Positions 1 through 64,000 of a stretch of 64,000 nucleotides of DNA are shown here, one piece after another. Below the pieces are notes generated by a model. That model saw only the letters and a program-made list of their open reading frames with translations. It was not told the DNA's origin and ran no database searches. The stretch lies in assembly GCA_902558885.1 (NCBI GenBank), contig CACEFQ010000007.1:1-64000 (forward strand), written 5' to 3'. Position 1 is the stretch's first letter. Each line of letters begins with the position of its first letter. The stretch comes from an uncultured SAR116 cluster alpha proteobacterium (lineage in GTDB: Bacteria > Pseudomonadota > Alphaproteobacteria > Puniceispirillales > Marisalimonadaceae). The position numbers and the translations under genes are program-made.

Positions 1-2094
1 TTAAACCTTAATACCGGAACTCACGGCGCAGAAGCTAATGCTTTTAATACATTGACTTCAGCTGCAATGGGTACGTTTAACATGACAGCAACTTTCACTA
101 TTAACGGTGAGACAGTGGCTCTTGCATCTTCATATGCAGAACTAACAAAAAATATTAACGAAGCTGTATCTGGTGTTGAAGCTAAATTAAACTCTGATAA
201 TACAATTACTTTATCAAACACTACAGGTGCTGATATTATTGTAGCAAGTAACTCAGCAGCCGTTGGATTTACTGCTGGTACTTACAGTGGTTTTGTTGAG
301 TTAACAAATCTTGATGGATCTGAGGTTACCATAGAAGCAGGATCTTCAACAAATGGTTACACTAATGGAACTGGTACTTTAGCTGATGTTACATCATTAG
401 GTTTTAATGAGTTCAGTAAAGCAGGTGTTTTAGAAGGTAATACTGTAAGTGGAACAGCTCTAGTCGCTAATGAGATCAAAATAAATGATGTGTTTATCGG
501 AGAGTCATTATCTGGTTCAGCCACACATATTGCAGCTGCTATCAATGATAAGACATCTGAGCATGGTGTAACTGCTGATGCAAACAACGCTGTTACTCTT
601 ACATTTGATTTTGAAGCTCAACCAAGTGCAAATACAGCATTTAAGATAAATGGTCAGGCTGTTGATCTTACAACAGCTACAAGTGCTGCATCAGTTGTGT
701 CTGCTATTAATAGCGCAGCTATTGGTGATTTAAGAGCAGAAGCCTCACCAACAGCTGGTACAGTTAAAATATCAAGTGAATCAGGTGTTGATATTGTTGT
801 ATCAAATAGTGATAATGACTTTTTAACTGCTGCTACTGACATTCACGGTACATCGATTAGTACAGGATTTGGTAATGGTGCTTTTGATCTTGATGGATTG
901 ATAGATGGAAGTACAGTCGAAGCGACAGGTATTCTTGATACATCGGGCAGTTCATTTATCGGTGAAGTTGTTAACGCAAGAGTTGTTTTTACATCAACAG
1001 CAGCTGCTGATATGTCAGCTAACGCTGGTCTACTTAAAATTACTGGTGAAGATTCAACAGGTGCAACAATAACTGAGGACATTGATTTTACTGCAAACCA
1101 CGGTGCTGGTGCTCAGGTTATTGGTACTACAATCTTCCATAAAGTAACACAAGTTGAGATATCAGGTGCCGCTGGAAATAATGCTAGTGAAGGTTTTGAT
1201 GTTGGTCTTATTGGTGCGACAACTGCAGATACTGCAGTAGGTCTTGACGTTGACTCTTTAGGAACTATTTCTGCTGCTATGACTGCAACTAATTTATTTA
1301 GTGATATTGCATTGACAGCTGCAGGTGGAGCTAAGGTTTCAACTAACTTTACTGCTGGATCTACATCAAACACATCAGATGACTTGTTTGGTGCAGTAAT
1401 TGTTCTTAACAGTGCAGTTGATCACTCTAGTAACTCAACAGTATTTACAATTACAGGTACTGATGCGGATGGAGCTGTAATTACAGAGAACATAACTTAT
1501 GCTCTAGCAGCTGGAATGGTTCATGGAACTAAAGCATTCCACACCGTTACAAAAGTTGCTACAGATAAGGTTCTTCAAGGTAACATAACAATGGGTACAT
1601 ACCAGGTTGGAGACAGAATTGAGGCAAAGGGTAATTTACAACTCACAAACTCTACAAAAACTCCAATTAAGATACAGGCAGTAGGTGATGATATCACAAC
1701 AGCATTAGTATCAGGTGGTACAATAGATACTATATTAGACAAGGTTGGTGTAAGAAATCAAAGTCAGTCTTTTGAAGTATCAGGTACAAGTGTATCAATG
1801 GAGACATTAGCTAGTGCAAATGCTTCATTAGCATTAATTGATAAAGCGATTGATCAAGTATCGTTGTTTAGATCATCATTTGGTGCTGTTGAGAACCGTA
1901 TTGATGCATCTATCAATAACTTGACAACATTGAAAGTCAATACAGAAGCTGCAAAATCAAGAATAGAGGATGCAGACTTTGCACAAGAGACATCACAGAT
2001 GACTAAGAGTCAGATTTTATCTCAGGCTGCTACATCTATGTTAGCTCAGGCAAATGCTTCTAAGCAAAACTTATTAGCCTTATTACAAGGTTAA
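1..2094 (+). CDS. Flagellin, C-terminal part (5' end outside window)
   Basis: The reading frame is open from base 1, so the true start and the conserved N-terminal flagellin domain lie upstream. The last ~90 residues form a canonical flagellin C-terminal domain: helical, with the signature SRIEDADFAQETSQMTKSQI and the ending LLALLQG, which packs in the filament core (D0/D1). The visible central region is Thr/Ser/Ala/Gly-rich and contains at least two flagellin IN-type repeats (TFTINGETVAL near base 91, AFKINGQAVDL near base 637). It also has a recurring ITG-D-G-E motif with F-VT-V (near 1040 and 1450) shared with the flagellin at 7867. Much of the visible N-terminal half is clearly paralogous to the flagellin at 11719. 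It is followed by a strong terminator. At more than 690 residues it is far longer than the usual 270-500. Confidence 0.93.
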   Translation, partial: LNLNTGTHGAEANAFNTLTSAAMGTFNMTATFTINGETVALASSYAELTKNINEAVSGVEAKLNSDNTITLSNTTGADIIVASNSAAVGFTAGTYSGFVELTNLDGSEVTIEAGSSTNGYTNGTGTLADVTSLGFNEFSKAGVLEGNTVSGTALVANEIKINDVFIGESLSGSATHIAAAINDKTSEHGVTADANNAVTLTFDFEAQPSANTAFKINGQAVDLTTATSAASVVSAINSAAIGDLRAEASPTAGTVKISSESGVDIVVSNSDNDFLTAATDIHGTSISTGFGNGAFDLDGLIDGSTVEATGILDTSGSSFIGEVVNARVVFTSTAAADMSANAGLLKITGEDSTGATITEDIDFTANHGAGAQVIGTTIFHKVTQVEISGAAGNNASEGFDVGLIGATTADTAVGLDVDSLGTISAAMTATNLFSDIALTAAGGAKVSTNFTAGSTSNTSDDLFGAVIVLNSAVDHSSNSTVFTITGTDADGAVITENITYALAAGMVHGTKAFHTVTKVATDKVLQGNITMGTYQVGDRIEAKGNLQLTNSTKTPIKIQAVGDDITTALVSGGTIDTILDKVGVRNQSQSFEVSGTSVSMETLASANASLALIDKAIDQVSLFRSSFGAVENRIDASINNLTTLKVNTEAAKSRIEDADFAQETSQMTKSQILSQAATSMLAQANASKQNLLALLQG

Positions 2095-2140
2095 ATCTTA
2101 TTAGCTCGCCATAGGATAACTGGGGAACTAAGAAGAGAAG

Positions 2141-2167
2141 AAACCACCCTTCGGGGTGGTTTTTTTT
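2141..2167 (+). terminator. Rho-independent terminator after flagellin gene
   Basis: A perfect 9-bp stem (AAACCACCC / GGGTGGTTT) closes a TTCG tetraloop and runs into a T tract. It sits about 47 bp after the flagellin stop codon. The ACCACC/GGTGGT core recurs in the terminator of the flagellin gene at 7867-10386. Confidence 0.93.
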
Positions 2168-2241
2168 AAGTTGCAATAAAATATTTTCGAATTAAATCAT
2201 TAACTCAATTTATTAGTTAGTTTTTATTTCAAAATATCACG

Positions 2242-2257
2242 TGGCATATTTGTTGCA
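2242..2257 (+). promoter_or_regulatory. Sigma-54 promoter for the TPR-glycosyltransferase gene
   Basis: TGGCA, 6 bp, TTGCA matches the -24/-12 consensus with the exact GG-to-GC spacing. It lies 33 bp upstream of the ATG at 2291, so transcription would begin near 2268. This ties the downstream modification genes to the sigma-54 flagellar programme. Confidence 0.85.
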
Positions 2258-2290
2258 AATAATTTGATGTTAATAAATTAGGTTATTTAA

Positions 2291-5200
2291 ATGTTTACAA
2301 AATTATCTGTAGATCAAATGCTTTTGAAGGCCAAGTCATTTGAAAAAAAGGGTAAATTTTTGGAAGCTAAGGAGTTATATCAAACCGTATTAAAGAACTT
2401 TTCCAAAAATAAGAGAGCACATTATGGTCTAATGGCCTTAAACCAGATTAAACAAAACTATAATATACAAAGTTTACCTCTAGAAGAGGGTTATAAATTA
2501 GAAAGTTTTTACAACCAAGGTCAGTTTTCATTAGCCTTTAAAAATGCTAATTCACTTATAAAACGATACCCAAAATCATTTCTGGCTTGGAATATTCTCA
2601 GTATCTCTGCAGTACAAATAGGTAATCTCGAAGCAGCTATAAAGGCATTTGAAAAAGTAATTTCTATTAATCCAAGATATGCTGAAGCTTATAATAATCT
2701 TGGAGTTATTCTAAAAAATCAAGGTAAGTTAAAAGAAGCATTTGATCTATTCGAAAGAGCATTACAAGTCAAACCAGAATATATTGATGCTTACTACAAC
2801 TTGGGTAATGTTCTAAAAGAACAAGGTAAGTTGGATGAATCAATAGAGGCTTTTAAAAAGGCAATCTCACTCAAACCTGACTATGCTGAAGCCTATTGTA
2901 ATTTGGGTGTGGTTTTTAAAGATCAGGGTAAGTTTAATGAGGCGATAAGTGCATATAAGAAATCTATAACTTTTAAATCTAATAATGCTCTTTCTTACTC
3001 TAATATAGGTAGCCTTCTCCAAAATCAAGGTAAACTCGATGAAGCAACGGAGGCATATAAAAAATCTATATCAATTGATCCTAATTTAGCTAATGCACAT
3101 AAAAACTTAAGTTTTACACTTCTTAGTTGTGGTCAATATAAACAAGGTCTTGACGAATATGAATGGCGCTGGAAAACTGACGAAAGTTTATCAAAATATA
3201 GACATTTTCGTCAGCCTTTGTGGAATAAAGAAATAAGCTTGAAGGGTAAAACAATTCTTATTTGGTCCGAGCAAGGCGTTGGTGACACCATAACTTGGTC
3301 TTCTTGTCTATCGCATATAACTTCTCAAGCTAAACACTGTATTTTAGAGTGTCAGGAGAAATTAGTACCATTGTTAAAACGTTCTTTTCCAAAAATTGAG
3401 GTAAAAGCAGAAAATAGAAGTTTGGATGAAGAAAGAAATGACTTTGATTTTCATATTTCTATGGGAAGCCTCTATAAAAACCTCAATAAAGAAATTTTCC
3501 TTAAGACCAAAGTTGACGCTTATCTTGTACCAGATCCGGACAGGGTTGATTATTGGAGGAAGAAACTAGAGTCCCTTGGAAATGGTCCATATATTGGTGT
3601 TAGTTGGAAAAGTGTCCTGATGTCACCAGATCGTATACCTAACTACGCTCCAATATCTGAGTGGTCTTCTTTGCTTAAACTTCCAAATATAAAGTTTATT
3701 AATTTACAGCCTAAAGATTTTGAAGAAGATTTGAGTAAAATCAAGAATGAAATGGGTGTAAAAGTACATAATTTTGAAGATATAGATCATTGGGACGATC
3801 TAGATGATGTGGCTGCGCTTTGTACTGCTCTTGACATGGTTGTATCAAATAAAATTACAGTTCCTTTAATTGCTGCAGGAGTAGGAACCTTAACTAAACT
3901 TGCTAATTGGAAACAAAGTGCGTGGAATAATATTTTATTAAATCCTAGAGGCCCTTTGGTGCAAATATATGAAAAGGACACTTGGGAAAATTGGGATAAT
4001 GTATTTAAATTAATTGCAGATGATATTTTGAAATTAAATAGTTTTAATTACACTAAAAATAATATTACTACCCAAAATAAAAATTCAGAACTAATTGTTG
4101 CTGATGATATTGTAAAATTAAAGGATATAAAAAATTCAAAAGATATTAGTTGTATCCAAAACCCACCTTCAGAAGTAATTAGTGAACTATTAAGTTTGTA
4201 TAATAATGGACAATTTTTTACTGTTGTTGAAAAAGCCCAACTTATCATTGAACAATATCCAAAAGGAATTGACATTTGGAATATATTGGCAGTATCTGCA
4301 TACAAAACTCAAATGATGGATAAAGCAATTAAGGCATATGAAGAAGTAATTTTATTAAAACCTGATTTTCCTGCTGCCTATAATAATATGGCAGTTGCAC
4401 TTTTAGATATAGGTAAGATAGATAAAGCCATAGAGGTTTGTAATAAAGCAATATCATTAAAGCCAAACTATGTAGAGGCTTACAAGAACCTTGGAAATGC
4501 TTATAAAAATCAAGGAAAATTCTTCAATTCTATTGAGGCTTATGAAAAAGCAATCTCACTAAAACCAGATTATGCTGAGCTTTTTAATAACCTAGGAAAT
4601 GCTTATCAAGATCAAGGTAAGCTAGATGATTCAATAAAAGCTTATGAAAAAGCAATTTCACTAAAACCAGATTATGCTGAAGCTTATAACAATCTTGGGA
4701 ATACTTTAATTAATCAAGGAAAGTTGGAAGAGGCTCAAAAAAAATTCAAAAAGACACTTTTATTTGAGCCCAATCATATCTCAGCACATAATAATTTGGG
4801 TTTTGTTCTTGCCAACCAAGGCATGTTAGATGAGGCTATTAAGTTTTATAAGAAGGCAATTACCCTAAATCCTGATTATGTTGATGCATATATTAACTTA
4901 GGTAAAGCTCTTAGAGATTTAGGCGAGCCTCATGAGGCTATTGATGCATTCGAAAAAGCAATTTTAATTAAACCTAATTATGCTCATGCATATAATAATT
5001 TAGGCACTATTTTTAATGATCAGGGTAATTTTGTTGAGGCCATTAATTCATTTGAGAAGGCAATATTAATTAATCCTAATTTTGCTTTAGCATTCAATAA
5101 TATGGGTGTTGCTTTAAAAGATCTAGGAAAAATGAATGAAGCCATTGATGCGTTCAAAAAAGCACTTTCCCTCGAATTTGAAGATAGTACAACTCATAAA

Positions 5201-6154
5201 AATCTAAGTTATGCACTTCTCAATAGTGGAGAATTACAAGAAGGCCTAAATGAATATGAATGGCGCTGGAAAACACAAAAATTTTTACAACAAAAAAGAA
5301 ATTTCTTACAACCAATGTGGGATGGAAAAGAGAGCCTAAGTAATAAGACTCTACTTCTTTGGTGTGAACAAGGTATTGGAGATACAATATCATGGTCATC
5401 TAGCTTGTCACTAATGGCATCTAAGGCAAAGTATTGTATTCTAGAATGTCAGGAAAAACTCCTACCTTTACTAAAGCGTTCTTTTCCAAATATTGATGTA
5501 AAAGCTGAAGATAGAAGTTTGGATACCAAAAGAAATGATTTTGATTTTCATCTGCCTATGGGAAGTATTTATAAAAATTTTGTTAAGGAGATTTCTAGAT
5601 TTGACAAATCAAACGCTTATCTCATTCCTGATCCAGTAAGAGTTGATCATTGGAAGAGAAGACTAAAGTCTTTGGGAAATGGTCCTTATATTGGTGTTAG
5701 TTGGAAGAGTTCTAATTTGGCTCCTGAGCGTTTACCACATTATGCCAACATATCAGACTTTTCAGCAGTACTTAAAATTCCAAACACAACTTTTATTAAT
5801 CTTCAATATAATGATTTTGAAGATGATTTGAAAAAAATTACAGATGAACTTGGTATAAAAGTACATAACTTTGATGATTTAGATCATTATAACGATATTG
5901 ATGATGTGGCCGCACTATGTTTGGCACTTGATATGGTTGTTTCGACTAAAATAACAGTTCCATTTATTTCAGCAGCTGTTGGCACTTCAACCAAACTAGC
6001 CAATTGGAAACAAAGTCCATGGAATAATGTTTTATCAAATCTCAAAGGTCCAAAAATTGATATTTTTGATCGAAATACTTGGGAACCGTGGGATGATGTA
6101 TTTAGCTCTATTGCTGAAGATATATTGAATTATTCAAATAAAAGGAATAGTTAA
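2291..6154 (+). CDS. Double-headed TPR / glycosyltransferase-like protein
   Basis: This 1287-residue protein is a tandem duplication of a TPR array plus a GT-B-like domain. The first half has TPR helices (about residues 8-288), then a domain starting at YEWRWKT (residue ~290) with W-EQGVGDTITWSS and GPYIGVSWKS. The second half repeats this: TPRs ~625-985, then YEWRWKT at ~989, EQGIGDTISWSS and GPYIGVSWKS again. Such C-terminal domains are typical of TPR-containing putative glycosyltransferases. No catalytic residue can be assigned by eye. There is no signal peptide, so it is probably cytoplasmic. A sigma-54 promoter precedes it, its stop overlaps the next start (TAATG), and flagellins flank it. 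Flagellin O-glycosylation is the inferred role. Confidence 0.82.
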   Translation: MFTKLSVDQMLLKAKSFEKKGKFLEAKELYQTVLKNFSKNKRAHYGLMALNQIKQNYNIQSLPLEEGYKLESFYNQGQFSLAFKNANSLIKRYPKSFLAWNILSISAVQIGNLEAAIKAFEKVISINPRYAEAYNNLGVILKNQGKLKEAFDLFERALQVKPEYIDAYYNLGNVLKEQGKLDESIEAFKKAISLKPDYAEAYCNLGVVFKDQGKFNEAISAYKKSITFKSNNALSYSNIGSLLQNQGKLDEATEAYKKSISIDPNLANAHKNLSFTLLSCGQYKQGLDEYEWRWKTDESLSKYRHFRQPLWNKEISLKGKTILIWSEQGVGDTITWSSCLSHITSQAKHCILECQEKLVPLLKRSFPKIEVKAENRSLDEERNDFDFHISMGSLYKNLNKEIFLKTKVDAYLVPDPDRVDYWRKKLESLGNGPYIGVSWKSVLMSPDRIPNYAPISEWSSLLKLPNIKFINLQPKDFEEDLSKIKNEMGVKVHNFEDIDHWDDLDDVAALCTALDMVVSNKITVPLIAAGVGTLTKLANWKQSAWNNILLNPRGPLVQIYEKDTWENWDNVFKLIADDILKLNSFNYTKNNITTQNKNSELIVADDIVKLKDIKNSKDISCIQNPPSEVISELLSLYNNGQFFTVVEKAQLIIEQYPKGIDIWNILAVSAYKTQMMDKAIKAYEEVILLKPDFPAAYNNMAVALLDIGKIDKAIEVCNKAISLKPNYVEAYKNLGNAYKNQGKFFNSIEAYEKAISLKPDYAELFNNLGNAYQDQGKLDDSIKAYEKAISLKPDYAEAYNNLGNTLINQGKLEEAQKKFKKTLLFEPNHISAHNNLGFVLANQGMLDEAIKFYKKAITLNPDYVDAYINLGKALRDLGEPHEAIDAFEKAILIKPNYAHAYNNLGTIFNDQGNFVEAINSFEKAILINPNFALAFNNMGVALKDLGKMNEAIDAFKKALSLEFEDSTTHKNLSYALLNSGELQEGLNEYEWRWKTQKFLQQKRNFLQPMWDGKESLSNKTLLLWCEQGIGDTISWSSSLSLMASKAKYCILECQEKLLPLLKRSFPNIDVKAEDRSLDTKRNDFDFHLPMGSIYKNFVKEISRFDKSNAYLIPDPVRVDHWKRRLKSLGNGPYIGVSWKSSNLAPERLPHYANISDFSAVLKIPNTTFINLQYNDFEDDLKKITDELGIKVHNFDDLDHYNDIDDVAALCLALDMVVSTKITVPFISAAVGTSTKLANWKQSPWNNVLSNLKGPKIDIFDRNTWEPWDDVFSSIAEDILNYSNKRNS
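4538..4683 (+). repeat. 102-bp tandem TPR-unit repeat
   Basis: Two nearly identical stretches, 4538-4581 and 4640-4683, are offset by exactly 102 bp (34 codons, one TPR unit). Both encode AYEKAISLKPDYAE. The near-identity at DNA level suggests recent unit duplication within the TPR array. Confidence 0.85.
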
Positions 6155-6903
6155 TGGAAAATATTGCCGTGATACCAGTAAGGGCAGGTAGTAAACGTTT
6201 ACCACAAAAAAATTATAAGTCTTTTAACTCTAGAACCTTAGCTGAAATTGCAAGAGATAAGTGTTTGGCTGCAGGTATTTTTGATAAAGTAATAATCAGT
6301 AGCGATGATAAGTATTTTGAACAGCTTGTAAACTCAAATCAAGTTGAATTTATAAAAAGAACAGAACAATTAGCTGGTGATAATGCAACAACGGATATGG
6401 TAATAGACTTTTTCTTCGAAGAGCTTCCTTCTTGCAAATCTATTCTTTGGGTCAACAGTGTAAGCCCTTTGCAATCAATAGAAGATATAAAAAACTGCGG
6501 AATGCGTTTGCATGATTCCAATGTTGATTGTGTTATGGCAGTTAACACCTTATATCAACATTGTTCTCTTTCAAATAAACCTATCAATTTTAACCCCAAT
6601 AACTCATTTGAAAAAACACAAGATTTAGAACCTATCCAAAGATATATATATAGTTGTATGGGATGGAAAAGGGATACTTATGTTGAACATAGAAGTAGAG
6701 GTTTTAAGGGATTGTTTCCAGGTAATATGGCACTTGTTGAGACAAGCGCGCTCGCAGGAATGTTAATTAAGTATGAAGAAGATTTTATTCTTTGTTCAAA
6801 AATTGAAGAGGCGTTTTTAGACATAAATAACAATAAATCTAGACTGCAGTCAAAAAAAGAAGAAAAGTCAGATTTTAAGGAGCTATACACAAATGTTATA
6901 TAA
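6154..6903 (+). CDS. CMP-sugar (acylneuraminate-type) cytidylyltransferase
   Basis: The 249-residue protein opens with IPVRAGSKRLPQKN (residues 7-20), the CTP-binding signature of acylneuraminate cytidylyltransferases (NeuA/PseF/LegF class). It continues with VIISSDD and LWVNSVSPLQS, matching the usual S-D-D and L-x-P-L-Q blocks, with Asn at the usual Gln/Asp position. It would activate a nonulosonic acid as the CMP-sugar for transfer. Its ATG overlaps the stop of the TPR-glycosyltransferase gene by one base, so the two are translationally coupled. Which sugar it uses (pseudaminic, legionaminic or other) cannot be told, because no nonulosonate biosynthesis genes are in the window. Confidence 0.85.
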   Translation: MENIAVIPVRAGSKRLPQKNYKSFNSRTLAEIARDKCLAAGIFDKVIISSDDKYFEQLVNSNQVEFIKRTEQLAGDNATTDMVIDFFFEELPSCKSILWVNSVSPLQSIEDIKNCGMRLHDSNVDCVMAVNTLYQHCSLSNKPINFNPNNSFEKTQDLEPIQRYIYSCMGWKRDTYVEHRSRGFKGLFPGNMALVETSALAGMLIKYEEDFILCSKIEEAFLDINNNKSRLQSKKEEKSDFKELYTNVI

Positions 6904-6933
6904 AATTGACCGCGTTATTAGGATAAACACATT

Positions 6934-7686
6934 ATGCTTGACTATGATCTAACTGCGGTAATACCTGCGCGCTTGGGATCAAGTAGAATATCTGAAAAAG
7001 TTTTTCAAACTATTGATGGTAAAGATACTTTACTCAGTCGTAAAATTAAACAATTAAGAAAAATTCTACCGCGTGAAAAAGTTATTGTAAATACTGAATC
7101 GAATTTAATAGCTGAGCATGCACTCTCTAATGGCGCAAATATTCATTGGCGTGATCCTTATTTTTCAAAAGAACACGATGCTTCTTTTTCTGATTTGATA
7201 GTTCATGTAATATCTCAAATAAAGAGCGAACATATTGCTTGGACACCATTCGTAGTTCCATTTTTTGACAGTAATCAATTTCGATTGGCTTTCAATAATT
7301 ATACTAAAATGGTTATAAATGGAAATTATGATAGTTTACTGAGTGTTGTCCCGATTAAAGAATATATTTGGAATGAGAAGCAACCATTAAACTATGTTGC
7401 TGATCATCGACATACAATAAGCCAAGATCTTCCTAACTGGTTTCAAGTTACAAATGGTAATTATATGGCGCCAAAGAAAATTATGTCTAAATATAAGTAT
7501 ATTTTGGGGAAAAAAGTCTTTTTGGATACTAGGGAGCATTTTTGCAAGATTGATATTGATACTCTTCATGATTTGAAAATTGCAAGGGCATATCACAATT
7601 TAGAATTAGTTGCAGATAATTCGAGCACATTAAAAGCTATTGTTTCAAAAACTACATCTTTTAAAGAAACAGTTGTCAAAACATAA
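6934..7686 (+). CDS. Second cytidylyltransferase-like protein
   Basis: This 250-residue protein begins AVIPARLGSSRISEKVFQ, the nucleotide-binding motif of the SpsF/KdsB/NeuA-type cytidylyltransferase superfamily. The later motif VIVNTESNLIAEHALSNGA resembles the nucleotide-discriminating loop. It differs clearly from the neighbour at 6154: the start motif is ARLGSSR rather than VRAGSKR, and the block expected to read L-P-x-x-P is WTPFVVPFF. It is the third gene of the modification operon. It may act on a different sugar or be a non-catalytic paralogue. An AGGA lies about 10 bp before the ATG. Confidence 0.72.
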   Translation: MLDYDLTAVIPARLGSSRISEKVFQTIDGKDTLLSRKIKQLRKILPREKVIVNTESNLIAEHALSNGANIHWRDPYFSKEHDASFSDLIVHVISQIKSEHIAWTPFVVPFFDSNQFRLAFNNYTKMVINGNYDSLLSVVPIKEYIWNEKQPLNYVADHRHTISQDLPNWFQVTNGNYMAPKKIMSKYKYILGKKVFLDTREHFCKIDIDTLHDLKIARAYHNLELVADNSSTLKAIVSKTTSFKETVVKT

Positions 7687-7802
7687 CTAAATAATTTTAT
7701 TACAATATTATTGATTTAAGCAGCACATAAATGCTGTCATTAATCATAAATAATCCATAAAATCTTACTAATTTTTGTAAAATTATCTAAATTTAATAAA
7801 AG

Positions 7803-7827
7803 AAAAAACCACCAAAAAGGTGGTTTT
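7803..7827 (-). terminator. Terminator of the minus-strand flagellin gene (bidirectional)
   Basis: A 9-bp stem AAAACCACC / GGTGGTTTT has a 5-base loop. Read on the minus strand it ends in a run of six U just after the flagellin stop codon. On the plus strand it is followed by a weaker TTTTCTCT, so it may also end the 2291-7686 operon. Confidence 0.88.
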
Positions 7828-7866
7828 CTCTGGATAACAAGGGATTAATATTAATATATTATTTTA

Positions 7867-10386
7867 TTACTGTTGTAATAATTGGAGGACATTTTGTTGA
7901 GCTTTACCTGCTTGTGCGATCATTGCCATTGCAGATTGCTGTAATATTTGAGCTCTAGTTAACCTTGCTGACTCTTTTGCAAAATCAGCGTCTTCGATTC
8001 TACCCCTCGAAGCATTTGTATTTAAAGCCACATTTGATAGGTTATCTATTGCCTTTTCCATTCTACTCATTAAAGCACCTAATTTAGCTCTTTCTTTATG
8101 AATTCTGTCAAGTGATCTATCTAAAACACGTAATGCATCTATAGATGACTGTCTTGTTTTAACGTTAACACCAGATAATTTGTCTAAAGAAGCAGCACCA
8201 GGGGATGCTTCGAAAAGACCTTTTCCGTCTTCACCAATAACTGTGAAACTGTTACTTGAGGACATTTCAAGTTGTCCAGTAATAATCACAGAATCTGCAG
8301 CCTTTAATCCAATTTTAATTGCTCCAGTTGTTGCCCCAGAATTAACTACTGTATTAATTGTTTTAAATATTCGTCTTCCAGTTACGGTCTTATTAGCTTC
8401 TGGTCCAGTTATAACCTCAACTAGAGTATTTCCAGACATGTCTGTACCAGTTACTGTAAAGGTTTTGTCGCTCTCATCACTTGCAGAGCTTGTGATAGTT
8501 ATAAGAGCACTTTGGTTAGCTATGGTGTTTAAAACACCCACACTAACAGTGGCATCTCCATCAACTGCAGACGGTATTACAGATGTAACAGTACCAAATA
8601 CGTTAGTTGTTTGTTGGGTCGCTCCACCTGTAAATGCAGGTACAGTTTCTTGAAGTGAATTTCCATAAACATCTGTACCAGTCACTAAAAAAGTTCCATC
8701 TGTGGCTGCATTTGACGTGATTGTTACAATAGAATTATGAACTGTTGCTGTGTTAACCACAGGCATAATAGCTTCTAAAGTACCTACTTTAATATTAGCA
8801 TCTGCATCAACCGCAGACGGTATTACAGATGTAACGGTTGCAAATCTGTTAGTTGTTTGTTTGGTTGTTCCACTTCCAAATGCAGTTATAGTTTCTTCAA
8901 GCGCATTTCCAAAAAGATCAGTACCAACCACTTTAAAAGACCCATCTGTGGCAGCAGATGCAGTGATTGTTACAAAAGAATTATGTACTGCTGATGCATT
9001 AACCATAGTCAAGCTTTGTGTACCCGAAAATCCTGAAGTAATACCTTGAGAAGTAACAATTCTATCATCATCAGCGGCGGCAATTGTCTGAGATGCAACA
9101 ATAGAAGTGGCATTTGTTGCTGTGCTAACTGGACCAGCTGCTGGGAAAGCTGTTGGGTTTGTGGTTCCAATTCTACCACCAATTGTTAATTGATTTGTAG
9201 GTGTTCCAGTATAGATGCCATCATCATCAGTTGTCGTTACATTTGTATCCCCAAGTGATACAGCATCGCCAGCGACTACTTCATCATTATCTAAACTCGT
9301 TATTAATAATGTTCTTCTAGATCCTGTTGTTGTTGTATCTCCACCAAAATTTACGTCACCTAACTTAATATCGTAACCTTCATTTTGAACCATTATAATT
9401 GATGATTTGTCTGTTGATAGGGTGGCAGTTACACCTGTAGTAGTAGTATAGTTATTTATAGAATCTCTAAGATCAGATAATACTGAACCTGATTCATTAT
9501 TATTTAATGTAACATTTGCAGCGATTGTAATAGCTGTAGTGTTTTTGCCTTGAATACTGAATGAAACACTTGTTTGTCCATTGTAGGCTTTGTCTAAAGT
9601 TTTTGCCTGTAGTTTGAGTTGTGTAGAGGCTATAGCTGTAACTCCAGTAGCATCAAAAACAGCATTAACAGAAGTAGCTATATCTCTAACATTTGATCCT
9701 GCTGCAGCTGTAACAGAAGAACTACCTAAAATTCCATGTAAAGTAAATGACTCTGCTTGTACCAAATTAGCTTCAGAAGTGTCTGCTACTGCGTACGCAT
9801 TTAATGCTAAATTATCATTATCAACTGCGCTATTTGCTATGTCTGTTGTTTCTGTTCCTTGGGATTTTGCTTTATATGCCCCTAAGCTATCTAGTCTCAT
9901 AGAAGATATAGAAAGCTGTGCAAATTCTCTCTCATGTGTTCCAATTTGAAAACGTCTATCTGCAAAAGATCCATCTAAAACTGCAATTTCATTGAAAGTA
10001 GTATCTCTAGTTACACGATCTAATTCTGCTAACATCTGAACAACCTCAGCATCTAAATAAGAACGTTCTTCGGAGTTCATAACATCAGATGCTGATTGTA
10101 TCGCTAATTCCCTTATTCTCTGGATAATTGATGATGATTCGTCTAATGCGCCTTCAGTCACTTGTGCCATTGAAATAACATCAGCTGCATTTCGTACTGA
10201 TTGTTCTAGTCCTTTTATTTGTGCAGTCATTCTATCAGCAATTGCTGCGCCAGCTGCGTCGTCACCTGCGTGATTTATGCGCTTGCCAGATGACAGACGC
10301 TCCATAGCCGTTGTCATATCACGCTCTGTCGCAGTCATTTTATTTAGTGCAAACTGAGCTGCAGTATTAGAATTTACTGTTGGCAT
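7867..10386 (-). CDS. Very large flagellin with internal repeats
   Basis: The 839-residue protein has both conserved ends of flagellin. The N-terminus (MPTVNSNTAAQFALNKM, ERLSSGKRINHAGDDAAG) and C-terminus (RIEDADFAKESARLTRAQI, ending VLQLLQQ) are intact. The central surface region of about 550 residues is unusually long and Thr/Val-rich. It carries a tandem 82-residue repeat (VHNS-VTIT-ATDG-GTD-GN-ET, VTSVIPSAVD) and a third degenerate copy. The start at 10386 is preferred over an in-frame ATG at 10419: GGAG lies 8 bases before 10386, and the sigma-54 -12 element at 10420 puts the transcript start downstream of 10419. FliS (10885) is the likely export chaperone. Confidence 0.95.
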   Translation of the reverse strand: MPTVNSNTAAQFALNKMTATERDMTTAMERLSSGKRINHAGDDAAGAAIADRMTAQIKGLEQSVRNAADVISMAQVTEGALDESSSIIQRIRELAIQSASDVMNSEERSYLDAEVVQMLAELDRVTRDTTFNEIAVLDGSFADRRFQIGTHEREFAQLSISSMRLDSLGAYKAKSQGTETTDIANSAVDNDNLALNAYAVADTSEANLVQAESFTLHGILGSSSVTAAAGSNVRDIATSVNAVFDATGVTAIASTQLKLQAKTLDKAYNGQTSVSFSIQGKNTTAITIAANVTLNNNESGSVLSDLRDSINNYTTTTGVTATLSTDKSSIIMVQNEGYDIKLGDVNFGGDTTTTGSRRTLLITSLDNDEVVAGDAVSLGDTNVTTTDDDGIYTGTPTNQLTIGGRIGTTNPTAFPAAGPVSTATNATSIVASQTIAAADDDRIVTSQGITSGFSGTQSLTMVNASAVHNSFVTITASAATDGSFKVVGTDLFGNALEETITAFGSGTTKQTTNRFATVTSVIPSAVDADANIKVGTLEAIMPVVNTATVHNSIVTITSNAATDGTFLVTGTDVYGNSLQETVPAFTGGATQQTTNVFGTVTSVIPSAVDGDATVSVGVLNTIANQSALITITSSASDESDKTFTVTGTDMSGNTLVEVITGPEANKTVTGRRIFKTINTVVNSGATTGAIKIGLKAADSVIITGQLEMSSSNSFTVIGEDGKGLFEASPGAASLDKLSGVNVKTRQSSIDALRVLDRSLDRIHKERAKLGALMSRMEKAIDNLSNVALNTNASRGRIEDADFAKESARLTRAQILQQSAMAMIAQAGKAQQNVLQLLQQ
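8526..9017 (-). repeat. Tandem 246-bp (82-codon) repeat in flagellin variable domain
   Basis: Two copies, about 8526-8771 and 8772-9017, are offset by exactly 246 bp. For example, the same 23-base stretch occurs at 8567-8589 and 8813-8835. At protein level both copies read VTSVIPSAVD near their ends. Boundaries are approximate. Confidence 0.85.
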
Positions 10387-10419
10387 ATCAATCTCCAAAT
10401 TAATTTCGTAGGAAAACAC

Positions 10420-10435
10420 TGCAATTGCTATGCCA
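10420..10435 (-). promoter_or_regulatory. Sigma-54 promoter of the large flagellin gene
   Basis: On the minus strand the sequence is TGGCA, TAGCAA, TTGCA, a full -24/-12 match with correct spacing. It lies 34 bp upstream of the start codon at 10386 and overlaps the longer alternative ORF start, which helps decide the real start. Confidence 0.88.
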
Positions 10436-10454
10436 AAAATTCAGCTATTTTTAT

Positions 10455-10811
10455 CTATGCGTATTTTTCTATTGATTTTTTTAATTCAGTAATATTTTTT
10501 GGAATAACACTTATCATATTATAACGAGTAATTATCTCATTATAAAAATATGATGGTGATAATGAGGCTCTTGATCTTATAAAGCTTTCTGTAAGTGATC
10601 CATTACTAGCTGTTTGGTTGTTTACGTATACGTGTCTGATATAATTAGGAGGTGCATTATTTAAAGGTCTCTTTGTTACTCCAATTTCAGGGACTATCCT
10701 ATTATTAGTTGGCATACTGTTTGCAGATAGACTAGCGCTTTCATACCTTAATGGTTTAGAGGCATAAATCTCATTTATAGCATATGGGTTTTGCGAATTA
10801 TTAACAATCAT
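10455..10811 (-). CDS. Hypothetical protein upstream of the flagellin gene
   Basis: The 118-residue product is not recognised. It is polar and Asn/Ser-rich in the first half (MIVNNSQNPYAINEIYASK), with an isolated hydrophobic stretch late and no clear signal peptide or membrane span. No good ribosome-binding site precedes the ATG. It lies between the flagellin promoter and the divergent fliS gene, so a flagellar link is possible by position only. It could also be a spurious ORF, although its length and lack of a better gene on the opposite strand favour a real gene. Confidence 0.5.
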   Translation of the reverse strand: MIVNNSQNPYAINEIYASKPLRYESASLSANSMPTNNRIVPEIGVTKRPLNNAPPNYIRHVYVNNQTASNGSLTESFIRSRASLSPSYFYNEIITRYNMISVIPKNITELKKSIEKYA

Positions 10812-10884
10812 GGTGTAAATTAAACATAAAATTTATGAAAAATCAAATTTTTGACACTTTATTATAAATAGTTGAATTCTAATT

Positions 10885-11322
10885 ATGACAAATAACCAAT
10901 ATATTGACGCATACAAAAAGACACAACAATCATCCAATGCAGTTACTTCATCACACGAAATAGTAAGAACTTTAATGAAAGAATTAGTTAATTCAATGCA
11001 AAAAATTGTTTTGGATATTCAAGACGAGAAGAAAAGAAAACAAGATCAGCACTTAGTTGATAAAGTTTTTGAAGAAAAAAATGCTCGTCATAGATCAAAA
11101 AATTTAAGCAAGGCATTATCTATTATTTATGGCCTTCAAACTAGTCTAGATTTTGATAAGGCACTAGAGATTGCAAATAATCTTTTTCAATTATATGAGT
11201 ACTGTCGTCACGAAATCATTAGAGGGTTTAGTCAAAAAATTGAAGATGGGATTGTTAGAGCTATTGATGTCATAAAACAAATAATGGAAGGGTGGGAAGA
11301 AATACCATCTTTAGATAAATAA
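10885..11322 (+). CDS. fliS: Flagellar secretion chaperone FliS
   Basis: The 145-residue protein matches FliS. The N-terminus has YKKTQ, an all-helical body follows with LSKALSIIYGLQTSLDF and NNLFQLYEYCRHEII, and it ends with a helix reading VIKQIMEGWEEI. FliS binds the C-terminal core of flagellin in the cytoplasm and delivers it to the export gate. It lies two bases upstream of a FliT-like gene, the usual fliS-fliT pairing. FliS is common in gammaproteobacteria and rarer in alphaproteobacteria, which often use FlaF/FlbT instead. The N-terminal segment is slightly longer than average. Confidence 0.88.
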   Translation: MTNNQYIDAYKKTQQSSNAVTSSHEIVRTLMKELVNSMQKIVLDIQDEKKRKQDQHLVDKVFEEKNARHRSKNLSKALSIIYGLQTSLDFDKALEIANNLFQLYEYCRHEIIRGFSQKIEDGIVRAIDVIKQIMEGWEEIPSLDK

Positions 11323-11324
11323 AG

Positions 11325-11621
11325 ATGGATACTCTTAATTCAGACTTAGATTTATTAGAAAATCTTTCAAAAAAAATTTCAGATTTAATTTATAATAATG
11401 AATTCACTCAAATATCACTTCTTGATGCGCAAAGAAAGTTATTAATAGAAAAAATTAAAGAGAGTCAGATTAAGAAAAATAATATTCAGAAAAGAATAGG
11501 GAAGATTCTAGAAAATAATTTAGAAAATATAAAAGCCACAGAAAAAAAATTACAAAACCTATCAAAAAATCATAGTAAATTTAATAAAAGATTAAAAGCA
11601 TATTCTATGAACCAGTTGTAA
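11325..11621 (+). CDS. FliT-like coiled-coil protein
   Basis: This 98-residue, Lys/Glu/Asn-rich, all-helical protein starts two bases after fliS. Its size, helix content and position fit FliT, the export chaperone for the filament cap FliD. FliT proteins are poorly conserved, so the call rests mainly on synteny. The stop codon overlaps the first base pairs of the following terminator stem. Confidence 0.6.
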   Translation: MDTLNSDLDLLENLSKKISDLIYNNEFTQISLLDAQRKLLIEKIKESQIKKNNIQKRIGKILENNLENIKATEKKLQNLSKNHSKFNKRLKAYSMNQL

Positions 11622-11644
11622 AATTCGAAAGAATTTTATTTTTT
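11620..11644 (+). terminator. Terminator after fliS-fliT
   Basis: A 7-bp stem AAAATTC / GAATTTT closes a GAAA tetraloop and is followed by ATTTTTT. The stem is AT-rich and weak, but the geometry is that of an intrinsic terminator and it sits exactly at the end of the operon. Confidence 0.6.
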
Positions 11645-11654
11645 AAAAAAAAAT

Positions 11655-11681
11655 TAAACAAATTTTATTTTCAGTCGTAAT
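11655..11681 (+). promoter_or_regulatory. Candidate sigma-28 (FliA-type) promoter
   Basis: TAAA, 15 bp, GTCGTAAT resembles the TAAA-N15-GCCGATAA class 3 flagellar promoter. It lies 37 bp before the flagellin start at 11719. No GG/GC sigma-54 pair is present in this gap. The -10 match is imperfect, so this is tentative. Confidence 0.4.
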
Positions 11682-11718
11682 TACTGCTGTAATATTAATA
11701 TAATTCGTGGAGGAATTT

Positions 11719-13710
11719 ATGCTTAATATCGGTAATTTAACTGCTTCTCAATTTATTCAAAAAAACATGTCTCAACAAATAAAAGAAATAACAGAGAGTA
11801 CGGAAAGACTATCCTCTGGTAAGAGGATTAATAAGGCATCAGATGATCCTTCTTCCACAGGACCGATTTCAAGATTAAATGCACAAATTCTATCCTTGGA
11901 AGAGGCAATATCAAATGGGGCAGAAGGAAAAATACTTACCCAAACTGCTGACAATGGTCTAAGCTCGATTAATAATTTACTTGCTAGAATAAGAGAACTC
12001 ACTGTTAAAGGCAGTAGTACGACACTTACAACTGCAGATAGAAATACCTTGCAAGTTGAAATAGATGCATATTTATCAGAAATAGATTCATTAACTAACT
12101 TAATTAAATTTAATTCTATAAAATTATTAGACGGCTCAAAAGAAAATGTAAGTTTTTTAGTTGGCATAAACAAAGATGATGCTATTTCAATTAACTTAGT
12201 TAAATCTAATAGCACAGCATTAGGGTTGTCGGGAGCTTCAGGTGTTAAAGAATTTACAAGTGGGAGGGTAACCAGTTTTAACTATAGTTCAAATTTAGCA
12301 GCCAGTGATATAAAGATAAATAGTCAAAATGCACTTGCAGCAACTTTAACATCTAATTTGACATCTGGCAATAACACGGCAACTGCATTAGTAACAGCTA
12401 TAAATGCTAATACTAATACTCATGGCGCAACTGCAACAGGTTTTAATAAACTCACTTCGGCAGCTAAAAGTTCTTTGAGTATGAGCAATACTTTTACAAT
12501 TAATACTAATGTAATTTCAGTTCAAACAAGTTTAGAAAATTTAGTTACTGAAATTAATCAAGAAGCAGGTGGGGTTACAGCTACGTTAAACTCAGATAAC
12601 ACAATAACTTTATCAAATACGACTGGAAACGACATTGTAATTGGAGGAAATGCTCCAACTGATGCAGGTTTCTCTGCTGGGACCTACTTAGGTTACATTA
12701 AATTAGAGAATGTTGATGGAACATTTGTTAAAATTGAGGCTATGACAAAAGCAAATGGATATGCATCAAATAGCGGAAATATTGATGACTTGGCAAGATT
12801 TGGTTTTAATGAGGTAGACTCTAGCGTTGCTATTAGATCAGATTTAGTTTCAACTAATGCACTAACAACATCTCAAGATATAAAAATTAATGATATTGAT
12901 ATAGGTGCATCCGATAGTTCCTCTGCTGCCGCAAAGGCAATTGCAATTAATGCTGTATCATCTTCAACAAATGTAACTGCTTCAGGTGACAATTTAGTAA
13001 CGTTAGATTTAAATTTTTCAGAAGCATCTGCAGCAGCATCAAATATCAGTATAAATGGAAATACTATAAATTTTTCAAGTGTTACCAATGAAACTGAAAC
13101 AATTACAGCAATTAATAATGCCTCAATAGGGGATATTATTGCTTCTGCTAATTCTAGTGGGGAAGTTCAATTAGCTAGTGCTAGTGGAGCAGATATTGTT
13201 ATAAATCATGGAGGAACTCCTGGTGTATTTTTTGATGGTCACACTGATGCTACCGGAGCTACTATTTCAGTAGGAAGTTCAGTAACTTTTAAAGGACAAA
13301 TAATTTTAACACATACAGCAGGTGATGTTGTAAAAATATCTGGAGATGATGTTTCTGAACTCGGATTTCAGGCGCAGGCCTCAAGTAGTTCCTCAACACC
13401 TGGATCAATTATATCTGTGTCGTCTTCCTCAAATGCTTCATCAGCATTAAGTACTGTTGACAATGCCATTGATACTATTGCTAATACAAGAGCAAAATTT
13501 GGTGCAAGTGAAAATGCAATTGATAGTAGATTAAATTTTTTACTTGATGCTAAAACAAATTCTATATCAAGGTTATCCAAAATAGAAGATGCAGACTTTG
13601 CTCTTGAAACAGCAAAACTTACAAAAGCTCAAATTATGTCAAAGGCAGCATCTTCAATGCTTGCACAAGCTAATGCAGGTGGTGAAGTTTTGTTAAGATT
13701 ATTAAATTAA
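11719..13710 (+). CDS. Large flagellin / flagellin-like protein
   Basis: The 663-residue protein has a flagellin N-terminus (LNIGNLTASQF, TERLSSGKRINKASDDPSST) and C-terminus (RLSKIEDADFALETAKLTKA, ending EVLLRLLN). The centre has flagellin IN-type repeats (TFTINTNVISV; NISINGNTINF). A long block from about residue 210 aligns by eye with the visible part of the flagellin at 1-2094, including the shared LNSDNTITLSNTTG, so these two are paralogues. The start at 11719 is chosen because GGAGG lies 5 bases upstream; an in-frame GTG at 11707 would overlap that site. The first domain also resembles FlgL, but the C-terminus favours flagellin. Confidence 0.92.
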   Translation: MLNIGNLTASQFIQKNMSQQIKEITESTERLSSGKRINKASDDPSSTGPISRLNAQILSLEEAISNGAEGKILTQTADNGLSSINNLLARIRELTVKGSSTTLTTADRNTLQVEIDAYLSEIDSLTNLIKFNSIKLLDGSKENVSFLVGINKDDAISINLVKSNSTALGLSGASGVKEFTSGRVTSFNYSSNLAASDIKINSQNALAATLTSNLTSGNNTATALVTAINANTNTHGATATGFNKLTSAAKSSLSMSNTFTINTNVISVQTSLENLVTEINQEAGGVTATLNSDNTITLSNTTGNDIVIGGNAPTDAGFSAGTYLGYIKLENVDGTFVKIEAMTKANGYASNSGNIDDLARFGFNEVDSSVAIRSDLVSTNALTTSQDIKINDIDIGASDSSSAAAKAIAINAVSSSTNVTASGDNLVTLDLNFSEASAAASNISINGNTINFSSVTNETETITAINNASIGDIIASANSSGEVQLASASGADIVINHGGTPGVFFDGHTDATGATISVGSSVTFKGQIILTHTAGDVVKISGDDVSELGFQAQASSSSSTPGSIISVSSSSNASSALSTVDNAIDTIANTRAKFGASENAIDSRLNFLLDAKTNSISRLSKIEDADFALETAKLTKAQIMSKAASSMLAQANAGGEVLLRLLN

Positions 13711-13726
13711 TGGTATGTTTTTTGCT
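13711..13726 (+). promoter_or_regulatory. Sigma-54-like promoter for the TPR-SGNH gene
   Basis: TGGTA, 6 bp, TTGCT keeps the GG and GC elements at exact -24/-12 spacing, with T for C at the third conserved position. The predicted transcript start near 13738 precedes the GTG at 13762. It begins directly after the flagellin stop codon. Confidence 0.6.
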
Positions 13727-13754
13727 CACTATAGGTATAAAAGTTTATAGTGAG
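13725..13754 (+). repeat. Perfect 9-bp inverted repeat in promoter/leader
   Basis: CTCACTATA and TATAGTGAG are separated by 12 bases. The left arm overlaps the -12 element and the right arm reaches the GTGAG just before the GTG start of the TPR-SGNH gene. No T tract follows on either strand, so it is not a standard terminator. It could be an operator or an RBS-masking hairpin. Confidence 0.75.
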
Positions 13755-13761
13755 ATAAATT

Positions 13762-14988
13762 GTGACAAGTGATTATAACTTTCAACAAGACTTCAATTTA
13801 GAGTTAAAAAAAAACAATTTTAAAACAATTGGTGACATTAATAAATATACAAGTATAGCCCAACAATATTACAACAATAACAATATTAATAAATGTATTG
13901 AGTATTTACTTATAGCTCTAAATTTGGATCCACAAAATAGCATCACTTTATCTAAATTGGGATATGCTTATTACAAATTAGGCCGGTTGCCAATTGCAAT
14001 TGATTATTTCAAGCACTCATTAAAAAATAATATAGATAATTACGACGCTCTTAATTTTTGGGCTTTAGCACTATTACAACAAGGAAAATGGTTTAGTTTA
14101 AATGAAAGTGAATATCTTAATAAAAACTTAAATAAATTATCATTTAAATTTCATGGTTTCTTTTATATCAGTATGATTATTAATAATATCCTTTTAAATA
14201 GAAATCAGTTAAACACATTAATCTTCAAAGATATCGTAAAAGAGTATGATGGAGATTTCAAAACTTCTTTTCGAACTTTACCAAAATTTGCACAAGTTTG
14301 GCTATTATTTTTAAATAAATTAAACAATCAAATTCTAAAAACTAAAAATATTGATAAAATAACAAAATTTGAAACAATCTATCATATTGGTGACAGTCAT
14401 TGTTTATCTTTTGTAAATCAAAAAATAAAATTAAATAATAAAATTTACAAAATTTTACCGAAGTTGATTAGTGGAGCAAAAGCTTGGCATTTTGCTAATA
14501 ATGAAATTAATTTATCAAAAAAATTATTTATAAATCATATAAAGAATATTGAAGTTGGTTCTAAAGTTTTCTTATCTTTTGGTGAAATTGACTGTCGTCC
14601 GGATGAAGGCATTATAATTGCATATTCGAAGACTGACCTATCAAAGAAAAATTTAATTGAAATAATCCAAAAAACTACAAAAAATTATATAGAATTTTGT
14701 TGTGAACAATTTAAAGCTAGAAATGTTACTCCATATATTTTAGGAGTTCAGGCACCAATTATTAAGAAAGAAGATAAAAAAAAGGCTGATCTCTTAAAAA
14801 AAATAATAAAAAAATTTAATCTCTATTTGAAAAACATCTGTCATGAAAAGGGGTTAAATTTTATAGATACTTTTCAACATACCAGAAATAATAATTTCAT
14901 TTCAAATAAAAAATATATGTTAGACAATTGTCATTTAAACTTTAAGTTTATAAAAGTTATTGAGAAAATTTACTGTAAAAGCTCATAA
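13762..14988 (+). CDS. TPR protein with SGNH-hydrolase-like domain
   Basis: The 408-residue protein has two or three N-terminal TPR-like units (about residues 25-115) and a C-terminal SGNH/GDSL-like fold. Visible blocks are GDSH (210-213), which supplies the nucleophile Ser, FGEIDCR (GEID 274-277) at the block III position, and DNCH (388-391), which supplies the catalytic Asp-x-x-His pair. SGNH enzymes cleave or transfer acyl esters; a GEID-type variant is less well understood. There is no signal peptide, so it should act in the cytoplasm. The location between a flagellin gene and a TPR-methyltransferase suggests acylation or deacylation of a flagellin glycan. The start is GTG. Confidence 0.72.
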   Translation: MTSDYNFQQDFNLELKKNNFKTIGDINKYTSIAQQYYNNNNINKCIEYLLIALNLDPQNSITLSKLGYAYYKLGRLPIAIDYFKHSLKNNIDNYDALNFWALALLQQGKWFSLNESEYLNKNLNKLSFKFHGFFYISMIINNILLNRNQLNTLIFKDIVKEYDGDFKTSFRTLPKFAQVWLLFLNKLNNQILKTKNIDKITKFETIYHIGDSHCLSFVNQKIKLNNKIYKILPKLISGAKAWHFANNEINLSKKLFINHIKNIEVGSKVFLSFGEIDCRPDEGIIIAYSKTDLSKKNLIEIIQKTTKNYIEFCCEQFKARNVTPYILGVQAPIIKKEDKKKADLLKKIIKKFNLYLKNICHEKGLNFIDTFQHTRNNNFISNKKYMLDNCHLNFKFIKVIEKIYCKSS

Positions 14989-14992
14989 AGTT

Positions 14993-17020
14993 TTAAATTT
15001 TCTGAATCCACAATCGATACATTGATTTAAAAATATCTTTGTGAGAATTTTCAACCTCATGCCATTTATCCAAATCCAGGATATTTTTATCACTTTTAAA
15101 AATATTATAAAATGTATTGTATAAAAAGTTTTTTTTCAAAATATAATTTTCATCAAAACCAAGAAAGGATAAATTCAACTTTTTTAAACATGATTTTATT
15201 TGTGGTAGTGTAAATTGATGTTCTTTACAATGAAAAATTAAGTCTCTCAATTCACTCATGTTGAAAAAGTCTCGAAACCCAAAAAAACTTTCAAAATTAG
15301 GATCAGATTTTATCATTTTGTTTCTAAATTCGCGGATCTCTACGTTAAAATCTTTAATATCTTGTGATGAATATTTATCTTGATAGGGTTTGATATTACG
15401 CCTTGCTATTTTACTGTACAAACAAATTTTCATTAATCCATTTTTATTTAGTACTTCAGTTAATTTTTGCCACCCTTGCATAGGATTATCTAGGTGGTGT
15501 AAGACACCACTACAAACAATTATATCAAACTTGGTATTTAATTCTTTTACATTAAGAAGATCACATTGGTAAAAATTAATATTTTCTATTTTATATTCTT
15601 TGGATTTACGTATAGCATAAGATAGACTAGTTTTGCTTAAATCTATAGCAGTGATATTTAAATTTTCTATATAAGAAGATAAGTTTATAGGTTCTTGGCC
15701 AGTACCACAACCTGCAACTAAAATTTCTAACTTTTGATTATTAGTTGTTTTGTTTTCAATAAAGTTAATTTTTTTAAGACTTAAATACTCTTTCATACTA
15801 ATTTTATTTGGAAATATAGGTATTTTATCCCATTTGGGATAAGGATTTTCTTCATATTGTGATTTTACTTGACTGGAAATATGATTTTCTATTTGGTTCA
15901 ATGAAACAATATTTTTTTTGTATTTTTCTTCAATAAATGGAAATGTTATAAATTTTTCCTTCAATTTTAAAAAATCAAAAGGAAAATTTATTTTATTTAT
16001 CCATTTGTACTTTTTTAAATCACGATAACTTCCTAAAAGAAGCAAATTCACGAAGTTTGTATTTGAATTTTCTTCTGTTAGCTTATCAAGTTCATTTTCT
16101 AAATCATTAATTAAAAAAGTTTCATTTTCATTTTCATATATTATATATTCACTCATATAATTTTGTATTGCAATAGATTGTATCAGTTTACTGATTTCTA
16201 TTTTAGGTTCTATTTTTTTCCGATGAATTAATAAATACTCTCTTAACTTTTGAATAAATTGTTCAAATTTTAAATTAGTAATAACAAAACTTTCCATACA
16301 CATATGGTATAATTTTATATTTGAAAATTTGATTAACATGTTTATAAAATTTTGATTTAATTCATTTTTTTTAAGAATGTGATCTTTAATTTTTTTAAAA
16401 AGAGGACTAAGCATAAGTAAATTAAATGCATTTTTGTGAATAAATCTCATTTCTGTGTCTGAAAAATATAGCTTATCAGATAATGCTAGTTCGTATGATT
16501 CAACCCATAAATCACTATATTCTTCAGAGCCATATTGTAATAATAGATTATTTAAATTGGTGAATAAATCTTTACTATTAGTATTTAAAGAAAATGCTCT
16601 TTTAAAACATTTTAGGGCTGATATTATATCTTTTCTATCTTTATAGATTTTTCCAAGATTGCAAAAAGCATATGAATTTTTATTGTCTAAAATTAGTGCT
16701 TTTTGGAATTTTTTTTCAGCTTCTTGTTTTTGATTATTGTTATATAATATTGCACCAATGGCGTTATACAGATTTGAGTTATCTTTATCTTTTTTTAATT
16801 CCTCTTCAGCTAAATTTATTGCTTCAGAAGATTTACCATTTAACATTAATTGATTTATGATTAGTAGTTTATCTCTTGATGAAGAATTTCTAGACTTAAA
16901 GTCTGAAGAAATTGTATTATTGTAATTTTTTAACCCATCATAATTGAAATTTGAATTTAAAGAAATACCATTTTTAATGAATGGTTCGGGTTTAGAAAAA
17001 TTTTTCTTAAAGTGTTCCAT
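14993..17020 (-). CDS. TPR protein with SAM-dependent methyltransferase domain
   Basis: The 675-residue protein has TPR units near residues 45-160, a long helical middle, then YEENPYPKW (~390), a hallmark of TPR-fused methyltransferases. A class I methyltransferase core follows: ILVAGCGTGQEP (~430, SAM-binding motif I), AIDLSKTSL (motif II) and FDIIVCSGVLHHLDNP (motif IV). The target is not identifiable; flagellin lysine or flagellin-glycan methylation is inferred from context. It converges with the TPR-SGNH gene (4-bp gap) and lies downstream of fleQ with its own sigma-54-like promoter. An AGGA lies 6 bases before the ATG. Confidence 0.85.
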   Translation of the reverse strand: MEHFKKNFSKPEPFIKNGISLNSNFNYDGLKNYNNTISSDFKSRNSSSRDKLLIINQLMLNGKSSEAINLAEEELKKDKDNSNLYNAIGAILYNNNQKQEAEKKFQKALILDNKNSYAFCNLGKIYKDRKDIISALKCFKRAFSLNTNSKDLFTNLNNLLLQYGSEEYSDLWVESYELALSDKLYFSDTEMRFIHKNAFNLLMLSPLFKKIKDHILKKNELNQNFINMLIKFSNIKLYHMCMESFVITNLKFEQFIQKLREYLLIHRKKIEPKIEISKLIQSIAIQNYMSEYIIYENENETFLINDLENELDKLTEENSNTNFVNLLLLGSYRDLKKYKWINKINFPFDFLKLKEKFITFPFIEEKYKKNIVSLNQIENHISSQVKSQYEENPYPKWDKIPIFPNKISMKEYLSLKKINFIENKTTNNQKLEILVAGCGTGQEPINLSSYIENLNITAIDLSKTSLSYAIRKSKEYKIENINFYQCDLLNVKELNTKFDIIVCSGVLHHLDNPMQGWQKLTEVLNKNGLMKICLYSKIARRNIKPYQDKYSSQDIKDFNVEIREFRNKMIKSDPNFESFFGFRDFFNMSELRDLIFHCKEHQFTLPQIKSCLKKLNLSFLGFDENYILKKNFLYNTFYNIFKSDKNILDLDKWHEVENSHKDIFKSMYRLWIQKI

Positions 17021-17042
17021 TAATATTCCTTTTTTTTAAATC

Positions 17043-17058
17043 AGCAAAATTTATGCCG
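17043..17058 (-). promoter_or_regulatory. Sigma-54-like promoter of the TPR-methyltransferase
   Basis: On the minus strand CGGCA, TAAATT, TTGCT keeps the GG and GC elements with correct spacing; the first base is C rather than T. It sits 23 bp before the start codon, giving a very short leader that still includes the AGGA ribosome-binding site. Confidence 0.65.
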
Positions 17059-17072
17059 AAACTATAAAAAAA

Positions 17073-18203
17073 TTAATTTATATTAATGGAATATTTTTTC
17101 ATTTTTTCAATTAAAGTGGTTCGTCTTAATTTTAATTTGTCAGCTGCTAGAGCCACTTTATTATTAGTTTTTTCGAGGGCTTCTTCTATCAGAACAATTT
17201 CAACATCTTGTAAGTGTCTTCTTAAATCTATTTCATCATAAAATGAAAACCAGTTTTTATAATTTTTTGGGTGTGGTAAGTAATCTTCTAGATTGTTGGC
17301 AAGGTCGTTTTCTTCAATGTTAGTTATTCCACTTAAATCAGATGTCATATCCCACAATGCTTCTTGTTCTTCAGCAACTGTTGGTACTTTTAATCTAAGT
17401 AAATTTTCATGTACGTTTGTACTTGTAATTTCTTTACCTGCGAAAATTATACATGCTCTCTCAATTACATTTTTTAGTTCACGCACATTACCAGGCCAGT
17501 TATGTTTACAAAGTGCTGTTATTGCCTCGGTTGTAAAAATTGGTTTTTGTGTTTCATCTACTTTAAGATTACTTAAGAGTGTTTTTTGTAGGCTGGGTAT
17601 ATCAGTTCTTCTTTCTGCTAAAGAGGGCACATTAATTGGTAGAACATTTATCCTAAAAAATAAATCTGCTCTAAATTCACCACTTTCAACCTTTTTTTCA
17701 AGATCTCTATGAGTTGCGCAAATCAACCTTAAATCTATTTTAATGTCTTGTGCTCCACCAACTCTTTGTATAGTTTTACTTTCAATAGCTCTTAAAAGTT
17801 TAGCTTGAAGTGGTAAGGGCATATCACCAATTTCATCAAGAAAAAGCGACCCGCCACTTGATTGTTCAAACCTTCCTTTTCTTTGTTTATCCGCACCTGT
17901 AAATGAACCTTTTTCATGTCCGAAAAGTTCTGATTCTAGTAACTCAGATGGAATTGCTGCACAGTTCACAGTAATGAAGGGACCTTTTTTATTTGAACAT
18001 TTGTGAATAGCTTGCGCAACAATATCTTTACCAGTACCAGTTTCACCTAAAATTAATGCAGTACTATCTGTTTGAGAAACCATTGCTATTAAATTTTTTA
18101 ATGATTTAGTTTCAGGACTTTCGCCATCAATCATTTCATTAAGTTTATCTAATATAGACTTATTTTGTTTAGATTCGTTGGTAAGTTTATCGACAACATT
18201 CAT
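17073..18203 (-). CDS. fleQ: FleQ-like sigma-54 activator
   Basis: The 376-residue enhancer-binding protein lacks an N-terminal receiver domain. It consists of a short leader, an AAA+ domain with Walker A GETGTGKD (53-60), the sigma-54 contact loop GSFTGA (99-104) and Walker B LFLDE (~120), and a C-terminal Fis-type helix-turn-helix (~340-373, NNKVALAADKLKLRRTTLIE). Such proteins are master activators of flagellar sigma-54 promoters. The contact loop carries Ser where GAFTGA is standard. It is divergent from the HTH-less activator at 18392, and two FleQ-box-like palindromes lie upstream of its start. FleQ is the best family match; NtrC-type regulators of other function are less likely given the location. 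Confidence 0.85.
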   Translation of the reverse strand: MNVVDKLTNESKQNKSILDKLNEMIDGESPETKSLKNLIAMVSQTDSTALILGETGTGKDIVAQAIHKCSNKKGPFITVNCAAIPSELLESELFGHEKGSFTGADKQRKGRFEQSSGGSLFLDEIGDMPLPLQAKLLRAIESKTIQRVGGAQDIKIDLRLICATHRDLEKKVESGEFRADLFFRINVLPINVPSLAERRTDIPSLQKTLLSNLKVDETQKPIFTTEAITALCKHNWPGNVRELKNVIERACIIFAGKEITSTNVHENLLRLKVPTVAEEQEALWDMTSDLSGITNIEENDLANNLEDYLPHPKNYKNWFSFYDEIDLRRHLQDVEIVLIEEALEKTNNKVALAADKLKLRRTTLIEKMKKYSININ

Positions 18204-18213
18204 TTAAAAATCC

Positions 18214-18227
18214 GTCAAATAATTGAA
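18214..18227. promoter_or_regulatory. FleQ-box-like site 1
   Basis: GTCAAATAATTGAA is close to the Pseudomonas FleQ box (GTCAATAAATTGAC). It lies 11 bp before the fleQ-like start codon and about 115 bp upstream of the sigma-54 promoter of the divergent activator gene. Confidence 0.5.
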
Positions 18228-18244
18228 AATTTAAAATTATTTTT

Positions 18245-18258
18245 GTCATAATAATGAC
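18245..18258. promoter_or_regulatory. FleQ-box-like palindrome 2
   Basis: GTCATAATAATGAC is the core of a perfect inverted repeat TGTCAT-N4-ATGACA (18244-18259). It has the size and end bases of the FleQ box. It overlaps the putative -10 of the fleQ-like gene and lies about 85 bp upstream of the sigma-54 promoter at 18344, a normal enhancer distance. Confidence 0.6.
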
Positions 18259-18277
18259 ATTTTAACTAATAAATCAA
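18248..18277 (-). promoter_or_regulatory. Tentative sigma-70 promoter of the fleQ-like gene
   Basis: On the minus strand TTGATT (18272-18277), an 18-bp spacer and TATTAT (18248-18253) form a moderate -35/-10 pair. The -10 falls inside the palindrome, which would allow autorepression. In DNA this AT-rich, such matches arise easily by chance. Confidence 0.3.
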
Positions 18278-18343
18278 TATTATAAGTAAAAAAATACTTT
18301 TATAGTATTTAAAATTACCAATAAACTCTTGTAATTTAGAGTT

Positions 18344-18359
18344 TGGCAAGCTTCTTGCT
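18344..18359 (+). promoter_or_regulatory. Sigma-54 promoter of the fleT-fliEFGHIJ operon
   Basis: TGGCA, AGCTTC, TTGCT is a strong -24/-12 match. It lies 32 bp upstream of the ATG at 18392 and downstream of two FleQ-box-like sites. Confidence 0.92.
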
Positions 18360-18391
18360 TCTAAGATTTCTGATAATTTTAGGAGTATTTT

Positions 18392-19588
18392 ATGAGCCAA
18401 GTTATTGTTGTAAATAATAGTTTAAAGATCGCTAATAATTTATGTAATATTTTAGAACAAAGGGATATTACTGTAATTAAAGCAGGAGTGGGTAGCACAA
18501 AACCAGATTTTTTTGGAATTGATCTTGTTGGTTATCAAGCTGATACAATTGTTTGCTCAGATATTTTTGAGAAAGAAATTGGTGGCTCATCAAAATTGGT
18601 TTCAATTGCAAGACAGGCAAAATTAACAAAGATTATTGTCATATCAGATGACAGTAATTCCAACGGTATAGAGATTAAGGACGAGCTAGGTGGTGCTGTA
18701 AAAAGAATTAATGTTGCTGATTATACAGATCAATATTCTCTAGAATTAATATTTAACACATGTTGTCCAAATATATCTTTTTCAGCTGGTGATTCAAAAA
18801 CATATGAATTATTATCATTAGCTAGAAGAGTGGCAATTACAGATGTAACTGTTTTCATAAATGGTCCAACAGGCTCAGGTAAAGAAGTATTAGCAAATTA
18901 CCTTCATGAAAACTCTAATAGAAAAGATGAACCATTTGTTGCTGTTAATTGTGCTGCAATTCCAGAAAACATGTTAGAAGCTATTCTTTTTGGTCATGAA
19001 AAGGGTGCATTTACAGGTGCATCAAATGCTAACAAAGGCATTTTTCGAGCAGCTGATAAAGGAACATTACTTTTAGATGAAATTTCAGAAATGCCGCTAT
19101 CATTGCAGGCAAAATTATTGAGAGTTTTACAAGAAAGAAAAGTAACTCCTGTAGGCGGGCAAAGGGATATTGATGTAGATGTAAGGGTTTTAGCAACATC
19201 TAATAGAGATATGGCTTATGAGGTAAATCAGTCTAGATTCAGAGAAGACCTATATTATAGGCTCAATGTTTTTCCCCTACAAACACGTAATTTATCATCA
19301 AGGAAAGACGATATATTACCAATTGCAATAAAAATTTTAGATAAACATAATCAAGAAGGAAGGTCATCACCTTACCTAACAAATGAAGCAAGAGAATTGC
19401 TACTAAGTCATAATTGGCCAGGTAATGTAAGAGAACTAGAAAACACTCTTCAAAGAGCCCTTGTCCTAAGTAATGAAAATATCATTGATGAAAAATCAAT
19501 TATGATAGACAAATCATTGTCAAAAATTAATGAAAATTCATCACTTGAATCATTTGCAGATCAACTGGCTTTTGCAAAAGTAACTTAA
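18392..19588 (+). CDS. fleT: Sigma-54 activator lacking a DNA-binding domain (FleT-like)
   Basis: The 398-residue protein has a degenerate receiver-like N-terminus (~1-125), then an AAA+ domain with Walker A GPTGSGKE (158-165), GAFTGA (205-210), Walker B LLLDE and the WPGNVRELENTLQRA sensor II region. It ends about 40 residues later without the Fis-type helix-turn-helix found in FlbD, FleR or FlrC. In Rhodobacter fla1, FleT is likewise an HTH-less activator encoded as first gene before fliEFGHIJ, and it works together with FleQ. The same gene order here supports that name. It follows a strong sigma-54 promoter. A truncated FlrC/FlbD is the alternative; the stop is clean, with no frameshifted HTH visible before fliE. 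Confidence 0.8.
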   Translation: MSQVIVVNNSLKIANNLCNILEQRDITVIKAGVGSTKPDFFGIDLVGYQADTIVCSDIFEKEIGGSSKLVSIARQAKLTKIIVISDDSNSNGIEIKDELGGAVKRINVADYTDQYSLELIFNTCCPNISFSAGDSKTYELLSLARRVAITDVTVFINGPTGSGKEVLANYLHENSNRKDEPFVAVNCAAIPENMLEAILFGHEKGAFTGASNANKGIFRAADKGTLLLDEISEMPLSLQAKLLRVLQERKVTPVGGQRDIDVDVRVLATSNRDMAYEVNQSRFREDLYYRLNVFPLQTRNLSSRKDDILPIAIKILDKHNQEGRSSPYLTNEARELLLSHNWPGNVRELENTLQRALVLSNENIIDEKSIMIDKSLSKINENSSLESFADQLAFAKVT

Positions 19589-19602
19589 AGGGATCATAAA
19601 TT

Positions 19603-19914
19603 ATGAAGATTACAGATCAAAACATAAGTACAGGAATTTTAAGGCAAAATATTTTAGAAAAAGCTAATGAGGCTTTTTCAGGTAATAACAAAGTTGAAGA
19701 TTTTTCTAAAAAAATGAACGATGCTATTAATTCTGTAGCTGAAACTCAGAACAAAGCTTCACAAATTACTAAAGACTATGAACTTGGAAAAGAGACTGAT
19801 CTTACAAAAGTAATTATGCAACAGCAAATTTCAAATATTGCATTTCAAATGACGTTAAATGTGAGAAATAAAGTTTTAAGTTCTTACAAAGATATCATGA
19901 ATATGCCCGTTTAA
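19603..19914 (+). CDS. fliE: Flagellar hook-basal body protein FliE
   Basis: The 103-residue protein matches FliE, the junction between MS ring and rod. The C-terminal half has the conserved pattern DLTKVIMQQQISNIAFQMTL followed by VRNKVLSSYKDIMNMPV. It is exported by the type III apparatus and has no signal peptide. It lies 14 bp after fleT and 23 bp before fliF in one operon. Confidence 0.93.
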   Translation: MKITDQNISTGILRQNILEKANEAFSGNNKVEDFSKKMNDAINSVAETQNKASQITKDYELGKETDLTKVIMQQQISNIAFQMTLNVRNKVLSSYKDIMNMPV

Positions 19915-19937
19915 ATTAAAATTGTTAGGAAAAGATA

Positions 19938-21650
19938 ATGGCAGAAGCAACAACAGGAAATGATCTAACAGGTGTAAACCAGAGTACAGGTATTATTAGT
20001 AGGATTTCTACATCAATTTCAAATGTGAGGAGAATGACATCTGATCCAGCTGTGCAAAAATCAATTCCATTGATATTTGGTGTAATTGTTGCTTTTGTAG
20101 GATTAATCGTATTTCTAACTATGCAAAAGTCAGACATGACAACACTTTTTGCTTCACTTCCTGAAAGTGAAAAAGCTTTGGTAGTTCAAACACTGAAGCA
20201 AAATGGCGTTAATGCGTCATTAAATCCATCTACTGGTGAAGTTGTTGTGCCAGTTAAGGATTATCATGAATCAAGAATGTTGCTTGCAGGTGAAGGTCTG
20301 CCATCCTCCGTTCCTGACGGTTATGATAGCTTAGGTGACATGCCAATGGGAACAAGTAGATCTGTTGAAGCTATTAAAATTAAACAATCTTTAGAAGCAG
20401 AATTATCAAGGTCAATTAATCATATATCTGGAATTAGTTCTGCAAGAGTCCATCTAGCTATTCCAGAAAAAACAGTGTTTGCAAGAGAAATTGCCCTTCC
20501 TTCAGCCTCGGTATTTGTTAAATTAGCTAATGGTAGGTCTTTAGGAAGGCAGCAAGTTCAGTCAATAGTTCATCTTGTTGCATCCTCAGTACCAAATTTA
20601 CCATCAGAAAACATAACTGTGGTTGATCAATTTGGTGAACTTTTGTCAAAACCATCAAACGATCTCTCTGCATCAATTTCTAGTGAACAAATGTCACAGA
20701 CAATGAGATTGGGTGAAATATATAAATCTAGAATTATTTCATTGTTAACACCGATAGTTGGAGCAGGTAATTTAAAAGCTGAAATAAATGTTGATATGAA
20801 TTTCACTCAAAGAGAAATTACCGAAGAATCTGTTGATCCTAAAGGTAATGCACTTAGAAGTGAACAAAGTTCATTAGACGAGAGTGCTAATCCTGAGGCC
20901 AGAGGCATTCCAGGAGCTTTATCAAATGCTCCTCCTTTAGCTCCTGATTTAAAAACAGAAGTTCCTGAAGGTAAAGAAGCTGCTGGGACTCTAAAACAGA
21001 GAAGTCAAACATCTGTTAAAAATTACGAAATAAGTAGAAAAGTTGAAACTACTAAAGCTCAATATGGAGAAATTAAAAAAATTAAAGCTGCAGTAATTAT
21101 TCGTGAAAAGAAAATGATTACTCCTGAAGGCGTTGTTTCATTTGAAAAGTTTAGTGATGAAAAATTATTAGAAATAAAGTCTCTTGTTCAAGAAGCTCTT
21201 GGCTTCGATGAAGCAAGAGGAGATAGTGTCACAGTAACAAGTAGTCCTTTTGTAGATATTTTAGAGGTAGAAGTAGCTCCTTGGTATGAAAATGAATCTG
21301 TGAAAGAACTTGCCCAACAATTAGCAACAGTTTTAATATTGGCAATCGTTATATTTGGAGCATTACATCCTTTGTTAAAAAGGGTTCTTGTTCCAGCTGG
21401 ATACACATCTGGCCCCGGTGTAATGGCTTCTGATGAAGAGGATGATGTAGATGATAAAATTGAAGTTCAAGAAGGAGAATCTCTTGAGGATATAAAAGCA
21501 AAGTTAAAACCAAAGAAGGCAGCCATATCAGCAGAAATGTTGGATACAGCTAATACTTATGATGATAAAGTTGCCGTAATCCGAATGATAGTAGGAGACG
21601 AGGCAGGTAGGGTTTCCAGCGTCTTTAAAAATATGATGGAAAAAGAATAA
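19938..21650 (+). CDS. fliF: Flagellar MS-ring protein FliF
   Basis: The 570-residue protein forms the inner-membrane MS ring. It has one N-terminal membrane helix (about residues 44-64), a large periplasmic part with PLPSVPDGY-like and ELSRSINHISGISSARVHLA motifs (ring-building YscJ-type domain), and a second membrane helix (~461-480). The acidic cytoplasmic tail ends in VAVIRMIVGDEAGRVSSVFK, the FliG-binding segment. Length is normal. An AGGAAAAG lies just before the ATG. Confidence 0.97.
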   Translation: MAEATTGNDLTGVNQSTGIISRISTSISNVRRMTSDPAVQKSIPLIFGVIVAFVGLIVFLTMQKSDMTTLFASLPESEKALVVQTLKQNGVNASLNPSTGEVVVPVKDYHESRMLLAGEGLPSSVPDGYDSLGDMPMGTSRSVEAIKIKQSLEAELSRSINHISGISSARVHLAIPEKTVFAREIALPSASVFVKLANGRSLGRQQVQSIVHLVASSVPNLPSENITVVDQFGELLSKPSNDLSASISSEQMSQTMRLGEIYKSRIISLLTPIVGAGNLKAEINVDMNFTQREITEESVDPKGNALRSEQSSLDESANPEARGIPGALSNAPPLAPDLKTEVPEGKEAAGTLKQRSQTSVKNYEISRKVETTKAQYGEIKKIKAAVIIREKKMITPEGVVSFEKFSDEKLLEIKSLVQEALGFDEARGDSVTVTSSPFVDILEVEVAPWYENESVKELAQQLATVLILAIVIFGALHPLLKRVLVPAGYTSGPGVMASDEEDDVDDKIEVQEGESLEDIKAKLKPKKAAISAEMLDTANTYDDKVAVIRMIVGDEAGRVSSVFKNMMEKE

Positions 21651-21671
21651 AGTAGAGAGTAGGGTACTAAA

Positions 21672-22709
21672 ATGGCAGAAGCAGTAAAAAAACCAAGTGC
21701 AGATGAGGTTTACCAAGGTTTAACAGGTACACAAAAATGTGCAATTTTAATGATGTTAATTGGTGAAGATGAAGCTGCAGAAATAATGGGCAACCTCTCT
21801 CCAAAGGAAGTTCAAGTACTTGGCTCAGCTATGTATTCTGTTCAAGGTTTAGGACAAGATACAGTTAATTTAGTCTTAGATGAGTTTTTAGCAATTATTA
21901 AGGCACAAACAAGTCTTGGTATATCTGGAGGTGGCTATATAAAAAATGTTTTAACCAAATCATTGGGAGAAGATAAAGCACAAACTGTTTTAGGAAAAAT
22001 AACTCCATCAGACAGTAACAAAGCAATCGAAATACTTGACTGGCTTGATGCCAGATCAATTGCTGACTTAATCATTGATGAGCATCCACAAATTATAGCA
22101 TTAATTATTTCTTACTTAGAGCCGTCTACCGCATCAGACGTCCTAACATTTATGCCTGAAAAAAGTCAATCAGATATAATTAAAAGGATAGCAACATTGG
22201 AAACAGTTCAGCCTGAAGCATTAAAAGAGTTAGATAGAGTAATGCAAAAAGTTTTTTCCTCTAATGCAAGTTTAAGAGCTAGTAAAGTAGGTGGTGTCCC
22301 CGCCGCAGCTAAAATTATGAACTTTTTAAGCCAAGATGGTGAAGCAAAAATAATGAAAGAAATTCTAAAGGATGATAAGCAGTTAATGCAAGACATCCAA
22401 GACAGTATGTTTGTCTTTGAAACATTATTATTGTCTGATGATAAATCACTTCAGACACTTCTTCGTGCTGTAGAAGATGATTTAATAATATTAGCACTTA
22501 AAGGAGCAGATGAAGAATTGAAAACAAAGTTATTTGGATGTATGTCACAACGTGCGGCGGCCAATATACAAGATGAAATGGAAGCACTTGGCCCAGTAAG
22601 GTTGACAGAAGTACAAGAGGCACAAAAACAGATAATTGCTGTTGCAAGAAGAATGTCTGATGAAGGATCAATTGTATTGGCAGGTCGTGGCGGCGATGAT
22701 TATGTATAA
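21672..22709 (+). CDS. fliG: Flagellar motor switch protein FliG
   Basis: The 345-residue protein matches FliG throughout. The N-terminal domain (GTQKCAILMMLIGEDEAAEI) binds FliF. The middle has DEHPQIIALIISYLEP, the EHPQ motif contacting FliM, and the C-terminal domain carries the charged torque helix near DDLIILALKGADEELK. It forms the rotor part of the C-ring. Length is typical and it lies 21 bp after fliF. Confidence 0.97.
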   Translation: MAEAVKKPSADEVYQGLTGTQKCAILMMLIGEDEAAEIMGNLSPKEVQVLGSAMYSVQGLGQDTVNLVLDEFLAIIKAQTSLGISGGGYIKNVLTKSLGEDKAQTVLGKITPSDSNKAIEILDWLDARSIADLIIDEHPQIIALIISYLEPSTASDVLTFMPEKSQSDIIKRIATLETVQPEALKELDRVMQKVFSSNASLRASKVGGVPAAAKIMNFLSQDGEAKIMKEILKDDKQLMQDIQDSMFVFETLLLSDDKSLQTLLRAVEDDLIILALKGADEELKTKLFGCMSQRAAANIQDEMEALGPVRLTEVQEAQKQIIAVARRMSDEGSIVLAGRGGDDYV

Positions 22710-22723
22710 TTTATATTAATATT

Positions 22724-23737
22724 ATGAATTTAGCTATGAAACAAGAACAGGAAAATGACGACACTCAAAACATTTTGCCCTTAGGTAGTGATGAGATTAG
22801 ATCTATTTTAAAATCTCAATCTGAGTCTATTTTTGAAGATAAAAATATTTCAAATAATTCTAATTTTGTAAAAAAATCATTAATTGATATTGCCCTTGAT
22901 TTTGAATCAAAACAAAATTTAAAGGAAAATCAAGTAATCGATGAAACGCCAGCAAATAATGAAAATTTAAATGAAAAAAATGATGTCAATAGATACAAAC
23001 AAAAAACTGAAAAGGCAATGCTAAATGAAAATAAAGAGAATGATAATAAAATAGACATTCAAGCTGAAACAGAGAAATCTAAAAAAGAAGTAGTTATAAA
23101 TAGTACTAGTGATGTTAAATTAGATGAAATTAAAGAAGATATTCAATCAGAAAAATTGGTACAAGATGAAAGTCACACAGATGTCAAAAGTGATCATCAA
23201 AAACAACAAGAAGAAACCATAACTGATACAAAGTCTGATGATGAAACACAACAAGCTTTAGATTCTGTTAGAGATGCTGTTTCTCAATCAATGAACAAAA
23301 GTGAGGATGAAACTAAAAAAACTTTAGAAGAAATTAGCGAACCAACTAACAATGTAGCAGAAATAATTAACAAAGATTTGTCAGATTTTAAAAATATTTT
23401 ATCATCGCTACCAACTTTAGCGGAAGAAGCAATTTATGAAGTCTTTCAGAATAAAATTCTTGAAATTTCATATGAACTTGCAGGCTACCAAATAGATAAA
23501 ATGCCAGAAAAGTATGAAAAGAAAATTAAATCATTTCTAAAAAATATAAATTGCTATCAAGATAAAATTACAATTGAGGTTAACGATAAAGATTTTGAAG
23601 CACTTTCAAAAATAAAAAATTTTAATAAAAATGAAGATAAAAAAGTTTTTATCTCAAATAAAGAACTTTCAAGAGGTGACATCATCTTAAATTGTGATGG
23701 AATGCGTTATTCAGAAAAAAGTAATTATAGTGCTTAA
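22724..23737 (+). CDS. fliH: FliH-like export ATPase regulator
   Basis: The 337-residue protein sits exactly between fliG and fliI. Its C-terminal third looks like FliH: helical, then ITIEVNDKDFEAL, VFISNKELSRGDIILNCDGM, the usual beta-strand end that binds FliI. The first ~200 residues are a long, low-complexity, acidic Lys/Glu/Asp/Asn-rich segment that makes it longer than the usual 220-260. FliH anchors and inhibits the FliI ATPase. The call is mostly by position and C-terminal pattern. An alternative ATG lies at 22736. Confidence 0.78.
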   Translation: MNLAMKQEQENDDTQNILPLGSDEIRSILKSQSESIFEDKNISNNSNFVKKSLIDIALDFESKQNLKENQVIDETPANNENLNEKNDVNRYKQKTEKAMLNENKENDNKIDIQAETEKSKKEVVINSTSDVKLDEIKEDIQSEKLVQDESHTDVKSDHQKQQEETITDTKSDDETQQALDSVRDAVSQSMNKSEDETKKTLEEISEPTNNVAEIINKDLSDFKNILSSLPTLAEEAIYEVFQNKILEISYELAGYQIDKMPEKYEKKIKSFLKNINCYQDKITIEVNDKDFEALSKIKNFNKNEDKKVFISNKELSRGDIILNCDGMRYSEKSNYSA

Positions 23738-23755
23738 AAATATTGGAAGCAATTC

Positions 23756-25075
23756 ATGAATTTTGAGTCGAAATTAATTGATAACATTTCCCAAATAAAA
23801 AGACCTAAATTAATTTTTAGTTCAGGAAGAGTTAATCACTTTGACGGTAATATTATTTACTGCGATCCATTTCCAGCACCTATAGGAGGTATCTGTATTG
23901 TAAAAGATCAAATGGGTAAAGAAATCCCCGCAGAAGTTATTCGTTTTAATGAAAAGCATAACATGCTTGCTGTTTTAGAACATTCTCCACATATAGTTTC
24001 TGGATGTGAAATTTCATTGCAAGATGATGGAAGATATATAGAAGTAGATAATACTCTATTAGGAAGAGTAACGGATGCATTTGGAAAGCCATTAGATGAA
24101 AAACCTTTACGTAAAATAAAAAATAAATGGCCTCTTATGGGTAAAGTCATGAATCCTCTTAAAAGAAGTTTAATCAAAAAGCCATTAGATGTAGGGGTAA
24201 GAATTATAAATGCTTTATTAACTGTTGGCCAAGGTCAGAGGCTTGGTATTATTGCTGGTTCTGGGGTTGGAAAATCAGTGTTGTTGGGAATGATGAGTAA
24301 ATATACTGAAGCAGATGTTGTTGTAATTGCCTTAATTGGTGAACGAGCAAGAGAAGTCGGGACAATGGTCAATGAATTGTTTCAAGATGACTCATCAAAA
24401 AAAATTACTGTAGTTGCTGTACCAGCAGATAGATCGCCATTAATGAGGATTAGAGGTGCTAATAGGGCTACTGCTATAGCGGAATATTTTAGAGATCAAG
24501 GTAAAAACGTCTTACTAATTATGGATAGTTTAACTAGAATTGCACATGCTAAAAGAGAAATTGGATTGTCATTAGGAGAAGCTGCTACTTCCAAAGGTTA
24601 CCCTCCATCAGTAATTTCTATGATACCTAATTTGGTTGAGAGGACAGGTACAAGTGATCAAGGAGATGGCAGTATTACTTCATTTTACACAATTTTAGCT
24701 GATGGAGATGACAATAATGATCCAGTAGTTGATACTGCAAGAGCTATACTTGATGGTCATATCGTACTTAGTAGATTAAACGCACAGATGGGTATCTATC
24801 CAGCAGTTGATATTCCTAATTCAATTAGTAGAGTTATGAATGATCTTATTGCTAATGATCACTCGAACGCTTCAAAACTTTTCAGAAAACATGTAAGTGC
24901 TTACATAGAAAATAAGGACTTATTATTAATGGGAGGTTATACCCCTGGACAAGACAAAGATCTTGATGACGCCATAGCTATGTGGCCAAAAATTATTGAT
25001 TTTATTTCGCAGAGTAGTTCTGAAAAATCAAGTTTTGAAAATTCAAGAATAGCATTATTAGAATTGTATAAATAG
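23756..25075 (+). CDS. fliI: Flagellum-specific ATPase FliI
   Basis: The 439-residue protein is the type III export ATPase. Walker A is GSGVGKS (168-174), followed by VVIALIGERAREVGTMVNEL, Walker B VLLIMDSLTRIAHA and the GYPPSVISMIPNLVERTG block typical of FliI/YscN proteins. It hydrolyses ATP at the cytoplasmic face of the export gate with FliH and FliJ. Length and context are standard. Confidence 0.97.
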   Translation: MNFESKLIDNISQIKRPKLIFSSGRVNHFDGNIIYCDPFPAPIGGICIVKDQMGKEIPAEVIRFNEKHNMLAVLEHSPHIVSGCEISLQDDGRYIEVDNTLLGRVTDAFGKPLDEKPLRKIKNKWPLMGKVMNPLKRSLIKKPLDVGVRIINALLTVGQGQRLGIIAGSGVGKSVLLGMMSKYTEADVVVIALIGERAREVGTMVNELFQDDSSKKITVVAVPADRSPLMRIRGANRATAIAEYFRDQGKNVLLIMDSLTRIAHAKREIGLSLGEAATSKGYPPSVISMIPNLVERTGTSDQGDGSITSFYTILADGDDNNDPVVDTARAILDGHIVLSRLNAQMGIYPAVDIPNSISRVMNDLIANDHSNASKLFRKHVSAYIENKDLLLMGGYTPGQDKDLDDAIAMWPKIIDFISQSSSEKSSFENSRIALLELYK

Positions 25076-25084
25076 GTAAGATAG

Positions 25085-25471
25085 TTGAAAAAAAAAATTA
25101 AAAGATTTCAGAGACTTGCTACTGTAAGAAAAAAAGATGTTTCAAAAGAAATTAATAACTCTAACTTAGTACAAAATGAAATTATTAAAAATGAAAGTTT
25201 GATCGATCAGATCAATACTATTATGGAGAGTAGTAAAAATACTTCAAATAAAATAATTAATTCTGGATATTTTAAAAATAATGCTCAACTATTAACTACA
25301 CTTCAAAGTCAAAAAAATATTGCATCAAAAAGAAATAAATATTTACGTGCTGAAAAAGAAATTATAAGAAAAAAAATTATAGAAAACAATTTCAAGAAAA
25401 TTAAAGCAGAAGAAAAAGCTGCAGATTATAAAAGTCATTACATTAATGAATTAGAAAAGAAAAGTTATTAA
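25085..25471 (+). CDS. fliJ: FliJ-like export protein
   Basis: The 128-residue Lys-rich coiled-coil protein lies 9 bp after fliI, the normal fliJ position. FliJ is the stalk-like subunit inside the FliI hexamer. Sequence conservation in this family is low, so the call rests on position, size and predicted two-helix coiled coil. The start appears to be TTG at 25085, with AGGTAAG just upstream; the first in-frame ATG would remove about 45 residues. Confidence 0.75.
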   Translation: MKKKIKRFQRLATVRKKDVSKEINNSNLVQNEIIKNESLIDQINTIMESSKNTSNKIINSGYFKNNAQLLTTLQSQKNIASKRNKYLRAEKEIIRKKIIENNFKKIKAEEKAADYKSHYINELEKKSY

Positions 25472-25501
25472 GAAAGTATTTTAAAATACATATTTTAAGA
25501 A

Positions 25502-25517
25502 TGGCACTGTATTTGCA
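25502..25517 (+). promoter_or_regulatory. Sigma-54 promoter of fliK
   Basis: TGGCA, CTGTAT, TTGCA is a strong -24/-12 match. It lies between fliJ and fliK and splits the long flagellar run into separately controllable units. A transcript start near 25528 favours the fliK ATG at 25544. Confidence 0.9.
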
Positions 25518-25543
25518 GTTAATCTTGAAATATGGAATTTAAA

Positions 25544-26905
25544 ATGAAAATTACAAATAATGTAAATAATAATTCTGACTTTTTGTCTGTTTCTAATAAA
25601 GGAGATGAGAATGCTTCTTTATTAGGATCTTTGTTTTCTATCAACTTCAATAGTACTGATGCAAAATCAAATGATATTTCAGGTGATTTGGAATTTGTTT
25701 TTAAAAAAGAAGATATAGAAATCATTGATTATTTATCAAATATTTTACCTAATTTAAATATCACTAATTTAAATTCATCTGACTTAAAAAAGGTTAAAAG
25801 TGAGATAGAATCAGATCCAAATATTAAAACTGAATTAAAAGATAAATTATTCAGTTTATTAGAAACAACAAAAGATTATAATAAAAACTTCTTCATTAAG
25901 TTTCCTGAATATCATAAACTTAAAATATCAAATAATAAAAATATTGTTGATGATGAAGGTAATTCTAAAATTAAAAACAAAATTTCAAAAGCTATACCAT
26001 CTATTACAAAAAGTATGGAACATGCTATTGATCAAAGTGAACAAAAATCTATTAAATCAAATATCATTAATAATAATACAACCGGAATAAAACTTGAAAA
26101 TGATTTAGAAAATCAAACAAGATTAAATTTAAATAATACAAAGTTAAATTTCGTAAAAAAAATTAACAAAAATGACCATCCAAATAAATTATATCAGTTA
26201 TCAAATTCTAATTCTTTTAAATATAAAGAAAAATTAGATCCAAAATCATTAATAGATTCAAAATTATCTAATAATACAAATTTAAATTATATCAATAATC
26301 AATTTAGTGACGAATTTAAAAAAAATAAGATGAACGAAATTAAAGTTAATGACAAAGTTTTTAACATGCAAAATCCCACTGAGTCTAGCAGTAAGGGAAA
26401 TCAATTTTCTCAGCAAAATAACACCTCATTTACAAACGGTGGAGTGAATTCCATCTTAGAAAATTTATTAGATACTCTTGATCTAACTCAGAAAGGTTGG
26501 ACAACAAAACTTGTTTCTAGAATAGAAAATGCTCTAGTAAATGGTGGAGAAGAAATTGAGTTTAATCTCAAACCTAAAAAATTAGGAAGACTTAAAGTGT
26601 CCATAAGTTTAAATAATGGAACAGGTAACGTAAAAATAATTACAGAAAACACTTTTGTTACTAATGCTTTAACTCAAAATGAAAACCATCTTCAGAAGCT
26701 CTTTAATGATCAAGGAATAAATTTAGAATTTTCAGCCCATGGTGAAACTAAATATTTTGGCTCAAAAAATAGTTTTAACAAAAACTCTAATAATAATGAT
26801 AAAAATAACTTTTCAAAGTCTGATAATGAAAGAGAAAAACAAAATAACACAACAGGTTTAGATGATAATGTTTCATCTAGACATATTGTAAACGTAATAG
26901 CATAA
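25544..26905 (+). CDS. fliK: Flagellar hook-length control protein FliK
   Basis: The 453-residue protein is Asn/Lys/Ser-rich and poorly conserved for its first ~300 residues. It ends with a FliK C-terminal (Flg_hook) domain: EEIEFNLKPKKLGRLKVSIS, GNVKIITENTFVTNAL, HLQKLFNDQGINLEF. FliK measures the hook and switches export specificity through FlhB. The start at 25544 has GGAATTT at the right distance; an in-frame ATG at 25532 would lie almost at the predicted transcript start. Confidence 0.85.
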   Translation: MKITNNVNNNSDFLSVSNKGDENASLLGSLFSINFNSTDAKSNDISGDLEFVFKKEDIEIIDYLSNILPNLNITNLNSSDLKKVKSEIESDPNIKTELKDKLFSLLETTKDYNKNFFIKFPEYHKLKISNNKNIVDDEGNSKIKNKISKAIPSITKSMEHAIDQSEQKSIKSNIINNNTTGIKLENDLENQTRLNLNNTKLNFVKKINKNDHPNKLYQLSNSNSFKYKEKLDPKSLIDSKLSNNTNLNYINNQFSDEFKKNKMNEIKVNDKVFNMQNPTESSSKGNQFSQQNNTSFTNGGVNSILENLLDTLDLTQKGWTTKLVSRIENALVNGGEEIEFNLKPKKLGRLKVSISLNNGTGNVKIITENTFVTNALTQNENHLQKLFNDQGINLEFSAHGETKYFGSKNSFNKNSNNNDKNNFSKSDNEREKQNNTTGLDDNVSSRHIVNVIA

Positions 26906-26930
26906 TCAATAACTGAGTAGTGAGAAAAAA

Positions 26931-27530
26931 ATGGCAGAAGAAGTAGAAGAAGAACCAAAAAAAAGTAATTTGTTAAAAATAATTATTTTTGTTGTAGGCG
27001 GCATTTTGCTAATAGCTGTTGGTCTAGGCATTGGTTATTTTGTATTTGGAGGTGAACCTGAACCAGATCCATCAGCTGAAGTTAATCAAATAATTGAAGG
27101 TAAAGAAGCTGAAAAGAAAAAAACCGAAGAAGTTGAAAATAAAGAGGGTGAAGAAGAAGGTGAAGATGGTATAATAAAAAAGAATGTTAAATCTATACCG
27201 GAAGTTGATAGTTATGAAACTACTTATTTTGAATTTCCTGGAGATTTTACAACAAATTTAAAAGGTAGTAGGAAATTTTTACAATTAAGTGTGGGTGTAT
27301 CTACACAGTATGACGAAAAAGTTATGGAAGTAGTTGACTCTCATCAACTAGCGTTACGTTCTGAAATATTATCAACCATAAGTGATTTTACTGAAGAAGA
27401 TATTTCAGGCAGTGAGGGTAAGAAAAATTTATCTGAGAGATTAATTGTAGTTCTGAATAAAAAATTAGAATCTCTTGATGAATTCCCAGGCATAGAAGAT
27501 GTATATTTTACTGCATTCATTTTACAATAG
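26931..27530 (+). CDS. fliL: Flagellar basal-body protein FliL
   Basis: The 199-residue protein has a short cytoplasmic start, one membrane helix (about residues 15-38, LLKIIIFVVGGILLIAVGLG), an acidic Glu/Lys-rich linker, and a periplasmic FliL domain with YFEFPGDFTTNLKGSRKFLQ and a DVYFTAFILQ end. FliL surrounds stators and supports torque. It precedes fliM by 18 bp. Confidence 0.93.
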   Translation: MAEEVEEEPKKSNLLKIIIFVVGGILLIAVGLGIGYFVFGGEPEPDPSAEVNQIIEGKEAEKKKTEEVENKEGEEEGEDGIIKKNVKSIPEVDSYETTYFEFPGDFTTNLKGSRKFLQLSVGVSTQYDEKVMEVVDSHQLALRSEILSTISDFTEEDISGSEGKKNLSERLIVVLNKKLESLDEFPGIEDVYFTAFILQ

Positions 27531-27548
27531 ATTAGGATTTATAAATTA

Positions 27549-28517
27549 ATGTCTAATACATCAAGAAAATTATCTTCTGATGAAGTGTCAGCTTTAATGG
27601 AAGGACTACAATCTGGAGAAATTACGGCAAATTCAGGATTAAATAATGATGTTGAAGTTACAGATTTTACATTTGGTTCAGATAACTTAGAACTTCTTGG
27701 TGATTACTATGCTTTAAGGTTAATTAATGAGAGATTTGCTCGATTAGTTAGAAGTATATTTTTACCTATGATAAGATTGCAGCCAAAGATTAACCCATTT
27801 CCTCCAGAAGTAAAAACATATGATGAATATAGCGCAGGTCTAAATAGTTTCATGAGTTTAAGTACAAGTAGGATTGATGAACTAAGAGGATCAATGTTAC
27901 TTGTACTTGAACCATCTTTTATAAGTGTTTTAACAAATTGTTATTATGGTGGTAAATTAGCAAATTTTCCCTCAGCTAAAGCAGAGTTTACAGCTACTGA
28001 AGATAGAATAATTGAAATTGTATCAGATGGAATAACTCAATGCCTTGAAAATGCTTGGAAAGATCTTATGCCAATAACTATAAAGCATCAAAGTAGAGAA
28101 ATTAATCCACAATTTGCAACTTTAGTTGAATCGTCAGATTCAGTAATAATTTGTTCTTTTGTGGTTCAATTACCAAACGTTGATTCAGCTTCATTTGATA
28201 TAATTTATCCTTTACAAACGTTAAAACCAATTGCTTCTTTATTACGTTCTAGAGTTCAAAGTGATATAATTAATGATGATACAAGCTGGAGAGAACGCTT
28301 AGAAAAATCGGTATTGAATGTTCCACTTCCTGTATCAGCAATTTTGAGTGAGCCGTCTGTTTCATTATCTAATCTCGTTCAATTTAAAGAGGGTGATATA
28401 ATGAATTTACCACCTGTTGATGGAGTAGATTTTTTTGTAAATGATAAAATTTTATTCAAAGCTGAAATTGGCGAAACAAATAGCCAAGTAGCAGTCAGTT
28501 TAAAAAATAGACTATAA
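27549..28517 (+). CDS. fliM: Flagellar motor switch protein FliM
   Basis: The 322-residue protein matches FliM. The N-terminal region has LSSDEVSALMEGL, followed by the CheC-like middle domain with LRLINERFARLVRSIFLP and GSMLLVLEPSFISVLTNCYYGG, and a C-terminal SpoA-like domain. FliM binds CheY-P and forms the C-ring wall. The start region aligns with the usual LSQEEIDALL motif, although the canonical EIDALL is replaced by EVSALM. It lies directly before fliN. Confidence 0.95.
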   Translation: MSNTSRKLSSDEVSALMEGLQSGEITANSGLNNDVEVTDFTFGSDNLELLGDYYALRLINERFARLVRSIFLPMIRLQPKINPFPPEVKTYDEYSAGLNSFMSLSTSRIDELRGSMLLVLEPSFISVLTNCYYGGKLANFPSAKAEFTATEDRIIEIVSDGITQCLENAWKDLMPITIKHQSREINPQFATLVESSDSVIICSFVVQLPNVDSASFDIIYPLQTLKPIASLLRSRVQSDIINDDTSWRERLEKSVLNVPLPVSAILSEPSVSLSNLVQFKEGDIMNLPPVDGVDFFVNDKILFKAEIGETNSQVAVSLKNRL

Positions 28518-28535
28518 ATATTGAGGAGTAATTTA

Positions 28536-28850
28536 ATGGCAGAGAATGAAGCTGAAGCTCAAGTTGAAGAAACAGTTACAGATAAAACAGGACTAGATAA
28601 TCTCAAGGTTCTAGAAAATATTGAAGTTAAACTCACTGTTGAGGTTGGTTCAACAGAACTTAAGATAAGAGATCTTTTAAGACTTAATGAAGGATCAGTA
28701 GTAGAGCTAGAAAGATTAGCAGGTGATCCACTAGACATTTTAGCAAATGGAGTAAAAATTGCTAAAGGAGAAGTGGTTATGGTTGGTGAAAGATTTGGTA
28801 TCAGATTTACAGAGGTCACAAATCCAGAAGACCGAGTACAAAAACTATAA
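28536..28850 (+). CDS. fliN: Flagellar motor switch protein FliN
   Basis: The 104-residue protein has the SpoA domain of FliN: NIEVKLTVEVGSTELKIRDL, VVELERLAGDPLDILANGVK and GEVVMVGERFGIRFTEV. It forms the base of the C-ring with FliM. The ATG at 28536 is preceded by GAGGAG seven bases upstream; an in-frame TTG at 28521 would place that site inside the gene, so it is rejected as the start. Confidence 0.97.
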   Translation: MAENEAEAQVEETVTDKTGLDNLKVLENIEVKLTVEVGSTELKIRDLLRLNEGSVVELERLAGDPLDILANGVKIAKGEVVMVGERFGIRFTEVTNPEDRVQKL

Positions 28851-28914
28851 TTTACAAAAAATTGACATCAAAATAAAGTATTAAAAACAATGGTTTAATA
28901 AGAATATTTTCTGA

Positions 28915-28930
28915 TGGCATATTTCTTGCT
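28915..28930 (+). promoter_or_regulatory. Sigma-54 promoter of fliOPQR-flhB
   Basis: TGGCA, TATTTC, TTGCT is a strong -24/-12 match 31 bp before the fliO ATG. A half-site-like TTGAC lies about 50 bp upstream. Confidence 0.9.
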
Positions 28931-28961
28931 TCCTTACATAAAAAAACTAAGGAAAGCTTAA

Positions 28962-29378
28962 ATGTCACAATCCGTTCCAGATTTCTCCACAGTTATTGTT
29001 GTAATATTATTTATATTAGTTTTAGGTGTTGTTGCTTTTATTGTTAAGAAAAAAAGTGGGCACCTAAAAAAAATCATGAAGAAAGAAAATAGTTTTGAGG
29101 TGATAAATCAAATGCCTCTTAACAATGGTTTCCTAGCTTATGTTTTTAAAGTTGACGAAGAAAAATTTTTCTTTGTAGGACATAAGTCTGGTAGGGGGTC
29201 GCTTACACAAATTGATCAACCTAAATCTGAAATAGGCAATCTAAATTATAAAGCTCCAGAACAGTTATCAACTAAAAACATTCCTCTACAAGAGAAACCT
29301 AAGGTTTCTAAACCGCTTCAACATGTGAACATCTCAGATTTATTAACGGCTCATAAAAAAGGGAATAAAAATGCGTAG
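28962..29378 (+). CDS. fliO: Flagellar biosynthesis protein FliO
   Basis: The 138-residue protein has one membrane helix (about residues 9-30, VIVVILFILVLGVVAFIV) and a FliO-like cytoplasmic domain (FEVINQMPLNNGFLAYVFKV, KFFFVGHKSG). FliO assists assembly of the FliP-FliR export gate. It overlaps fliP by 8 bp. FliO is divergent, and the call is supported by synteny. Confidence 0.85.
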   Translation: MSQSVPDFSTVIVVILFILVLGVVAFIVKKKSGHLKKIMKKENSFEVINQMPLNNGFLAYVFKVDEEKFFFVGHKSGRGSLTQIDQPKSEIGNLNYKAPEQLSTKNIPLQEKPKVSKPLQHVNISDLLTAHKKGNKNA

Positions 29379-30213
29379 AGCAATTTGTCCTCAACCCATA
29401 AAAAGATTTTATTTTTCAAATCCAAAAGATAAAATTTTTAAGATTATAAAAAATTTAGTAAAGAAATTATCTTTTTTTATGCTTTTAATTTTAATCAGTG
29501 GATTTCCTGTACAAGCAATAGGAGAGCCAATTGCTTCTGGGTTTCCTGCATTAAATGTGTCAACTAACGGTGATACAACTGAATACTCATTTCCATTACA
29601 AATTTTGTTATTAATGACAGCTTTGACAGTTTTACCTTCTTTAGTACTTGGAATGACCAGTTTTACAAGGATTATAATTGTTATGTCAATTCTCCGTCAA
29701 GCGTTGGGTACGCAACAAACTCCTCCTAATCAAGTTTTAATAGCTATATCTCTGTTTTTAACTTTTTTTATTATGGCTCCAACATTTAACAAGGTATATG
29801 AAAATGCGGCAATACCGTATATGGAAAAAAACTTACCCGCAGAAAAGGCTATTGAAACAGCTAGCGCTGAAATGAAAAAGTTTATGGTTAAAAATACAAG
29901 AAAAACAGACTTAATAATGTTTACTGAATTAGCTGGATTAGAAAAATTTGATAAAGTTTCTGATATTCCCTTTAGAATAGCTCTTCCTGCATTTATGACT
30001 AGCGAACTTAAAACTGCATTTCAAATAGGGTTTCTTTTATTTTTACCTTTCTTAGTAATTGATATGGTGATTTCGTCCATTTTGATGTCACTTGGAATGA
30101 TGATGTTGTCTCCTATGTTAGTTGCACTTCCATTTAAATTATTATTATTTGTTTTAGTTGATGGATGGAGCATGACAGTTGGATCTTTGGTAAGCACCTT
30201 TTCAGCAGGATAA
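29371..30213 (+). CDS. fliP: Flagellar export gate protein FliP
   Basis: The 280-residue membrane protein has an N-terminal extension with a signal-like segment ending near PVQAIGEP. The FliP core follows: LTVLPSLVLGMTSFTRIIIV, LRQALGTQQTPPNQVL, and the C-terminal signature FLPFLVIDMVISSILMSLGM. It is the main pore subunit of the export gate. The N-terminus is about 35 residues longer than usual; a later ATG near 29479 is an alternative start, but the upstream start has a better ribosome-binding site. Confidence 0.96.
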   Translation: MRRAICPQPIKRFYFSNPKDKIFKIIKNLVKKLSFFMLLILISGFPVQAIGEPIASGFPALNVSTNGDTTEYSFPLQILLLMTALTVLPSLVLGMTSFTRIIIVMSILRQALGTQQTPPNQVLIAISLFLTFFIMAPTFNKVYENAAIPYMEKNLPAEKAIETASAEMKKFMVKNTRKTDLIMFTELAGLEKFDKVSDIPFRIALPAFMTSELKTAFQIGFLLFLPFLVIDMVISSILMSLGMMMLSPMLVALPFKLLLFVLVDGWSMTVGSLVSTFSAG

Positions 30214-30216
30214 AAA

Positions 30217-30489
30217 ATGAACTTTGATGAAAATATTAGTATGTTAAGCATGGCCTTCTATCAGGTTTTACTTGTTTCTGGTCCTATTTTAGCTTTGGCT
30301 CTCGGTATTGGTCTTTTAATAGGTATTATTCAAGCTGCAACATCAATCAATGAAATGACCCTTAGTTTTGTTCCCAAAGTAATCGTTGTAATGTTAGGTA
30401 TAGGATTATTAGGTAATTTTTTCATGATGGGACTTGTTGATTACTTTAATTTTATTTTTGATCAAGTCGCTGGTGTAGGGCAAAATTAA
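30217..30489 (+). CDS. fliQ: Flagellar export gate protein FliQ
   Basis: The 90-residue protein has two membrane helices and the FliQ pattern GLLIGIIQAATSINEMTLSF followed by VPKVIVVMLGI. It forms part of the FliPQR gate. It lies three bases after fliP. Confidence 0.97.
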   Translation: MNFDENISMLSMAFYQVLLVSGPILALALGIGLLIGIIQAATSINEMTLSFVPKVIVVMLGIGLLGNFFMMGLVDYFNFIFDQVAGVGQN

Positions 30490-30507
30490 ATACGAAAGAA
30501 ATTTATT

Positions 30508-31323
30508 ATGAATGGAATAGAGTTTGCTTTACCAGGAGTTAATTTATTTAACTTATACCAATATATGGTAATTTTTTTTGTATCATCTCTGCGTATTTCT
30601 TCTTTTTTAATTAGTGCACCATTTTTTTCATTAGGAGGAATACCATTACAAGTAAGGATTATTGCAAGTATAAGTTTAACTGCATTTTTATTTCCTGTAA
30701 TTAAAGTGCCAGAAATTCAAAACATGCAAGGTTTTAATTTATTTTTACTTATATTATCTGAAATAGGTATAGGACTTTCAGTAGGATTAATTTTAAATAT
30801 AATTTTCTCTGCAGCAGCAGTGGCAGGTGAGAAAATAGCATCTACAGCTGGACTGTCGATGTCAAGCATGATTGATCCCCAATCTGGAGGACAAACACTT
30901 GTTTTAAGTACAGTCTTGACTTTATTTCTTATATCTTGTTTTTTATCATTAGACGGTCATTTGTACTTACTAAAATTGCTAATAGAAAGTTATGTCTACT
31001 TGCCAATTGGCCTAATTCTTGATTTTTCTGAAGTTAGTAATATTGCTGTGAATACCTTTGGAGATATGTTGTATCTAGCTGCACTAATTAGTTTGCCAAT
31101 AGTGGGTGGCTTATTATTAATACAATGTTCAATTGGTATAATTACCAGATCTGCTCCATCATTAAATCTATTTTCATTTGGTTTCCCCATTGCTTTGATT
31201 AGTGTTTTTATCTTTTTGTACTTAGGGGTTGGACCAATTTCAAATGCTTTTTCTGATTTAACGGCTACGGCAATTAATTTAATTGACGAAGTTCTTCATT
31301 CTTACAAAGAAGGAAATCCGTAA
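30508..31323 (+). CDS. fliR: Flagellar export gate protein FliR
   Basis: The 271-residue protein has about six hydrophobic segments and FliR features: LRISSFLISAPFFS near the N-terminus, the central AGEKIASTAGLSMSSMIDPQ and LVLSTVLTLFLI. It completes the export gate. flhB begins one base after its stop codon. Confidence 0.96.
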   Translation: MNGIEFALPGVNLFNLYQYMVIFFVSSLRISSFLISAPFFSLGGIPLQVRIIASISLTAFLFPVIKVPEIQNMQGFNLFLLILSEIGIGLSVGLILNIIFSAAAVAGEKIASTAGLSMSSMIDPQSGGQTLVLSTVLTLFLISCFLSLDGHLYLLKLLIESYVYLPIGLILDFSEVSNIAVNTFGDMLYLAALISLPIVGGLLLIQCSIGIITRSAPSLNLFSFGFPIALISVFIFLYLGVGPISNAFSDLTATAINLIDEVLHSYKEGNP

Positions 31324-31324
31324 A

Positions 31325-32470
31325 ATGGCTGAAGAAGATAATTCACAAGATAAAACCGAAGAACCGTCCCAAAGAAAATTAGATAAAGCGGCTGAGGACG
31401 GTCAGGTATTATCATCTAAAGAAATGTTTGTATTTACATCGTTAATAATGGGTTTAATGGTTCTATCTTCAATACCTTTTTTTGCAAGAGATTTTTTAGC
31501 AATTTGGAAGACATTTTTCTTATTTGATCTTGATTATATAACTAATATTTCTCCTGCCTATGGCATGAATAAATTGATTAAATACGTAATAAATATAACT
31601 CTAATTGTGGGTATTCCATTAATATTAATTATTTTAATAACTCAAATGGCTGTTGGAGGTATTAATTTTGCTCCAAAAGCTTTTCAATTCAAATCAAATA
31701 GGATTAACTTATTATCTGGATTAAAAAGAATATTTTCTTCTAAAGGTTTGTTTGAACTTATTAAGTCTTTATTTAAAGTTGGATTATTAGGTGGAATTAC
31801 ATTCTTTGTTATATATTTCAATATGAAAGATATTATAAATTTATCAGAACGTAATTTATATTCCGCTTTATCAAATCTACTATATAACTTCCCTCAACTC
31901 ACAATTGCCTTGTTAATTGTCTTGGGTTTTATTGCAATTTTTGATTTTATTTGGCAGAAATACCAACATGTAGAAAAATTAAAAATGACAATTAAAGAAG
32001 TAAAAGATGAGCATAAAGATACAGATGGATCACCTGAGGTTAAACAAAAAATTAGAAGATTGCAAAATGAAATTGCCAATAGAGCTGCTACTCAATCTGC
32101 TGCGCTAGATAATGTAAAAGATGCATCAGCAGTAATCACTAACCCAACTCATTTTGCAGTTGCAATAAAATATGAAGTGGGTTCAGAAGGTGCCCCAACA
32201 ATTTTAGCCATGGGAAGAGGAATGATAGCAGAAAAAATAATAAAATTAGCTGATGAAAATAAAGTTACAGTTTTTCAAAGCCCTTTACTTGCTAGGGCTC
32301 TTTATTTTACAGGAGAAATAGGAAAGGAAATTTCTGAAAATCTCTATTCAGCTGTTGCATCTGTATTAGCTTATATTTTTAAAATAGAAAGAGGAGAAGA
32401 AACTGATTATCCTGAATTTGAGATACCTGAGAATATGAGTTTCGATGAATATGGAAAAACAATTAAATAA
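31325..32470 (+). CDS. flhB: Flagellar export specificity switch FlhB
   Basis: The 381-residue protein starts MAEEDNSQDKTEEPSQRKLD, the canonical FlhB opening, so the ATG at 31325 (GGAA upstream) is used and an in-frame upstream start inside fliR is rejected. Four membrane helices follow, then the cytoplasmic domain with the autocleavage site NPTH (273-276, ITNPTHFAVAIKYE). FlhB switches from hook to filament export with FliK. It is the last recognised export gene in this run; flhA is not in the window. Confidence 0.97.
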   Translation: MAEEDNSQDKTEEPSQRKLDKAAEDGQVLSSKEMFVFTSLIMGLMVLSSIPFFARDFLAIWKTFFLFDLDYITNISPAYGMNKLIKYVINITLIVGIPLILIILITQMAVGGINFAPKAFQFKSNRINLLSGLKRIFSSKGLFELIKSLFKVGLLGGITFFVIYFNMKDIINLSERNLYSALSNLLYNFPQLTIALLIVLGFIAIFDFIWQKYQHVEKLKMTIKEVKDEHKDTDGSPEVKQKIRRLQNEIANRAATQSAALDNVKDASAVITNPTHFAVAIKYEVGSEGAPTILAMGRGMIAEKIIKLADENKVTVFQSPLLARALYFTGEIGKEISENLYSAVASVLAYIFKIERGEETDYPEFEIPENMSFDEYGKTIK

Positions 32471-32485
32471 ACTTATGGTGACAAT

Positions 32486-32710
32486 GTGAAGAAAAGAAAA
32501 ACATTCGGACAAATTATCATTACTGCAATGTTTATTTGGTCTGCTCTTTTATGTCATTTTGAAGCAAGTTCCCTTCGTGAAGTAGGTGATACTGCAAATG
32601 CTGCTTTATATTGGTTTTTTGGTTTTACAGCAGTTTTAGGAGCCTTTAGATTTAAAATTGCTGAATTAATATATGGATTAATTGAATTTAAAAATAAAAA
32701 TAAAAAATAA
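32486..32710 (+). CDS. Small membrane protein after flhB
   Basis: The 74-residue product has two hydrophobic segments (about residues 8-26 and 40-58) and basic ends (MKKRKTFGQ, FKNKNKK). The family is not recognised. The GTG start is 15 bp after flhB, so it is probably co-transcribed. A flagellar or membrane accessory role is only positional inference. Confidence 0.6.
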   Translation: MKKRKTFGQIIITAMFIWSALLCHFEASSLREVGDTANAALYWFFGFTAVLGAFRFKIAELIYGLIEFKNKNKK

Positions 32711-32721
32711 AGTTTGTAGCC

Positions 32722-32910
32722 GTGATAAAAAATATAAACAATCATAATAAAAGAGTGACCTGCCATGGATGCAATTATTTCTTCATTACTCACAAAAAAC
32801 AAAGACCGTGGGGATGCAAAAAATTTGGTTTTATTTCTAAATTTATTCCATCACTTGAAGTCTTTAGTACAACTGGTATGGAATGTGCATATAGAAAAGA
32901 GAAGAATTAA
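32722..32910 (+). CDS. Small four-cysteine protein
   Basis: The 62-residue protein has Cys14, Cys17, Cys32 and Cys55 in the pattern CHGCNYFFIT, PWGCKKFGF, IPSLEVFSTTGMEC. This resembles a family of ~60-residue conserved bacterial proteins often labelled, without good support, as uracil-DNA glycosylase. The cysteines could bind zinc. The start is GTG without a clear ribosome-binding site. It lies between two membrane-associated genes in the post-flhB block. Confidence 0.65.
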   Translation: MIKNINNHNKRVTCHGCNYFFITHKKQRPWGCKKFGFISKFIPSLEVFSTTGMECAYRKEKN

Positions 32911-32952
32911 GAATTTTATATTTGTTTAGTTTAAAACTATAGGAAAAATAAA

Positions 32953-33666
32953 ATGGATACAAAAATGGAAGCTGTTCAAGAAAGCATAAAATTAGCTTTA
33001 GACGCAGCAGATGCAGCGACTGATGTAACGTCAGAATATAATAAAGTTAAAAAAGCACACGAAAAATTGGAGGCTAAAGTGAAACAAATCCATAAATATA
33101 CAACGATCGTATTTTTATCATCTATTATATCAGGTTTAGTCGTGATAACTGTTAGTGCTTTTTTATTTATGCAATCCTCAGATAAATTGACTAATATGAC
33201 AGAAACAAGTAGGGAAGCATTAGTCGTTTTTGCAGAGAACGTCGATGGGGTAAACGCTTCACTGAAAAATTTAGATACTGCTATAAAAAAACAAGGAGAT
33301 TTACTTGAGGTTAACAAGAAATTGGTTGTAACTCTTGATAAAATAGAGAAAAGAGTTAAAACATCCAACCAAAATACAGTTGCAGAATTACAGTTAATTA
33401 CAAATACCCTTGTAAATGAATTGAATAAAAACTCTAAAGCAAGTATAGAAAATAATAATAAACTTACTGCAAATTTAGAAAAGTTAAATAAATCTAATAA
33501 CAAGTCTATCTCTAAGGCTATTCAACAAATCAGTAATAAAGCTATCTATAAACAAATCGTAGCTAACCAAGCAATACAAGCACAACAAATTTCAAAGCTT
33601 TTAAAACAAAACAATAATGTATTAAGTAAGATTGCTGATAAAACTAGTAGAATTAAATATCCATAA
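32953..33666 (+). CDS. Single-span coiled-coil membrane protein
   Basis: The 237-residue protein has an N-terminal helix, one membrane span (about residues 51-73, TIVFLSSIISGLVVITVSAF) and a long Lys/Asn-rich predicted coiled coil (~75-230). The family is not recognised. The layout, with most of the chain on one side of the membrane, resembles scaffold or methyl-accepting-like stalks, but no signalling domain is present. A run of AGGAAAA precedes the ATG. Confidence 0.65.
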   Translation: MDTKMEAVQESIKLALDAADAATDVTSEYNKVKKAHEKLEAKVKQIHKYTTIVFLSSIISGLVVITVSAFLFMQSSDKLTNMTETSREALVVFAENVDGVNASLKNLDTAIKKQGDLLEVNKKLVVTLDKIEKRVKTSNQNTVAELQLITNTLVNELNKNSKASIENNNKLTANLEKLNKSNNKSISKAIQQISNKAIYKQIVANQAIQAQQISKLLKQNNNVLSKIADKTSRIKYP

Positions 33667-33699
33667 TTTAAATCATGTTTATATAGTGAGTTTAATTAA

Positions 33700-34407
33700 A
33701 TGAATGAAGAAATTATAACTGATAAATCATTTCTACAGATTAAATCAATAAGAACATCTTCCAATGCATTTATAATGAAACTTAAAGAGGGTGACGTTAT
33801 TATAGCGCTAGATGGTGAAATGGTTCATAAGAGTTATGAGGAACTATCCAAGGAATTATCTGAGATAAAAGAAAAAAAAGTAATTACTCTATTTAGAGAA
33901 GGAGTTTTTTTTAATACTTTTATTTATGGCCCTTTGGGAGTAATTTGTGAAAATATAACATATGAAAAAATACCAGAATTAGAAATTTCAAATATAAATG
34001 CTCATTATCAAAAAAATGAATTTTATTTTTTATTTGAAGTTTTTAAAAAACCTGGAAGTGTCGCTATATTACTCAATACAATGCCTTCAATTCTTGCAAG
34101 TATTGCCCCACCTTTGTGGATGTTACAAAATAGGTTGTGGACTTTCTTTTGTATTACCATGGTATTTTACTTCATGCTTTTTATGATTTCTCCATGGTTA
34201 TTTTTCATAGGTTGGATATTAAAATCTTGGTATGTAGGAAATACTCAGATAGATCTTCTACGATTTTTTTATAGGCTGCACAATTATAGGTTAAGTTTAA
34301 GTTTTTGTGCTAGAAGTGAAAAAGAGGCTCAAGAAATTGCCAGAAAATTTGATGATAAAATTGATTTTTATTTCTCCTACTTAGAGCCAGTTATAATAGA
34401 AGATTAA
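33700..34407 (+). CDS. PDZ-like / DUF2628-like membrane protein
   Basis: The 235-residue protein begins with a small PDZ-like segment (about 10-75; GDVIIALDGE at 31-40, the usual PDZ carboxylate-binding neighbourhood). A membrane region follows (~130-175) with LQNRLWTFFCITMVFYF, then an amphipathic tail with RLHNYRLSLSFCARSEKEAQ, similar in pattern to DUF2628 proteins. No protease domain is present. Its last four bases overlap the convergent SDR gene. Function is unknown; it closes the post-flhB block. Confidence 0.6.
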   Translation: MNEEIITDKSFLQIKSIRTSSNAFIMKLKEGDVIIALDGEMVHKSYEELSKELSEIKEKKVITLFREGVFFNTFIYGPLGVICENITYEKIPELEISNINAHYQKNEFYFLFEVFKKPGSVAILLNTMPSILASIAPPLWMLQNRLWTFFCITMVFYFMLFMISPWLFFIGWILKSWYVGNTQIDLLRFFYRLHNYRLSLSFCARSEKEAQEIARKFDDKIDFYFSYLEPVIIED

Positions 34408-35126
34408 TCTAACTTAAATCTAATTAAATCAATTACCTCACCTTTATAAATTTTATTTGAAAAAATAATTTCCTTTATTTTTTCTGCTACCTCTTTTGGG
34501 TTTTGAAGATTATTACTATTTTCTCCAGGCATTGCCTGTTTTCTCATTTTTGTATTTGTTTTTCCTGGATTTATTATTGAAATAGACAAATTATTATTTT
34601 TATTCTCCATAGACCATATTTTAACCATGTGTTGAAGTGACGCTTTAGATATTGCATACGCACCCCAGAAAGGTCTTGGTTCATCAGCTACTGTTGACGA
34701 CAGAAAAGAAGCTTTAGGCTTATTACTATTTTTTAAAAGTGGCTCTAAAGATCGAATAAGTCTATGATTGCTAACTAAATTAACGTTTAGTACTTCAATG
34801 AACTCATCACTACTTTGGTGATGGATAGGACCAAGAGTTCCAAGAATTGCAGCATTCGATATTAATATATCTAATTTTTTCCATCTTTTAAATATTTCTA
34901 AACCTAATTTGTCAATACCAATGAAATCATTCATATCGAGTTTAACTAAAGTACATGAACCACCATCATCAACAATTATTTTTTCAGTTTTTTCTAAACT
35001 AGATAGAGATTTTCCGGTGATAATTGTGTGGTAATTATGTTTCGCAAGTGCAATGGCTGTTTCTGCTCCAATACCACTTCCTGCTCCCGTAATAAGAGCA
35101 ATTTTATTATTATTATTATTATTCAT
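34404..35126 (-). CDS. Short-chain dehydrogenase/reductase
   Basis: The 240-residue protein is a classical SDR: ALITGAGSGIG (cofactor-binding TGxxxGIG), SNAAILG for the NNAG block, the Ser of SFLSSTVADE, and the catalytic Tyr-x-x-x-Lys in AYAISKAS. Substrate is unknown; the pattern is closest to YciK-like oxidoreductases. The N-terminus is MNNNNNNK, encoded by six consecutive AAT codons. It lies 4 bp downstream of purF in the same direction. Confidence 0.88.
   Translation of the reverse strand: MNNNNNNKIALITGAGSGIGAETAIALAKHNYHTIITGKSLSSLEKTEKIIVDDGGSCTLVKLDMNDFIGIDKLGLEIFKRWKKLDILISNAAILGTLGPIHHQSSDEFIEVLNVNLVSNHRLIRSLEPLLKNSNKPKASFLSSTVADEPRPFWGAYAISKASLQHMVKIWSMENKNNNLSISIINPGKTNTKMRKQAMPGENSNNLQNPKEVAEKIKEIIFSNKIYKGEVIDLIRFKLD
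35106..35123. repeat. (AAT)6 trinucleotide tract at SDR N-terminus
   Basis: Six identical AAT codons follow the ATG of the SDR gene. Length changes would keep frame and alter only the poly-Asn tail. Confidence 0.8.
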
Positions 35127-35130
35127 TAGT

Positions 35131-36543
35131 TTATCTATTAAGTTTCAGAATTTCAGTCACATCTATTGGGTATTCACCTGTAAAACAGTGATCAGTAAAC
35201 TGAGGTGTATTAGAGTTTCTTTTTTCACATCCCATTGCTTTGTAGGTACCATTTAATGATAAAAAAAATAATGATTTAGCTCCAACTAATTCTGTCATCT
35301 CTTTTAAATTAAATTTAGAAGCAATCAATTGATTATAGTTTGGTGTATCAATGCCATAAAAATCTGGGTGTAAAATTGGAGGGCAGGAAATTCCTAAATG
35401 AACTTCCTTTGCTCCTGCTTCGTAAACCATTTTTACAATTTTGCTTGCTGTAGTTCCTCTAACAATTGAGTCATCAATTAGAATAACTTTTTGATTTTTA
35501 ATACATGATCTATTGACACTATGTTTAAGTTTTACTCCAAATTGTCTAATAGTTTGGGAGGGCTCAATAAAAGTACGACCAACATAGTGACTTCTGATTA
35601 TACCAAGTTCAAATGGAATTTTTGACTTCTGTGAAAATCCAATAGCTGCTGAAACACCTGAATCTGGTATTGGGACAACTACATCTGCAATTATATTGTT
35701 TTCAATAGCTAATTGTTCACCAAGAGCTTTTCTATAAGTATAAACTGTTTTATTACCGACTAAACTATCAGGGCTTGCAAAATAAATTCTCTCAAATATA
35801 CAAGGTCTTTCTGGGGTCTTTTTAAAAGGTTTTATAGACTCCGTTCCACTTTCAGTGATCACAATTATCTCACCGTTTTCTATGTCACGTACATATTTTG
35901 CTCCAATCATATCTAAAGCACAAGTTTCTGAAGCCAAAACAGGAGAACCATCTTTATCACCCAGAACTAAGGGTCTAATCCCAAAAGGATCTCTTACCCC
36001 AATAAGTTTTTTATTTGTTAAGATTACAAGTGAATAAGCTCCTTTTATTTGGTTCAGTGTATCAATTAGCTTATCAATTATTTTTTTCTTTTTTGATCGT
36101 GCAACTAACTGAAGAATAATTTCAGTATCAGATGAAGTTTGAAAAATAGAGCCGCTTTCAACTAATTTTTTTTTTATTGAAGAAGTGTTTGTTAAATTTC
36201 CGTTATGTGCGCATGCAAAGCCGCCAATAGCTAAATTTGCAAAAAAAGGTTGTAGATTTTCAGGTTTAGATTCACCAGTTGTAGAGTAACGTACGTGGCC
36301 TATGGCTGTTTTACCAGGAAGTTTAGACAAAATATCCTTATTGTTGAAATTATCTCCTACTAAACCTTGTTTACGTACTGAATGAAAAGCTTTCCCATCA
36401 AAACTTACTATACCTGCACCTTCTTGACCTCTATGTTGGAGTGAATGAAGTCCTAAAGTCGTTAGAACAGAGGCTTCTTTAGTCCCAAATATACCAAATA
36501 CTCCACATTCTTCTTTAATTTTATCATTTATTTTACAGTACAT
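35131..36543 (-). CDS. purF: Amidophosphoribosyltransferase PurF
   Basis: The 470-residue enzyme makes phosphoribosylamine from PRPP and glutamine, the first step of purine synthesis. The glutaminase nucleophile is Cys13 (EECGVFGIFG), exposed after removal of a short propeptide. LQHRGQEGAGI, GHVRYSTTG and AHNGNLTN follow. The phosphoribosyltransferase domain has the PRPP motif VILIDDSIVRGTT. Alphaproteobacterial synteny radA-cvpA-purF is present, with 24 bp between cvpA and purF. Confidence 0.97.
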   Translation of the reverse strand: MYCKINDKIKEECGVFGIFGTKEASVLTTLGLHSLQHRGQEGAGIVSFDGKAFHSVRKQGLVGDNFNNKDILSKLPGKTAIGHVRYSTTGESKPENLQPFFANLAIGGFACAHNGNLTNTSSIKKKLVESGSIFQTSSDTEIILQLVARSKKKKIIDKLIDTLNQIKGAYSLVILTNKKLIGVRDPFGIRPLVLGDKDGSPVLASETCALDMIGAKYVRDIENGEIIVITESGTESIKPFKKTPERPCIFERIYFASPDSLVGNKTVYTYRKALGEQLAIENNIIADVVVPIPDSGVSAAIGFSQKSKIPFELGIIRSHYVGRTFIEPSQTIRQFGVKLKHSVNRSCIKNQKVILIDDSIVRGTTASKIVKMVYEAGAKEVHLGISCPPILHPDFYGIDTPNYNQLIASKFNLKEMTELVGAKSLFFLSLNGTYKAMGCEKRNSNTPQFTDHCFTGEYPIDVTEILKLNR

Positions 36544-36567
36544 TATATTTTCCCAGAATTTTTTATT

Positions 36568-37104
36568 TCAAAACTCTTTTTTCTTCTCATTATCAAATTT
36601 TAATTCTTTATGATTAAAAAAACCTACCAACAATTCAGCAGAAGAATTTATGTATTTGAATGAAAATGCTTCAAGAAGCGTATCAGGTAAATTTTTATCT
36701 TTACCTATTAAATATAAAAATCCTAAATAGAATAAAATAATTAGTAAAAAACCTCTAAAGGCACCAAAAACAAATCCACAAATTTTGTCAAAAATTAAAA
36801 TCCCGTTTACATCAAATTTGGGGGACAACCAACTTGAGATAATACTAGATACAATCAAAGTTCCTAAAAATGGAAAACCAAAAGCAAGAAAATCTACAAT
36901 TATTTCTTGTGATATATGATCTAACAATTTTATTTTAAACTTTTCGAAGAAATTAAATGCTACAATCAAAGACAAAATCCAAGAAATAATACTAAATAAT
37001 TCTTTAACAAATCCTCTTAAAGTAGCTACTATGCAAGATGAAAGAATAACTCCAAAAACTATAATATCAATTATATTAAAATATAAATTATTAAAATATT
37101 CCAT
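36568..37104 (-). CDS. cvpA: CvpA family membrane protein
   Basis: The 178-residue protein has four hydrophobic segments and the CvpA pattern: IIDIIVFGVILSSCIVATLRG with FVKELFSIISW, and FDKICGFVFGAFRGFLL. It is an inner-membrane protein linked to envelope stress and colicin V export in enterobacteria. Its start overlaps radA by one base and it precedes purF. Confidence 0.92.
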   Translation of the reverse strand: MEYFNNLYFNIIDIIVFGVILSSCIVATLRGFVKELFSIISWILSLIVAFNFFEKFKIKLLDHISQEIIVDFLAFGFPFLGTLIVSSIISSWLSPKFDVNGILIFDKICGFVFGAFRGFLLIILFYLGFLYLIGKDKNLPDTLLEAFSFKYINSSAELLVGFFNHKELKFDNEKKKEF

Positions 37105-38471
37105 CAGTCTCTATTATCTTTATTAATTAATTCAACTAGGTCATTTAAAATAGTTAACTTGTTATAACGCATATCTTCATTAATTATAACTTTTTGTTTA
37201 GTAGGTAGATTAATTTTATTGAAACCTAATTTGTATGCTTCTTTAATTCTTAATTCTGGTTGATTGACTTTCCTGATTTCTCCTGAAAGTCCAACTTCAC
37301 CAAAAAACACACTGGAAAAAGATAACGGAATATTTTTAACAGAAGAAATTATAGCTGCGGCAACTGCTAAATCAGCAGCTGGTTCAAATAATCTTATACC
37401 TCCCGCAATATTCAAAAATATGTCCATATTGGAGAGATGAATTTTACACCTTGCCTCCAAAACCGCACATAACATAGACAGCCTTGATATGTCCCAACCT
37501 ACTATTACTCTTCTTGGAGTTGCTAATGTAGAATGAGTAACTAATGCCTGAATTTCTACTAAAATAGGTCTAGTGCCTTCTAATCCAGCAAAAATTGCAG
37601 TTCCTGATATGTTTTTTTGTCTATCAGACAAAAACATTGCAGAAGGATTTACAATTTCTTTTAAACCATTACTAAGCATTTCGAATACGCCAATTTCATT
37701 ATTAGCACCAAATCTATTTTTAAAACTTCTTAAAATTCTATATTGAAAATTATTATCACCTTCAAAGTATAAGACAGTGTCAACCATATGTTCTAAAACT
37801 TTTGGCCCAGCTATTGCTCCGTCTTTTGTTAGATGACCAATTAAAATAAGTACAGTATTTGTTTTTTTTGCAGCTATTATTAATTCATGTGCACTAGCTC
37901 TTACTTGTGATACAGTTCCAGGCGAGCTGTCTAATTGTGGTAAATACATTGTTTGTATAGAATCAATTATTAATACACATCTTTTTAGTTCTGAATTTAT
38001 TGTTATGGCAATGTCAGAAGCATTTGTTATCGATGCAAATTCTATATCATTATTTTTTACACCTAAACGCTCAGCTCGCATTTTTACTTGAGATAAACTT
38101 TCTTCCCCAGAAACATAGATACATTTTTCTTTTTGATTAGATAGATTCCCTACGAGTTGTAACAATAAAGTAGATTTTCCAATACCAGGGTCCCCACCAA
38201 TTAGAGTTACGGAGCCTGGAACAAATCCACCTCCAATAACTCTGTCTAGCTCGTTAAGATTAGTTTTAATTCTTGAGTACTCGTAACTTACATCATTCAG
38301 CTTTTCAAATTTTATTTTTTTTCCTGTTGATTTAGATAAAATACCTGAGGGTTTAGAGTTGTTTTCTTCAACTAATGTATTCCATTGATTACATTGTTCG
38401 CATTTACCGATCCATCTTGAGTAAACATTTCCACAAGATTGACAAACAAATTGTTTTTTAGGTTTTATCAT
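37104..38471 (-). CDS. radA: DNA repair protein RadA
   Basis: The 455-residue protein has the N-terminal zinc finger (Cys10, Cys13, Cys24, Cys27), Walker A GGDPGIGKST (~92-101), the RadA-specific KNRFG motif (SFKNRFGANNEIGVFEM) and a C-terminal Lon-like domain (FFGEVGLSGEIRKV). RadA is a branch-migration helicase in recombination. It overlaps mlaF by 4 bp and cvpA by 1 bp. Confidence 0.97.
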   Translation of the reverse strand: MIKPKKQFVCQSCGNVYSRWIGKCEQCNQWNTLVEENNSKPSGILSKSTGKKIKFEKLNDVSYEYSRIKTNLNELDRVIGGGFVPGSVTLIGGDPGIGKSTLLLQLVGNLSNQKEKCIYVSGEESLSQVKMRAERLGVKNNDIEFASITNASDIAITINSELKRCVLIIDSIQTMYLPQLDSSPGTVSQVRASAHELIIAAKKTNTVLILIGHLTKDGAIAGPKVLEHMVDTVLYFEGDNNFQYRILRSFKNRFGANNEIGVFEMLSNGLKEIVNPSAMFLSDRQKNISGTAIFAGLEGTRPILVEIQALVTHSTLATPRRVIVGWDISRLSMLCAVLEARCKIHLSNMDIFLNIAGGIRLFEPAADLAVAAAIISSVKNIPLSFSSVFFGEVGLSGEIRKVNQPELRIKEAYKLGFNKINLPTKQKVIINEDMRYNKLTILNDLVELINKDNRD

Positions 38472-39241
38472 TTAAAAAATATTTCTGAATTAATTGGTTT
38501 GATGAATTCCTGTATTTTTTTGTTAGCTGAATAAAACATTTCTTTTGGTGTGCCTGACCATGAAATAGTTTGCTTATCTATTAAGATGACTTTGTCAGCA
38601 ATTCTACATACTGATGCCATATCATGAGTAATTGTAATAGCACTTCCACCAACTGTTCTTACAGCTGTTTTAATTAACTGATCGATTAAACTTCCTGTCA
38701 CAGGGTCTAATCCAGAGGTAGGTTCATCAAATAATAAAATTTTTGGATTTCCACAAATTGCTCTAGCTATAGCAACTCTTTTTTGCATTCCTCCTGAAAT
38801 TTCAGAAGGATATAAATCTAAAATTTCAGGTTGAAGCCCTAGTTGTTTAATTATTGAAAATGCTAATTGTTTACCTTGTTTGTTATTCATTTTTTCTTTA
38901 TTAGCTGTTTTAAAAATTATATTTTCCCAATTTTTAAGAGAATCAAATAAAGCACCATGTTGAAAAGTAATTCCAAGATCTAGCAAAATTTTTTCTTTTA
39001 AACTTCTCTTTAAGTTTACCATTTCCGTGTTATTAATTTCAATTGATCCTTTATCAGGTTGTAATATGCCAATTATATTTTTTAAAAGTACAGATTTTCC
39101 TGAACCAGATGCCCCAATAATTGCAAGAGATTCTCCCTCGAGTAATTGAAAATTTATATTTTTGAGGACAATATTATTGTTAAAGCTTTTTGATAAATTA
39201 CTTACTTTTATTATGATTTTTTTATTTTTTCTTTTTTCCAT
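38468..39241 (-). CDS. mlaF: MlaF-type ABC transporter ATPase
   Basis: The 257-residue ATPase has Walker A GASGSGKSV, the signature SGGMQKRVAIARAI and Walker B ILLFDEPTSGLD. The SGGMQKR signature is typical of MlaF/Mkl phospholipid-transport ATPases. It pairs with MlaE to energise phospholipid movement between inner and outer membranes. It lies 3 bp after mlaE. No substrate-binding MlaD gene is adjacent. Confidence 0.93.
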   Translation of the reverse strand: MEKRKNKKIIIKVSNLSKSFNNNIVLKNINFQLLEGESLAIIGASGSGKSVLLKNIIGILQPDKGSIEINNTEMVNLKRSLKEKILLDLGITFQHGALFDSLKNWENIIFKTANKEKMNNKQGKQLAFSIIKQLGLQPEILDLYPSEISGGMQKRVAIARAICGNPKILLFDEPTSGLDPVTGSLIDQLIKTAVRTVGGSAITITHDMASVCRIADKVILIDKQTISWSGTPKEMFYSANKKIQEFIKPINSEIFFK

Positions 39242-39244
39242 ATT

Positions 39245-40030
39245 TTAACCAAAAAATAATGCTGTTATTACATATGTGCTTGTTAAAATCATCACGGATG
39301 AAATAACTACTGATGAAGTTGTTGCAAATCCAACTCCTTCAGCTCCTTTACTCGCATTATATCCAAAATAACAACTTACTATTGAGATTATTAACCCAAA
39401 AACAGCAGCTTTTACAGTGCCTTGTATAATATCAATTAGCTGTAAATATTCCATTGTTGCATATAGATATAGATTTGGATTAAAATTAAGTTTGTGGATG
39501 GCAATTACATAACCTCCTAAAATACCAATAGTATTTCCAATTAAAACTAAAACAGGTATACAAACTAAGGATGCAATTATTTTAGGTGCTATTAAATATT
39601 GCATAGGTCTAGTACCTAATGTTCTTAATGCGTCTATCTGTTCAGTAACTCTCATTGTTGCTATTTCTGCAGCCATTTTTGCACCTATACGACCTGCTAC
39701 CATCAAACCTGTCAAAACTGGTCCTAGTTCTCTAGTGATTGATGTTAAAACAATTCTTGCAACAGTAGATTCTGAGTTAAATTCAGTAAAGCCGTTATAA
39801 GTCTGTAGAGCTAAAACCATACCTGAAAAAAAAGTAGTTAGACCTACAACAGGTAATGAAAAATATCCAATATCAAGTATTTGTTGAAAAATCTTTTTTA
39901 AATACCAAGGTGGTTTGAATGCCCAATAGATAGCACTGCCAAAAAAAATAAAAAAATGTCCAATATTTGCGATAAAATTAATAAATTTTTTTCCTGTTGT
40001 GCCAAGAATATCTAAAAAAAGATCGAGCAA
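39245..40030 (-). CDS. mlaE: MlaE-type ABC transporter permease
   Basis: The 261-residue membrane protein has the MlaE features: TTFFSGMVLALQTY, the E-x-x-P-V-L-T motif in SITRELGPVLTGLMVAGRIG with AKMAAEIATMRVTEQIDAL, and GTVKAAVFGLIISIVSCYFGY. It is the inner-membrane permease of the phospholipid transport system. It lies 31 bp after alr, the normal alphaproteobacterial order. Confidence 0.95.
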   Translation of the reverse strand: MLDLFLDILGTTGKKFINFIANIGHFFIFFGSAIYWAFKPPWYLKKIFQQILDIGYFSLPVVGLTTFFSGMVLALQTYNGFTEFNSESTVARIVLTSITRELGPVLTGLMVAGRIGAKMAAEIATMRVTEQIDALRTLGTRPMQYLIAPKIIASLVCIPVLVLIGNTIGILGGYVIAIHKLNFNPNLYLYATMEYLQLIDIIQGTVKAAVFGLIISIVSCYFGYNASKGAEGVGFATTSSVVISSVMILTSTYVITALFFG

Positions 40031-40061
40031 ATTTAATCACCTTTATTAAAATTGATAAGAG

Positions 40062-41144
40062 CTAATAACTTCTATATAAACGATTACCCATAAGTGTTAA
40101 TAGTTCATAGCTAATGATGTTATTATTTTTGAGTATATGTTCAATATTAGAATTATCTAATAAACAAATTTGATCTCCCTCTTTTAATTCGTTTTTTTTA
40201 ATATCAGTAATATCAAGGACAAAACTATCCATAGTTATATTACCAACAATTTTACACTTTTCATTTCCAATTAAAAAAACACTATTAGGTTTTAATAATC
40301 TTAACCAACCATCAGCATAACCTACTCCAATTGTAGCAAGTATTGAACTTCTTTTTAAAATATCTACTCCACCATATGATATCTTTTCGCCAGCATTTAC
40401 TTTTTTTATTTGAATAATTGGAGCATATAATTTTAGGGGTAGCTTTAATTTTTCTGAATTAAAATAAAAACTTTTACCAAAATTATCAATTCCATATAAA
40501 CCAATACCAGGTCTTGTTTGGTCAAAACAAAAATTTGATCCAAGTTTTATTCCGTTACTATTTGCAAAGCTAACTTTTATATTTGGAAAGTTGTTAGAAA
40601 ATTTTTTTAGTTCATTAAGTTGAAGCAAATTAATTTCATTTTCATTTTCTTGTGCATTTGAAAGATGAGACATCATGTAATCTATTCTTAAATTGTTTAA
40701 TAAATCTTTATTATTAATTAAAAATTCTCTCTCTTTCTTACTTAAACCTAGTCTGTTCATTCCAGTATCAATATTAATTATTACTTTCTGCTCTAATACT
40801 GTTTTTGAAAAATTTTTAAATCTTTTAAGTTGTTCAAGGTTATTTAATATAGGAGTTAAATTATTTTCAGCATAGATTTTTTGATTACCTTCTAAATAAC
40901 CCTCAAAAATAGCAATTGATATTTTAGTAGTGTTAAATTTTTTTCTAAGTTTTAATCCTTCAAAAATATTTGCGACATAAAAATAATTACACCCAGATTT
41001 TAATAATGCCCCAGCCACTTCTACCATACCCATTCCATAAGCATTAGCTTTTACAACTGCTGCAGCTTTCCCATTAGAGGCGGTATTTATTAATTTCCAG
41101 TTATATTTAATATCATCAAGAGAAATTTTTAGAATAGATTTCAT
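40062..41144 (-). CDS. alr: Alanine racemase
   Basis: The 360-residue PLP enzyme interconverts L- and D-alanine for peptidoglycan. The PLP-binding Lys32 lies in VVKANAYGMG, the second catalytic Tyr is in IGVGYADGW, and INIDTGMNRLGL and TRPGIGLYG are also conserved. It lies 32 bp downstream of dnaB, as in many alphaproteobacteria. Length is typical. Confidence 0.95.
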   Translation of the reverse strand: MKSILKISLDDIKYNWKLINTASNGKAAAVVKANAYGMGMVEVAGALLKSGCNYFYVANIFEGLKLRKKFNTTKISIAIFEGYLEGNQKIYAENNLTPILNNLEQLKRFKNFSKTVLEQKVIINIDTGMNRLGLSKKEREFLINNKDLLNNLRIDYMMSHLSNAQENENEINLLQLNELKKFSNNFPNIKVSFANSNGIKLGSNFCFDQTRPGIGLYGIDNFGKSFYFNSEKLKLPLKLYAPIIQIKKVNAGEKISYGGVDILKRSSILATIGVGYADGWLRLLKPNSVFLIGNEKCKIVGNITMDSFVLDITDIKKNELKEGDQICLLDNSNIEHILKNNNIISYELLTLMGNRLYRSY

Positions 41145-41176
41145 AAAAAAATAATAAACAAATTTAAATAATTTTA

Positions 41177-42670
41177 CTAATAGATTTGATCTGGCATCCG
41201 GTCATTTTGGACTAAATCCATAAATCTTGTAAGTTTAGCTTCAAACTGCACTTGGATGATACCTGTTGGTCCATGACGTTGTTTGGAAATAATAACTTCT
41301 GCCTTTCCCTCTGCGGCGCTTCTTCTATCCTGCCATTTTACAAATCGTTCATTAAAGGTTTCTTGATTTTCATTCTCTCTTTGACTCGGTTCACTCTTAT
41401 CAAGATAGTATTCTTCTCTATACACAAACATCACCACATCAGCATCTTGTTCAATAGATCCAGATTCTCTTAAGTCAGCTAGTATAGGTCTTTTGTCTTC
41501 TCTTTGCTCAACAGCTCTACTTAACTGAGATAATGCTAATATAGGAACGTTTAATTCTTTTGCTAATGATTTTAAACCTCTAGTAATATTAGATATTTCT
41601 TGAACTCTACCTTGACTTTCGCTCACCTTTGATCCTTGAATTAACTGAATATAATCAATTATAATTAATCCTAATCCATTTGTTCTTTTTAACCTTCTTG
41701 CTCTTGATGCAATTTGACCAACGGTGATTGCGGGAGTATCGTCAATAAAAAAAGGTAAGTTATGTATATTATTTTGAGTAACAACTAGTTTTGAAAACTC
41801 ATCATCATTAATATCACCACTTCTTAATCTGTGCGAGTCTATAGTTGACTGTTCTGCAAGTATTCGCTGAGCTAATTGTTCAGCTGACATTTCTAGAGAA
41901 AATATTAATATTGCTTCATTTTTATCAGATTTACTACTTTTAGCTGCATTAAAGCCAATGTTAGTTGCCAAAGCTGTTTTTCCCATAGCAGGTCTGCCAG
42001 CTAAAACAATAAGGTCTGATTTGTTCAAACCTCCTAAATGACGATTGATACCAGAAAATCCAGTATCAATTCCAGATAATTTTCCTTTTCTATTAAAGGC
42101 AGAATTAATTTGTTTTGTTGTGCTGGCAAGAACTGTTTTAAAATCTGATGGTCCTGAATTAATTTGATCTTTTTCAGCTAGATTATATAATTTTTCTTCT
42201 GTATTCGATATCTCTTGATCAGGAGTAGCATCAATACGGGGATGATTTGCTTTGTGAATTAATTCATCAGCTATAACAATTAAAGATCTTCTGATATAAC
42301 AGTTACGTATTTCTTCAGCATAAAATCTAGCTTTACTTAAAGATAATACACCATCCCTTAAATCTATAAGATATTGTTCAATATCTATATCTAAATTATG
42401 TTTGTTATCACTTAGATAGTTTTTTAAGGTTAATGGGTCAGCTAAACGACCATTATCTATTAATGAAATACTCGCATCATAAATATTAGAATGAAGAGGA
42501 TCAAAAAAATAATTAGAACTGAAATTTGTAGGAAGATCTTCTAAAATCTTATTATCAAAAAGTATTGATCCTAATAGACTTTGTTCGGCCTCCAGGTTTT
42601 GAGGCATTATGTTTTTATTTTTAATTATTTCGTTAGAATTAAAGTAGTCTTCGACTAAATTTTCATCCAT
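41177..42670 (-). CDS. dnaB: Replicative DNA helicase DnaB
   Basis: The 497-residue helicase has the N-terminal DnaB domain (PQNLEAEQSLLGSILFD) and RecA-like domain with Walker A GRPAMGKT (225-232), Walker B LGLIIIDYIQLI, LSQLSRAVEQREDKRP and a C-terminal KQRHGPTG. It unwinds DNA at the replication fork. A 93-bp gap separates it from rplI and holds a weak 7-bp inverted repeat (42696-42713) without a U tract. Confidence 0.97.
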   Translation of the reverse strand: MDENLVEDYFNSNEIIKNKNIMPQNLEAEQSLLGSILFDNKILEDLPTNFSSNYFFDPLHSNIYDASISLIDNGRLADPLTLKNYLSDNKHNLDIDIEQYLIDLRDGVLSLSKARFYAEEIRNCYIRRSLIVIADELIHKANHPRIDATPDQEISNTEEKLYNLAEKDQINSGPSDFKTVLASTTKQINSAFNRKGKLSGIDTGFSGINRHLGGLNKSDLIVLAGRPAMGKTALATNIGFNAAKSSKSDKNEAILIFSLEMSAEQLAQRILAEQSTIDSHRLRSGDINDDEFSKLVVTQNNIHNLPFFIDDTPAITVGQIASRARRLKRTNGLGLIIIDYIQLIQGSKVSESQGRVQEISNITRGLKSLAKELNVPILALSQLSRAVEQREDKRPILADLRESGSIEQDADVVMFVYREEYYLDKSEPSQRENENQETFNERFVKWQDRRSAAEGKAEVIISKQRHGPTGIIQVQFEAKLTRFMDLVQNDRMPDQIY

Positions 42671-42763
42671 AGTATTATTTCCTGAAAGGAATGGAGATTA
42701 ATTTTTATTAATCTATAAATAAAAAACAAGACTATAATTTATTATTCTTATATATTATCTTTT

Positions 42764-43420
42764 TTAGTCTTTTTTTTCTTGATCCTCTTTTTCCAGATTT
42801 GTTGAAGTATTATTATCTGTTTTTAAAACATCGTCTAGAACTTTATCTGTTTTGTCATTATTTTTCTTATCAAAACGTTTTGCGTCTTTTTGTGCTCTTT
42901 CTGATCTTATATCTCCACCAGTTATTTCAGTTGTAATAATAGCCTTACCAGATTTTGATTGTTGTTTAGCTTCTTCAGTAGATCTAGCAATATTCAATTT
43001 TAATTTTACATATACTTCTGGATGAAGCTTGATTGATACATCTTCAAATAATAATGTTTTAATGGTTTTGTTTAAGACAATCTGTGATTTATTAATTGAT
43101 AAACCTAAATTAGTAATCTCTTGAGCAATGTCTTTAGCTGAAACAGAACCATATAGTTGACCAGACTCACTTGCGGCTCTTATTATAATAACTTCTTTAA
43201 AACTTATGTTGTTTGCTAAACTTTCAGCCTCTTTTTTCCTTTCAATATTTTCACCTTCCAACTGTGCTTTTTGATCTTCAAAAATTTTAATGTTTTCTTT
43301 AGAAGCAAATACAGCCTTTCCTTGAGGCAATAAGAAGTTTCTTGCATATCCAGACTTAACTGTTACCAAATCACCTATTTGACCTAATTTTTCAACACGT
43401 TCTAATAAAATAATATTCAT
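42764..43420 (-). CDS. rplI: Ribosomal protein bL9
   Basis: The 218-residue protein begins MNIILLERVEKLGQIGDLVT and has GYARNFLLPQGKA, the L9 signature. The first ~150 residues cover the normal two-domain protein. The rest is a Lys/Asp/Glu-rich tail of about 60 residues, longer than in most bacteria. It is the last gene of rpsF-rpsR-rplI. Confidence 0.97.
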   Translation of the reverse strand: MNIILLERVEKLGQIGDLVTVKSGYARNFLLPQGKAVFASKENIKIFEDQKAQLEGENIERKKEAESLANNISFKEVIIIRAASESGQLYGSVSAKDIAQEITNLGLSINKSQIVLNKTIKTLLFEDVSIKLHPEVYVKLKLNIARSTEEAKQQSKSGKAIITTEITGGDIRSERAQKDAKRFDKKNNDKTDKVLDDVLKTDNNTSTNLEKEDQEKKD

Positions 43421-43433
43421 CTAATCCTCCGTC

Positions 43434-43688
43434 TTAACCAACAACATAAGGCATTAAAGCTAAAAACCTAGCTCTTTTAATGGCTCTAGAGAGTTCCCTT
43501 TGTCTTTTGGCCGAAACAGCAGAGATTCTTGATGGTATAATTTTACCTCTTTCAGACACGTATCTAGTTAATACTTTAAGATCCTTATAGTCAATCTCAG
43601 GAGTATTAGGAGCTGAAAATGGACATGATTTTCTTCTTTTTTGATTGGGCTTTCTTAATGCCTCTCTAGTGATGTTTAGTTGTGTCAT
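43434..43688 (-). CDS. rpsR: Ribosomal protein bS18
   Basis: The 84-residue basic protein has the S18 core: [20 protein letters not shown], then [20 protein letters not shown] and [11 protein letters not shown]. It binds with S6 in the 30S platform. It lies between rpsF and rplI. Confidence 0.98.
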
Positions 43689-43721
43689 GTTATTATTCCT
43701 TGATTATAAATTATTAGGTGT

Positions 43722-44087
43722 TTAAGAGATTTCATCTTTTGCTGTTTCATTTTTTGAGCTATCAGATTTATTGACCATTAAGGGGGAAGGTTTTTCCTCA
43801 ATAAATTTTATTTTAATTGTAAGAAATCTAATAATATCTTCGTCCAATCTCATTAAACGTTCATATTCTTGAATAGCTTCTGGAGGCCCATCAATATTTA
43901 AGAGCATGTAATGCCCCTTTCTATTTTTATTGATTTTATAAGCAAGGTTTCTAATGCCCCAATTCTCTCTTTTTTTAATTTCGCCTTTAAAAGATTGAAT
44001 AACTGCTATAAATTTTTCTAATAATGTTTCGAATTGACCAGGTGTTAGGTCTTGTCTACCAATTATTACACTTTCGTATAATGCCAT
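43722..44087 (-). CDS. rpsF: Ribosomal protein bS6
   Basis: The 121-residue protein matches S6: MALYESVIIGRQDLTPGQFE, the Lys/Arg-rich RENWGIRNLAYKINKNRKGH and MLLNIDGPPEAIQEYERLMR. Its short acidic C-terminal tail is typical. It heads the rpsF-rpsR-rplI operon, with a structured leader upstream. Confidence 0.98.
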   Translation of the reverse strand: MALYESVIIGRQDLTPGQFETLLEKFIAVIQSFKGEIKKRENWGIRNLAYKINKNRKGHYMLLNIDGPPEAIQEYERLMRLDEDIIRFLTIKIKFIEEKPSPLMVNKSDSSKNETAKDEIS

Positions 44088-44108
44088 CGTTTTCTCCTTC
44101 TGGCTTTA

Positions 44109-44150
44109 TGGGTTATTAATACCCAGGTGATCCAACAAGTAACTTGCTGG
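44109..44150 (-). promoter_or_regulatory. Structured rpsF leader, possible S6:S18 autoregulatory element
   Basis: On the minus strand, the rpsF leader can form a hairpin CCAGCAAG / CTTGTTGG with a 3-base loop (44132-44150, one G-U pair) and then a small TGGGT / ACCCA hairpin (44109-44125). rpsF operons often have an S6:S18-binding leader. The sequence has not been matched to that RNA family, so this is tentative. Confidence 0.4.
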
Positions 44151-44272
44151 AAAGGAGTACATAAATAATAATTTAATTTATGTTAGTAATTAGTTTATTT
44201 GTGGAACATAAATGTTTATAAAAATTATGCAATAATTAATTATAAATTTTTAATAATTAACGAGGAATAAAA

Positions 44273-45202
44273 ATGAATTTTATTGTTTTCCCTGGACAAG
44301 GATCTCAAAAAGTTGGGATGGGTAAAAAACTGTCAGAAAATTTTTCTGAGGCAAAGGATGTTTTTGACGAGGTTAATGATGCTTTAAAATTAAATTTAAC
44401 AAAAATCATGTGGGAAGGCTCAGATAGAGAAATTTCACTAACTGCTAATGCACAACCTGCTCTTATGGCGTGTGGAGTTGCTGCTTTTAGGGTGTTAAGT
44501 AAACTAAAAGATAAAAATTTAAGACAGTTAGCTGATTTTACCTGTGGACATTCATTAGGTGAATATACAGCTATGACAGTTGCACAAGTTTTTTCTCTTA
44601 AAGAATGCGCTATTTTACTTAGATTAAGAGGTGAAGCCATGCAACAAGCAGTCCCTGTTGGTGAAGGGGCGATGGCAGCTTTGATTGGTATTACTGTTAA
44701 TCAAACGATTGAAATTATTGAAAAAGCTCAAATTCATGGAATTTGTGATATTGGAAATGATAACGCAGATGGTCAAGTAGTAATAAGTGGGGATACAAGA
44801 GCAGTTGAAAACGCAATTGAAATTGCCAAAAATAGTGGTGCTAAAAGAGCAATTTTACTTCCAGTAAGTGCTCCTTTCCATTGTAGATTGATGGAGCCCG
44901 CCCGTGTCATTATGGAAGAGGCTTTAAATAATTTAGTTTTTGATGTACCCCTAATACCAATAGTTTCTAACATAACTGCGTTACCTCATACTGATACCAC
45001 AACATTAAGGAAAAATTTAATTGATCAAGTAACTGGAACTGTGAGATGGCGAGAAACAATGGATTTTGCAAAAAATCAAGGTATAAAAAAAATAACTGAA
45101 TTAGGAAGTGGAAAAGTTCTTACAGGAATAGCAAAAAGAATGATAAAAGATATTTCAAATGAAAGTTATGAAAATGCTGAAGATTTTGATGCTTTTTTTT
45201 AA
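44273..45202 (+). CDS. fabD: Malonyl-CoA:ACP transacylase FabD
   Basis: The 309-residue enzyme moves malonyl groups from CoA to ACP for type II fatty acid synthesis. FPGQGSQKVGMG opens it, the nucleophile is Ser94 in GHSLGEYTA, and the catalytic His is in SAPFHCRLM. It heads fabD-fabG-acpP-fabF and is divergent from rpsF. A GAGGAA precedes the ATG. Confidence 0.97.
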   Translation: MNFIVFPGQGSQKVGMGKKLSENFSEAKDVFDEVNDALKLNLTKIMWEGSDREISLTANAQPALMACGVAAFRVLSKLKDKNLRQLADFTCGHSLGEYTAMTVAQVFSLKECAILLRLRGEAMQQAVPVGEGAMAALIGITVNQTIEIIEKAQIHGICDIGNDNADGQVVISGDTRAVENAIEIAKNSGAKRAILLPVSAPFHCRLMEPARVIMEEALNNLVFDVPLIPIVSNITALPHTDTTTLRKNLIDQVTGTVRWRETMDFAKNQGIKKITELGSGKVLTGIAKRMIKDISNESYENAEDFDAFF

Positions 45203-45222
45203 TCTTATAATGGAGTACAGAA

Positions 45223-45960
45223 ATGTTTGATCTAACAGGCAAGGTTGTTTTATTAACTGGAGCAACAGGTGGTATTGGAAAATCTATAGCAAAAAAGATG
45301 AAAGAAAAAGGTGCTAAACTTATTCTTTCTGGAACAAGACAAGAAATTCTAAATGAACTTTGTTCAGAATTAGGTGCTGACACTAGAGCAATAGCTACTG
45401 ATTTAACTTCTAAAGATAGTGTTTTAGCTTTAGCACAAGAATCTGAAACTATTTTTGGTCATATAGATATTCTCATTAATAATGCTGGAATAACAGCAGA
45501 TAATCTTTTTTTAAGAATGAAAGATGAAGAATGGGAGAATGTTATAAATGTTAATCTGTCTGCTAGTATGAGGCTTACAAGACAAATTATAAAAGGTATG
45601 CTTAAGAGAAAATCTGGAAGGGTTATATTTATTAGTTCAATAGTAGGATTTACTGGTAATCCAGGTCAAGCTAACTATTCAGCTTCTAAATCCGCTTTGT
45701 CAGGCCTTACGAAATCTATTGCTTTAGAAGTAGCTGCTCGAGGAATAACTTGTAATCTTATTGCCCCAGGATTTATATCAACACCAATGACAGATAAACT
45801 AACAGATGAACAAAAAGGTAAAATAATTGTTAATATCCCTGCTAATAGGCTAGGTAACGCAGAAGATATATCAAATGGTTGCATTTATTTAGCTAGTGAT
45901 GAAGCAAGTTTCATAACTGGAACTACATTACATATTAATGGTGGAATGAGTATGATATAA
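45223..45960 (+). CDS. fabG: 3-oxoacyl-ACP reductase FabG
   Basis: The 245-residue SDR reduces 3-oxoacyl-ACP with NADPH. It has LTGATGGIGKSIAK, the NNAGIT block, the Ser in FISSIVGFTGNPGQ and the Tyr-x-x-x-Lys of ANYSASKSAL, plus the FabG C-terminal end ITGTTLHINGGM. It is 20 bp after fabD, in the standard cluster order. Confidence 0.96.
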   Translation: MFDLTGKVVLLTGATGGIGKSIAKKMKEKGAKLILSGTRQEILNELCSELGADTRAIATDLTSKDSVLALAQESETIFGHIDILINNAGITADNLFLRMKDEEWENVINVNLSASMRLTRQIIKGMLKRKSGRVIFISSIVGFTGNPGQANYSASKSALSGLTKSIALEVAARGITCNLIAPGFISTPMTDKLTDEQKGKIIVNIPANRLGNAEDISNGCIYLASDEASFITGTTLHINGGMSMI

Positions 45961-46056
45961 ATTTTTGCATATGGTTACATTATATGCTTGGCATGATTAC
46001 ATATTTATGTTACTCGGTTGCAAGTATAATTTTCATATAAATTTAAGGGGATTTTA

Positions 46057-46290
46057 ATGAGTGATATAGCTGGTAGAGTTACAAAGATTGTAGTTGAACA
46101 TCTGGGTGTAGATGAATCAAAAGTCGTTGAAAGTGCTAGTTTTATAGATGATCTGGGAGCTGATAGTTTAGATACTGTTGAATTAGTTATGGCTTTTGAA
46201 GAAGAGTTTGAATGTGAAATTCCTGACGATGCAGCTGAAAAGATTCAAACTGTTAAAGATGCAATAGAATTTATAACTTCAAATAGCTAA
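46057..46290 (+). CDS. acpP: Acyl carrier protein
   Basis: The 77-residue acidic protein has the 4'-phosphopantetheine site Ser37 in [20 protein letters not shown]. It carries acyl chains in fatty acid synthesis. AGGGGATTTT precedes the ATG. A 6-bp inverted repeat without U tract lies upstream at 45967-45987. Confidence 0.98.
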
Positions 46291-46333
46291 TATACCTATT
46301 TATGTTCACTCGTGTTATAAAAAGGAGTCTTTT

Positions 46334-47602
46334 ATGCGTCGAGTTGTCGTTACTGGATTAGGATTATTAACACCATTAGGATTAGGTGTAAATACTAATT
46401 GGAAAAGACTTATATCTGGTTTAGTCGGTATAAATAAAATTGATAATTTTGATGTATCTGATCTACCTTGTAAAATAGCAGGACAAATTCCAAAAAAAAG
46501 TGTTGACCCTGATGGTGGGTTGAGCATTGAAGATTGGATAGAACCAAGAGAGTATAAGAGAATTGATAGATTCATAGCTTATGGTCTTATATCAGCTATG
46601 CAAGCCGTTGAAGATTCAGGCTGGAAACCAAAAAATGAAAATCAAAAGAATAGAACAGGCGTAATATTAGGTTCTGGAATAGGTGGTCTTGAAACAATCT
46701 CTCATACAACAGAGTTATTAAATTCTAAAGGTCCAAGAAAAGTTAGCCCTTTTTTCATACCATCCGCACTTATAAATTTGTTATCAGGTCAAGTAAGCAT
46801 TAAGTATGGTTTCAAAGGTCCCAATCATTCTGTTGTAACAGCTTGTTCAACCGGAGCCCATGCTATCGGAGATGCATCAAGAATTATTCGCTATGGTGAC
46901 GCAGATGTAATGATTGCAGGTGGAGCCGAAGCAGCTTGCTGTAGAATTGGTATGGCAGGGTTTGCAGCCGCTAGAGCGTTAAGCACTAACTTTAATGATA
47001 ACCCTGAAAACAGTTCCAGACCCTGGGATGAAGACAGGGATGGCTTTGTTATGGGTGAAGGAGCTGGAGTACTTGTTCTTGAAGAAAAAAAACATGCTGT
47101 TGCAAGAGGTGCAAAAATATATGCAGAAATAAAAGGTTATGGTCTTTCTGGCGATGCTCACCACATAACTGCTCCAGCTGAAAATGGAGATGGTGGTTTT
47201 AGAGCAATGTTATCAGCTATTAAAGATGCAGGTATAAGCGCTTCAGATTTAGATTACATCAATGCACATGGTACTTCTACACCTCTTGGTGATATAATTG
47301 AATTGAAGGCTATTGGTAGACTTCTTGGACAAAAAATTAAAAATACTAGTATTAGTTCAACAAAATCTGCAACAGGGCATCTGCTAGGTGCAGCTGGTGC
47401 AATAGAAGCTATTTACTCAATATTATCACTTGTAAATCAAACTGTTCCTCCTACAAATAATTTAGTAAACCCAGACAAAGATTCTTTTGGTTTTGACTTA
47501 GTACCAATAAATTCAAAAAAAAGAAAAATAAAAAATGTACTCTCAAATTCCTTTGGTTTTGGAGGGACAAATGCAAGTTTAGTGATTGGTAGTTCAGATT
47601 GA
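46334..47602 (+). CDS. fabF: 3-oxoacyl-ACP synthase II FabF
   Basis: The 422-residue condensing enzyme has the active Cys171 in VVTACSTGAHAIGDA, the His in YINAHGTSTPLGD and the Lys/His pair in KSATGHLLGAAGAIEA. It elongates acyl-ACPs. The C-terminus SFGFGGTNASLV is standard. Its stop overlaps the mltG start by 4 bp. Confidence 0.97.
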   Translation: MRRVVVTGLGLLTPLGLGVNTNWKRLISGLVGINKIDNFDVSDLPCKIAGQIPKKSVDPDGGLSIEDWIEPREYKRIDRFIAYGLISAMQAVEDSGWKPKNENQKNRTGVILGSGIGGLETISHTTELLNSKGPRKVSPFFIPSALINLLSGQVSIKYGFKGPNHSVVTACSTGAHAIGDASRIIRYGDADVMIAGGAEAACCRIGMAGFAAARALSTNFNDNPENSSRPWDEDRDGFVMGEGAGVLVLEEKKHAVARGAKIYAEIKGYGLSGDAHHITAPAENGDGGFRAMLSAIKDAGISASDLDYINAHGTSTPLGDIIELKAIGRLLGQKIKNTSISSTKSATGHLLGAAGAIEAIYSILSLVNQTVPPTNNLVNPDKDSFGFDLVPINSKKRKIKNVLSNSFGFGGTNASLVIGSSD

Positions 47603-48558
47603 GTTTAAAAAATAAGTGTATTCTTTTTATTGCATTGTTTTTTTCACTACTATCTTCAATCTATATATATATTTATAAAATAAATAATAAAATTATTGTT
47701 TTTGACGACACTTATTATTTATTAGGAAAAAATACTACCCAAAAAAAAATTGTATCTGAATTAATAGCAAAAAATATAGATATTTCTTACTTAAATTGGA
47801 AATTGGCATCTTTAATCCATAAAAAACCCTTTATACCTAAGGCAGGAGAATATCTAATTCCTAAAGATTTATCGCTTATTCAAATACAAAGAATTTTACA
47901 AACAGGTAAAACAATAACAAGAAGTTTTACACTAATTGAAGGATCTACAGCTGTTGATTTAAAAAATAATTTAGTCAATAATCCATATTTAACTGGAGTA
48001 ATTACAAATTTAGAAGAAGGCATATACAAACCAGACACATATTTTTTTAAATTAGGTTATCCAAGAAGTAAACTTTTAAATCAGATGAAAACAGCTCAAG
48101 AAAAATTTTTAAAAACTGTTTGGAATGAAAAGCCGGATGGTTTTGTTTTAAAAAATAAAAATGAATATTTGATACTAGCTTCAATAATTCAGAAGGAGTC
48201 TAATAATATTAATGATAGTAAGTTAGTAGCAAGTGTTTTTATTAACAGACTTAATAAAAAAATGAAACTTCAATCAGACGTAACACTTGCATATGGTTTC
48301 AAAGTTAATGGTAAAAAAATTACAAGAAACATGTTAAAATCAAATAATCCATATAATACATATAAATTTCAAGGTTTACCACCAACCCCAATTTCTTACC
48401 CAGGAGAAAATGCTTTAAATGCATTAAAGTTTATAGAAAAAACTGATTATATTTATTTTGTTAGCGATGGGAATGGAAGTCATAGATTTTCTAAAACATA
48501 TAGTTTACATAAGAAAAATATTAAGTTATGGAAAGATAGTTTTAATAAGGATAAATAG
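47599..48558 (+). CDS. mltG: Endolytic murein transglycosylase MltG
   Basis: The 319-residue protein has an N-terminal membrane anchor (about 7-27), a LysM-like segment (KAGEYLIPKDLSLIQIQRIL, residues ~74-93) and the YceG-like catalytic domain with the catalytic Glu in LASIIQKES. It also has VFINRLNKKMKLQSDVTLAY and YNTYKFQGLPPTPIS. It cleaves nascent glycan strands. It starts with TTG overlapping the fabF stop (TTGA) and its stop overlaps the gmk start. Confidence 0.93.
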   Translation: MSLKNKCILFIALFFSLLSSIYIYIYKINNKIIVFDDTYYLLGKNTTQKKIVSELIAKNIDISYLNWKLASLIHKKPFIPKAGEYLIPKDLSLIQIQRILQTGKTITRSFTLIEGSTAVDLKNNLVNNPYLTGVITNLEEGIYKPDTYFFKLGYPRSKLLNQMKTAQEKFLKTVWNEKPDGFVLKNKNEYLILASIIQKESNNINDSKLVASVFINRLNKKMKLQSDVTLAYGFKVNGKKITRNMLKSNNPYNTYKFQGLPPTPISYPGENALNALKFIEKTDYIYFVSDGNGSHRFSKTYSLHKKNIKLWKDSFNKDK

Positions 48559-49181
48559 TGACTGATATCGTTAACAAAGGCTTATTACTCATTATTTCAT
48601 CACCCTCTGGTGCAGGTAAAACAACTATATGTAAAAAGTTAATCGATGAAGTTGATGATATTAATTTATCAGTTTCGGTAACTACAAGAAAAAAAAGAAA
48701 AGATGAAATTGAGGGGAAACATTACTTTTTCAAAAATGAAGATGAATTCAGAATATTATTAAAGCAAAATCAATTCTTAGAGTATGCAAATGTTTTTGGG
48801 TGTCTTTATGGAACATTAAAAAATGAGGTTGTTTCAAAAATTAACAGAGGTATTGATGTTATTGTTGATATTGATTGGCAAGGAACAAGACAAATTTCAA
48901 AACAATTGCCAAAAGATGTTGTAAAAGTTTTTATATTACCTCCATCAATGAAAGAACTAGAAAATAGACTTGGTAAAAGAGATAGTGAAGATAAAGAAAA
49001 TTTTAAAAAAAGAATGTCAGAGGCTAAAAAAGAAATAAGTCATTATAAGGAATATGATTTTGTTGTAGTAAACAGCGATCTTCAGCTAGCTGTAGATCAA
49101 ATTAAGTTAATTTTATTTTCTGAAAGACTTAGAAGATATAGACAGTTAACTTTAAGTAAAACGATAGAAAAACTCATTTAA
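48558..49181 (+). CDS. gmk: Guanylate kinase
   Basis: The 207-residue enzyme phosphorylates GMP to GDP. It has the P-loop SSPSGAGKTT (14-23), the GMP-binding VTTRKKRKDEIEGKHYFF, YGTLK, and VDIDWQGTRQ. The start is GTG, sharing a base with the mltG stop. It converges with rsmA, overlapping it by 4 bp. Confidence 0.97.
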   Translation: MTDIVNKGLLLIISSPSGAGKTTICKKLIDEVDDINLSVSVTTRKKRKDEIEGKHYFFKNEDEFRILLKQNQFLEYANVFGCLYGTLKNEVVSKINRGIDVIVDIDWQGTRQISKQLPKDVVKVFILPPSMKELENRLGKRDSEDKENFKKRMSEAKKEISHYKEYDFVVVNSDLQLAVDQIKLILFSERLRRYRQLTLSKTIEKLI

Positions 49182-50011
49182 TTTTTAAATTTAGTTGATT
49201 TTTTAGCTATTTTACAAAAATCAATAACAGACAAATTTTCTGGTCGTAAATTTGGTGAAATATTCAACTCTTCTAAAATTTTTTTACCATTAATTTCTTT
49301 TAGACTGGTTTTGAGCATTTTTCTTTTTTGACTAAAAGCAAGATGAGTTAATTTTTCTAAGGATTCAAACTTTACGTCATAAAGTGGTTTTGAGAGTGGT
49401 TTCAATTGTATTACTGACGATTTAACTTTAGGTCTAGGTATAAAAGCTTCACTTGGGATATCAAATAATTTTGAACTTTCGGTTAACCAATTTGTTAAAA
49501 TTGACAACCTTCCATAGTTTTTCGAACCAGGTTTTGCAACTATTCTTTCTGCAACCTCTTTTTGAAACATTAACGTAAGTAAATCAAAGTTCTGAATATA
49601 TTTCAACCATGTTATCAACATTTTGGTTCCTGCATTATAAGGGAGGTTTGCTATTACTTGTCTTGGTGCTTTACCTAAATTCCAGATAGGAAAATGCAAA
49701 GCGTCATCAATGATTATTTTAAGTCTATCTCTATAAATCATTTTCAGTTCACTTAACATCTTCTCAGATTGAATATCTTTATCTATTGCATAAACAATTG
49801 CAGATTTGTTTTTCAAAATAGATCTTGTTAAACTACCTGGTCCAGAACCAATTTCTATAATAGTTGATGCAATTGGTTTTGATTGTTTAACAATCTTATC
49901 AGTGAGATTTAGATCAAATAAAAAATTTTGACCTAAGGACTTATTTATTTTTACTTTATTTTTCTTTAAAGTTTCTTGTATTGTAGGCAAATTTTTAATT
50001 TTGTTGTGCAT
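49178..50011 (-). CDS. rsmA: 16S rRNA dimethyladenosine transferase RsmA (KsgA)
   Basis: The 277-residue methyltransferase modifies two adenines near the 3' end of 16S rRNA. It has NKSLGQNFLFD, SAM motif IIEIGSGPGSLTR, and the catalytic ANLPYN block. It overlaps pdxA by 17 bp, the usual pdxA-rsmA pair. Confidence 0.97.
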   Translation of the reverse strand: MHNKIKNLPTIQETLKKNKVKINKSLGQNFLFDLNLTDKIVKQSKPIASTIIEIGSGPGSLTRSILKNKSAIVYAIDKDIQSEKMLSELKMIYRDRLKIIIDDALHFPIWNLGKAPRQVIANLPYNAGTKMLITWLKYIQNFDLLTLMFQKEVAERIVAKPGSKNYGRLSILTNWLTESSKLFDIPSEAFIPRPKVKSSVIQLKPLSKPLYDVKFESLEKLTHLAFSQKRKMLKTSLKEINGKKILEELNISPNLRPENLSVIDFCKIAKKSTKFKN

Positions 50012-51017
50012 TTTTTTTATTTTTACTCATTTCATAAGCAAGATTAATTGCCGAAATTAAACTTTGTGGGTTAGCTAAATTTTTACCAGCTATGTCAAAT
50101 CCAGTTCCATGATCAGGGGATGTTCTTATAAAATCTAAGCCTAATGTAACATTAACGCCATTTTGAAAATCTAGGGTTTTTATTGGTATAAGTGCTTGAT
50201 CATGGTACATACAAACAGCTAAATCATAATGATATCTTTTGTCAGATGAAAAGACAATATCTGCTGATATTGGTCCAGAAATAGATATACTTTTAAGTTT
50301 TTTTAATTCATCTATAGCTGGTTTAATTACTTTTATTTCTTCATCACCTAAATTACCATTTTCTCCTGCATGAGGATTCAAACCTGTAACGACAATAGAT
50401 GGTTTTTTTATATCAAAGAAAGTTTTTAAATCGTCAACTGCAATTTTTATTTTAGTGTTAATAAGTTCTTTGGTAATTAACTGACTTACCTTTTTTAAAG
50501 GGACATGAATTGTTAAAGGTAAAGTTTTAAGTTCATTAGTTACCAACATCATAACTGGGTTCTTCTTTTTTGTGGATAATGAACCTAGAAAATCAGTATG
50601 ACCCTCGAAATTAAATCCAGATTTGTACATAATATATTTATTAATTGGGTTAGTTACAATTGCAGATGCAATGCTATTTTTGAGTATTTCAATAGTTTTT
50701 ATTATGGAAAGTTTTGTAAAATAAAAATTCTTTAAATCTGGTTTTCCATATTCAACTTTATTATTGAGTTTTATTGGAACTATATTTAAATAATCATCTT
50801 TATAATCAGAAAATTTGATTTTATCTGTAACCTCATTAATTTTTACATTACTTCTTATTAATTTTTTATATTCTTCAACAAAACTAGGATCAGTTATAGC
50901 AACTAAATTGATATTCTTATTAATTTTTTGAGCTTCTATAGCTTTTATTGTTATCTCTGTTGAGATGCTGGCTGGATCACCAGCAGTTAATAATATTACT
51001 TCCTTATTACGAATCAT
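49995..51017 (-). CDS. pdxA: 4-hydroxythreonine-4-phosphate dehydrogenase PdxA
   Basis: The 340-residue enzyme oxidises 4-phosphohydroxy-L-threonine in pyridoxal phosphate synthesis. Visible motifs are LTAGDPASIS, the metal-binding His in EGHTDFL, DLAVCMYHDQALIPIK, and LGLDFIRTSPDHGTGFDIAG. It overlaps surA by 4 bp and rsmA by 17 bp. Confidence 0.96.
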   Translation of the reverse strand: MIRNKEVILLTAGDPASISTEITIKAIEAQKINKNINLVAITDPSFVEEYKKLIRSNVKINEVTDKIKFSDYKDDYLNIVPIKLNNKVEYGKPDLKNFYFTKLSIIKTIEILKNSIASAIVTNPINKYIMYKSGFNFEGHTDFLGSLSTKKKNPVMMLVTNELKTLPLTIHVPLKKVSQLITKELINTKIKIAVDDLKTFFDIKKPSIVVTGLNPHAGENGNLGDEEIKVIKPAIDELKKLKSISISGPISADIVFSSDKRYHYDLAVCMYHDQALIPIKTLDFQNGVNVTLGLDFIRTSPDHGTGFDIAGKNLANPQSLISAINLAYEMSKNKKNAQQN

Positions 51018-52297
51018 TTAACTTTTTCAATAAGTAAAATATTTGCCTCATTATTAAGACGTTTAAGTAGTTTTGCACTATATATTAAGAAATATTTATT
51101 AAGTGTTGTTTCTCTATATTTTTTAGGATTAATTTTGTCTAGTTTAGCTTCTCTTTTATCACATTTAACATAGGTATATCCATTATTCCCAAGAAATATA
51201 GGTTTAGAAATTTCGAAAAAATTTATGTTTTTGATAATGGACTCTATTTTAGGACTTAAATCTGCAATTCTTGTCTTTATTACCTTTAAATCTAAATTTT
51301 TACTATTTTTCTTTTCAAAAATTTTTAATACGTCGCATGTGCTCTTGTTTGATAAAAGTTTGTCTAAATCATTTTTTATTTTTTTGTAAGCTAAATCTTT
51401 TTTTTGAAAATTAATTGGAAACCTTAATTGTACCATTAAGAGTATATCTTCTTTTATACTTACTTTCCCTTTTTGACGTTTAGCTAAAACTTTTATTATT
51501 TTGATTTTATCTTTATCGGGGAAAGTGAAAGTTTCACCCTCTTTAATTTCTATTCCTTTATCAAAACCTCTAACAGCAGCAACATTTTTAACATATTGAG
51601 GTAGATTTTGAAAGTTACTCCATCCAATTTTACCATTAAATTTTGAAGAGCTACTTATTGAAATTTGATTAGCAATTTCAAGAAAATTAGCACCATTTTT
51701 TAGAGCTAAATTAATTTTTTCTATAAGTTTATTATTGTTCTTTTTATATATTACTATCTCAGCTAAATCATACAAATCTTCACTATTTCTATACTCTTTT
51801 GACTCAATTGATTGATCAATATTTTTTTCTATCTTCGAAAATTGCATTTTATATTTATTTCTTAAAACAATTCCCCATATCAATTGAACTTTATACTTTT
51901 CTAACAATATGGATTTTGAAATAGAGTATTTTTTAATAAATTTATCTAATTTTAGTTTTGAATTTTCAAATTCAGCCAAAAGCAATTTATTTGCTTGATC
52001 TGATACAATAGAAGTTAAGTTGTTATTTATTTTTTTTCCAGCTGATAAAATAATTTTTTCCTGTATAAGCGTCTGAAGTGATTGATTGAAGTAATTTTCT
52101 ATGTTTTTTGTTTCAGCGCTTTTATCAATAGAGATGGAAATTAATTTTGCTCTGTTAAAAACATCAACTTTTGTAATTGGTATTTTATTTACAATAGTAA
52201 CAATGTAATTTTCTTCACTAAAAGCATGTTTTAATATGAGAGTGGAAAAGAAAATAGTAAGAAATAAAAATTTTAAATTTAAAAAAATAATAGCCAT
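51014..52297 (-). CDS. surA: SurA-like periplasmic chaperone / peptidyl-prolyl isomerase
   Basis: The 427-residue protein has a signal-type N-terminus (NLKFLFLTIFFSTLILKHAF), a SurA N-terminal helical domain (IVNKIPITKVDVFNRAKLIS) and one parvulin-like domain (about 185-300, FNGKIGWSNFQNLPQYVKN). SurA escorts outer-membrane proteins. The ATG at 52297 with AGGTAA upstream, just after the lptG stop, is preferred over a longer start inside lptG. The gene order lacks the lptD usually found between lptG and surA. Confidence 0.82.
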   Translation of the reverse strand: MAIIFLNLKFLFLTIFFSTLILKHAFSEENYIVTIVNKIPITKVDVFNRAKLISISIDKSAETKNIENYFNQSLQTLIQEKIILSAGKKINNNLTSIVSDQANKLLLAEFENSKLKLDKFIKKYSISKSILLEKYKVQLIWGIVLRNKYKMQFSKIEKNIDQSIESKEYRNSEDLYDLAEIVIYKKNNNKLIEKINLALKNGANFLEIANQISISSSSKFNGKIGWSNFQNLPQYVKNVAAVRGFDKGIEIKEGETFTFPDKDKIKIIKVLAKRQKGKVSIKEDILLMVQLRFPINFQKKDLAYKKIKNDLDKLLSNKSTCDVLKIFEKKNSKNLDLKVIKTRIADLSPKIESIIKNINFFEISKPIFLGNNGYTYVKCDKREAKLDKINPKKYRETTLNKYFLIYSAKLLKRLNNEANILLIEKVK

Positions 52298-52307
52298 ATT
52301 CAATTTA

Positions 52308-53453
52308 TTACCTATTGTTAACATTTTTAATTTCGTCAATATCACTTATTAAATAACAACCTGAAAACAATCCAATTAACGTTGGTCCAAATCCAGCTAA
52401 AAGTGGAGGGATTTTTTCTGAAAAACCTAAGGCAAAAATAAAATCTCCAATAAAGTATAGACTGAAACCAGCAACTAATGAAATTGAAACAATACCTACT
52501 TCAACTTTTCTTTCACTACTCCTTAACATTAAGGATGCAGAAAGTAAAATCATTGAAATAATTAAGAATGGTTGGCATATCAATTTAAAAAAATAAACTA
52601 AATGTTTAGAAATATTAAGACCATAAGATTTCATTTTTATTAGGTAATATGGAAAATCTAGTAAGAATATTTTGTCAGGTTCTTTTGTGGCTACGTTTAA
52701 CTGACTGGAATCAAAATTAATTGAATAAGAAAATTTTTTTAAATTAGCCACTTTATAGTTTTCATCAATTGATTGAATATTATAAAGAAACAATTTTTGG
52801 GAAGTAAATTTACCTTGCTGTGCTCTAATCTTTTTTTTAAAAATTTTGTTGTCATCATATTCAAAAATATTTAGATCAAACAAAGTATTTGTTTTTTCGT
52901 CTATTTTATTTGCATTAATAATTAAATTTCTTTTTTCAGATATATGCTTTATCCAAAATCCTTTTGTATCAAAAGAAAATTCTTGGATATTTTTTTTTCC
53001 AAAAAATATTGTTTGTAAATTTTCATATTTTTTGTTCATTAAGGTTGAAAATGGATTTAAAATTATTATTGAAAAAAGCCCGACAAAAAAGAAACAAATT
53101 AAAATTGGTGATAGAATTTTCCATAATGAAATACCTGAAACTTTAGAAATTACATAATAATTTTTCTTTCTCCATTGGTTAAAACATACAATGGATCCAA
53201 TCAGTGCAGCAAATGGTAAAATTTTTTGAATATTCCCTATTATTTTTAAAGAAGCCATCCCAGCTAAGTCAATAAAATCTGCTTTTAATAAATGACTAAC
53301 TCCTATTTTATTTGAAGATCTTCTAAATAACTCGATTAAATCAATAAAAAAAATTAATGTTAATAAAAAAAATAAAGCAAAGATAAAGAATTTGAATAAA
53401 TCCTTAGTAAAATATTTATATAGTATTACTGGATGATTGATAAGTTTGAACAC
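52308..53453 (-). CDS. lptG: LPS export permease LptG
   Basis: The 381-residue membrane protein has an N-terminal membrane helix after YKYFTKDLFKFFIFALFF, a periplasmic beta-jellyroll region and three C-terminal helices (FFKLICQPFLIISMILLSAS, VGIVSISLVAGFSLYFIGDF). With LptF and LptB it extracts LPS from the inner membrane. Its start shares a base with the lptF stop. Confidence 0.9.
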   Translation of the reverse strand: MFKLINHPVILYKYFTKDLFKFFIFALFFLLTLIFFIDLIELFRRSSNKIGVSHLLKADFIDLAGMASLKIIGNIQKILPFAALIGSIVCFNQWRKKNYYVISKVSGISLWKILSPILICFFFVGLFSIIILNPFSTLMNKKYENLQTIFFGKKNIQEFSFDTKGFWIKHISEKRNLIINANKIDEKTNTLFDLNIFEYDDNKIFKKKIRAQQGKFTSQKLFLYNIQSIDENYKVANLKKFSYSINFDSSQLNVATKEPDKIFLLDFPYYLIKMKSYGLNISKHLVYFFKLICQPFLIISMILLSASLMLRSSERKVEVGIVSISLVAGFSLYFIGDFIFALGFSEKIPPLLAGFGPTLIGLFSGCYLISDIDEIKNVNNR

Positions 53454-54562
53454 TACTGATTGACCTTATTAGTAAATGATAAAATTCTATAATATATATT
53501 GTTATTATTAAGTATAAAAATACATATTATTAATATCAAAAGAGGAAAAACATACATCAACGGTAAAAAAATAATATTTGAATGAACTGCATTTTTGATA
53601 ATCAAAACAAAGCTTTGAATCATAACAAGAAAGCCAATTCCAATTGTTTTTCTATAATTTGAAAAAAATCTTGAAAAATTATCTTTAAGTATTACTACCA
53701 TTACAATAAAACAAAAAACTAATGGCATAAAAACTATTGTATTTCTGCTGTGTGCTTCTGCCAATAATTTACCTTTTTTTTCTTTTGCATTCTTAGATGC
53801 CCTCAATAACTCAAAAAAATTATATTCATTATACTCTATAACTCTTGAGGAAGTTTTTTTATTATTTTCCTGTTTTATTTCAATATCATAACTTTTAAAA
53901 TTTAATATAGTTGATCTACCTTTTGAATCAGTGGAAATTCTAGTGCCATCTTGCATGGTTAATATTATGTTGTTTTCGAAATTTAGATTTCCTTTTTTTG
54001 CAAAAAACTCTACTATCATCTTAGAGTTACTTCTATCTTGAATAAAAATTTCCTCTAATTGATTATTATCTTTTAATCTATGAATAAAAATTGTTTGAAT
54101 TTTGTTTAAATCAATAAATACATTATCTTTAATAATTAAGCTTTCTGAACTGTTTCTAATATCATTTTGCAAAACTTTAAAATTTTTATAAGTTTTTGGC
54201 ATAATAAAGTGAGAAATTATGAATAAAATTATAGAAGCCAATATTGCTATAAAAAAAGCAGGTTTGCTCAATTGCAAAGGATTTATTCCAGCTGATTTCA
54301 TTACTAAAATTTCTTGATCATTTTGAAGTTTTAAATATGAAATCATACATCCCGCAAAGGTGCCAAATGGTATAGCTATTAAAAGCCAACTAGGAAAACT
54401 ATATGCAGATAAAATAAAAAACTCTAAAAGACCAGCGCCTTTATTAATAATTAATTGTATGGTTTTAAAGCATTGACTTAACCATATAATCCCTACAAAA
54501 ACTATAGTAGAAATTATTACATTGCCTAATGTTTGTCGAAAGATATACCAAGTTAAAATCAT
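53453..54562 (-). CDS. lptF: LPS export permease LptF
   Basis: The 369-residue membrane protein starts MILTWYIFRQTLGNVIISTI, matching the usual opening of LptF. It has the loop SYLKLQNDQEILVMKSAGIN, a periplasmic domain (IQTIFIHRLKDNNQLEEIFI) and C-terminal helices. The ATG at 54562 is favoured over a TTG at 54601, which has no ribosome-binding site and would add 13 residues absent from the family. It is the first gene of lptF-lptG-surA-pdxA-rsmA. Confidence 0.9.
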   Translation of the reverse strand: MILTWYIFRQTLGNVIISTIVFVGIIWLSQCFKTIQLIINKGAGLLEFFILSAYSFPSWLLIAIPFGTFAGCMISYLKLQNDQEILVMKSAGINPLQLSKPAFFIAILASIILFIISHFIMPKTYKNFKVLQNDIRNSSESLIIKDNVFIDLNKIQTIFIHRLKDNNQLEEIFIQDRSNSKMIVEFFAKKGNLNFENNIILTMQDGTRISTDSKGRSTILNFKSYDIEIKQENNKKTSSRVIEYNEYNFFELLRASKNAKEKKGKLLAEAHSRNTIVFMPLVFCFIVMVVILKDNFSRFFSNYRKTIGIGFLVMIQSFVLIIKNAVHSNIIFLPLMYVFPLLILIICIFILNNNNIYYRILSFTNKVNQ

Positions 54563-54666
54563 AAAAGCTTTTCTCAAAGATTTATATTGAATTTTTTTCA
54601 AATATTTATAGTACTATAACTAATTTAGATTAATACAATAGTCCTATTTGAATTAAAGGGAAAAAT

Positions 54667-56130
54667 ATGTTGAATAATAAGAGGTTCATAAAATTTAAGT
54701 GTGAAAAACAAAATGATAATATAAAATTTAAAGATAACGAAATAAATGTCTTATTCTATTCTGAAAAAAACATTTTACTATCTGAAAATTTTAATTCTCA
54801 AAAAGACTTATTAAATTTATTTAAAAAAATTATTATAAATGAAACATCTAATATAATTTTAGTAAGATCAGAAAAGGGTAATTTTCTTTTAGTTAAAAGA
54901 AAAACTTTAAATAAGGATTTAACAAATAAATATTTAGAAGAATTAGGTGGTAGAATTTATAATAAAATTAAACCTTTAGGCTCTTTTCAAGCAAAAATAT
55001 TTGAAAATGAAATTTCAATCAATGAACGTCTTGCTCTAGGAATTTTATTAAGTTCATATAAGTTTGAAAATTACAAAAAAAATAAAATAAAACAAATAAC
55101 AAATTTAAAAAATGTTGTGTTTGTTTGTAATGAGCCAGGAAAAAATTTAAAGAAAATTTCTGAAATACAAAACTTAGCTAAGGGTATATTCACTGCTAGG
55201 GATTTAGTATGGCAACCACCAAATATATTATATCCATCTTCATTTGCTAACGAATGTAAAAAATTAAAAAAAATAGGGGTTAAAGTTACTATCTATAACG
55301 AAAAACAACTTCAAAAAATTGGTATGCACGCGTTACTAGCAGTTGGTCGAGGATCAAGAAAAGACAGTCAAGTAGTCGTCATGGAATGGTCTGGGGGTAA
55401 AAAATACAATCAACCAATGGCATTTATAGGAAAGGGGGTTTGTTTTGACTCTGGTGGACTTTCTTTGAAGCCAGCTAAGTCAATGGAAGATATGAAATGG
55501 GATATGGGAGGTGCGGCAACTGTAACAGGTATTTTAGAAGCAGCGGCACTTTCTAAGTTAAAGCATAATTTAATAGGTGTTATAGGTCTTGTTGAAAATA
55601 TGCCAGATGGAGATGCGCAAAGACCTGGAGATGTTGTGAAATCTTATTCTGGACAAACTATAGAAGTTTTAAATACAGATGCTGAAGGTAGACTTGTATT
55701 AGCTGACATACTTTCTTGGACTGAAAAAAAATATAATCCTAAGTTTATGATTAATTTTGCAACATTGACTGGGGCAATGATTGTAGCATTAGGAAATATT
55801 AGAGCTGGATTATTTTCAAATAATAAAGAAATTTCGGAAGCTATATTTAACTCAGGAGAAATTACAGGTGAAAAAGTTTGGGAAATGCCATTAGATGACG
55901 ATTATGACCAATTGATAAAAACAGAGATTGCAGATATGAAAAATATTGGAGGTCCTGGCGCTGGATCAATAACTGCAGGATGTTTTTTAAAAAGACATGT
56001 AGAAAAGACCCCATGGGCTCATTTAGATATAGCTGGAGTAACTTGGCAAAATAAATCTACACCCTCTATTCCATCTGGTGGTGTGGGATGGGGTGTTAGA
56101 ATGTTATACCATTTGATACAGCAATATTAG
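54667..56130 (+). CDS. pepA: Leucyl aminopeptidase PepA
   Basis: The 487-residue M17 metallopeptidase has FIGKGVCFDSGGLSLKPA, MKWDMGGAATVTG, and the family signature NTDAEGRL (336-343) with metal ligands Asp and Glu. The N-terminal ~170 residues are divergent, as usual. It is a cytoplasmic exopeptidase. It is divergent from lptF, an arrangement common in proteobacteria, and has AAGGGA upstream. Confidence 0.97.
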   Translation: MLNNKRFIKFKCEKQNDNIKFKDNEINVLFYSEKNILLSENFNSQKDLLNLFKKIIINETSNIILVRSEKGNFLLVKRKTLNKDLTNKYLEELGGRIYNKIKPLGSFQAKIFENEISINERLALGILLSSYKFENYKKNKIKQITNLKNVVFVCNEPGKNLKKISEIQNLAKGIFTARDLVWQPPNILYPSSFANECKKLKKIGVKVTIYNEKQLQKIGMHALLAVGRGSRKDSQVVVMEWSGGKKYNQPMAFIGKGVCFDSGGLSLKPAKSMEDMKWDMGGAATVTGILEAAALSKLKHNLIGVIGLVENMPDGDAQRPGDVVKSYSGQTIEVLNTDAEGRLVLADILSWTEKKYNPKFMINFATLTGAMIVALGNIRAGLFSNNKEISEAIFNSGEITGEKVWEMPLDDDYDQLIKTEIADMKNIGGPGAGSITAGCFLKRHVEKTPWAHLDIAGVTWQNKSTPSIPSGGVGWGVRMLYHLIQQY

Positions 56131-56213
56131 TTATTAGACAATTGTTAACATTTTAAAAATATCTTGATTATTTTTATCAATCAATATAACTAAACTTAAA
56201 TGGAGAATAAGAT

Positions 56214-56636
56214 ATGTCTGTTGAAAAAACGTTATCAATAATTAAGCCAGATGCTACTAAGAGAAATTTAACTGGTTTGATTAATGCTAAATTTGAAAAT
56301 GCTGGGTTGAAAATAATTGCACAAAAAAGACTGCAATTGACTAGATCTATGGCAGAAAAATTTTATGAAATTCACAAAGACCGTCCTTTCTATAATGACT
56401 TAGTGAATTTTATGATTTCGGGTCCTGTGGTTGTTCAAGTTTTGGAAGGTGATAACGCTGTGAAATTAAATAGAAATGTTATGGGTGCAACCAATCCAGA
56501 AGAAGCTGAAAAAGGCACAATAAGAAGGGAGTTTGCTGAAAGTATTGAGGCAAATTCTGTTCATGGATCTGATAGTCTTGAAAATGCTCACATAGAGATA
56601 TCTTTCTTTTTTGCAAGTATAGAGTTGGTTGTCTAA
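56214..56636 (+). CDS. ndk: Nucleoside diphosphate kinase
   Basis: The 140-residue enzyme transfers phosphate among nucleotides through His117 (NSVHGSDS). [34 protein letters not shown] and [20 protein letters not shown] are all standard. GGAG lies before the ATG. Confidence 0.98.
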
Positions 56637-56643
56637 ATTACCT

Positions 56644-56772
56644 TTAAACTAGAAAAATTGCCATCAACGCAACAATAGCTATGATTATAATAGTGCTATA
56701 TGTTGTGAACTTTAAGAAATTTTCATAAAATTGTTTATGTTCTTGCGTTTCTTTATCAATTTTGTTTGCCAT
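56644..56772 (-). CDS. aa3-type cytochrome c oxidase subunit IV-like small protein
   Basis: This 42-residue gene lies in the ndk-purM gap. It reads MANKIDKETQEHKQFYENF, then a single membrane helix (TYSTIIIIAIVALMAIFLV). It has the size, the H-x-x-x-Y-x-x-F region and the C-terminal helix of the bacterial aa3 oxidase subunit IV family seen in alphaproteobacteria. AAGGAA lies 8 bases before the ATG. It converges with ndk (8-bp gap). The other oxidase genes are not in the window. Confidence 0.75.
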   Translation of the reverse strand: MANKIDKETQEHKQFYENFLKFTTYSTIIIIAIVALMAIFLV

Positions 56773-56855
56773 TTTTACATTCCTTTTCCATTATTTTAAC
56801 AATTAATTTAAACTTTCTGTTTATACATTTATATATACTCTAAAAAACTAAATTT

Positions 56856-57932
56856 TCAAAAATTCCAACCTTCAAAAGTAACATTTTTATTAGAATTATT
56901 TTCAACCATAGATCCAATGAGAAAAGCATTATAACCAATTTTATTAATATCATTAATAATTACTTGAGCATCGTTTTTATCAACGAAAATTAACAAACCA
57001 ATACCACAATTAAAAGTTTTGGCTAACTCGAATAAAGATATATTTGCTTTGTTTTTTAAATATTTAAAAAGAGGAGGGAGTTTAAAGTTTTTCATATTGA
57101 ACTTAAGAGTTAAGTTTTTGTTAAAGGCTCTTGGAGGATTTTCAATTAAACCACCACCAGTTATGTGACTTATGGATTTAACTTTATAGTTCTTGTTTGC
57201 TGCTAGAAATGCCTTTGTGTATAGCAGGGTTGGTTTCATCAAAATTTCTGCAAGAGTTTTATTTTTGTCAAATTCAGGTTTTTCAAATATATCTATTGAG
57301 TTGATCTCTATTATTTTTCTTACAAGAGAATAACCGTTGGAATGAATTCCACTACTTGATAATCCTATTACACAATCACCCTTTTTTACGGAATTTATTT
57401 TTAAGACTTTATCTCTTTCTACAGCCCCCACACAAAATCCAGCAACATCAAAATCATTTTTTTTGTAATGTCCTGGCATCTCTGCAGTTTCTCCTCCTAT
57501 AAGCGCACATCCTGAGTGTTTGCAACCTTCTGCAATTCCTTTTATAACTTCAATAGCAACAAATTTGTTTAATTTTCCAGTAGCGTAATAATCCATAAAG
57601 AATAAAGGTTGTGCGCCTTGTGCCAAAACATCATTGGCACACATAGCAACTAAATCCACCCCAACATTAAAATATGATTTAGTTTTAATTGCTAACTGTA
57701 ATTTAGTGCCAACACCATCAGTGCTTGAAACAAGTATAGGATCCTTGAAATTATATTTTTTTAAATCAAATAATCCTCCAAATCCACCTATCTTTCCAAT
57801 CGAACCTTCATTTGATGTAGCTTCTGTAATTTGAGCAATATCTGTAATAAGTTTGTTACCTTCATCAATATCAACACCCGAATTTTTATAAGTAATTTTT
57901 AATTTATTTGTAATTTTTTTGTTTTTTAACAT
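56856..57932 (-). CDS. purM: Phosphoribosylformylglycinamidine cyclo-ligase PurM
   Basis: The 358-residue AIR synthetase has YKNSGVDIDEGNKLI, the ATP/substrate motif LVSSTDGVGTKL, the VAMCANDVLAQGAQPLFFMD block, and GGETAEMPGHY. It performs the fifth step of purine synthesis. The usual partner purN is not downstream; the oxidase subunit gene and ndk are found instead. Confidence 0.97.
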   Translation of the reverse strand: MLKNKKITNKLKITYKNSGVDIDEGNKLITDIAQITEATSNEGSIGKIGGFGGLFDLKKYNFKDPILVSSTDGVGTKLQLAIKTKSYFNVGVDLVAMCANDVLAQGAQPLFFMDYYATGKLNKFVAIEVIKGIAEGCKHSGCALIGGETAEMPGHYKKNDFDVAGFCVGAVERDKVLKINSVKKGDCVIGLSSSGIHSNGYSLVRKIIEINSIDIFEKPEFDKNKTLAEILMKPTLLYTKAFLAANKNYKVKSISHITGGGLIENPPRAFNKNLTLKFNMKNFKLPPLFKYLKNKANISLFELAKTFNCGIGLLIFVDKNDAQVIINDINKIGYNAFLIGSMVENNSNKNVTFEGWNF

Positions 57933-58059
57933 ATTTTTGTAGTTTCTAAATTATGAGGTGTTTGTAAATTAGATTTGTCTATAATGTTTATAACAAACAA
58001 TATATATTGATATATCGATGTTGTAAGCACATATCAATTAAAAAAGTAAGGAAAATATT

Positions 58060-59400
58060 TTGTCTTTTGAACTTTATAAAATAATTTTTTTAACTATCTT
58101 AAAATTCTGTTTTATAAGTTCAACATTATTAGCCTCTGTAGATCAAGATTGTTTAAATTCATCTTTTTATATCAAAAATATAAATGTTGATTTAACAAAA
58201 GAATCAATTAACGAAGCAAGATTTCAAGCAGAACAAAAATCTAAATTAATAGGGTTTAAAAGACTTACAAATAGGTTAATGATAGAAGGTATAAAATTAA
58301 ATTCTAACAAAATGGAAATTTTTTCTTTAGTCGATTATTTAAAAATAAATAAAGAAGCTAACAGTGATAAGAGATATTTGGCAAATTTTGATGTTTGTTT
58401 TAATAGAAGTTTGGTTATTAATTTTTTTAGAAAAAACAAACTTCAATATGCAGAAACATACAGAGAACCAATAGCAGTTTTACCTATTTTCAAAGGACCA
58501 AGAGGTTATGTTTTATGGGATGAAAAAGATAATTGGTATTTAAATTGGGAAAATAAACTTAAAATTATCGATGGATTAGTTAAATTAAAACTTGCTAAAG
58601 GTAATTTTAGTTTAAATAGGATATTGACAGCAAATGATCTTTTAAAATCAAATAAAGATCAAATTAATAAATTAATAATTAATGAAAAAACTAATGCACT
58701 TATTTTAGTTGTTGCTGAACCAATGTTAATGAGAGATGGCAAAACATATTTATCAACATATGGAAAATTTTATAACAAAAGTGGTAAATTACAATCAACT
58801 ATTTATAGGAATTCAATTCCTCTAAAGAGAACCTCATCATTTTATAATGTTGATAAAACTCTTTTGGAAAGAGAAGTTTCAAATATGATAAAATCTATTG
58901 AAACAAATTGGAAAAAAAATAATTTAATAGATACTAGAATTTATAATGAAGTAGATCTTATAATTCCAATAACAAAAATTAAATCTACTACATTAAAAAA
59001 GAAGTTATTGTTTAATGATAAATCAATTAATGTTAATTCAACTTCTGGTTTTAAAGATAAGGGTTTTTTGAAAATACAAAATGAAATAATTTTTTATAAC
59101 AAAATAACTAAAAATACATTTGAGAATATAAAAAGGAGTTCATTTAATTCTTCAAAAAAATTAAAGTATGAGAAGAATACTAGTGTAATTCAAAATGATA
59201 CAGGTGTTTGGCCAAAAATTTTAAAAATATTAGAAAAATTACCCTTTGTAATTGAAGTGAAAATAATTTCTATTACAAACTCAAAAGGTAGAATAATAGT
59301 CAAATTTATGGGTAATAAAAAAACATTTTTTCACGCTATTTATGAAAAAAAACTTAATTTTAAGGATTTAAATTCCCAACAATATATACTTACTAATTAA
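58060..59400 (+). CDS. DUF2066-type secreted protein
   Basis: The 446-residue protein has a signal-like N-terminus (KIIFLTILKFCFISSTLLAS). It then shows a DUF2066-like pattern: EARFQAEQKSKLIGFKRLTN, then Y-FDVCFN and AVLPIFKGPRGYVLWDEKDN, then LILVVAEP. The function is unknown. DUF2066 genes often sit between purM and a PerM/AI-2E permease in alphaproteobacteria, exactly as here. The start is TTG with AAGGA upstream. Confidence 0.78.
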   Translation: MSFELYKIIFLTILKFCFISSTLLASVDQDCLNSSFYIKNINVDLTKESINEARFQAEQKSKLIGFKRLTNRLMIEGIKLNSNKMEIFSLVDYLKINKEANSDKRYLANFDVCFNRSLVINFFRKNKLQYAETYREPIAVLPIFKGPRGYVLWDEKDNWYLNWENKLKIIDGLVKLKLAKGNFSLNRILTANDLLKSNKDQINKLIINEKTNALILVVAEPMLMRDGKTYLSTYGKFYNKSGKLQSTIYRNSIPLKRTSSFYNVDKTLLEREVSNMIKSIETNWKKNNLIDTRIYNEVDLIIPITKIKSTTLKKKLLFNDKSINVNSTSGFKDKGFLKIQNEIIFYNKITKNTFENIKRSSFNSSKKLKYEKNTSVIQNDTGVWPKILKILEKLPFVIEVKIISITNSKGRIIVKFMGNKKTFFHAIYEKKLNFKDLNSQQYILTN

Positions 59401-59421
59401 GTTCGGATTGAGGTTAAGTAA

Positions 59422-60453
59422 ATGTCAACCAAAACAAAAATGTTTATTGAAAGAAATTTAAATATTATTCTTTTTTTTCTAGTCATCATTTTGATTATTT
59501 TGTACCTATTTGAAGTTATTATTCCTTTTTTTATTGCATTTATAGTAACTTATTTAACGAACCCATTAAAAATCTATCTTGATAAATATTTAAATGAAAC
59601 TTTTTCAAGCTTTTTATCTATTATTGCTTTCATTTTATGTTTTTTATCAATATTTATTTTAATCTTACCAATTCTAATTTTTCAAATACAAAATTTAGTT
59701 TTTTTGTTGCCAGAATATTTAGAAGAAATTCAAATGTTTTTGAGAAACATTAATACTAAATATTTATTTACCGAAAAAATCAAAACAGTTGACTATACTA
59801 CTCTAATAAAACCCATCACTGATGGTTTAATTAATTCAAGTAACAACATCATAAATAATAGTATCCAATTTATTAATAGTTTTTTTAATATGATCCTAAT
59901 TATTGTTATTAGTTTTTATCTAAGTATAGAATTTAATAAAATCAAAAAATTTGTATATGATATAGCTAATAAATCCCATTTTAATGATTTCCATTTATTA
60001 ATAAGAGAAATAGATCTCGTTTTATCTAAATTTATTCGAGGTCAAGGTCTTGTGTGCCTAATGTTGTCACTGATTTATAGTTTAGGCCTGTTTTTAGTTG
60101 GTTTAAAATTTGGAATATTGTTAGGTATATTTGCTGGTATAATTTCATTTGTACCTTATCTAGGTTCTTTTATTGGAGGGGGGGTAACTCTTATTCTAGG
60201 ATTTTCTCAATTTGGTATTTCAACTCAATTGATTTTTATATCTATTATATTTATTTTTGGTCAGTTATTTGAAAGTTATTTTTTAACACCAAAATTAGTT
60301 GGGGAGGCAATAAAATTGAATCCTATATGGATAATATTTTCATTAATGACGGGTGCTTATTTATCTGGATTTGTTGGCGTCCTAATTTCTTTACCTGTTG
60401 CAGCTGTCATAGGAGTAGTGGTAAGACATTATTTTATAAAGCTTTATAAGTGA
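59422..60453 (+). CDS. AI-2E / PerM family transporter
   Basis: The 343-residue membrane protein has about seven hydrophobic segments, an N-terminal double helix and the PerM signature FGILLGIFAGIISFVPYLGS with LVGEAIKLNPIWIIF near the end. Members include putative AI-2 exporters and ion/proton antiporters; substrate is unknown. It is followed 7 bp later by the Hda-like gene. Confidence 0.92.
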   Translation: MSTKTKMFIERNLNIILFFLVIILIILYLFEVIIPFFIAFIVTYLTNPLKIYLDKYLNETFSSFLSIIAFILCFLSIFILILPILIFQIQNLVFLLPEYLEEIQMFLRNINTKYLFTEKIKTVDYTTLIKPITDGLINSSNNIINNSIQFINSFFNMILIIVISFYLSIEFNKIKKFVYDIANKSHFNDFHLLIREIDLVLSKFIRGQGLVCLMLSLIYSLGLFLVGLKFGILLGIFAGIISFVPYLGSFIGGGVTLILGFSQFGISTQLIFISIIFIFGQLFESYFLTPKLVGEAIKLNPIWIIFSLMTGAYLSGFVGVLISLPVAAVIGVVVRHYFIKLYK

Positions 60454-60460
60454 TCAATTA

Positions 60461-61186
60461 ATGTCCAACAAATTAAGAAATATTGACAAAGTAGCTATAA
60501 ATAAACAAATGGCTTTACCATTAAAATTCAAATCTATAAAAAATAGGGAAAACTACCTTGTTTCTAAATGTAACATAGAAGCAGTTAAATTAATTGAAAA
60601 CTCAACATTTTGGCAAAATAAAAAAAAAACTAACGCTATTCCAGGAGCAATTATTTATGGTCCAAAAGGTTCAGGAAAAACTCACTTATGTTCAATTTTT
60701 AAAAAGAAAATTAACTGTGTTTATTTAACTTCTTTATCTAATAATTGCCTTGAAAATGTAACTGAAGGTAAAAACTTCATATTAGATAATTTTATTCCAG
60801 GAAAAAATTTCCCCTCAGAATTGGTCATGCATTTCATGAATCAGGTGACTTATAAAGAAGGTTCTATATTGCTTTTGTCGAGGTTGTCACCTTTTGAAAT
60901 GGATTGGGATCTAGATGATTTGAATTCAAGAATAAGAAGTCTAATTTCAAGTGAAATAAAACTCCCTGATGACATTTTGCTTTATTCATTTATAGTTAAA
61001 TATTCAAATGAAAAAAATTTATTTATAGGCGATAAGAAATTAATTTATATTTTAGAAAGACTAGATAGAAGTTTTGAAAGTGTTATAAAAGTTATTGATA
61101 GATTAGATAAACATTCTCTAGAAGCTAACGAAAGAGTAACTTATAAAAACATTAAAATAATATTAGATAATTTAAATGCAGATTAA
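60461..61186 (+). CDS. hda: DnaA-related Hda-like regulator
   Basis: The 241-residue AAA+ protein has Walker A YGPKGSGKTHL (~65-75), a short NFILDN Walker B and the LDDLNSRIRSLISSEIKLPD block. The C-terminal helix LDKHSLEANERVTYKNIKII matches the Hda/DnaA-like fold without the DnaA DNA-binding domain. It probably assists regulatory inactivation of DnaA. The position after the PerM permease is standard for alphaproteobacteria. It converges with rnd. Confidence 0.85.
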   Translation: MSNKLRNIDKVAINKQMALPLKFKSIKNRENYLVSKCNIEAVKLIENSTFWQNKKKTNAIPGAIIYGPKGSGKTHLCSIFKKKINCVYLTSLSNNCLENVTEGKNFILDNFIPGKNFPSELVMHFMNQVTYKEGSILLLSRLSPFEMDWDLDDLNSRIRSLISSEIKLPDDILLYSFIVKYSNEKNLFIGDKKLIYILERLDRSFESVIKVIDRLDKHSLEANERVTYKNIKIILDNLNAD

Positions 61187-62334
61187 AATTCTATTTTTTT
61201 AATTTTATTATCTTTAATTGTAAATGCAATTTTTCCACTTAATAATAAATTTACAAATTTACCAAAGATTTCATTACGCCATCCTTTAAAAACTTCTAAA
61301 CCTTCCATTTGACCATCAAGTATTAATCTTAATTCATCTGCATCTACAATTAATTTTTCTGCTAAACCACTCTTTTGTGAACAATATGATAATAAAAGTT
61401 TTAATAAATCTAGACTTGCCTTATTTACATTTAATTTTTTTGAATATTTGGGAATTTTAGGCCATTTGTTTGATTCAATTTTATCAGAAATTTTAATTAT
61501 TTTTAAAATGCTATTTAAATCATTATCGCAAAGAATTTTTGGTATGCCTCTTATTTTTTTGATTGAAAAAATATCATTTGGTTTTAGCTGAGATATAGTT
61601 ACTAAAATTTCATCTCTAATAAGTCTGTTTCTTGGTAAGTTTCTTTTTTTACACTCAATCTCTCTCCATTCGGCAAGATACTTTAAAATGTTTAAAACTT
61701 CTCTTTTAGGATTTTTTATCTTAATTTTTTTCCAAACTTCGTTTGGATTTATGTCATAAATTTTTTTATTTGTAAGATATTGAAATTCTTTTTCAACCCA
61801 TTCTGCTCTGTTGGTTTCTTTAATTGTTTTTTTTATTAATGGAAAAATTTTTATTAAATAATTTACATCTGATAAAGCATATTGTAATTGCTTGTTTGTA
61901 AGTGGTCTTTGTAACCAATTTGAAAATTGACTTTCTTTACTAATATTTAACCCTAGAAATTTATTGACTAGCCTATCATAACTTACTTGATCTCCTAAAC
62001 CACAAAACATTGCAGCTATTTGAGTGTCATAAATTGGTTTAGGAATTTTGCCAGTTAAATTAAAAAAAATTTCTAAATCTTGTCTCCCAGCATGGAAAAC
62101 TTTCAAAATTTTTTCATTAGAAAGTATTGCCCAGACTGGTTCCATATCTATTTCAGAAAGTGGATCAATTACTGCGGAAAAAGAATCGCTTGCAATTTGT
62201 ACTAGACATAAAATCGGATAATAAGTATTTTCTCTTATAAATTCAGTGTCAATAGCTAAAACTTTTTCTTTAATACATTTGTTACAAAATTTTTTTAATG
62301 TATTATTATCATTAATAATATTTACTTTATCCAT
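61183..62334 (-). CDS. rnd: Ribonuclease D
   Basis: The 383-residue exonuclease has the DEDD catalytic pattern: VLAIDTEFIRENTYYP (Exo I), VFHAGRQDLEIF (Exo II), and YALSDVNYL (Exo III). An HRDC domain (LAEWREIECKKRNLPRNRLI) follows. It trims tRNA 3' ends. It overlaps the Hda-like gene by 4 bp. Confidence 0.95.
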   Translation of the reverse strand: MDKVNIINDNNTLKKFCNKCIKEKVLAIDTEFIRENTYYPILCLVQIASDSFSAVIDPLSEIDMEPVWAILSNEKILKVFHAGRQDLEIFFNLTGKIPKPIYDTQIAAMFCGLGDQVSYDRLVNKFLGLNISKESQFSNWLQRPLTNKQLQYALSDVNYLIKIFPLIKKTIKETNRAEWVEKEFQYLTNKKIYDINPNEVWKKIKIKNPKREVLNILKYLAEWREIECKKRNLPRNRLIRDEILVTISQLKPNDIFSIKKIRGIPKILCDNDLNSILKIIKISDKIESNKWPKIPKYSKKLNVNKASLDLLKLLLSYCSQKSGLAEKLIVDADELRLILDGQMEGLEVFKGWRNEIFGKFVNLLLSGKIAFTIKDNKIKKIEF

Positions 62335-62405
62335 TTTACTATCTTGTTTTCAAGTTTCAAAGGGTGCTTTTTAAAATACTTTGATTTTAATTTAGAGGTT
62401 TCATT

Positions 62406-63200
62406 ATGTCGATTATTAAATATATTTACATTTTAATTCTTTTTTTTGTTTACAACACTAATCTTGTATTTAGTGCACAGCTTTTATCACATAAAGCAAC
62501 TTATACTCTCAACATTCAAAATATTAAAGATAATAGTTTTTTAGAAGGAGGACAGGGGCAAACATTTTTTGAAATCGTAGAAAGTTGTAATGGATGGAAT
62601 ATAAAAGAAGATTATGTTCTTATTTATGAATTACCTAATAACAAGACATCAAATAGTTTTTCAAGTTACTCTACATTTGAAAATTTTTTAGGGACAAAGC
62701 ATAGCTTTGAATTAAATGAAGAAAGTCAATTCAGTGGTAAAAAATCATATCAAGGTTTTATTGAAAAAAATAAAAGAGAAATTTCTGGCTCTATAATTAA
62801 TAGCTCTATTAAAAAACTAACATTTAAGAAAGATATTTTATTTCCAATTGAACATTTATTAGAATTAATTAAAACAGCAAAGATTGGAGAGAAAATATTA
62901 ACTAAAAAGGTATTTTTTGGAAATGAAGACGAAGAATTTATTAAAATTGTTTCGGCATTTATAAGTCAAATCAGAAAATCTACATTAGAAGATATTGAAT
63001 ATTTAAAGGATAAATCGATTTGGCCAATTAAAGTTGCTTTTTACAAAGAAAAATCCAAACAAGAAAATCCAGAATATGAAATCTATTTAGAGATTGATGA
63101 TTTAGGAGTGGTACACTCATATAAAGTTGATTATGGAAGCTTTGAGATTAAGGCGCTATTAAAAAAATTTGAATTATTGCCTAAGACAACTTGTAAATAG
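62406..63200 (+). CDS. DUF1849 (EipB-like) envelope protein
   Basis: The 264-residue protein has a signal peptide (IYILILFFVYNTNLVFSA) followed by LLSHKATYTLNI, GGQGQTFFEIVESCNGW and DYVLIYELP, matching the DUF1849/EipB family of periplasmic alphaproteobacterial proteins. Cys in ESCNGW and the C-terminal Cys (TTCK) fit the disulfide reported for EipB. Family members support envelope integrity. It lies upstream of the convergent rpmG. Confidence 0.82.
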   Translation: MSIIKYIYILILFFVYNTNLVFSAQLLSHKATYTLNIQNIKDNSFLEGGQGQTFFEIVESCNGWNIKEDYVLIYELPNNKTSNSFSSYSTFENFLGTKHSFELNEESQFSGKKSYQGFIEKNKREISGSIINSSIKKLTFKKDILFPIEHLLELIKTAKIGEKILTKKVFFGNEDEEFIKIVSAFISQIRKSTLEDIEYLKDKSIWPIKVAFYKEKSKQENPEYEIYLEIDDLGVVHSYKVDYGSFEIKALLKKFELLPKTTCK

Positions 63201-63205
63201 TATAA

Positions 63206-63373
63206 TTACTTAATTTTAGCTTCTTTAAACAATACATGTTTTCGAACTTTAGGATCGTATTTTTTAAGTTCTAATTTTTCTGGCTTAGTTCTAGGATTTT
63301 TTTTAGTAACATAAAAAAAACCTGTATCAGCAGTACTTAATAATTTAATCTGTAATGTAGCTGGTTTTGCCAT
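63206..63373 (-). CDS. rpmG: Ribosomal protein bL33
   Basis: The 55-residue basic protein reads [20 protein letters not shown], then [20 protein letters not shown], then [15 protein letters not shown]. This is the L33 pattern with T-KNPR and K-D-RKHV. It lacks the zinc-binding cysteines, so it is the Cys-free form. GGAG precedes the ATG. It follows rnr, the normal alphaproteobacterial order. Confidence 0.96.
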
Positions 63374-63428
63374 TTTTAACTCCAATTAGTTTTGTCATAA
63401 ATTATTCTTTTTTTTGGTAAAGTCAAGT

Positions 63429-64000
63429 TTATGAAAATTTATTTTTTCTTTTATATTTAATTTTTCTTTTTCTAGTTTTTATGTCCATTGTCGTATCCTC
63501 ATGAAACTTCACTATGATACTGCCTGTTAAAGGTTCAACTTCTATTACTTTAGCTTTAAATTTCATACCAATTATAAACTTGTAACCACTATCTACTCCA
63601 TTAAGTATTTGTTTTTTTGGGTCATAGTGATACCAATCATAAGGTAAATTTCTTACAGGTAATAAAGAGTCAGCTATACCATCATCAATAGATAAAAAAA
63701 TTCCAAATTTATGAATTGAAATAATAGTACAATCAACTAACTCATTAATTTTTTCTTTAAACAACAGTGATATTAGCCTATCTATAGTCTTTCTTTCAGC
63801 GGCCACTGATTTTCGTTCAGTGTTTGAGATATGTTCACTAATTATTTTGAATTTTTCATTATTATTTTTTGAAGTTGTTAAATTATTTTTCCTTTTATTT
63901 TTGTTATTTATTATTTCAATAATTTGTCTATGAATTATCAAATCTGAATATCTCCTTATAGGAGAAGTAAAATGAACATATTTTTTTAATGCCAAACCAA
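63429..64000 (-). CDS. rnr: Ribonuclease R, C-terminal part (5' end outside window)
   Basis: The frame is open to the window edge, so the start lies beyond base 64000. The visible ~190 residues begin in the catalytic RNB domain end (YVHFTSPIRRYSDLIIHRQI) and continue with helices (ERKSVAAERKTIDRLISLLF) and an S1-like RNA-binding domain (DCTIISIHKFGIFLSIDDGI). It ends with a Lys-rich tail. RNase R degrades structured RNA. Confidence 0.95.
   Translation of the reverse strand, partial: GLALKKYVHFTSPIRRYSDLIIHRQIIEIINNKNKRKNNLTTSKNNNEKFKIISEHISNTERKSVAAERKTIDRLISLLFKEKINELVDCTIISIHKFGIFLSIDDGIADSLLPVRNLPYDWYHYDPKKQILNGVDSGYKFIIGMKFKAKVIEVEPLTGSIIVKFHEDTTMDIKTRKRKIKYKRKNKFS

Follow-up and report, generated by a model that had tools for sequence, protein, structure and literature searches.

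TPR-fused enzymes interspersed with flagellins in a SAR116 alphaproteobacterium: a candidate Maf-independent flagellin modification locus

A flagellin island from an uncultured SAR116 cluster alpha proteobacterium encodes a double TPR-glycosyltransferase, two CMP-sugar synthetases, a TPR-SGNH protein and a TPR-methyltransferase, interspersed with three flagellins. We consider it reasonably probable that the island is an FlmG-type, Maf-independent flagellin modification locus, in which docking has been extended past glycosyl transfer to further flagellin or glycan chemistries. A shared TPR front end probably lets unrelated enzymes of SAR116 flagellin loci act on the filament protein. The new part is the TPR enzymes other than the FlmG-like glycosyltransferase; the aiming of a glycosyltransferase at flagellin by TPRs is already known from FlmG.

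Gene content and absence of Maf

SAR116 bacteria are abundant marine alphaproteobacteria. The window is the whole stretch analysed, 64,000 nt of contig CACEFQ010000007.1 (GCA_902558885.1), with the island at 2242-17058. The source MAG (completeness 76%) and 57 family relatives made up a comparison set of 58 genomes. The gene set claimed in the initial annotation (three TPR-bearing enzyme types, two CMP-sugar synthetase-like genes and three interleaved flagellins) was borne out by Pfam, by motifs and fold for the SGNH protein, and by fold for the glycosyltransferase domain. The features are:

1..2094, forward: flagellin 1 (Flagellin_C 1.5e-26; frame open from base 1)
2242..2256, forward: sigma-54-type -24/-12 site TGGCATATTTGTTGC, 5' of the TPR-glycosyltransferase gene; fits consensus
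2291..6154, forward: tandem double TPR-glycosyltransferase, FlmG-like architecture (1287 aa; Pfam TPRs; GT9-like GT-B fold)
6154..6903, forward: NeuA1, CMP-nonulosonate/CMP-Kdo synthetase-like (CTP_transf_3 4.3e-17; NeuA structures)
6934..7686, forward: NeuA2, second CMP-sugar synthetase-like gene (CTP_transf_3 3.4e-10)
7867..10386, reverse: flagellin 2 (Flagellin_N 1.1e-37; 839 aa from ATG)
10421..10435, reverse: sigma-54-type site TGGCATAGCAATTGC, 5' of flagellin 2
10455..10811, reverse: small protein of unassigned family, kept beside FliS and flagellin in SAR116
10885..11322, forward: FliS flagellin chaperone (PF02561 1.5e-18)
11325..11621, forward: short coiled protein, kept 3' of FliS (matches FliT weakly)
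11719..13710, forward: flagellin 3 (Flagellin_N 6.8e-25; 663 aa counted from likely ATG)
13711..13725, forward: sigma-54-type site TGGTATGTTTTTTGC, 5' of the TPR-SGNH gene; fits consensus
13762..14988, forward: TPR-SGNH protein (408 aa; GDSH with S212, GEIDCR, invariant D388/H391)
14993..17020, reverse: TPR-class I SAM methyltransferase (675 aa; Methyltransf_31 8.3e-17; QYEENPYPKW and GCGTGQ motifs)
17044..17058, reverse: weak sigma-54-like site CGGCATAAATTTTGC, 5' of the TPR-methyltransferase gene; -24 T off-consensus
17073..18203, reverse: sigma-54 activator with AAA+ and Fis-type HTH (Sigma54_activat 9.9e-69)
18344..18358, forward: sigma-54-type site TGGCAAGCTTCTTGC, 5' of the second activator
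18392..19588, forward: FlbD-like sigma-54 activator (best NCBIfam match FlbD, under its cut-off)

Flagellin 1 has lost its 5' end at the contig start. Its central part is rich in Ser and Thr (23%), as is the centre of flagellin 2 (26.5%).

The initial annotation had seen no Maf-type gene and had named a Maf gene elsewhere as evidence against its proposal; PF01973 was found in 0 of the 58 genomes, neither in the MAG (76% complete) nor in its 57 relatives. Maf glycosyltransferases thus differ by family from the glycosyltransferase of the window, with which they presumably share the job of cytoplasmic nonulosonate transfer onto flagellin. This absence is expected and poses no puzzle, because Caulobacter crescentus, also without Maf, has the Maf-independent flagellin O-glycosyltransferase FlmG (CCNA_01524, 596 aa), in which an N-terminal TPR domain (1-313) binds flagellin and is followed by a C-terminal GT-B domain; in two-hybrid tests this TPR domain was by itself sufficient for the binding of three flagellins (PMC7591256).

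Folds and motifs of the TPR-fused enzymes

The protein at 2291-6154 has 13 TPR_1 stretches (Pfam) and consists of two tandem TPR-glycosyltransferase units, which are 55% identical over 509 aa, with glycosyltransferase domains 64% identical. The latter domain has no match in Pfam, and its model (pLDDT 89) resembles GT9/TibC GT-B enzymes (best TM 0.58-0.59), giving the FlmG-class order of N-terminal TPRs and C-terminal GT-B. The likeness to FlmG (PMC7591256) is one of architecture, and extends to the cytoplasmic setting and the presence of several flagellins; both genomes have a nonulosonate pathway and no Maf. Unlike FlmG, the enzyme of the window is a fusion of two units, and lies among flagellins together with TPR-fused enzymes that are not glycosyltransferases. 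The fusion of a TPR array with a protein glycosyltransferase also recalls GT41 O-GlcNAc transferase and SPINDLY, whereas the glycosyltransferase here is GT9-like and the window's genome has no GT41 match. TPR-GT41 enzymes themselves are common in SAR116 flagellin islands.

NeuA1 and NeuA2 both belong to CTP_transf_3 at family level, and neither is PseF at equivalog level (TIGR03584 of NCBIfam, 68.9 and 60.0 bits vs a cut-off of 205.7). NeuA1 adjoins the TPR-glycosyltransferase in nine SAR116 loci, and a CMP-sugar synthetase lies beside this glycosyltransferase in 11 loci, that of the window included in both counts. Together with two NeuB copies, these adjacent synthetases give a genome without Maf a nonulosonate donor route, and the 2291 enzyme may use such a donor.

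The SGNH identity of the 13762 protein is based on motifs and on its predicted fold. Its AlphaFold model matches SGNH hydrolases, sialate O-acetylesterases among them, and G210, S212 and H213 of the G-D/E-S-H motif as well as D388 and H391 are invariant in the 10 aligned proteins. It thus has the fold, the Ser and the Asp-x-x-His residues in common with SGNH/GDSL hydrolases and, within these, with sialate O-acetylesterases (PDB 6xpg, 7pzh); it differs from them in the TPR fusion and in the block III Asn (GxND), in place of which GEIDCR is invariant. Additionally, Lipase_GDSL_2 of Pfam stays under its cut-off (0.0026; 18.7 bits vs 32.9), and the TPRs are weaker matches (TPR_2 1.3e-8, Pfam). From the fold, acyl editing by this protein is plausible.

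The TPR-methyltransferase is a class I SAM enzyme by its Methyltransf_31 score (61.7 bits vs a cut-off of 27), and the GCGTG SAM motif is invariant across 23 aligned rows. A scan of the genome contigs with the full-length protein as query returned no relative. A phage origin was considered and rejected, the phage matches being three, weak and partial. FliB, a flagellin lysine methyltransferase with a [4Fe-4S]-mediated reaction (PMC8598068), has the role proposed here for the TPR-methyltransferase, which in contrast is of class I and carries TPRs. Searches of the freely accessible literature turned up nothing pertinent on TPR-fused flagellin methyltransferases, oxygenases or sulfotransferases.

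Sigma-54 motifs and linkage to flagellins

The window has 40 occurrences of the motif TGG-N9-TGC (13.9 expected), and the FlbD-like activator gene opens a fli gene cluster. The initial annotation placed a sigma-54-type promoter before each TPR enzyme gene; the sites at 2242 and 13711 fit, but the one at 17058-17044 is off-consensus. Upstream sigma-54 motifs were found for 16/48 TPR enzymes beside flagellins (33%), 9/40 away from them (22%), 30/88 flagellins (34%) and 2/256 other genes (0.8%), an enrichment among TPR enzymes both beside flagellins and elsewhere (P-value = 1.6e-12 and 2.9e-7). In genome L035, dispersed TPR-fused methyltransferase, 2OG and glycosyltransferase genes carry such motifs. 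On motifs and enrichment, sigma-54 control of the TPR enzyme genes is predicted.

Linkage was defined as lying within 15 kb of a flagellin (less than 2% of total DNA; background at most 1.9%). In these counts, which are not independent because the genomes are incomplete and related, linkage was found for 10/24 TPR-methyltransferases, 7/10 TPR-SGNH proteins, 15/48 TPR-GT41 enzymes, and 5/7 TPR-fused 2OG-oxygenases vs 1/46 stand-alone ones (Fisher, 4e-5), and for none of 33 other class I methyltransferases or 45 NeuB genes. The remaining 14 of the 24 SAR116 TPR-methyltransferases and most TPR-glycosyltransferases lie away from flagellins, some flanked by housekeeping genes, and in 11 flagellated genomes all five of the classes searched for are missing. 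The TPR-sulfotransferase was weakened as a flagellin-linked class by its distribution (1/13 copies nearby). The flagellin-adjacent TPR-methyltransferases are not a single clade; TPR-methyltransferases entered flagellin loci more than once. The occurrence of TPR enzymes by flagellins in other genomes, which the initial annotation had offered as a check, is thus above background within SAR116 for TPR-methyltransferases, TPR-SGNH proteins, TPR-GT41 and TPR-fused 2OG enzymes; outside SAR116 the TPR-methyltransferase is seldom beside flagellins, with 3/60 loci near flagellin-like genes in a class-wide sample.

One alternative, which we regard as unlikely, is that flagellin is modified by the TPR-glycosyltransferase and CMP-sugar synthetases alone, and that the TPR-methyltransferase and TPR-SGNH protein are hitch-hikers in a variable region with other targets (proteins or surface glycans). 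The position of most TPR-methyltransferases of this widespread family, away from flagellins outside SAR116 and in 14/24 copies within it, agrees with this, as does that of the similarly built TPR-sulfotransferases; however, the linkage of the TPR-SGNH and TPR-fused 2OG classes is well above background while stand-alone relatives are unlinked (2OG, 1/46), and dispersed copies, as in L035, have upstream sigma-54 motifs too. A further alternative, very improbable in our view, sees in the island a hot spot that takes up any fast-evolving surface-modification gene: LPS or capsule sugars would be the substrates of its TPR enzymes, and the flagellins mere neighbours. LPS heptosyltransferases are among the GT9 relatives, and NeuB genes lie elsewhere (0/45 near flagellins), as in capsule or LPS pathways, but among the fold matches of the glycosyltransferase there is also TibC, which glycosylates protein, the TPR arrays suggest a protein substrate, and the predicted sigma-54 control is that of the flagellins.

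Shared TPR module and proposed docking

One N-terminal module is common to seven catalytic classes. Since dispersed as well as island copies carry it, it was ruled out as a marker of flagellin-linked copies. Co-variation of N-termini within an island was not supported either, the likeness within an island being no greater than between islands. These two observations, and the FliS gene in the island, would fit TPR arrays that are not flagellin docks and serve as a common SAR116 scaffold for oligomerisation or for another partner, e.g., FliS; we judge this rather improbable, given that the TPR domain of FlmG by itself binds flagellins (PMC7591256).

The shared TPR docking put forward in the initial annotation was already established for a glycosyltransferase by Caulobacter FlmG. 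A putative flagellin role of the TPR-methyltransferase and the TPR-SGNH protein is supported by where their genes lie, by sigma-54 motif enrichment and by the shared module; their binding and substrates are predictions. The model is favoured because the FlmG TPR domain binds flagellin in a Maf-free organism (PMC7591256), and because TPR-fused classes show linkage, sigma-54 motifs and a common N-terminal module. Upon the observed gene content, folds, promoter motif and linkage statistics, it builds a proposed docking, set of substrates and order of reactions. Flagellins and modification set would be co-expressed via sigma-54, and TPR arrays would bind flagellin in the cytoplasm before export, possibly with its chaperone, and so offer it to the catalytic domain with which they are fused. 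The double TPR-glycosyltransferase would attach a CMP-activated nonulosonate-type sugar supplied by the neighbouring synthetases, the TPR-methyltransferase would methylate flagellin or its attached sugar, and the TPR-SGNH protein would take off or move an acyl group on that sugar. Across SAR116, catalytic domains would be exchanged and the TPR front end retained. The model predicts unusual flagellin chemistry in SAR116. If the front end also aims methylation, deacylation and oxidation, TPR fusion would be a general bacterial means of targeting protein modification without a substrate sequence motif and a simple engineering handle, and the numerous orphan TPR-fused enzymes found in marine bacteria would become testable.

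A wider reading, to which we give somewhat less than an even chance, is modular, combinatorial flagellin modification in SAR116, with one TPR module on at least six chemistries and cassettes swapped at the flagellin locus. The chemistries would be GT9-like and GT41 glycosyltransferases, two unrelated methyltransferases, SGNH and 2OG-Fe(II) oxygenase, and perhaps a sulfotransferase and an FAD enzyme. Cassette swaps would then alter the filament surface, e.g., against flagellotropic phages or grazers.

Alphaproteobacterial relatives of the TPR-glycosyltransferase were found at about 30% identity, and 13 other alphaproteobacterial genomes, outside SAR116, have TPR-SGNH relatives. Within a different alphaproteobacterial family, two genomes (L183 and L185) have a TPR-methyltransferase between two flagellin-like genes.

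Flagellin island and its TPR enzymes

The window covers the opening 64 kb of a contig of 102.6 kb in a draft genome of 1.65 Mb (76% complete), whose family-mates are SAR116 alphaproteobacteria. The interleaving of three TPR enzymes with three flagellin genes, reported in the initial annotation, was confirmed by gene content. From base 1 the order is:

Flagellin 1 (cut)
2291-6154 (+), TPR-GT-TPR-GT protein (1287 aa; GT, glycosyltransferase)
6154-6903 (+), NeuA1, CMP-sugar synthetase-like
6934-7686 (+), NeuA2, CMP-sugar synthetase-like
Flagellin 2 (-)
Small conserved protein (-)
FliS
FliT-like short protein
Flagellin 3
13762-14988 (+), TPR-SGNH protein
14993-17020 (-), TPR-methyltransferase
Two sigma-54 activators, then fliE-fliF-fliG and onward (fli names past the second activator come from sequence reading, not family search)

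Ser and Thr make up 23 to 26.5% of the centres of the three flagellins. Some flagellins in SAR116 islands (e.g., L239, L251 and L252) are very large, reaching about 1045 residues, and have long, variable central regions.

Within the 2291 protein, one GT unit is 55% identical to the other over 509 aa, and every residue invariant among 27 relatives is retained in both. Pfam and NCBIfam gave no match for the GT domain, but its confident structural model (pLDDT 89) is similar to GT9 enzymes and to the protein glycosyltransferase TibC. The protein conforms to the plan of Caulobacter FlmG, in which an N-terminal TPR domain binds flagellins and is followed by a C-terminal GT-B domain, and which functions in a Maf-free genome (PMC7591256). 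That no Maf gene was visible in the window was borne out in the family (PF01973 absent from 58/58 genomes, six of them near complete). Because an FlmG-type GT works without Maf, this absence is expected and by itself is no sign of a new mechanism.

The TPR-methyltransferase clearly belongs to the class I SAM enzymes. The TPR-SGNH model resembles SGNH hydrolases, including sialate O-acetylesterases; Ser212, Asp388 and His391 are present in all aligned relatives, and GEIDCR stands where GxND is usual.

A TPR-GT with a NeuA1-type synthetase was also found at unlinked SAR116 sites (L064, L065, L067, L068, L070, L073 and L074), as if the pair moved as a unit. Double TPR-GT41 proteins (L078:4453-8844, 1464 aa; L253:2790-7493, 1568 aa) parallel the double TPR-GT; the halves of the former are nearly identical, which could reflect either a recent duplication or a misassembly.

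Linkage to flagellins and enzyme turnover

The 58 family genomes were searched for the enzyme domains and Flagellin_N, and a gene was counted as linked if it lay no more than 15 kb from one encoding Flagellin_N; such zones make up 1.9% of the DNA or less. Linkage was found for 10/24 TPR-methyltransferases, 7/10 TPR-SGNH proteins, 6/21 close TPR-GTs, 15/48 GT41 enzymes and only 1 of the 13 long TPR-sulfotransferases, while none of 33 other class I methyltransferases or 45 NeuB genes was linked. Binomial tails overstate significance because these counts include close relatives; a safer test is the contrast within PF13759 2OG-Fe(II) oxygenases (2OG), where 5/7 long TPR-fused copies are linked vs 1/46 short stand-alone ones (P-value = 4e-5, Fisher test). 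The sets vary among SAR116 flagellin islands, and some islands have no such enzymes. Enzyme sets of individual islands are:

L026, methyltransferase and two 2OG enzymes
L031, two methyltransferases and 2OG
L037, GT41, 2OG, methyltransferase, GT41
L039, methyltransferase, SGNH, 2OG, GT41
L260:619-9409 (G006:C18), TPR-sulfotransferase, second unrelated TPR-methyltransferase and FAD-enzyme-like TPR protein (GGGVCG, FAD-type motif), in a row

In the methyltransferase-domain tree the flagellin-adjacent label takes four changes, and strong branch support makes at least two of these unavoidable; identity among the copies is about 40%. Methyltransferases were therefore most likely recruited to flagellin loci on more than one occasion.

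Between the flagellins of another island (L238:8798-11646, G025:C8) lie a PAPS_reduct-family (cysD-like) gene and a CysN/APS-kinase fusion, and in L251 (G039:C12) two genes matching these in size occupy the same position. The L238 pair likely serves PAPS synthesis, which, if true, would permit flagellin sulfation.

Sigma-54 motifs, the shared N-terminus and proposed docking

The strict sigma-54 motif (TGGY-N7-TTGC, scored in gene start regions) precedes 30/88 flagellins vs 2/256 other genes, 16/48 TPR enzymes beside flagellins and 9/40 TPR enzymes elsewhere. Among the motif-bearing loci elsewhere, L075 and L076 fall within fli gene clusters whose flagellins lie outside the fetched stretch. Away from flagellins, L035:8359-15269 (G008:C11) holds a TPR-methyltransferase, a TPR-2OG oxygenase, a CMP-sugar synthetase and a TPR-GT, and the motif precedes all three TPR enzymes. 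These motifs suggest that dispersed TPR enzymes are likewise part of the flagellar regulon, whatever their position. In the window, other strong sigma-54-type sites precede a fliK-like gene (25502-25516; gene at 25532) and the gene at 28962 (28915-28929).

From 16 N-termini, drawn from several classes of enzyme, an HMM spanning about 100 residues was derived (consensus near PSQQQLNSLLEYYQNGRFxEAExLAxSMTxxFPxHPFGWKVLGA plus the next repeat). It matches seven catalytic classes, a pattern that shows catalytic domains exchanged behind one type of N-terminus. As a flagellin-specific mark this module was ruled out, being found equally in island and dispersed copies.

The proposal that TPR arrays are a shared docking module for flagellin-modifying enzymes is partly supported: its GT arm is established elsewhere (FlmG), and support for its methyltransferase and SGNH arms comes from linkage, regulation and domain exchange, with docking, substrates and products putative. 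The island is best filed as an FlmG-kind variant, in which TPR-directed flagellin modification is widened to several chemistries.

TPR-methyltransferases outside SAR116

In a sample of 385 alphaproteobacterial genomes, 68 encode the TPR-methyltransferase, which makes it fairly common. Only 3 of the 60 loci fetched lie near flagellin-like genes, two of which, from one family, are flanked by them; therefore, the TPR-methyltransferase family overall is not a flagellin methyltransferase family, and the flagellin link is a SAR116 trait with occasional parallels elsewhere. In the two flanked loci (L183:1256-9155, G322:C1; L185, G225:C1), from another alphaproteobacterial family, the enzyme stands between two flagellin-like genes, and L183 also has a sulfotransferase-like gene there.
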